Part shown: positions 1 through 25,839 of the stretch, piece by piece
Layout of the letters: each line of letters opens with the position of its first letter
How positions within the stretch are numbered: the stretch's first letter is position 1
IMG/VR virus record: IMGVR_UViG_3300042154_000217
Coordinates: 1 to 25,839 of that record
Length of the DNA: 25,839 nt
Reading direction: 5' to 3' (one strand)
From: a virus
Position numbers and translations under genes: made by a program
Notes under the pieces: generated by a model
What the model was told of the DNA's origin: nothing
Seen by the model: the letters and a program-made list of their open reading frames with translations, nothing else
Database searches by the model: none

Positions 1-65
1 TTAGCGACAACACAAAGTTGATGGATCAAGCCGCGTGCGCCGGTGGTAACTGCGAAATTGCATAA
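1..65 (+). CDS. 3' end of a plus-strand gene; possible ribonucleotide reductase large-subunit C-terminus
   Basis: Codons starting at base 3 run open from the left edge to a TAA at 63-65 and encode about 20 residues, ending ACAGGNCEIA. The stretch is clearly richer in G+C than the noncoding DNA after it, as expected for coding sequence. Two cysteines spaced CxxxxC a few residues from the end resemble the mobile redox tail of class Ia ribonucleotide reductase large subunits (E. coli NrdA ends CESGACKI), which carries electrons to the active site. Such genes are common in large phages. Only the tail is visible, so the function is a suggestion; another protein with a C-terminal cysteine pair fits equally well. 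That a plus-strand gene ends here is fairly safe. Confidence 0.45.
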   Translation, partial: SDNTKLMDQAACAGGNCEIA

Positions 66-100
66 TAAAGCTGTCCAGTTTATTATGCAAAAAACTGGAC
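60..100 (+). other. Two mutually exclusive hairpins at the 3' end of the first gene
   Basis: GCATAATAAA at 60-69 is the exact reverse complement of TTTATTATGC at 79-88. GTCCAGTTT at 73-81 is the exact reverse complement of AAACTGGAC at 92-100. The two stems share bases 79-81 and the right arm of one sits in the loop of the other, so an RNA could form only one at a time. The first stem contains the stop codon of the upstream gene. Neither is followed by a T-tract, so neither looks like a classical terminator by itself. Confidence 0.6.
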
Positions 101-120
101 AATAATTCGGTAATTCTCCG

Positions 121-158
121 AAAAGGTCCACATTATTTGACAGTAGTGTGGGCTTTTT
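121..158 (+). terminator. Rho-independent-type terminator
   Basis: Bases 121-132 pair with 147-158, with CCACA/TGTGG as the core, two G-T wobbles, and A-T pairs at the base where the right arm ends in TTTTT (154-158). It lies about 55 bases after the stop codon of the first gene and is the natural end for that transcript. The A-run at the left makes it potentially bidirectional. Confidence 0.6.
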
Positions 159-210
159 CATTCATTAGTGCAGTAAAATGCATTAATGTATGAATAAGTG
201 GTCATAAAGG

Positions 211-238
211 GTACAAATTGCAGTAATTTGTGCTTTTT
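211..238 (+). terminator. Second terminator-like hairpin
   Basis: GTACAAATT at 211-219 pairs with AATTTGTGC at 225-233 (nine pairs, one of them G-T) around a five-base loop, followed by TTTTT at 234-238. It may be a back-up to the terminator at 121-158. The stem is AT-rich and so weaker. Its right arm also carries an inverted copy of the GCACAA word that recurs further right. Confidence 0.5.
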
Positions 239-249
239 AAGACACATTA

Positions 250-288
250 TTTGTGATTTTATCACAAAAAACAACCATTAAAATGGTT
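250..288. repeat. Pair of adjacent short inverted repeats
   Basis: TTTGTGAT at 250-257 pairs perfectly with ATCACAAA at 261-268 around a three-base loop. Five bases later AACCATT (273-279) is mirrored by AATGGTT (282-288). AACCATTA recurs at 314-321. No T-tract follows on the plus strand. They could be protein-binding palindromes or RNA stems; nothing visible decides between these. Confidence 0.45.
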
Positions 289-383
289 AAAAATGCCCAA
301 AACAGGGGTAAATAACCATTATAATGTGCATTTTGAGCAAATAAGAATTTTGCACAAGGTATTACTTTTCGATACTTTATGCA

Positions 384-391
384 TATCTTTG
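384..391 (+). promoter_or_regulatory. Bacteroidota-type -7 promoter element (TATCTTTG)
   Basis: An exact match to TAnnTTTG, the -7 consensus of Bacteroidota. No TTG lies at the usual 17-23 base distance upstream. A start of transcription near 395 would place the hairpin and T-tract at 408-447 about 13 bases into the message, so the main product would be a transcript of roughly 50 bases. Confidence 0.5.
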
Positions 392-403
392 CACTTAGAC
401 CTA

Positions 404-447
404 ATGTCCCCACCTGCATACCGTTAGATCTGCTCGTGGGGCTTTTT
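404..447 (+). terminator. Early terminator/attenuator with a seven-codon leader reading frame
   Basis: CCCCAC at 408-413 pairs with GTGGGG at 436-441, followed by C and TTTTT (443-447). A tiny reading frame, ATG at 404-406 to TAG at 425-427 (MSPPAYR), begins about nine bases after the inferred transcription start and covers the left arm of the stem. A ribosome on it would prevent the hairpin from forming. This is either an attenuator read by translation or the end of a small RNA. The stem and T-tract are seen; the role is inferred. Confidence 0.45.
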
Positions 448-458
448 ACACCTAACTA

Positions 459-474
459 TAATTCGGCAGAATTA
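459..474. repeat. Small perfect hairpin (TAATTC/GAATTA)
   Basis: TAATTC at 459-464 and GAATTA at 469-474 flank GGCA. It lies between the two promoter-hairpin units, and the word TAATTCGG also occurs at 103-110. No T-tract follows. Function unknown. Confidence 0.4.
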
Positions 475-512
475 CTAACAATTGCCAGTAAATAGAAAAA
501 GTGGCAAATGTT

Positions 513-539
513 TGCACAAAAAATGCACAAATTGCACAA
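513..539 (+). repeat. Three tandem TGCACAA heptamers (iteron-like)
   Basis: TGCACAA occurs at 513-519, 524-530 and 533-539, that is 11 and 9 bases apart, roughly one helical turn, immediately upstream of the promoter at 558-565. A fourth copy is at 351-357, upstream of the promoter at 384-391, and inverted GCACAAA occurs at 227-233. The placement suggests operator sites for a repressor or activator; replication iterons are the alternative. Confidence 0.5.
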
Positions 540-557
540 TTTATTTAATAAAAACAT

Positions 558-565
558 TATATTTG
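558..565 (+). promoter_or_regulatory. Bacteroidota-type promoter for the 631-1915 genes (TATATTTG)
   Basis: An exact TAnnTTTG element. A TTG at 532-534 lies 23 bases upstream, at the long end of the spacing reported for flavobacterial promoters. Transcription would begin near 569, about 60 bases before the ATG at 631, with a hairpin and T-tract in between. Confidence 0.55.
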
Positions 566-589
566 CATTGTTCATATCTCGTTGGGGAG

Positions 590-625
590 CATTGGGGCTT
601 GGCTCGTCCGGCCCCATTGTTTTTT
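590..625 (+). terminator. Leader terminator hairpin directly before the ATG at 631
   Basis: CATTGGGGC at 590-598 pairs with GCCCCATTG at 611-619 with one mismatch, followed by six Ts (620-625) and then the start codon five bases later. GAGC at 587-590 could instead pair with GCTC at 602-605, so an alternative fold exists. A terminator squeezed between a promoter and the gene it serves suggests attenuation. It could equally be the end of a roughly 55-base small RNA. Confidence 0.55.
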
Positions 626-630
626 AAACC

Positions 631-816
631 ATGAAATCAGAAAACAAAAACATCGCAAACTACGTCAACCACGTTATGAGTGAGTTGAACTCACTGTCTA
701 CCGACCTTTATGAGGCCATGATGGACCAAGAGAATGACGAGGTCAAGAAGATCGTAGAGACAATGATACCCATCCTTAAGGATATCCAGTCGACCCACAC
801 AAATGAAATCGTATAA
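631..816 (+). CDS. Small helical protein of unknown function
   Basis: This 61-residue protein is predicted as two amphipathic helices, the second rich in Lys, Glu and Ile (KKIVETMIPILKDI), with no cysteines and no membrane segment. It is not recognised. It is kept as real because it is the first reading frame after the promoter at 558-565, begins right after the leader hairpin, and overlaps the next gene by 14 bases (803-816), a common arrangement for translationally coupled phage genes. No Shine-Dalgarno sequence precedes the ATG, which is normal in Bacteroidota. Both this gene and the next begin ATGAAATC. It may be a small partner or regulator of the downstream phosphoesterase; that is inference from position only. 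Confidence 0.65.
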   Translation: MKSENKNIANYVNHVMSELNSLSTDLYEAMMDQENDEVKKIVETMIPILKDIQSTHTNEIV

Positions 817-1915
817 GCAAGAGGCTATTGATCTTTTCGATAAAGGAGAGATGAACAAGTCCCAGATCGCTAGGTACCTAAAGGCCAAGCACAATCTGCC
901 GATGTCCATAGAGACAGTGAGGAAAGAGGTTTGTAGGCAAGTAGGTAAACACAAGGCACTAACTCAAGAGTGCGACAAGCTAGGAATACCATCAGAACAA
1001 GTAAAGCATTACTGGCACAAAGGAAAACACTTCTCCATCAACGTCAAGGGATCTGACGCTCCGTCATACGAGGAGATACGTGACGAGATGATCGAGCAGA
1101 TGTCCAAGTACTCACCGCAGTACCAGTACATCCACAGGAGTCAGAGCCGTGACGGCCACCTGTTGGTATTGGATCCTGCTGACATCCATATCGGAAAGCT
1201 CGCTAGTTCTTTCGAGACCGGCGAGGAGTACAACAACCAGATCGCTGTACAACGCGTAAAGGAAGGCGTTAAGGGCATCTTAGACAAGACTGCAGGGTTC
1301 AACATCAACAAGATCCTTTTCATCGCAGGAAACGATATCCTACACATTGACACACCAAGAAGGACCACCACGTCTGGAACGTTCCAGGACACCGACGGCA
1401 TGTGGTACGACAACTTCTTGATCGCAAAACAGCTATACATTGAGTTATTGGAGATGCTGGTTACGGTTGCAGACGTTCACTTCTGCTTCAACCCATCAAA
1501 CCATGACTACACCAATGGTTTCTTTTTGGCCGACACGATCCAGTCTTGGTTCTCTAAGAGTGAAAACATTACCTTCGACTGCTCTATTGCACACAGAAAG
1601 TACTACACTTACGGGGACAACATGATTGGGTCAACACATGGAGATGGTGCCAAGGCACAGGACTTGCCGTTATTGATGGCACAAGAGAGTCCACAGTCAT
1701 GGGCACAGACCAAGCATCGCTATGTGTATACACACCACGTGCACCACAAGACGTCTAAGGACTACATTGGTGTTACTGTGGAGAGTCTACGTTCACCGTC
1801 TGGTACAGACAGCTGGCATGACCGCAATGGTTACAAAGGCGCTCCCAAGGCGGTGGAGGGATTCCTCCACCACCCAGAGCACGGGCAGATCGCTAGGATC
1901 ACCCACATATTCTAG
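803..1915 (+). CDS. Helix-turn-helix protein fused to a calcineurin-like metallophosphoesterase
   Basis: In this 370-residue protein, residues 5-45 form a three-helix, homeodomain-like DNA-binding unit (KSQIARYL as helix two, SIETVRKEV as recognition helix). Residues 120-330 carry the metal-binding motifs of calcineurin-like phosphoesterases in order: D127-x-H129, G176-N177-D178, S232-N233-H234-D235 in place of the usual GNHD, H279 in STHGD, and H312-V-H314 in place of GHxH. All expected metal ligands are present, so it should be an active two-metal enzyme cutting phosphoester bonds, probably in nucleic acid given the DNA-binding head. The SbcD/Mre11 nucleases share this fold. It follows the 61-residue gene with an overlap and ends in a CTAG shared with the opposite-strand gene. 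Whether it is a nuclease, nucleotidase or protein phosphatase cannot be read from sequence. Confidence 0.8.
   Translation: MKSYKQEAIDLFDKGEMNKSQIARYLKAKHNLPMSIETVRKEVCRQVGKHKALTQECDKLGIPSEQVKHYWHKGKHFSINVKGSDAPSYEEIRDEMIEQMSKYSPQYQYIHRSQSRDGHLLVLDPADIHIGKLASSFETGEEYNNQIAVQRVKEGVKGILDKTAGFNINKILFIAGNDILHIDTPRRTTTSGTFQDTDGMWYDNFLIAKQLYIELLEMLVTVADVHFCFNPSNHDYTNGFFLADTIQSWFSKSENITFDCSIAHRKYYTYGDNMIGSTHGDGAKAQDLPLLMAQESPQSWAQTKHRYVYTHHVHHKTSKDYIGVTVESLRSPSGTDSWHDRNGYKGAPKAVEGFLHHPEHGQIARITHIF
1849..1874 (-). other. Strong GC-rich hairpin just past the end of the late operon
   Basis: On the minus strand GGTGGTGGAGG folds back on CCTCCACCGCC (11 pairs including one G-U) with a four-base loop, 38-63 bases after the stop codon of the polyvalent-protein gene. 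It lies inside the plus-strand coding sequence, where the same stem has a C-A mismatch. No T-tract follows. It could protect the 3' end of the long late transcript or slow converging polymerases. Confidence 0.4.
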
Positions 1916-4900
1916 TCTTCCTCTTCAACAACCTCAGCGCGTTTCTTGATCTTCTTGTTGATCTGGCCAACTATGTAGGCCACGTCAGCAGGAAGCAAGC
2001 CGCCATAGTATCCAGTCATGATCGCAGCGTTGATACGTGCCATGTCTGCATCGCCTTCAAGGATCTGCTTTTCACGCTTAGTGCCATAGCTCTCTTCTTT
2101 GAATGTTCCGTCGATGGCCATGTCGTAGTAGTCAGCAAGCTCCAAAGCCTTCTCAAGTGCGATACCCTGTGTACCCAACATGTCTAGGTAACCTTGGTTC
2201 TCCTTGTCGTACAGTCTGAACTTAACACGATCGTCCTCTATGCCAAACCAGTCAGCTGGGATTTCGCTAGACAAATTTGTTTCATCAAGAATGTAGTTGA
2301 TTCCCTTGCTAGCAAGTAGGTCAGCTCCAGGGATCGGCGGAACAAAGAAGTCCTTCATGAAGTTCTGCGCTGTGTATGCAGACCTGCGTAGGATCATTTT
2401 CTTCTTCTCTTCTTCCCTGTCATCATCGTCGTCCTCTCCAGACACGGCGGCAAGTATGTTCATTGCAACCTCCCACAGCATTGAGTTTGCTGCGTAGCTG
2501 ATTGCAGAGAACGCTCCAAGCTCTACAAGAGCACCGGCCAATGACAACGCGGCTTCCTGCCTGTCTTCAGCTGTGGTAACAGCCTTGTTTGACAAAGTGC
2601 GAACATCGGCCCAGATGCGTGTCTTTTGGTTAAGTACAAATGTCATCAATGGGAAAATCGCTCTTCTCAAGAACGCCTTTGCAGGATCCTTGCTGGCCAT
2701 GAACTCGCCCTGCATGTCAGAGTCACTGATGTTCTGTTGAGAGTCAACCATCATCTGTGCGTAGTCAGCGGCTTTCTTGTTTACTTCATGGGTGTTCCAG
2801 TTGATTCCAGATGTCTTGATGCCCTCTTTCTTGAGGCCCTTCTTGTAGAAAGACAACCAAGATGAACGAGCAGTCATGATGTCTGGATACTTAAGAGTAA
2901 GCTCAAGCATCAAGTTACTGTATGCAGCAACGCCATCAACACCACGCAATAACAAGTTCTTTTCAGCCTCAACCAACTGGCGGTTGATAGACTTCAATTC
3001 ACCCTGTGAGCTAATGCCACGGTTGGCGATTGGATACCCGGTTCTATCTATGAATGAGAAACCACCTACCATCAATGTGCCAAGGTCAAGTCTTCCAGTC
3101 TGAACTAGCGTGTTGAACAATGGAGGAATAGACTGCTTGAACGGCTGTGACAAACTGAACAATGCCTTTGCGGTACCAAACGACGCAACTGCGTTGACCA
3201 ATCTGTTAAGAGTCTTGAGTTCGCTTTGGTCTACATAACCTTGGCCCTTGGCCCTGTTTACATAAGACACCAAACGCTTCTTGTACACGTTCTTGTCTTC
3301 CTTGCTAGCGAACAGTTTGCTGAAGTCTTTAGACGTTACAAAACCCTTCATCTGCATAACAGATCCGGCAGTCTCTACGTCAACCATGGCATTCGTCAAA
3401 GCGTTTACGTTGTTAACGTCGAAGTCCAAGTTTACGATACGAGTCTTTACACCGTTCTTGTTCTGTGGCAAGTTCTTGATACGCTTGTTTTCTTTCAGTG
3501 ATCCAGATTTTTCGGTGCTTACGTTCTCAAAGTTTCCAAAAAAACCAGAGTCGAAGTCTTCTTCAGCAGCTGGAGACACCTCTTTTAACTGAAATCTGTC
3601 AGGGGTAAAGTTGCTGTCTCTTGACAATAGTGTGTTGTACACGTTTCTAGACACCTCGTCCATGCGGTCGTAGTGCTTGGACCACTCGTTTACCCACCAG
3701 TCAACAGCCTTCTTGTTAACTTCGCTAACATTTTCACGTACCTCTTTGGCGTTCTTAGCGTCTTTTAGGATCTTGTTGTAGACCTTCTCTACCACTTCGC
3801 CCTTCTTGATTTCGGCGTCTGTGCTATTTTCTGGGTCTTTTAGCGCCTGTATTGTTTCCTCAATGAGTGATTTGCGCCTATTAAACTCGTCTTGCGCCTG
3901 GAATTCATCTCCAATAACTGTTCTTGACACAAATGCAAGCATCCCGCGTTCAACAACATTCTCGCTTGATAAGAAACCTTTAACCTTTGAGAACGTAGCA
4001 ACATACTCTTTAACGGCCTTCTCGACGATCTTGATGGCCTTTGCCTTACCGTTTGACACTCCGGTCACTCCAGATGCTTCGGATACTTCTAAGGCCCTGC
4101 TAGTGCTTCCCCACATCAACTTATTAAGCATTGGCAACGAAGCGATCTGTTCTGCCCAAATTCTACCTGCTCCTTTAGAGAAGTATTTCTTAAACGGAAT
4201 AGACTTGAATCCTTTCTTTGCAAGCTTCTCTGCGTTGAGAGATCCTTCGTACAGGTCAACCATGCCAACAATACCAGAGGTAACGCCATTGGCAATGAAG
4301 TTGTTCGCATACTCAAGTGCCTTAACGGCCTCTGCAAGTGACAGGTTATCAAGGTCCATCTTGGCAAGCTTGACGATGGCCGACTTTTCGTCTTGTGTTA
4401 GATCGATCGGATCGCCAGTGAATGGGTCTTCGCCTGTTCTTGCGATCTGAAGTAGAATTGGAGATACCTCGTCCATCATTTGCTTGACAGCGGCCTTCGC
4501 CTCTTTTGCTTTGGCTTCTGACTCGTCTTCGTTCTCTTCGATGGCGGCAACTACTTTTTTGATTTCGTTGATGGTCATCTTACTGTCCAACACACCAGCA
4601 TCCACCAAGTCTTGGTACTTGCTCAAAATTTCATTCTTGATCTGCTTTCTTTGTTCTTGAATCTCCTTGTCGATGTAAGAAACCATGTCGGTCATGTTCA
4701 CCAATGAACGCATCTTAACATCACCTGTCTTACGAGACACAGACTTAAGGATTTGCTCAGCGTTGTTTAGATAGTCGTCGATGTTTTCTACACGCGATGG
4801 ATCGATCTCTGCAAAAGTCTTTGCAAGTTTTGAGCTTTCAGCTTGGTTGTCAGGATTCTTTGCCGCCTTTCTGATGGTCTTGCGAAGTCTTGTAGCCTCT

Positions 4901-7900
4901 TTCACCTTGTCCGCATACTCAGCGCTCTGGAACACGTTGGCCATGTAGTCAACGAACCTGTCACGCATGTCTGGGTTCAAGATGTTCATCCGGTCGTATC
5001 TAGCCAAAATGGTGCTTGCCTGCTTGGCAGAGATGACACCACGGCCAGCCATGCCACGAAGTGTATTTGAGATTTGCATTCTTAACTGCTTAACAAACGC
5101 AACGGCGTCTTTAGCAGCCTTGGCCTCTAGTTTAATCTGGTCCTTAAGGGCAGTCTTCTCATTTACGGTGACCTTCTTGGTGTCTTTGATCTGACCTAGG
5201 ATTTTGCCTACAGACGGAGCAACTTTAAATTTCTCTCCGCGAAGCTTTACAAAGTCACGGACGATCTGCTCACGCTGTGAGTCGTCGGCTCTTTCGTAAA
5301 CAGCTGACTTCTGAATGTAGCCAACTGCATTTGCTGTGGCCTGGTTGTATGAGCCAGTTCGGTTCATTGTCTTGTCCAATATGCCTTCAACCTCACCCAT
5401 CATACGCTCGTATCCAGGGATGGTGTTCACCACAACCTTCTGTGACTTGGTGGTAACAGTAGGCTTTGCCTTCTCGATCAGCATAATCTTGTTGCTTGTA
5501 TATGGCGACAACGTGAACTTACCACTATCGAATCTTCCGAAGTCGTTTGGAGATTCATATGAAAGAGTATTGCCATCAACAGCTACAACAGTGGCGTACC
5601 TTCCATACAAGAATATCTCGTCACCTACCTCGTATGTAGGTTCTGGGATCTGCTTGAAGCCGGTGTACTCTGCCTCTGGCTTTAAAGCCTTAGTAGTCTG
5701 TGCACGGTAACTCTTAGGTCCTCCCCAGTTGGTAACTAGCATGTCGTAACCGTTCTCTGCGGCAACTTTGGTTACCCAAGCAGCAGAGTTATTTGCGTCA
5801 AACGCATACTTTGTTGGCCTGTCCTCGTTACCACGGTTTCTGTACGCTTGGAATCTTTGTCTTGCCTCTTCCTCGAAACCTTCTGGATCGTGAGATACGG
5901 TTCCTTTTTCTGTGCTTCCGTAGAAGTATACCTTGTCTTTTGGAACCAAAACTGTGTGTGGAACATTTCCAACACCACTTTCTACTTGACCTTGCTTTGT
6001 ATAGTACATCGCAACACCACCAACTGCAGAAATAGCGGATACCTCTTCGCGACTCGTGAAGTTCTTCTTAGAACCAGACATCGGCTTGATGGTGTCTCTA
6101 AGCTCGTCAGAGTAGTGAACGAACACGTAGTTGCCTTTACCGTCGTCTGTCAACACCTCGTCAACAACTGTCGGTACGTTCTTCTGTGAGCGTGACTTAA
6201 CTACTATCTCTTTGTCAGAAGCAACACGACCCATGCCCATACCCATTTGAGCAAGACCAAGCTGTGCGTTTGATGCCTTCTCTCCAGACATAGTTGTAAT
6301 CGCTTCAACAGCTTTTGGCCTGTAGTTGAACACCTTTAATACCGGTGGTTTACCACTTTTTGTTACGATAGAAAACGGGTAGCTTGGGTGTTGGTCATCT
6401 TTCTTTACTACAACGTCTTCGTCTACTTCAACAATAGCGTATGCATGGCTATTGTCAAGGCCAATAAGCAATCTCTCGGTAAGTACTGTTCCAATTTGCT
6501 TACGAATACCCTCTCTTGAGAACTGAATATTTTTAGTTGTTCCTAAAGCTTTTCTAATTTCTTTAATGTTTTTATTAGCAGACTCTAGCTTTCCTATCTC
6601 ATCGATTAGTTTGCTAAAGAATCCTCCACGATCTGAGAATGTAGAGTCAGACACATTCATGAACTTGTCTTCAATGTCTTTCTGTATCTGCTTAGCAGAG
6701 TTGCTACCAGAGAAGTCAATATTATAGGACTTGCCTGCAGCATTCAAGGCTTTTCTAAAGTCAGAGGTAGAAATAAGATTGTCAAATACCAACTCCTCCA
6801 AAATACGCATAGCAGCCTTAACCCCTTGAACAGAGCTAATCATTTTGTCTTGGCTTCCACGAACCAACACCATACGGCCTATACCATCTGTGGATTCTTT
6901 ACGTGACTTATTGATGTAACCAGATAATGTTTTTGCGCTTGTCTGTTTTCCAGAAGCCCATACATTACCAAACTTTAGTACATAATAAATGCCGCCATTC
7001 CCCTCCATAATCTTCTTGCCTTTGTAGTTTACATTTCCTACTAGCAAGTTATCTGGTTGGTGTATTGCTACTGGTTGTCCACCAGCTTCATCTATAGACG
7101 CATTTTGAACTACAAGACCTCTATCTACTAAGTCTTTAAACTCAGCATCGTCCTCAAAGTATTGAATATCAAAGTCGCCTATCTTCTGGCTTCTATTTGA
7201 AAATACTTTTTTGGTATCTTTAATTTCCTGGGTGTTTTTTTCTCTAAAGAAAGTAGACACGTCCTCGCCTTTTGCCACCTTGTTTGATATGGTGACCATG
7301 AAACCAAGGATATCCTCTGGAGTTGCTTCGTCCAAGAACTGCTTCTTGCCGGTGAACAACTGAGCGAACTTGTTGATGACGTCTCCGATCTTCTGTAGCA
7401 ATGACTTCTGCTTAGCATCTAGTGACCCTTGCTTGAAGCCATCAGCTACCAACATGCCACCGAGCTCAGCCATGTACTCAGAGTACTTGACGTCTTCGTA
7501 GCCTTTTTGATTAGAGAACTTTGTTAAAGCGTCTGCAATCTCGCCATAGCCATTCAATCGTAACTGACGGTCTATTTCATCTCTAAACTCCTTAAACTTC
7601 GCCTGATCGTCTCCAAATGCGTCGTTGAGCATCAATTCCCATGCTTCGTGTCCTACGGTCTTAGAATCAGCCTGTGACTTGTCAAGAACGATAGCGAATG
7701 GCTTACCATTTACGAATACCGTTTGACCACGAGTCTCTGTGGTAAATCCTTCTGCCACGTCAGCGGCTTGGGTCGGAACAACAGCGGATAATGCTTCAGC
7801 GATCTGAAGCTGTGCGTCCTCTGTGTTCTCGGCTACGATGATCTTAAGATCAGGAGCGACCATCTTCAATGACTGAGCAGAGTTGTTTACCGCTTGGTCA

Positions 7901-10900
7901 AATTCAGATTGTTGCTGTACTTGTGGTATAAATTGATCCCTATAAGCCATAGCTTGATCGTAGTCGTCAAACTTTTGCTCTTGAATATCAAGTTTGTTTT
8001 CGGGGTCATAAACCATAGCCACAACATCTGGTGTGCCATGCTTCTCCTTGTTCCATCCCTCTGGAGCGTACTCCTCGTTGAACGGAACTCTAGAAACCAC
8101 TCTAAATCCGGCTTTCTCGTAGATAGGTGTAAGGTAGTTGTCGAAGTTATCCAACTTGATACCTCCAGCATCAATAGCTTTTTGAAGAAGCTTTTGTGCA
8201 ACTCCCTTTGCTTTTGATCCGATCTTCTTGAATAGACCCTTGATGTCTCCTTCTTTTGAAACCACAACCCCCCCATCTTCGTCTGAAATAACAGTGCCTT
8301 CTTTTGCCGATTCTTCGGTTACCGAATCAACAGACCAGTATTGCTCTGGATCAGACTGTTTGGTTTCTTGTAAGTCAGCAATGTACTGAGCTACTTCTTC
8401 TTGGGCTTGACCTTCTTCGGTAACGACTTCAGGTTCTGCTTGGGGTTCTCCTTGCGCCACTTCTCCGCTAACTGCGGCTCCTGGCTGTACAGGTACTTCA
8501 CTTGTTGTTTGCTCTTGAACGGCATTTGATATGTTTTTTAGTTCTTGGTCAATCGCGGTTATACGCGTTTTTTGTTTATCTACTAATGAAGGGTCTTTGC
8601 CTTCAATTTGTTTTGTAAGTTTGCGCTTCTCTGCAATTAAGTCAAACGCTTTTCTTTGGTTGTCTTCGCTAAGGTCTTGAGGCAACTCCATCGCTATAGC
8701 ACGGGCCTCGTTAAAATTGTTAATGGTATTTACAGCTTGCTCCTTAGAGAGCTTTCCGTCCATTATCTGAGCCTTTAGCGTGGCAATTAAAGACTTTGAC
8801 GTAGTTTCGTCTGCAAGGATTTGCTTTACAAGCCTAAACGTTTCGTTTGTATTAGACTTTCCAGTGACATAGTTTGATGTTTGCTGTGCAATATTCACAG
8901 CTCCCGCCATCCACATACCACCAAGCCCCTCAAGCATTGCGTCTTCTAACAGCGCCTTTCCAAAATCTTTATCTCCAAATCCTGGCTGCTTAAACAGATC
9001 TTTTCCCTTTGCTATTTCGTATGCATCTCTAAACGCAGTATCTGAAATATTTTGAAGAGCACCTGTTTCAAACTCGCTTATCATTGCACCAGCTGTGTTA
9101 GCTGCACCTCTTAAAGCCAAGTTGCTTATCTCCGCATTGATGATTTTGTTAAGTCCTTTTACACCAGCTTTCGGAGCAACTTTTGAAAGTGCACTAACAA
9201 ATATTGAAGACGCCAACCCCTTGTTAGCACCAAGCCATTGAGTTAAACCAAAGTTCTCGAGCTTCGCCTCCACCAATGCTGGCCCAGCAGCCATAAAGAA
9301 CTTTTCTTCTTCTGGAAGATTCTTTGTCTCTGGATTACTGTTCATCTCCTCAAATCGTCTGCCAATACCCTGAGTAGTCATTGCTGTTACCCTAGCTGCA
9401 GCCCCCCCAGGAACTAGTAAAGATGGAATAAATTCTGGAACAGAGAACAATGCCTTCCATGCCATATTCCCCTCGGTTGCATACTCTTTTGAAACACCCT
9501 CTGCTTTTAGGTTGTCATATATTTCGTTAAGTAGCTTTGCTGAGTTTTCTTTGGCTTGTGCCTTATCTCCGTAAAAACTTTCAGAAGCACCCAACGTAGC
9601 GATATCAGCCACCTCTGGAAGCGCCGCCATTGCTCCGCCAACCAAATCCTTAGCCCCCTTCAACAGAGAATTGTACAATGCGCTAGGAATGTTTCCGTTG
9701 TATGACAAAAGACGAGTGTTCTCTCCCACCGCTTTCTTAACTCCCTCATCGGCCAAAGCACCTATGCTCTTGGCGTACTTAACTCTTTCGTCAGCTCGCG
9801 CTTGCAAGTCTTGATATCTTTGAGTAATTGAGTTGTACGTTTCCTCAATGTCTGGAGTGACGCCACTTACCGCAACTATCTCAGAAATCTTTTTGGCTTC
9901 TTCGTTTAATTGGGCGACCTCTTTATTGATATCGTCTACAGCCTTCTTTGTGTTGTTTAATTCGTCATTTGCAAACTTAATAGAATTGTCAACCATCTCT
10001 TGGCTGTACACTCTTTTAAACTTACCCTCTTCTTGTGGAGAAATACCATCTCTTGACATCATCAAGAATTCCATTGGCGTAATAGGTTTCTTTTCTACAC
10101 CAGCAGACTTGCCCATTAAGAATGACTGAAGCTTGTCAGCTTCTTGCTTTGCCATTCTCTCGTTGTCTGTAGTCTGTATGGTGATAGAAGACCCATCGTC
10201 CGCGATAGCTCTAATATCTCCAAGACCTAATGCCTTTTGTGTTTTACTAGGCTCAATCTCAAACCTAACACCAAGATTCCCATACTTTTTTGTGAGGTCA
10301 GATAAAATAGTCTCTCTGGTTCCTCTATTTAAATCAAGATCTTCTGGGGCAACCTTAGACTTTCCAAACAACGCCTTGTCGGCCTCTTCTTTGGGGACGG
10401 GCTTGAATCCCGGCTTAGATGCAGCAGTAAGTGCACCAGCTGCTAGATTTACTTCTGATTGAAGTTTCTCCTGCATTGTTGGCTGTTGATCAACTACGAC
10501 AGTCTCTTGGACGGCGCCTCTGAAAGGCATCATCATCTCAAGATCCTTTTCGGTCAATTGTGCAGCAGGTGCTGCAGGGGCTACAGGCTGAGCAGGTTTA
10601 CCCTTGACGTCATACCTTTTCCTTGCAGAAGGCGCCGGCGCCCCATCTGGGCCCATCGCTCCAGTAGCCGATGAAGTAGCTTGCTGACCTTGTTGAGAAG
10701 GAGAAGCCGATTCTTTTTTTTTTACTTGTGTAAAGTACTTGCCCTTAAAGTCGTTAAAAGATTTTGTGTACAAACCTTGGTCATACACGACTTGATACAA
10801 CTTAGACATATTTTGCTCGTCAGAATATTTACTAACGAATTCATCGTATGATTTTGTGTAAAGACCATTGTCTTTAACTACTGAATAAAGGTTTTCTATT

Positions 10901-10908
10901 TCTGGCAT
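1912..10908 (-). CDS. Giant polyvalent internal virion (ejected) protein
   Basis: This 2,998-residue protein is the last gene of the late block and is probably packed in the virion and ejected into the host. Residues 7-28 and 37-58 are tandem repeats of LYxVVxDxGLYTKS then F-x-x-K-Y; a Pro/Ala linker follows near 85-120. Residues 905-985 resemble the GNAT-like module of phage polyvalent proteins (GGIKLDNFDNYL, PDVVAMVY). Residues 1040-1200 resemble a zincin peptidase, but the motif is H1087-E-A-W-E1091, not HExxH. Residues 1590-1700 (VHYSDELRD, GVAMYYT) resemble the ADP-ribosyltransferase-like domain of such proteins. The rest is long helices, a hydrophobic stretch near 2785-2820, then an acidic run (GEDDDDDREEE). 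Polyvalent proteins (Iyer and colleagues, 2017) carry host-takeover effectors. Domain calls are by eye. The start follows the previous stop by one base. Confidence 0.75.
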   Translation of the reverse strand: MPEIENLYSVVKDNGLYTKSYDEFVSKYSDEQNMSKLYQVVYDQGLYTKSFNDFKGKYFTQVKKKESASPSQQGQQATSSATGAMGPDGAPAPSARKRYDVKGKPAQPVAPAAPAAQLTEKDLEMMMPFRGAVQETVVVDQQPTMQEKLQSEVNLAAGALTAASKPGFKPVPKEEADKALFGKSKVAPEDLDLNRGTRETILSDLTKKYGNLGVRFEIEPSKTQKALGLGDIRAIADDGSSITIQTTDNERMAKQEADKLQSFLMGKSAGVEKKPITPMEFLMMSRDGISPQEEGKFKRVYSQEMVDNSIKFANDELNNTKKAVDDINKEVAQLNEEAKKISEIVAVSGVTPDIEETYNSITQRYQDLQARADERVKYAKSIGALADEGVKKAVGENTRLLSYNGNIPSALYNSLLKGAKDLVGGAMAALPEVADIATLGASESFYGDKAQAKENSAKLLNEIYDNLKAEGVSKEYATEGNMAWKALFSVPEFIPSLLVPGGAAARVTAMTTQGIGRRFEEMNSNPETKNLPEEEKFFMAAGPALVEAKLENFGLTQWLGANKGLASSIFVSALSKVAPKAGVKGLNKIINAEISNLALRGAANTAGAMISEFETGALQNISDTAFRDAYEIAKGKDLFKQPGFGDKDFGKALLEDAMLEGLGGMWMAGAVNIAQQTSNYVTGKSNTNETFRLVKQILADETTSKSLIATLKAQIMDGKLSKEQAVNTINNFNEARAIAMELPQDLSEDNQRKAFDLIAEKRKLTKQIEGKDPSLVDKQKTRITAIDQELKNISNAVQEQTTSEVPVQPGAAVSGEVAQGEPQAEPEVVTEEGQAQEEVAQYIADLQETKQSDPEQYWSVDSVTEESAKEGTVISDEDGGVVVSKEGDIKGLFKKIGSKAKGVAQKLLQKAIDAGGIKLDNFDNYLTPIYEKAGFRVVSRVPFNEEYAPEGWNKEKHGTPDVVAMVYDPENKLDIQEQKFDDYDQAMAYRDQFIPQVQQQSEFDQAVNNSAQSLKMVAPDLKIIVAENTEDAQLQIAEALSAVVPTQAADVAEGFTTETRGQTVFVNGKPFAIVLDKSQADSKTVGHEAWELMLNDAFGDDQAKFKEFRDEIDRQLRLNGYGEIADALTKFSNQKGYEDVKYSEYMAELGGMLVADGFKQGSLDAKQKSLLQKIGDVINKFAQLFTGKKQFLDEATPEDILGFMVTISNKVAKGEDVSTFFREKNTQEIKDTKKVFSNRSQKIGDFDIQYFEDDAEFKDLVDRGLVVQNASIDEAGGQPVAIHQPDNLLVGNVNYKGKKIMEGNGGIYYVLKFGNVWASGKQTSAKTLSGYINKSRKESTDGIGRMVLVRGSQDKMISSVQGVKAAMRILEELVFDNLISTSDFRKALNAAGKSYNIDFSGSNSAKQIQKDIEDKFMNVSDSTFSDRGGFFSKLIDEIGKLESANKNIKEIRKALGTTKNIQFSREGIRKQIGTVLTERLLIGLDNSHAYAIVEVDEDVVVKKDDQHPSYPFSIVTKSGKPPVLKVFNYRPKAVEAITTMSGEKASNAQLGLAQMGMGMGRVASDKEIVVKSRSQKNVPTVVDEVLTDDGKGNYVFVHYSDELRDTIKPMSGSKKNFTSREEVSAISAVGGVAMYYTKQGQVESGVGNVPHTVLVPKDKVYFYGSTEKGTVSHDPEGFEEEARQRFQAYRNRGNEDRPTKYAFDANNSAAWVTKVAAENGYDMLVTNWGGPKSYRAQTTKALKPEAEYTGFKQIPEPTYEVGDEIFLYGRYATVVAVDGNTLSYESPNDFGRFDSGKFTLSPYTSNKIMLIEKAKPTVTTKSQKVVVNTIPGYERMMGEVEGILDKTMNRTGSYNQATANAVGYIQKSAVYERADDSQREQIVRDFVKLRGEKFKVAPSVGKILGQIKDTKKVTVNEKTALKDQIKLEAKAAKDAVAFVKQLRMQISNTLRGMAGRGVISAKQASTILARYDRMNILNPDMRDRFVDYMANVFQSAEYADKVKEATRLRKTIRKAAKNPDNQAESSKLAKTFAEIDPSRVENIDDYLNNAEQILKSVSRKTGDVKMRSLVNMTDMVSYIDKEIQEQRKQIKNEILSKYQDLVDAGVLDSKMTINEIKKVVAAIEENEDESEAKAKEAKAAVKQMMDEVSPILLQIARTGEDPFTGDPIDLTQDEKSAIVKLAKMDLDNLSLAEAVKALEYANNFIANGVTSGIVGMVDLYEGSLNAEKLAKKGFKSIPFKKYFSKGAGRIWAEQIASLPMLNKLMWGSTSRALEVSEASGVTGVSNGKAKAIKIVEKAVKEYVATFSKVKGFLSSENVVERGMLAFVSRTVIGDEFQAQDEFNRRKSLIEETIQALKDPENSTDAEIKKGEVVEKVYNKILKDAKNAKEVRENVSEVNKKAVDWWVNEWSKHYDRMDEVSRNVYNTLLSRDSNFTPDRFQLKEVSPAAEEDFDSGFFGNFENVSTEKSGSLKENKRIKNLPQNKNGVKTRIVNLDFDVNNVNALTNAMVDVETAGSVMQMKGFVTSKDFSKLFASKEDKNVYKKRLVSYVNRAKGQGYVDQSELKTLNRLVNAVASFGTAKALFSLSQPFKQSIPPLFNTLVQTGRLDLGTLMVGGFSFIDRTGYPIANRGISSQGELKSINRQLVEAEKNLLLRGVDGVAAYSNLMLELTLKYPDIMTARSSWLSFYKKGLKKEGIKTSGINWNTHEVNKKAADYAQMMVDSQQNISDSDMQGEFMASKDPAKAFLRRAIFPLMTFVLNQKTRIWADVRTLSNKAVTTAEDRQEAALSLAGALVELGAFSAISYAANSMLWEVAMNILAAVSGEDDDDDREEEKKKMILRRSAYTAQNFMKDFFVPPIPGADLLASKGINYILDETNLSSEIPADWFGIEDDRVKFRLYDKENQGYLDMLGTQGIALEKALELADYYDMAIDGTFKEESYGTKREKQILEGDADMARINAAIMTGYYGGLLPADVAYIVGQINKKIKKRAEVVEEED

Positions 10909-10909
10909 A

Positions 10910-12277
10910 TTAGTCTAAGACCCCTCTTTTAGTGGTGTTTTGATTGTTAAAAAATGCTTGTTCATAGCTTATTGATTGCCCGGGAGTGAGAGTCGCATTA
11001 AGCAAATCGTTAATTAACCTTTTTGCATCGTCTCCAGAACGCGTCAATGGTTCCCTAATAGTTTTCGTCTTTCCTGTTTTAGGGTCAACAAAATCATATT
11101 CTACATCAACTTCAATTCCCTTTAGTGGATTTCTATTTTTGTCCGTACCTTCTAAAGGCTTAACAGATACAACTTGAACGTCTTTGTTGTTTATTTTTAA
11201 TGGCTGGTTGAGTATATACGCCCTGTACGAGTCTGGATCATTATATATCATATTGACCAGCTCTTTTCTGTTGTTAACACCACCGGCCCCGTCTCCGCCA
11301 CCTTCCCCTGACTTACTAGTCTTTTCTACCGGTCTTGGCTGCTCTTTTTCTACGTCAACTCTTGAATCAACAAGCCTGTCTAACACGGCTCTCGCCTCGT
11401 CCTCTTGAGCCTTTGTTAACTTAGGAGTAGCAATTCCATTTGGTCCTTGAACCAACTGTATAGCTTTACCACCAGCCGCTTCAATTTCTTTCTTTTGCTG
11501 TGGTGTCTCGTAGAACTCATATCCACCAACGTAGTCAGCCAATATACTTGCAGCGCCTCGTGGGCTTTGCATTAACGACTTGGTGAAGTTTGCCTTTGCC
11601 TTCTGATACTCAGCCTTTAGCTGTGGAGATGTAGTCCAATATCCACCCAAGTACTTCGATGTCTCGCCTAGTCCTTTGGTAAATTTTTCTACTTCAGAAA
11701 CGACGTCCAATCTTTCTGGGGTCTGGTTCTCTGGAATAAGCATTGACTTGAAGTCTACTACCATTCCAGTATCTGGATCTGTCATTACAACACCATTGGT
11801 GGTTGGGTCTACAACCAACTGCTTGTTAGCAACGTCGGCTAGCTTTGACTGTTTATCCAAAAAGAACTCACCAAGCTTTGATGCCTTAGGATCGTTCAAG
11901 TACTCAATCTGCTTTGCAATAATATCGTTGTAAGACTTTGAGAATTCACCCAGATACTTCCAGTCTTCAGACATTCTACCGACACGAGCCTTATACTCTG
12001 TTGGTGTAATCTGTCCGTTCATCAACTGTTTCTTCAAGTCCAACGTGGTGCTACGAACGCGATCGGCTCCGTTAAGGATCAATTCGTTGAAACTACCAGA
12101 TTGACCGGGCTTGTATTCTTTAGACGCAGTTACTAGATCGTCTGCTGATTTCTCGAGAGATTCTCTTTGTTTCTGTCTGTCTGTTTCAATGGCGTCAATA
12201 TCCGTGATGGCACCCTGTGCGATCTTGAGCCAATTTACTGGTTCGGGCCTGCCTTGGTATCCTAAGTATTCTGCCAT
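10910..12277 (-). CDS. Probable internal virion/cargo protein
   Basis: This 455-residue soluble protein has no signal peptide or membrane segment. The N-terminal 280 residues are mostly helical with many charged residues (YKARVGRMSEDWKYLG, TSPQLKAEYQKAKANF); a Gly-rich linker (GEGGGDGAGG, near 325) leads to a mixed alpha/beta C-terminal domain. No enzyme motif was found. It lies between a small Ala-rich protein and the polyvalent protein, with gaps of 3 and 1 bases, so all are translated from one message. In crAss-like phages and in P22 or T7 relatives this place is held by proteins stored in the capsid and ejected with DNA. The role is inferred from position and composition. Confidence 0.6.
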   Translation of the reverse strand: MAEYLGYQGRPEPVNWLKIAQGAITDIDAIETDRQKQRESLEKSADDLVTASKEYKPGQSGSFNELILNGADRVRSTTLDLKKQLMNGQITPTEYKARVGRMSEDWKYLGEFSKSYNDIIAKQIEYLNDPKASKLGEFFLDKQSKLADVANKQLVVDPTTNGVVMTDPDTGMVVDFKSMLIPENQTPERLDVVSEVEKFTKGLGETSKYLGGYWTTSPQLKAEYQKAKANFTKSLMQSPRGAASILADYVGGYEFYETPQQKKEIEAAGGKAIQLVQGPNGIATPKLTKAQEDEARAVLDRLVDSRVDVEKEQPRPVEKTSKSGEGGGDGAGGVNNRKELVNMIYNDPDSYRAYILNQPLKINNKDVQVVSVKPLEGTDKNRNPLKGIEVDVEYDFVDPKTGKTKTIREPLTRSGDDAKRLINDLLNATLTPGQSISYEQAFFNNQNTTKRGVLD

Positions 12278-12280
12278 GTC

Positions 12281-13024
12281 TTAAAATATTGGGCTAAACG
12301 TGCCGTCTGGATTCATCTTCATGTTGAAGGCTGTCAATGGCTTTGGTCCGCCAGCAACACCAGAAGGTGTCATCAATCCTGCGGCAGGAGAAAACGTTGG
12401 CTTTGGTGCGGTAGGTGCGGTAGTCTTTAGGCCCATTCTGTTAATTCCGCTCAAGTCTGGAGCTGACTTTTGTGTGTCATACAATGACTTCCCCTCTAGG
12501 TATTGACCGTATCCGGTTTGCAGAGCGCCAAGTCCTGCACCAATGGCCTGGTTAGCAATTTGTCTGTTCTCAGATGCTGCCAGCTGTGCTCCCTCTAGCT
12601 CTCCTGTTGCAATGCCAACTTCTCTACCAACTTTACGTCCTTCGATTTGCTGACGAGTTTGTGCACGCATCAAGTCTCTTTGGTATTCTTGATTCTGAAG
12701 ATCTGCACCTAACTCCAAGTTGGCTTGGTTTGATTGCTGTGTCAGTGTCGGAAGACCACCAATAACGCCGGCCGCCCCTGCTCCCTGCAAGGCCTCTACA
12801 CCGGTAGCTACTTGTTGTTGTACGCCTTCTTGTGCTAGGTCGTATCCCATGGTTGGGACCTGTAGACCAGCCGAATAATCTGTTTCTGAAATGCCACGAA
12901 GCTTAGCCGCTGCGTCTTTTGCGGCGAAATCTGCTTCTTTTCGACGCTTATTTGCGGCGATTGCCTGCCCAGCACTTGCTGCGGCGGAAGCTCCTGCAAT
13001 TATCAATGATGTTGTTGCTGCCAT
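12281..13024 (-). CDS. Small Ala/Gly/Gln-rich ejection protein
   Basis: This 247-residue protein has an N-terminal Ala-rich hydrophobic helix (SLIIAGASAAASAGQAIAAN, residues 6-25) followed by a basic patch (KRRKEAD), a Gln-rich helical centre (QEYQRDLMRAQTRQQIEGRK) and a Pro/Gly-rich tail. This matches the look of phage ejection proteins such as P22 gp7 or T7 gp14, which insert into the host envelope to make a path for DNA; the match is in composition and position, not in proven homology. It follows the GNAT-like gene by one base and precedes the 455-residue cargo gene by three, so it belongs to the same transcript from the promoter at 13441-13448. Confidence 0.6.
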   Translation of the reverse strand: MAATTSLIIAGASAAASAGQAIAANKRRKEADFAAKDAAAKLRGISETDYSAGLQVPTMGYDLAQEGVQQQVATGVEALQGAGAAGVIGGLPTLTQQSNQANLELGADLQNQEYQRDLMRAQTRQQIEGRKVGREVGIATGELEGAQLAASENRQIANQAIGAGLGALQTGYGQYLEGKSLYDTQKSAPDLSGINRMGLKTTAPTAPKPTFSPAAGLMTPSGVAGGPKPLTAFNMKMNPDGTFSPIF

Positions 13025-13025
13025 T

Positions 13026-13433
13026 TTATAATACTTTAACTAGTTCAGTACACCCAACGCTACCCTTTTGAAAACCACACTCCATGTATTTATTGATGAG
13101 CGCTTCGTTCCTTAGTGACACGTAGGCATACTTTGCACCGTTTTCTTTTCCGTATTCTGACAGAGTGTCTATCAAGAACTTAATCGCGTCTTTACGATCA
13201 AGCTCCTTGTATTCAATGTTGGATACAATAAACTCTATCCAAACAGCTTTTGAGTTGGTAAAGTAAATGTACCCAGCACAGATGTCAACACCATCCTTTG
13301 AGACCATGATGCCACCTCGTCCGTCATTTGGCAAGAAGTCTCTACCCGGCGCTTCCCATCTCCACTGCTTCCACCACTTTGTCAAAGTGTTATCGTAGTC
13401 TTGATCGGTTAACGGCCTTGCGTCGAAACTCAT
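13026..13433 (-). CDS. GNAT-like N-acetyltransferase in the virion gene cluster
   Basis: This 135-residue protein is slightly short for the GNAT fold. The central strands read CAGYIYFTNS then WIEFIVSN, followed by a helix (RKDAIKFLIDTLSEYG) and the typical end LINKYMECGFQKG, where homologous enzymes bind acetyl-CoA and close the fold. The classical Q/RxxGxG/A loop is not obvious, so catalysis is uncertain. Similar short GNAT-like proteins recur among structural genes of podoviruses; substrates are unknown. It is the first gene after the promoter at 13441-13448, with only seven bases between promoter element and ATG, and leads directly into the ejection-protein genes. Confidence 0.7.
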   Translation of the reverse strand: MSFDARPLTDQDYDNTLTKWWKQWRWEAPGRDFLPNDGRGGIMVSKDGVDICAGYIYFTNSKAVWIEFIVSNIEYKELDRKDAIKFLIDTLSEYGKENGAKYAYVSLRNEALINKYMECGFQKGSVGCTELVKVL

Positions 13434-13440
13434 TGCTACG

Positions 13441-13448
13441 CAAAGATA
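13441..13448 (-). promoter_or_regulatory. Late promoter element (TATCTTTG)
   Basis: Reads TATCTTTG on the minus strand, preceded by TTCGC. Seven bases separate it from the ATG at 13433, so the message would have a leader of only about four bases. It drives the GNAT, ejection, cargo and polyvalent genes. No TTG is at -33 distance. Confidence 0.6.
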
Positions 13449-13454
13449 GCGAAG

Positions 13455-14219
13455 TTATGGGTAACTTTTGAATACCTGTGAAGAAATTGCAAATAATTCT
13501 ACAGCAGTAGAGCTAGTGTTCTCAAGCAGTACCGTCATAAAGTATCCGCGTGCACCGTAAGACTCAGCAACTGCGTTTTTGACAAACACAATAAAGTTTC
13601 CAGCTACCGGCACAGTGCCACCAACTACCATGTTAATGGTAACAGATGTTGCGTTGTGTGCAGTTACGACACCAGATATAGTCAGACCTCCAACGGATCC
13701 AATGTATATGGTGTCTCCAATGCTTACAGTGGTTCCAATTCCAAACGCAAAGTCTATTCTGTAGTTTCCTGCGGATATAGGCGTAACGGCAGACGCAGAC
13801 CCAATGCCCTGTGTAGACATGGCCTTCAAGTCCACGGTGTCCGGGTTTCTACGGATGTATGTAAAGTAGTCCCCCTCCTTCAACTCAAAGTACGATGCCT
13901 CCATTACGCCAGAGTTTAGGTCTGTGGTAACGGTCGCCTTCCATGGAGAGTCGGTCTCACACGCAAGCGTCTTGAACATCTTAGACTCGCTAGGCGCATC
14001 GTTGAAAACCACAGTTACGGTAGATGGGTCTGGATCGCTAGGGAGTAATGGATCTTTATACCAGTTGTTTCTACGTTGATTCGTGTTGTGCTTCCATAAC
14101 TCCCCAGACTTGAACGTGTACAAAAAGTTGTTCATGTTTGTCATCCACTCGGGATAGTAGGAGTGGAAAGATGTCCACCCATCGAGCATTGGTGAGTATG
14201 TAAGAGTATAGTTAGCCAT
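13455..14219 (-). CDS. Tail structural protein, detached muzzle-type C-terminal domain
   Basis: In this 254-residue, mostly beta-strand protein, residues 5-60 (DGWTSFHSYYPEWMTNMNN, YTFKSGELWKHNT, RRNNWY) match a pattern usually seen near the C-terminus of the large stabilization/muzzle proteins of crAss-like and related phages, followed by VVFNDAPSESKMFKTLACE. Here it is a separate gene after the 1,965-residue muzzle protein, whose own chain turns to a BACON domain at the point where this segment would be expected. Residues 167-214 form a small beta unit (IGDTIYI, GVVTA, TVPVAGNFIVFVK) resembling an insertion in the major capsid protein. It probably sits in the tail next to the muzzle. It has its own promoter four bases before the ATG. 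Confidence 0.65.
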   Translation of the reverse strand: MANYTLTYSPMLDGWTSFHSYYPEWMTNMNNFLYTFKSGELWKHNTNQRRNNWYKDPLLPSDPDPSTVTVVFNDAPSESKMFKTLACETDSPWKATVTTDLNSGVMEASYFELKEGDYFTYIRRNPDTVDLKAMSTQGIGSASAVTPISAGNYRIDFAFGIGTTVSIGDTIYIGSVGGLTISGVVTAHNATSVTINMVVGGTVPVAGNFIVFVKNAVAESYGARGYFMTVLLENTSSTAVELFAISSQVFKSYP

Positions 14220-14223
14220 TACA

Positions 14224-14231
14224 CAAAGTTA
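14224..14231 (-). promoter_or_regulatory. Late promoter element (TAACTTTG)
   Basis: Reads TAACTTTG on the minus strand in the 17-base gap between the muzzle gene and the 254-residue gene, preceded by TCG. Only four bases separate it from the ATG at 14219, which implies a leaderless or one-base-leader message. Confidence 0.55.
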
Positions 14232-14236
14232 CGACA

Positions 14237-17200
14237 TTAGCAGGCTTGAGTTAGTATCCATGCCGTTCCGCTCCATTGGTGTGCGTTAAGCAGATCAGCT
14301 TGGTTCTTATAGAATCCAGCTGGTGCAACCGTAGTTCCAGATGAGTTCAAGTACAGTGTACCACTTACCCCGATAGTTCCATTGGTCCAGTATGAGTAGT
14401 AGTTGGTGTCTGCACAAACAACTGGCTTAGTACCTGCGTCTGTCAAGAACACCTCGGTCAATGGAGCAGCTTCGCCTGTACACAGAGCGCAGCTAGCAGA
14501 TGTAACCAATGTGGTTGGAACGGTAAACGTAGCAGTCTGTGGAAGTAGGTCAGCAGTCTTAGTCCAGCAGTTCCCGTCGCTTGTCTTAAAGATGGTTCCG
14601 TTTGCAATCACACGAACTACCGCATCATAGAGAACTGCACTGTACGTGCTGTTACACAACGTGGCTTGGTAGTATCCACCAGCAGGTGGTACTGGAGGTG
14701 TTGGAGGTGTAGATCCGCAGTTAAATACTGCCAAAACTACTCCATCATTAGAGATTTGGCAACTTTGATTGTTGTTGGTCTTATACCAAAGGCTTCCCCC
14801 AACAAACACATTACCGCCTCTAGACTGCAAGTAAACGGTGTCTCCAACGATTGGATATGTGTAGTATCCGTTATGGTACAGGTAGTCCCATCCAAGAACT
14901 AACAAACCACACGCAGATGCAGACGTAGCCTGTCCGTTAATAAACACTTCAAATGGTGTTGCAGGCGTATCATTCAATATTGAAGATATTATAACTTGTG
15001 TAGATGGTCCGGTACCAAAGCAGTTAGTTGCTGTGAATGTCGCTTGATACTCGCCAATGCCCTCTACAAGTCCATTTATTATTCCAGTCTCCATATCGAA
15101 AGAAAGACCAGGTGGCAATGAAAATCCAGAACACCCGCCATTTGCAATAATAGTTGCATCGTCAGATCCAGATATTATAGACACTGTTCCTGATGAAAAA
15201 CATCTTTCTACTGTTTCGGAAGTAGAAACTACAACATTTTCGTAGTATCCAGTTTCACAGTTGGCTCCATAAAATACAGCTCCATTAGATCCGCCATAAA
15301 GAGTAAAAGAGGTGCACGAAGATACCAAGTTGTAGCTAGTTGGGCTGTTGGTGGCTGGAACTTTTAAGTTTACAGACTGACCAATAATAAACTCCATATC
15401 TGAAGCTGTAACAATTGGAGGAACTGTCTCAGAGCATACGCACGTAGCAATTTCTGTGACAACGCCACTTGATGTTACAAAGATTAAATTAGTTCCTGTT
15501 TTGTGATATGCATTTCCTCCATTGTACACAGTAGCGCCAGCAGCGTCGTTATATATCGTACAGCCAACAAGTACAGATCCACCGTCGGCGTTGTGGTACT
15601 TTGTGGTTGATGGAGTCTGTGAGCAAACGTTCGCAATGGTACCATTGGTAGTGTCAAGAGTAAATGAACTCAAGGCAGCACATGCGGTAGTAGCTGTCCA
15701 GCTATTTGATGATAGTGGAGAGTAAACAGTAAGCACAGTTTCTTCCGTAGACGTTTTAACAAAGCTCAAAGTTCCTGTACTGTTGTTGACTAAGCCATTG
15801 TAAGGAGCCGATAAGTTAATATCTTCCTCTGCAACACCGGCAGCAATCAACGCATTGTAGTTAGCCAAACTATTAAGACCAACATACCCACTGTCTGCAA
15901 CTATATTTCCGCCGATGGTAACAACGAAACGATCAGGAGTAGACTGCGCATCATAAGTAAACGAAGCACGTCCGTTTCCGGCGCCCATGTTTACGATGGT
16001 AGGTGTAGTTGTAGCTTCTCCGCTGTAAGATATAGAAGATCCACATGCCACGGTATTTCTGTAGTCCCAAACCAAGTACAGGTACGACTCGTTAGAGGGA
16101 GCTGTATACACAAACGTTCCGCTGTACTCTGAACCAACAAGCGACATGGTTACCGGTGTTCCAAGAGAGATAACAGTTGCGTAGTCTTCCTCAGTGTACT
16201 CTGTGTTAGACACTAAGTAGTATACCTTGTTTCCGGTTGACGGAATGAATGGATTCAATTCGGCGTTTAAGGTAGATGCGTTGTCCTTGTATGCGTAAAC
16301 AGTAACAGTGTCTCCAGGAGCTGGAATTCCATTTGTTCCAGCCACATCTGAAGTGGTATCGAACAACGCTACATCGACTGGCTTGAATATGGTGTCGTTA
16401 AACTCGTATCCTAGCGTTCCAGATCCTGTGTAGTTGTATTTCTGGCTTCCTACCTTCCCGCTCTCTTTTGGATCGCCCACAACGAATGTAGAGCGACGCT
16501 TGATAACGGTAGCAGTCTGTGTGATCGTAAACGTTCTTACAAGTCCACAAGATGCAGTAATTGTAAGAGTGGCAGTACGAGAAACACCTGTGTTGTTGGC
16601 GGCGATATCTGCCTCTACGTCTTGGTTTCCAGTGCCGCTAGATGGAGCTACAGTCATCCATGCCGGTATGTTTGTGATAACCCATCCAGAATTGGACTGT
16701 ATGTCAAAGATATTCTTGGTTTGGCCCGACTTGTCAACGGTCAAAGAAGAAGGCGTAACGGTCAATTCACAAGGAGACGCAGTGTCGTCGTTAGACGCGA
16801 GCACGTACATCTGATTGTATGGATCAAAAGTTCCGATCTTCTGTCTATTAATACCAGCGATGAACAGGTCCTTGAACCAGTCTCGCATGCCCTGCATAGA
16901 TATTTCTTGGATACTATTTCCAGAAATTGATAATGCAACACCACGGCGGGCGTCAGTAAAGAATAAGTTTTCACCCCACACAGCAAAGCTCTCTGGGTTT
17001 AAGCTTATTCCGTATTCTCCTGGAAATGAAATTTGCTTTCCTAAAACTTCCGGGATGCTAACGATAGATCCTCCACCAACAGAGTCGCTGATCAAGTTCT
17101 TTTCGTATAGAACAACAGACACTTTGTTTTCTTGGAATACTACCAAGTCGGTATCTCTGGCGTAAAGCTTTTGGATACTTCCAAAAAACCGGTCCACGTA

Positions 17201-20134
17201 CTTAAAGTTTGCGGTAGACAAGTTGAACTCATTAAGTCTATTGGTGCCCGTGTCCTCGCGGAAAACGCCACTGTATGTCAATCCATTTGTTACCTGCTCT
17301 TGCTCGTAGTTCTCAATGGTAGACAACACACGTGGGCTGTACTGCATCAACGAGCCATTGAAGTCGTCTCTGATACGATCGCTTTCTACGCCGTTTCTAA
17401 AGCAAAATGCATTATATACATTATCCAATTGAACCACGGCAGACTTCTTAGTAGATCCAGCCCCGGCACGTGTCTGTGTTGTTATGTTTCCTTCGTGAAG
17501 TCCATTACTAACGCCAAATGTTGCTACTTCATGGTAGATGTCAGCGTCACTAGAATTTGGAACCGTCTCAAGAACTACTGGTTCTTCAATCTGTGTAACC
17601 GTAAAATCTACAGTGATTGTGGATGGATCGCACTTGACGCCGTCTGTTGCAGGAGTGTTCCCGTATCCCAAAATATACATTCTAATAGCACCGTCTTTTG
17701 ACTGTGTACTAGAGTTCATACCATCTTTTACGAAATAGTCCTTGGACCTTCTAAAGAAAATGCTTTTGTATCCTTTATTTTGTCCATCCGCAAACATCAC
17801 AAAATTAGAGTACGCATTATCCTCAATAAACCACTCCTCAATGTTAGCATAGTTTGATGAAGATATGAATGTTTGTTTTGGTTGTTTAGAACCACCAACT
17901 ACTTTTGATTCATCTATGCTGAATGTTATCACAGCTCCAGCTTTGATTTCTAAATCTTCATTGTTGTCTATAAACCCTGGAACTATAGCACATGATCCAA
18001 TTGGGTCAGATCCTATTCCAGACGTGTTTGACGCAGCGCCTCCAGTGAAAATAGTTCTGTCTCCAAAATAGTTTAAACCTCCAACAGATCTACAATTTAT
18101 TCTCCAAGAGTCATTAATAACATGACCAGACAGGTTTGAGAATCTAATCGCTACTACATTTGTATTTGTATCGTCTTTTAAGTATTGAATACCTCCGGTA
18201 ATAGCAACGTTTGATTCTATAACCTTAGACGATCCGAACATGGTATATTTATACGTATTCTTACCGTCGATTGTCAATGTGAATCTTATATCTTTTCTAC
18301 CAAAGTTATTTACCCAGTTTTTATTGTTTTCAATACCAAGATCATTTACGCCCCTTCCATAAAAAATGGGAGTCTCGATAGTTGCGAATCTAAATGTAAG
18401 TGGGTTTATGTTATTAAATACACAAGCAAAATTGCCAAATGCTCCAACTTTTTGAGGAACTCCAGTCTTTCCAGAAGCTGTAACCTTATATGTAAACAAG
18501 TTGTCATCGTTAAATGCAACGTTGTTGTTTACCTTAATTTTAAGATATACCCCAGATAGGTTTGGCTTTGATGGGTTATTTAAGAAATCTTTTTCTTTAA
18601 CTTCAACCTCAAGAACTTTATACTGCTCTGCACTATAAGTAATTCCTAAAGGATCCGCCTTTATTACTATATAATCATTGGCCTTTACCTTATCTACGTC
18701 CGACTCGTTTATTAACATATAAACGAAAGGTCCGTCTGTATAGAATATTGTTGGATATATATTGTAGTATGCCCCCTTGTTCTGCTTGATCATTACGCGA
18801 TACTTCGTAGCAAATGCAGGAGCCTCGTTGTTAATTGTAAGCAACAGCTTGTTTCCTGTGTCAGAGTTTTCTGGACCAATGTATACGGAGTTTTCTACAG
18901 ACGCAAGCACTGTGCTCATGCGCCCGTATGCGTCAACATAAGAGATACCAATCTCGTAGTCTCTGTCGCTTCGCATGGTCTTTACTGGCTCTCCAATAAC
19001 ATATTCTGTAGATAATTTGCTTTCTGGAACTACGTCAACACCATAGTTCATGGTGATTGCTCCGCCAGCTATGTCTACAATATTGTAAAACTGCGTGTAG
19101 TTGCCGTATACTAAACGGCTCCCGATAAGCTCTTGAGCCTTCGCCTTCAACGGAACGTTATCGAACAAACGCGTTAGTTGGTTAGCAGGAAGAACGCTGT
19201 AGATTTTGTTGTTTGAGAATGATCTAAATGTAGCTATGTTTCCAGAACGACTCACATAACTTATCTTGTTGTTCCAAATATCTTCTCTAGAAAAGCTATC
19301 AATAACATTTATGTTAAGTCCAGACGAGTCTCTGAATACAAGTTGTATCTCTTTTACAATATCAGACCCAATGTCAAAAGACACATCAGCCGAGTTGTAA
19401 AAGTTAACCATTGACTTGTTAACGCCAGTACCGTAGTCGTACTGGAAGTCTTTTGGGAAGAAAGCAACCTCAGAGAACGGAGCAAGCGAGCTGTACTCGT
19501 TGTTCTGATACTTGTACCGGTAAGAGAAGTACAAGAACTTGTCGGTCATGTTGTTCGTGTCAGTCCCGTCAGTCTTCAACGCGATTGTAGGCGCTGTCAA
19601 CGGTGGCTTTACGATAACATTAATCTCTTCTTCTGTGAAGTTGTTGTATGGGTAGTATGTTTTGGTATCGATTCTGCGAGGAGGATTGAGTCCGTCCGTC
19701 CAGAACAACAAGTCACTGATATAGTTTACACCGGTGATCAAGTACTGAGTATTGAAGTTGAGAACATTCGCGGCACCGGCCCTTGTGTCCATAGCCAACA
19801 CGGTAGTTAATCCAGTCAACTCGTTGTATGATGCAACGATGTTTCCCCCTACAGCTTTTACAAACCAAAATATCAAAAACTCAGAAGGGACCGCAATGGA
19901 TCCGATAGCCTTTGCTCCGGTCAATGAAAATGCAGAACCAGAAAACGCAGTAGCAGCAGCAGCTAGTCCGCTTACTTTGGTATTTCCAAGCTCATTCGAC
20001 AGAGCACCAACGTCTGACCCCTCGGACGTGCCGATGGTAACGTTCATTGCATCTCTGTACTGTCCATCTGGGACCAGGCGCTCGTCCAGGTCCTTGTTCA
20101 TTATACCAGCTACTAGGCTTCTCTTTAACTCCAT
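14237..20134 (-). CDS. Giant tail stabilization/muzzle protein with BACON domain and C-terminal receptor-type modules
   Basis: This 1,965-residue protein opens with MNKDLDERLVPDGQYRDA and EGSDVGALSNELGN, the hallmark start of the tail stabilization ('muzzle') proteins of crAss-like phages, which close the portal channel. Residues up to about 1,110 form the muzzle body. A BACON domain follows at about 1120-1209 (SGWVITNIPAWMTVAPSSG, SRTATLTIT), a carbohydrate-binding type also known from crAssphage. Residues about 1650-1712 hold an Ig-like He_PIG unit (LPPGLSFDMETGIINGLVEG). Three related modules of about 80 residues end in cysteine: 1489-1570, 1727-1805 and 1890-1965. These exposed C-terminal parts probably bind host surface glycans. 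Start and previous stop overlap as TAATG. DNA from about 17.8 to 18.7 kb is visibly AT-richer than its flanks. Confidence 0.8.
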   Translation of the reverse strand: MELKRSLVAGIMNKDLDERLVPDGQYRDAMNVTIGTSEGSDVGALSNELGNTKVSGLAAAATAFSGSAFSLTGAKAIGSIAVPSEFLIFWFVKAVGGNIVASYNELTGLTTVLAMDTRAGAANVLNFNTQYLITGVNYISDLLFWTDGLNPPRRIDTKTYYPYNNFTEEEINVIVKPPLTAPTIALKTDGTDTNNMTDKFLYFSYRYKYQNNEYSSLAPFSEVAFFPKDFQYDYGTGVNKSMVNFYNSADVSFDIGSDIVKEIQLVFRDSSGLNINVIDSFSREDIWNNKISYVSRSGNIATFRSFSNNKIYSVLPANQLTRLFDNVPLKAKAQELIGSRLVYGNYTQFYNIVDIAGGAITMNYGVDVVPESKLSTEYVIGEPVKTMRSDRDYEIGISYVDAYGRMSTVLASVENSVYIGPENSDTGNKLLLTINNEAPAFATKYRVMIKQNKGAYYNIYPTIFYTDGPFVYMLINESDVDKVKANDYIVIKADPLGITYSAEQYKVLEVEVKEKDFLNNPSKPNLSGVYLKIKVNNNVAFNDDNLFTYKVTASGKTGVPQKVGAFGNFACVFNNINPLTFRFATIETPIFYGRGVNDLGIENNKNWVNNFGRKDIRFTLTIDGKNTYKYTMFGSSKVIESNVAITGGIQYLKDDTNTNVVAIRFSNLSGHVINDSWRINCRSVGGLNYFGDRTIFTGGAASNTSGIGSDPIGSCAIVPGFIDNNEDLEIKAGAVITFSIDESKVVGGSKQPKQTFISSSNYANIEEWFIEDNAYSNFVMFADGQNKGYKSIFFRRSKDYFVKDGMNSSTQSKDGAIRMYILGYGNTPATDGVKCDPSTITVDFTVTQIEEPVVLETVPNSSDADIYHEVATFGVSNGLHEGNITTQTRAGAGSTKKSAVVQLDNVYNAFCFRNGVESDRIRDDFNGSLMQYSPRVLSTIENYEQEQVTNGLTYSGVFREDTGTNRLNEFNLSTANFKYVDRFFGSIQKLYARDTDLVVFQENKVSVVLYEKNLISDSVGGGSIVSIPEVLGKQISFPGEYGISLNPESFAVWGENLFFTDARRGVALSISGNSIQEISMQGMRDWFKDLFIAGINRQKIGTFDPYNQMYVLASNDDTASPCELTVTPSSLTVDKSGQTKNIFDIQSNSGWVITNIPAWMTVAPSSGTGNQDVEADIAANNTGVSRTATLTITASCGLVRTFTITQTATVIKRRSTFVVGDPKESGKVGSQKYNYTGSGTLGYEFNDTIFKPVDVALFDTTSDVAGTNGIPAPGDTVTVYAYKDNASTLNAELNPFIPSTGNKVYYLVSNTEYTEEDYATVISLGTPVTMSLVGSEYSGTFVYTAPSNESYLYLVWDYRNTVACGSSISYSGEATTTPTIVNMGAGNGRASFTYDAQSTPDRFVVTIGGNIVADSGYVGLNSLANYNALIAAGVAEEDINLSAPYNGLVNNSTGTLSFVKTSTEETVLTVYSPLSSNSWTATTACAALSSFTLDTTNGTIANVCSQTPSTTKYHNADGGSVLVGCTIYNDAAGATVYNGGNAYHKTGTNLIFVTSSGVVTEIATCVCSETVPPIVTASDMEFIIGQSVNLKVPATNSPTSYNLVSSCTSFTLYGGSNGAVFYGANCETGYYENVVVSTSETVERCFSSGTVSIISGSDDATIIANGGCSGFSLPPGLSFDMETGIINGLVEGIGEYQATFTATNCFGTGPSTQVIISSILNDTPATPFEVFINGQATSASACGLLVLGWDYLYHNGYYTYPIVGDTVYLQSRGGNVFVGGSLWYKTNNNQSCQISNDGVVLAVFNCGSTPPTPPVPPAGGYYQATLCNSTYSAVLYDAVVRVIANGTIFKTSDGNCWTKTADLLPQTATFTVPTTLVTSASCALCTGEAAPLTEVFLTDAGTKPVVCADTNYYSYWTNGTIGVSGTLYLNSSGTTVAPAGFYKNQADLLNAHQWSGTAWILTQAC

Positions 20135-21033
20135 TACTTGATCCAGTTATCTTGGTTTCTCAATACCATTAAAATGCGTCCAGCACTGATGTTGGACAAT
20201 CGAATTTTAGCGTTTCTAAGCATAGCTGACTTCTCTTCTCTCGCACGTCTTACAACGTACTCTTGAACGCCAACCCTGTTGTTCAACACTGCCCACTTGA
20301 TGTAAGAGTATATGAACTCCTCTGCGAGTTTGTTGACCTTCACGGCATTGTCATCGCCATTCTCAAGACCATCAGAAATGTACTCAATAACGACCAATTT
20401 ATTGCTCATGCCAGAGCTGAAGTTGATAACTCCGGCAGACTTGTCAATTCTGAATGTTGGGTTGATGTTCGCAGCTTCTGCGTTTAGACCAAACCATCCG
20501 CCAAGGCTGTAGTTGAAGTACCAGTAACCATCCACGTTCCATCCCCAGCGCCCATTGGCCCAGCCCTCTCCGTAGAAGATGTCGTATGGGTATCCTTGGA
20601 TGCGCTTGATGTCAAGCTCGGACGTTCCTGTAATTACATTCCCGTCTTGATCGTACAACACGTTGTCGTTAGAGTCCTTCAAGTATGCCTGAGCATAGTT
20701 CACAGTTGCGTTCTCGTGCAACGTGTACAAAACGCCCTCGACCTCCATAGAGATCCTAGCGTAGTTCACGTAGTCTGGAGGCAACACCAATGTCAAGTCT
20801 GCACCAACGTTCAGCTCTAGAACTTTTACGTTCCTAGCCGCGTCGTAGTTCAACTCTTGTATTGCACGCTTCGCATGAAAAAGTGCATTGTATCTGTTCA
20901 GCGTTCCGATCAGCTTGTCGTCGCCAACGTACATCAACATGAAGTTGTTGACGATGTCGGCCAAAGACACGTACTGATAGTCTCCGCTGTTGTTTGGGTC
21001 AGAGTAGTATGCTTGGTTAGTTATGTATGCCAT
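20134..21033 (-). CDS. Head-tail ring/connector protein
   Basis: This 299-residue protein has an N-terminal segment SLADIVNNFMLMYVGDDK, then FHAKRAIQELNYDA, then LVLPPDYVNYARISM, matching by eye a conserved ring/connector protein that follows the capsid genes in crAss-like phages and is compared with P22 gp4. It would form a ring below the portal and dock the tail. A middle beta region is rich in Trp and Tyr (GWANGRWGWNVDGYWYFNYS), possibly a phage-specific surface loop. The C-terminus is a basic helical arm (REEKSAMLRNAKIRL). It is translationally coupled to both neighbours by one-base TAATG overlaps, which suggests matched amounts of both ring proteins and the muzzle. Confidence 0.7.
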   Translation of the reverse strand: MAYITNQAYYSDPNNSGDYQYVSLADIVNNFMLMYVGDDKLIGTLNRYNALFHAKRAIQELNYDAARNVKVLELNVGADLTLVLPPDYVNYARISMEVEGVLYTLHENATVNYAQAYLKDSNDNVLYDQDGNVITGTSELDIKRIQGYPYDIFYGEGWANGRWGWNVDGYWYFNYSLGGWFGLNAEAANINPTFRIDKSAGVINFSSGMSNKLVVIEYISDGLENGDDNAVKVNKLAEEFIYSYIKWAVLNNRVGVQEYVVRRAREEKSAMLRNAKIRLSNISAGRILMVLRNQDNWIK

Positions 21034-21725
21034 TAGCTTTGCTTAGTTTGTTCTGCGTTGTCTGATCCTGTGGCGAACTGCACTACTTCGGCTTCTCGAA
21101 TATTCACACCTGCGTATGACAAGATCTTGAAAACTAAGTCGTTTTGTTCGCTTTGCGGAAGCTCAAAGTCTTGATAGTCAACAGCTGACTGGTTGAATAT
21201 AGGCGAGCCTGCCACGACAGTATATGTCCACTTAGGATCAAGAGGGTAGCGAACATACATCGCGCTGACGCTACTTGTGATCGATGCCGGGTAAACCTTA
21301 ATATCATCTCCTTTTTGGTAATATGCTGGATAGGCTGTGGTTGGTGCAGTAATGTTTGAACTCAGCAAGTTCATCACCTTGTTCTGGGCCACATATTCAA
21401 TTTCTTTAGTGCCGAATAGTACAACATTAACGTAGTACCAGTCAGCAGGAAGGGCAAACGATTGAGAAGGAGCATCGTATACCAGAGTAGATGACGTAGA
21501 GAATTCATCAATTGTTTCTGCAATATTTTTTTGAATGTTGGCGTAGCCATCATTTGCCAGTCTGGCGTTTCTTTTATTTACCCAGTTGGTATAGTCGTAA
21601 AAGTACTGCTCAAAGATTTCAAGCTGTGCTTGCTTGGCAAATAAGTTGAACTCCTCCGGCGTAATATAACCGTTGTTATCCTTATTGAGGATAGCCATAA
21701 CGGTATTTCTTACGGTGTTTATCAT
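21033..21725 (-). CDS. Head-tail adaptor/ring protein with an EF-hand-like loop
   Basis: This is a 230-residue protein from the ATG at 21723-21725. A GTG ten codons upstream is open but lies in the loop of the terminator at 21743-21773 and before the promoter at 21733-21740, so it cannot be the start. GAGG precedes the chosen ATG. An N-terminal helical part (EEFNLFAKQAQLEIFEQYF) is followed by beta-rich sequence (FALPADWYYVNVVLFG, DIKVYPASI), as in ring/adaptor proteins encoded just after the capsid cluster of crAss-like phages. Residues 14-25 (NKDNNGYITPEE) fit the spacing of a calcium-binding EF-hand loop. It leads a three-gene unit with the second ring protein and the muzzle protein. Confidence 0.7.
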   Translation of the reverse strand: MINTVRNTVMAILNKDNNGYITPEEFNLFAKQAQLEIFEQYFYDYTNWVNKRNARLANDGYANIQKNIAETIDEFSTSSTLVYDAPSQSFALPADWYYVNVVLFGTKEIEYVAQNKVMNLLSSNITAPTTAYPAYYQKGDDIKVYPASITSSVSAMYVRYPLDPKWTYTVVAGSPIFNQSAVDYQDFELPQSEQNDLVFKILSYAGVNIREAEVVQFATGSDNAEQTKQS

Positions 21726-21732
21726 GTCCTCA

Positions 21733-21740
21733 CAAAGATA
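21733..21740 (-). promoter_or_regulatory. Late promoter element (TATCTTTG)
   Basis: Reads TATCTTTG on the minus strand directly after the T-tract of the preceding terminator. Seven bases separate it from the ATG at 21725, including GAGG. It starts the ring-ring-muzzle unit. Confidence 0.65.
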
Positions 21741-21742
21741 AC

Positions 21743-21773
21743 AAAAAAAGGCCACCCCTTGCGAGATGGCCTT
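21743..21773 (-). terminator. Strong terminator after the 93-residue gene
   Basis: On the minus strand AAGGCCA (21773-21767) pairs with TGGCCTT (21754-21748) around a 12-base loop, and the T-run continues to give seven Ts (21749-21743). It lies 20 bases past the stop codon of the 93-residue gene and runs straight into the next promoter. Confidence 0.8.
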
Positions 21774-21793
21774 ATTTCAAATAGTTTTAATGG

Positions 21794-22075
21794 TTACGCT
21801 ACAGCAATTCCACTAACTGCGTATGGAAGGTTTGATACAGTGTACGCAACATTAGTCCAAGAAGTCTGCAAAGCAGCAACTACGGCGTTTTGAATTGCGT
21901 CACGCTCTGTTTCGTCTCCAGCGCCAGCAGTGGCATGTGTAAGTGTAACCACTTTGCCGCCACCATAAGTGACAGTAACGGTGGTTGTAGAGGCTTGTTC
22001 AATCAAAATGATTCCTGTAGCCTGGACTAGCTGATTTTGTTCGCTAGTAACTGGGATGCTTAAAAATTTCTCCAT
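21794..22075 (-). CDS. Small beta-rich protein, possible capsid decoration or auxiliary protein
   Basis: This 93-residue protein has no cysteine and no charge clusters. It begins FLSIPVTSEQNQLV, followed by strands TTTVTVTYGGGKVVTLTHA, a helix with ERDAIQNAVVAALQTSW, and a final strand pair. I do not recognise a family. It stands alone between its own promoter (22080-22087) and a strong terminator (21743-21773), a set-up suited to independent, high-level expression, and it sits among capsid genes. A decoration or other abundant structural protein is therefore a reasonable guess, with no motif to prove it. Promoter and ATG are four bases apart, implying a leaderless message. Confidence 0.65.
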   Translation of the reverse strand: MEKFLSIPVTSEQNQLVQATGIILIEQASTTTVTVTYGGGKVVTLTHATAGAGDETERDAIQNAVVAALQTSWTNVAYTVSNLPYAVSGIAVA

Positions 22076-22079
22076 ACAA

Positions 22080-22087
22080 CAAATATA
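22080..22087 (-). promoter_or_regulatory. Late promoter element (TATATTTG)
   Basis: Reads TATATTTG on the minus strand, preceded by TTATTCG, the same bases that precede the scaffold promoter. It lies in the 19-base gap after the 246-residue gene, four bases before the ATG at 22075. Confidence 0.6.
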
Positions 22088-22094
22088 CGAATAA

Positions 22095-22835
22095 TTACGA
22101 TAATTTATTCTTCACAACTTCAGCAACTGGCAATCCCTCTTCGCTTTCAAAGTATACGGTCAACGCAGACACTGCGTCATCTCCTGGCTGTAAGTTCATT
22201 AACTTTCGCTTATTTCCAGGAATGTTAAACCAGATCTCTCTGTTGTTGTTACGCAATGTAAACATTCCCGCGTCCAAAGCTCTTGACGCCATGGCTGTGT
22301 CTTGCAAGTCTGGATCTGCTACCATCTCTAAGAACTCTTTTGGATACTGTCTAGCGTACAATAAGATGTCTCTCTTGATTTCTGGTGTGGTCATCGTTTC
22401 AATAACGCCACCATACAATAATTGAGCGATAGACAACATGGTTTCTAACTCCAAGTTTCTGGCGGCAATCTGTGCGTCCAACTCAATATTGAGTTCTTCG
22501 ATGTCCTTAGCAGCCTCTTTCTCTGTGTTAAGCTCTCTAAATACGTCTCCATTCAATGGGTGTAAGTCCATGAATTTACTAAGCATTGGATTGTTTGATG
22601 ATACAATTAATACACCATCTTCAAAGATGATTGGTTCCAAAATCGCCTTGTCGTCCTGTTCATCCTCGAACACTGACTTTTGATTTCTAGAGTAACGAAG
22701 TGCTCGGTTTGCGGTTCCGTCAAAGTGCAACAAAGAAAAACGCTTGGTGTTTCTCGAAGGCAATGTGTAGCTCAATGGAGCTTTGTCTTTTGTAAGGATG
22801 AATACTCGATCCTTTAGCTGATTTGATTGTTTCAT
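22095..22835 (-). CDS. Conserved structural-cluster protein of unknown function
   Basis: This is a 246-residue protein from the ATG at 22833-22835. The frame is open 43 codons further up, but that extension overlaps the capsid gene, the terminator and the promoter, so it is not used. The N-terminal third is beta-rich and basic (DRVFILTKDKAPLSYTL, KRFSLLHFDG); a helical middle contains AAKDIEELNIELDAQIAARN and a pattern TPEIKRDILLYARQYPKEFL; a final domain contains REIWFNIPGNKRKLMNL. Proteins of this pattern occur directly after the capsid gene in related Bacteroidota phages, but I cannot assign a function. A capsid auxiliary or vertex protein would fit the position. It has its own promoter, with a leader similar to that of the scaffold gene. 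Confidence 0.65.
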   Translation of the reverse strand: MKQSNQLKDRVFILTKDKAPLSYTLPSRNTKRFSLLHFDGTANRALRYSRNQKSVFEDEQDDKAILEPIIFEDGVLIVSSNNPMLSKFMDLHPLNGDVFRELNTEKEAAKDIEELNIELDAQIAARNLELETMLSIAQLLYGGVIETMTTPEIKRDILLYARQYPKEFLEMVADPDLQDTAMASRALDAGMFTLRNNNREIWFNIPGNKRKLMNLQPGDDAVSALTVYFESEEGLPVAEVVKNKLS

Positions 22836-22856
22836 AATTTGATTTGATTTACGGTA

Positions 22857-22864
22857 CAAATATA
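22857..22864 (-). promoter_or_regulatory. Late promoter element (TATATTTG)
   Basis: Reads TATATTTG on the minus strand, starting within the T-tract of the capsid-gene terminator. It is 21 bases before the ATG at 22835. The leader contains CGTAAATCAAATC, nearly the same as the leader of the scaffold promoter at 25486-25493. Confidence 0.65.
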
Positions 22865-22897
22865 AACAAAAAGGGTGAGTACATTGTACCCACCCTT
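22862..22897 (-). terminator. Strong terminator after the major capsid gene
   Basis: On the minus strand AAGGGTGGGTAC (22897-22886) pairs with GTACTCACCCTT (22882-22871), 12 pairs with one G-U, around a three-base loop. TTTGTTTAT follows. It begins 21 bases past the capsid stop codon and ends the scaffold-capsid transcript. Confidence 0.85.
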
Positions 22898-22918
22898 CTG
22901 TGATAATCTTGGTTAAGA

Positions 22919-24319
22919 TTAAGCGGTCTTGAACAAGAAGAAGTTGTTCGCGCCCAATGTGCACAATGCACGCTCAGACAAGAAGTTAACTCTCATTGCA
23001 TCCAAATCGCTAGTAGAAGCACCACCGGCAGAACCAGTAATCCAAGTCTTGTAGCGACGGTTCTCAGTTTCGCTAGCGCGGTAACGAACGTGCAAGAAAG
23101 GACGTTTAGCGTTCTTACCCATCACCATGTCGTAAACGTTAGTAGAACCAGCAGGAACCAACACACCATTAACTTCACCACCATTGATACCACCACGCAA
23201 AGTTGCGTCGTTCAAGTATTTCCAATCGGTCTTGTAGAAGTCATAGCCACGCTTAAAGCCTTTGAAGCCCAAGTTCAACGCCATGTTTTCGTCGTTGTTG
23301 AACACACCGTAGCTAGTTCCGTTAACGCCGTAGCTGTTTTGGGTAGACAACATGTCATCGATGTCGAAACCGAAGTTACGGTTAACGAACAACATGTTTT
23401 CTTGGATAGAACCTTGCTTGTCCAAACGCTGAATGATTGCGTCGAAATCAGCCAAGGTACTTGGGTTTCCACCACCCCAAACGTTACCACGTTGTTCGAT
23501 AGTGTAGAACAAACCGTCGGTACCCTTGTTTCCTACGTCACCGGTAGCTGCAATAGCACCAGATGCGGTTTCAGCAGGAACGCCTTCGATCATAGCCATT
23601 TCCAAGTAGTCCTCGAAACGCAAGCGAGTTTCGTGCTCAGACTTGATGTACCACAAGTAGCCAGTTGCACCATTTTCAGTAGTAACTTCTACCCATCCGA
23701 TCTGAGCCATGTCAGAACCAGATACTTCGTAGTTGTCCTTGATAATGATAGGGCTGTTGTCAAAGATTGAATCTTCAGCCTCCAAAGAGCCAGCCATTCC
23801 ATTGCTGCCCTTTTTAAACTCAGAACCGTAAACAAATGCAGTAGAAGTAGTTGATACAGGGATGGTCTGACCACCAGCAGCGTAGTAAGCTACAGTGAAA
23901 GTCAATCCAGATACTGCGGTGATGATAGCTTTATCGCTTTGGGTACCACCAGCATTGCGAGACAAGAACACAGTCTGACCTACGCGGAAGTTACAGGCAG
24001 TAATGCCTGAGTCAGCAACTGTCCAAGTAGCGGTGTCAGAAGCAGCAGCAGCAGCAGAAGTACAGCTTACATACTTGGTATGCAAACGACCTTGCTCTGC
24101 CCACTTAATCAAGTCAGAGTTAGAAGGCATCTCGGCACCTACTTGGCGCAAGAAAGATGCGATAGAGCGATTACCGTAACGCTCGAATTCCTTCTCGTAA
24201 GTATCAGGAAGATACTGATTCAAGAAATCGAAGTTGGTAATGTAATTTGAAGGCAAAGTTGCCTTAACGGATGAGGGGGTTATAGCAAACCCGGGACTCA
24301 CTTGAACTGATCCAGCCAT
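22919..24319 (-). CDS. Major capsid protein (HK97-fold, crAss-like type)
   Basis: This 466-residue protein is close in length to crAss-like capsid proteins. Recognisable conserved blocks are NYITNFDFLNQYLPDTYEKE near the N-terminus, ENMLFVNRNFGFDIDDML, GTSYGVFNN, FKGFKRGYDFYKTDWKYLND, KRPFLHVRYRASETENRRYK and LSERALCTLGANNFFLF at the end. Residues about 85-170 form an inserted beta domain (VGQTVFL at 113-119, AFVY at 161-164) with an Ala/Ser/Thr-rich lead-in, probably exposed on the capsid surface. It follows the scaffold gene by 23 bases and has no promoter of its own, so both share one transcript, ended by the strong terminator at 22862-22897. G/C-ending codons leave long accidental reading frames on the other strand. 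Confidence 0.9.
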   Translation of the reverse strand: MAGSVQVSPGFAITPSSVKATLPSNYITNFDFLNQYLPDTYEKEFERYGNRSIASFLRQVGAEMPSNSDLIKWAEQGRLHTKYVSCTSAAAAASDTATWTVADSGITACNFRVGQTVFLSRNAGGTQSDKAIITAVSGLTFTVAYYAAGGQTIPVSTTSTAFVYGSEFKKGSNGMAGSLEAEDSIFDNSPIIIKDNYEVSGSDMAQIGWVEVTTENGATGYLWYIKSEHETRLRFEDYLEMAMIEGVPAETASGAIAATGDVGNKGTDGLFYTIEQRGNVWGGGNPSTLADFDAIIQRLDKQGSIQENMLFVNRNFGFDIDDMLSTQNSYGVNGTSYGVFNNDENMALNLGFKGFKRGYDFYKTDWKYLNDATLRGGINGGEVNGVLVPAGSTNVYDMVMGKNAKRPFLHVRYRASETENRRYKTWITGSAGGASTSDLDAMRVNFLSERALCTLGANNFFLFKTA

Positions 24320-24342
24320 AGTTTTGTTTTTTTAGTTTTTTG

Positions 24343-25464
24343 TTATCTGTTACTCATTTTTATCTTGAGCCCACTTCCGTGGTCAGAGTCCAAAGCAACA
24401 ACTTTGAAACCAGTTGTAGGCGTGAGCTGTGGTGCCGACCGAACGTCCATCTGGATATTCTTTGACTCCTTCGCTACACTGTCTACTGCTGCGGCTCTGC
24501 CTTGCTCATAAAAGTGCTTGGCAAAACTGTCTGGGTTCATCGCTACTGCGATAGCTCTGTGGTATGCAGCTGGGTCCTTAATGAATCCTTTCTCGTCTAA
24601 GAAAGAACCAATAAACTTGCTTACGTCAGATTGAGCCTTTTTCAGTTGTTCTGGACTGCTAGGCTTAAACGAGAGAGACTTGTCGTCGATCTTAAATTCA
24701 AAACCTTTGAACTGATCGCTGAAAAGCTCGTCTGTCTTCTTAGCAAAGAACTCTGAGCGCTCTAACTGAGCCTTCTGCACTTCCTCGGATTCTTGAGCAT
24801 ATCTTTTGAAGTCCTCGTACATACTTTTCTCTTCGTCAGAAACTAAGCCACCCCTTGACTCAACGGGTACCTTGTACTGTTCCTTCAGTTTGTTGAAGTA
24901 GTCTTTGGCCTTTGCAAGATCTTTTTTCATTGCTAGCTTCTTCTTCTTAACGTCTTTTGGATCGTCAAGGTCTTCATCAAAGTCGTACCGAGTCTCGATT
25001 TCGTACTTTACGTCTTCGTCGTCATACTCTGGATTCTCCTGTTTGATGAATTCAGCTAGCAGTTGATTTGCAGGAACATCGTCGTAGTTCTTATTCAACT
25101 GAATAAAATCTTCGATTCCTCGTCCGGTCTCTTTCTTGTATTTCAAGAACGCAGACACGTCTTCTGGTAGTTCCTCCGCCTCTTTTCTCGCCTCGAACAA
25201 ATCGTCAACTGAGTTGATTTCTTTGTTGTACCGATTTTTTAAATATGTAAGAACGTCTGTATCTTCTAGCTCCTTGGCTTGCGCCTCAGTGCTTTCGATC
25301 TTTTCTGTTGTCCCGTCAGCGGCCACTACTGTGGTTTCTACCGGGGCTTCTTCAGAAGACAAGCCATGCTTCTCTTCGTGCTCTTTCAGAAGTTGTGCTT
25401 CGATTTCTTGAACAGATTTCTGTTCCTCGAAGGCTACTTCCTTCACTTTGAATTCATTTTCCAT
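24343..25464 (-). CDS. Capsid scaffolding protein
   Basis: This 373-residue protein is strongly acidic and helical, with long Glu/Lys-rich segments (KKKKLAMKKDLAKAKDYF, RYAQESEEVQKAQLERSEF), an unstructured Thr/Glu-rich region near 40-65, and a basic tail ending GSGLKIKMSNR. This charge layout, acidic coiled coil with a basic C-terminus, is typical of scaffolding proteins, whose C-terminus binds the inside of the capsid shell and which leave or are digested after assembly. Its place between portal and capsid genes is also standard. No protease motif was seen. A promoter lies 21 bases before the ATG, and the capsid gene follows on the same transcript. Confidence 0.75.
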   Translation of the reverse strand: MENEFKVKEVAFEEQKSVQEIEAQLLKEHEEKHGLSSEEAPVETTVVAADGTTEKIESTEAQAKELEDTDVLTYLKNRYNKEINSVDDLFEARKEAEELPEDVSAFLKYKKETGRGIEDFIQLNKNYDDVPANQLLAEFIKQENPEYDDEDVKYEIETRYDFDEDLDDPKDVKKKKLAMKKDLAKAKDYFNKLKEQYKVPVESRGGLVSDEEKSMYEDFKRYAQESEEVQKAQLERSEFFAKKTDELFSDQFKGFEFKIDDKSLSFKPSSPEQLKKAQSDVSKFIGSFLDEKGFIKDPAAYHRAIAVAMNPDSFAKHFYEQGRAAAVDSVAKESKNIQMDVRSAPQLTPTTGFKVVALDSDHGSGLKIKMSNR

Positions 25465-25485
25465 ATAAGATTTGATTTTACGTCA

Positions 25486-25493
25486 CAAATTTA
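25486..25493 (-). promoter_or_regulatory. Late promoter element of the scaffold-capsid unit (TAAATTTG)
   Basis: Reads TAAATTTG on the minus strand, preceded by TTATTCG and followed by TGACGTAAAATCAAATC. GTCACA/TGTGAC arms at 25482-25487 and 25502-25507 flank the element and could be an operator. The ATG at 25464 is 21 bases downstream. Confidence 0.65.
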
Positions 25494-25510
25494 CGAATAA
25501 ATGTGACACG

Positions 25511-25839
25511 CTATTTTGGCTCAAATGACGCTAGGTCAAAGCCATCAAGGGTGTCCTCATTCGACTCGAAATCGACCGGTGGCAAGTTGTTTTTTCTTTG
25601 CTCGATCAATTTTGATTGCTGTGTATTCTGAATAGAAATCCGCTTGTCTTTAGCTTCTTCTTTCATTTTTTCTTTGTCGTTAATCATACTAGCGTCAACG
25701 CCCTTCAACTGCATGTTCATCTGAAACTCTTGCTGCATTAATTGCAACTTAATTTGAGCTTCCTGTTGCATTGTTTGAACTGAGAACATCGACTCTGCCT
25801 CCTTGATGCGGATCTTAGACTGTGTTTCTGCTTCAAGGA
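25511..25839 (-). CDS. Portal protein, C-terminal part (gene runs off the right edge)
   Basis: About 108 residues are visible and the frame stays open to the edge (it begins LEAETQSKIRIKEAES). The visible part is a long amphipathic helix rich in Gln, Met and Lys (MQQEAQIKLQLMQQEFQM, KEEAKDKRISIQNTQQ) followed by a short acidic tail (LDGFDLASFEPK). Portal proteins of crAss-like phages and other podoviruses end in such a helical barrel extension, which lies along the packaged DNA inside the capsid. Position directly upstream of scaffold and capsid genes supports this. An internal ATG at 25787-25789 is not the start. Confidence 0.7.
   Translation of the reverse strand, partial: LEAETQSKIRIKEAESMFSVQTMQQEAQIKLQLMQQEFQMNMQLKGVDASMINDKEKMKEEAKDKRISIQNTQQSKLIEQRKNNLPPVDFESNEDTLDGFDLASFEPK

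Follow-up and report, generated by a model that had tools for sequence, protein, structure and literature searches.

The window analysed here is the entire IMG/VR record IMGVR_UViG_3300042154_000217 (25,839 bases), from a podovirus-like phage; its relatives have Flavobacterium, Cellulophaga and Maribacter as hosts. The late genes considered below lie on the minus strand. A gene of unknown function (24343..25464, phrog_16786), whose position suggests a scaffold protein, opens a unit that ends after the gene of the major capsid-type virion protein (22919..24319; phrog_13704, E 4e-109). These are followed by g4 (22095..22835), g5 (21794..22075; 93 amino acids, unknown function), the virion protein gene g6 (21033..21725; phrog_14543, E 5e-54), g9 (13455..14219; phrog_38031, E 2.5e-49) and g10 (13026..13433; phrog_17252, E 3.7e-48). 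Two starts were moved to positions supported by homologs, from GTG 22964 to ATG 22835 in g4 and from GTG 21755 to ATG 21725 in g6.

Candidate -7 boxes precede six of these genes. The sequence-only reading had listed six exact TAnnTTTG elements on the minus strand, and all are present. The element TAAATTTG (25486..25493) upstream of the scaffold-capsid unit and the element TATATTTG (22857..22864) upstream of g4 both end 21 bases before the start codon (ATG 25464 and ATG 22835, respectively), leaving room for leaders. The remaining four are much closer. The g5 element TATATTTG (22080..22087) and the g9 element TAACTTTG (14224..14231) are separated from ATG 22075 and ATG 14219 by 4 bases, and the respective mRNAs are predicted to be leaderless. 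The g6 and g10 elements, both TATCTTTG (21733..21740 and 13441..13448), lie 7 bases from ATG 21725 and ATG 13433, with predicted leaders of about 2-3 nt. Once the g4 and g6 ORFs are trimmed from GTG to ATG, every gap of at least 17 bases (17, 19, 21, 46, 68 and 83) contains an element, excepting the scaffold-capsid gap (23 bases), and there are none in overlapping junctions or junctions of 1-3 bases, as had been claimed. An equal density in coding sequence, which would have spoken against the sequence-only reading, is not what we observed. On the coding strand of the late block, the density of TAnnTTTG is 21.3 per kb in gaps vs 0.25 per kb in genes, that is, about 85 times higher (Fisher p = 2e-9). 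All six elements lack G at both N positions, and for this narrower pattern, TAHHTTTG, the densities are 21.3 and 0.13 per kb (p = 2e-10).

Viral loci were gathered by protein searches with the capsid protein, g10 and g6. The resulting set of 178 loci was reduced to orthologs differing by more than 15% around the start, and TAHHTTTG was counted within 60 bases of the ATG. The element was found upstream of g6 in all 45 distinct orthologs, upstream of g5 in 18 of 19 (spacing 4-7 or 29-31), upstream of g10 also in 18 of 19 (17 of these at spacing 4-7), and upstream of the scaffold gene in 56 of 64. No element was observed upstream of the portal gene (0/45), g8 (0/37) and g12 (0/12), and only 2 of 60 orthologs of g7 have it. 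The capsid gene is preceded by a long A-rich leader without TAHHTTTG in 86 of 86 orthologs. The g9 element was found in 4 of 29 orthologs, always at spacing 4-8, and the g4 element in only 9 of 77, so the latter would be either a lineage-specific gain or an element repeatedly lost elsewhere.

When the genes are pooled and only positions 4-35 bases before the ATG are considered, the element is present in 136/147 orthologs of the scaffold gene, g5, g6 and g10 vs 1/247 orthologs of control genes from the late block. Nine other patterns, scrambled versions included, were found in 0-6 of the same 147 gaps. Variants with G at either N position do not occur in the 147 orthologs (0/147), nor is there a G at these positions in any of 98 elements from relatives. 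Thus the element set is common to the phage group, as the sequence-only reading proposed. By the measure of conservation in orthologs, which is much stronger evidence than the window by itself, the six elements show as functional sites. The notion of chance or compositional matches in A/T-rich gaps could appeal to the whole-window count of TAnnTTTG, which is at the level of chance (25 found vs 20.9 expected); however, this count is uninformative, because coding sequence dilutes the signal. The difference between gaps and coding sequence given above, and the ortholog comparison with the other patterns, which refutes this explanation, leave it almost no probability.

The core of the elements coincides with the Bacteroidota -7 box, as had been noted. 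In F. johnsoniae, promoters contain TAHHTTTG at -12 to -5 and transcription starts 4 or 5 bases further on; the -7 box is far more conspicuous there than the -33 motif (PMC6847099). All six elements of the window fit TAHHTTTG in this refined form. The observation that TTG is absent at the -33 distance also stands, since none of the six (0/6) has it at spacers of 17-23 bases. TTG was found at these spacers in 10 of the 98 elements from relatives, without a peak and not above scrambled trinucleotides. In four Bacteroidota chromosomes (1.6 Mb), it is present in 21 of 111 elements near starts, with a small peak at spacers 19-20 (14/111), whereas 90 of the 111 host elements do not have it. Given this scarcity and its faint appearance in F. 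johnsoniae, we did not take the -33 box as a defining feature of the promoter type.

The sequence-only reading went further and suggested that recognition is helped by a phage factor. In this model, the late promoters are phage-dependent: the box and additional flanking bases would be read jointly by a factor or polymerase that the phage encodes. The absence of the -33 box from the six elements, the lack of a peak in the 98 relatives' elements while the hosts have one, and the greater uniformity of the phage elements are in its favour: C occupies the second N position in 68% of phage elements vs 25% of host elements, and T follows the final G in 77% vs 35%. However, most host promoters have no -33 box either. 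Therefore its absence is not evidence for a phage factor, and it was dropped as a mark of one. The core is that of the host box, down to the exclusion of G from the two N positions. As to the flanks, TCG or TTCGC does precede four of the six elements in the window, but TCG stands directly before TA in only 2 of the 98 relatives' elements and is confined to close relatives. TG follows three of the six, while the relatives favour TA (54/98). Neither flank was retained as a signal, and no conserved extra element specific for late genes was found.

The sole conserved addition that we observed is an A/T-rich stretch at about -21 to -16, which is weaker in the hosts; in the 98 phage elements, A+T exceeds 90% at most of the positions -9 to -4 relative to TA. 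Near-complete relatives also carry TAHHTTTG upstream of genes outside the late block, against the expectation for late-specific sites. Nine relatives contain no match to sigma-70 region 4 (PF04545) above the cut-off. They have no match to T7-type RNA polymerase (PF00940) either, although this search had no positive control and the absence is weak evidence. The DxDGD motif was not found in called ORFs of six genomes; the window itself covers just a fragment of its phage. A scan of the window for sigma-70 sites (TTGACA/TATAAT) yielded 16 vs 22 expected in shuffled sequences, and therefore there are no E. coli-type promoters. The claim of an auxiliary phage factor is not supported, as nothing in the sequence appears to call for one, and we consider it quite unlikely.

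Two of the elements are joined to terminators. Intrinsic terminator hairpins were found on the minus strand after the capsid gene (22869..22899), with a T-run ending beside the box at 22857, and after g5 (21748..21773), with a T-run ending directly upstream of the box at 21733. In the orthologs, a T-run is present upstream of the g6 element in 43 of 45 cases, preceded by a hairpin with energy below -6 kcal/mol in 42 of these 43 (median -13.6 kcal/mol); the end of the T-run is 1-4 bases away from TA in 42 of 45. Such a fusion was observed for just 6 of 232 elements in host promoters. In the g6 and g4 promoters, the A/T-rich stretch is the terminator T-run itself. As the T-run occupies the A/T-rich zone of the promoter (about -21 to -16), a single tract may double as a terminator and a promoter signal. 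This fusion, as well as the short distances to the ATG, had escaped the sequence-only reading, which was right about the type of promoter.

The distances between the final G and the ATG fall into two classes. Among 154 distinct phage elements, none lies at 0-3 bases, 40 lie at 4-8, none at 9-12 and 111 at 13-35. On a quickly built g6 protein tree whose deep branches are weak, there are at least seven changes of spacing class, and the start codon is conserved across all of them. Thus the empty zone at 9-12 is not one inherited accident. These changes also bear on the possibility that the elements 4-7 bases from the ATG are ribosome sites rather than promoters. They do occupy the Shine-Dalgarno position, and at a tightly kept distance. 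However, a ribosome site would keep its place relative to the start codon, and the motif does not do so when g6 switches class around a conserved ATG; in relatives, the box of g5 and g6 is also found 13-31 bases upstream. Its sequence agrees with the promoter consensus down to the absence of G, Bacteroidota mRNAs naturally have no Shine-Dalgarno sequence (PMC6847099), and the co-transcribed capsid gene, for which strong expression is expected, never has the box in its 86 orthologs. We dropped this interpretation, which is very unlikely given that the distance between the box and the start codon of one and the same gene differs among relatives.

In the four host chromosomes, with 1,399 genes called by a simple ATG-only script, the distances peak sharply at 4 bases (18 genes). 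The element was found at 4-8 bases in 48 genes, at 9-12 in 13 and at 13-35 in 185, with a dip at 9-16, and the corresponding ranges for five control motifs are 2-7, 0-9 and 13-29. The host dip at 9-12 is thus real but partial. The share of proximal elements at 4-8 bases is higher than in the hosts (48/246) in the window (4/6, p = 0.018) and in the genomes G001 (9/15, p = 0.001), G002 (7/12, p = 0.005) and G004 (6/10, p = 0.007), and it is at the host level in G003, phi38:1, Panino, MW202828 and elemo (p = 1). These p values should be taken as moderate support for the leaderless arrangement as a trait of this lineage, since the comparison was set up after the window had been seen, and G001 and G002 are closely related to each other and to the window. 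Published shares lie below even that of the host chromosomes: in F. psychrophilum, 5.5% of mRNAs are leaderless (PMC9723704), and in B. thetaiotaomicron 3.7% of 5' UTRs are shorter than 10 nt (PMC7366714). By comparison, the predicted leaderless arrangement at four of the six elements of the window is unusual for Bacteroidota hosts. In the literature outside most subscription journals, we found neither mapped transcript starts for any member of this phage group nor a description of leaderless phage mRNA in Bacteroidota.

Hence it is quite probable that the six elements are -7 boxes for the host primary sigma factor (sigma-A, that is, sigma-ABfr), each serving one late unit, four of them leaderless or nearly so. 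While the elements, their conservation, the spacing classes and the terminator fusion were observed, we infer that transcription is initiated at these sites by the unmodified host polymerase, at which base it starts, and that some of the mRNAs are translated leaderless. Each element would start or boost one unit: scaffold and capsid, g4, g5, g6-g7-g8, g9, and g10 to g13. With a start 4-5 bases after the G, an offset borrowed from F. johnsoniae that may not be the one of the phage host, four of the six late transcripts should begin at the ATG or at most about 3 bases before it. For g5 and g9, the first transcribed base would be the A of the ATG or the base before it, and for g6 and g10 the leader would be about 2-3 bases. 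Ordinary leaders, A-rich and about 16-17 bases long, would come from the promoters of the scaffold gene and g4. The T-run of the preceding terminator runs straight into the promoter at g6 and g4, so that one unit would end where the next begins. The late block is then likely a chain of host-transcribed units, with each promoter squeezed into a gap no longer than it needs. Gaps of 17-21 bases would leave no space for a leader, and transcription would begin at the ATG. Short gaps are not the whole story, because the g6 gap is 68 bases long and the spacing is still 7. A reservation is that the g9 and g4 elements are kept in just 4/29 and 9/77 distinct orthologs.

A more tentative proposal, possible but doubtful, is that the lineage has moved most of its promoters to leaderless positions as a translation strategy, for example for ribosomes altered by infection, and that Bacteroidota ribosomes reject leaders of about 5-8 bases. 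If true, the latter would explain why the promoters jump between 4-8 and at least 13 bases, skipping 9-12. Phage-coded bS21 was considered as a link to altered ribosomes and rejected, as there was no match in nine relatives.

Two more elements of the same promoter type were observed on the plus strand. One of them, TATCTTTG (384..391), lies before a short RNA whose end resembles a terminator, and the other, TATATTTG (558..565), precedes a second short hairpin RNA and an ORF of 61 amino acids at 631. The RNA after the element at 384 contains the core GCATACCGTTAGATCTGCTC, which, with one base left free, was found in at least 119 viral stretches, whereas 198 genomes from the host phylum yielded no occurrence. 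The arms flanking the core covary: in 51 distinct sequences the mean helix is 5.61 bp long, vs 4.12 bp (maximum 4.59) when the 3' arms are swapped. Rfam has no match in the window or at the core sites of 12 sampled loci. The RNA with this core is a candidate for a new family of virus RNAs.

A phage group that keeps its start codon and repeatedly shifts the promoter, so that the gene is predicted to be leaderless in some members and leadered in others, amounts to a natural experiment on how Bacteroidota ribosomes find starts without a Shine-Dalgarno sequence, and the spacing pattern predicts a forbidden leader length. In addition, the elements predict late transcription starts to the exact base in a large group of flavophages, and they offer an example of a terminator and a promoter packed in one joint.

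The phage elements resemble promoters of the Bacteroidota primary sigma factor described in F. johnsoniae (PMC6847099), F. psychrophilum (PMC9723704) and B. thetaiotaomicron (PMC7366714) in the TAHHTTTG core without G at the N positions, in the weak or absent -33 box and in the A/T-rich stretch centred near -18. Unlike these promoters, the late elements of the phages are more uniform (TATCTTTGTA-like) and often joined directly to the T-run of a terminator, and in the lineage of the window most of them lie 4-7 bases from the ATG. As in leaderless mRNAs, the phage box is placed for a start at or just before the AUG. However, such mRNAs are reported to be rare in Bacteroidota, whereas the arrangement accounts for about 60% of proximal elements in this lineage. 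Finally, Pervagoviridae and related flavophages (Cellulophaga phi38:1, Flavobacterium elemo phages, Maribacter Panino) share with the window the capsid family, the gene order and TAHHTTTG upstream of late genes. Unlike the window, they have just one or two elements at 4-8 bases per genome, and thus their leaderless use would be at the level of the hosts.

The promoter at 384 on the plus strand is followed by a short RNA (positions 392-451, plus strand) containing the 20-base core GCATACCGTTAGATCTGCTC; the same RNA was found in loci L279 to L391. The core is present in at least 119 viral stretches and in none of 198 genomes of the phylum Bacteroidota. The flanking stem covaries in a set of 51 distinct sequences. 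No match to the RNA was observed in Rfam for the window and 12 sampled loci. In large phages carrying the core, tRNA genes are frequently nearby. This RNA is a candidate new family restricted to viruses. One core-bearing phage contig, L351, also contains a type III hammerhead-like match (positions 1234-1293, minus strand), which is sub-threshold (36.1 bits vs the Rfam cut-off of 48.5).

A second unit on the plus strand (positions 558-628), immediately upstream of a 61-aa ORF at 631, combines the promoter TATATTTG at 558 with a terminator-like hairpin (z = -3.05). Candidate readings are a small RNA or an attenuator.

The last gene of the minus-strand late block (positions 1912-10908) encodes a protein of 2998 amino acids with no match in Pfam; its sole PHROG match is small (residues 836-965), to a PHROG of unknown function. 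The last genes of the block are equally large in relatives. Some contigs with capsid relatives are assigned to an Aliivibrio MAG (L082), an Aenigmatarchaeota MAG chromosome (L083) and a Pseudomonadales MAG (L088); these are probably mis-binned flavophage sequence.

The inverted repeat GTCACA...TGTGAC (positions 25479-25506, minus strand) overlaps the scaffold promoter box, is retained in the close relatives L005 and L006, and may be an operator. In the relative G001 (L181, about 53111-53646), two TAHHTTTG elements overlap face-to-face, one predicted to be leaderless, and G002 has the same arrangement at the equivalent place. In both, the adjoining gene encodes a divergent 155-aa protein that, by eye, looks like a winged-helix regulator.
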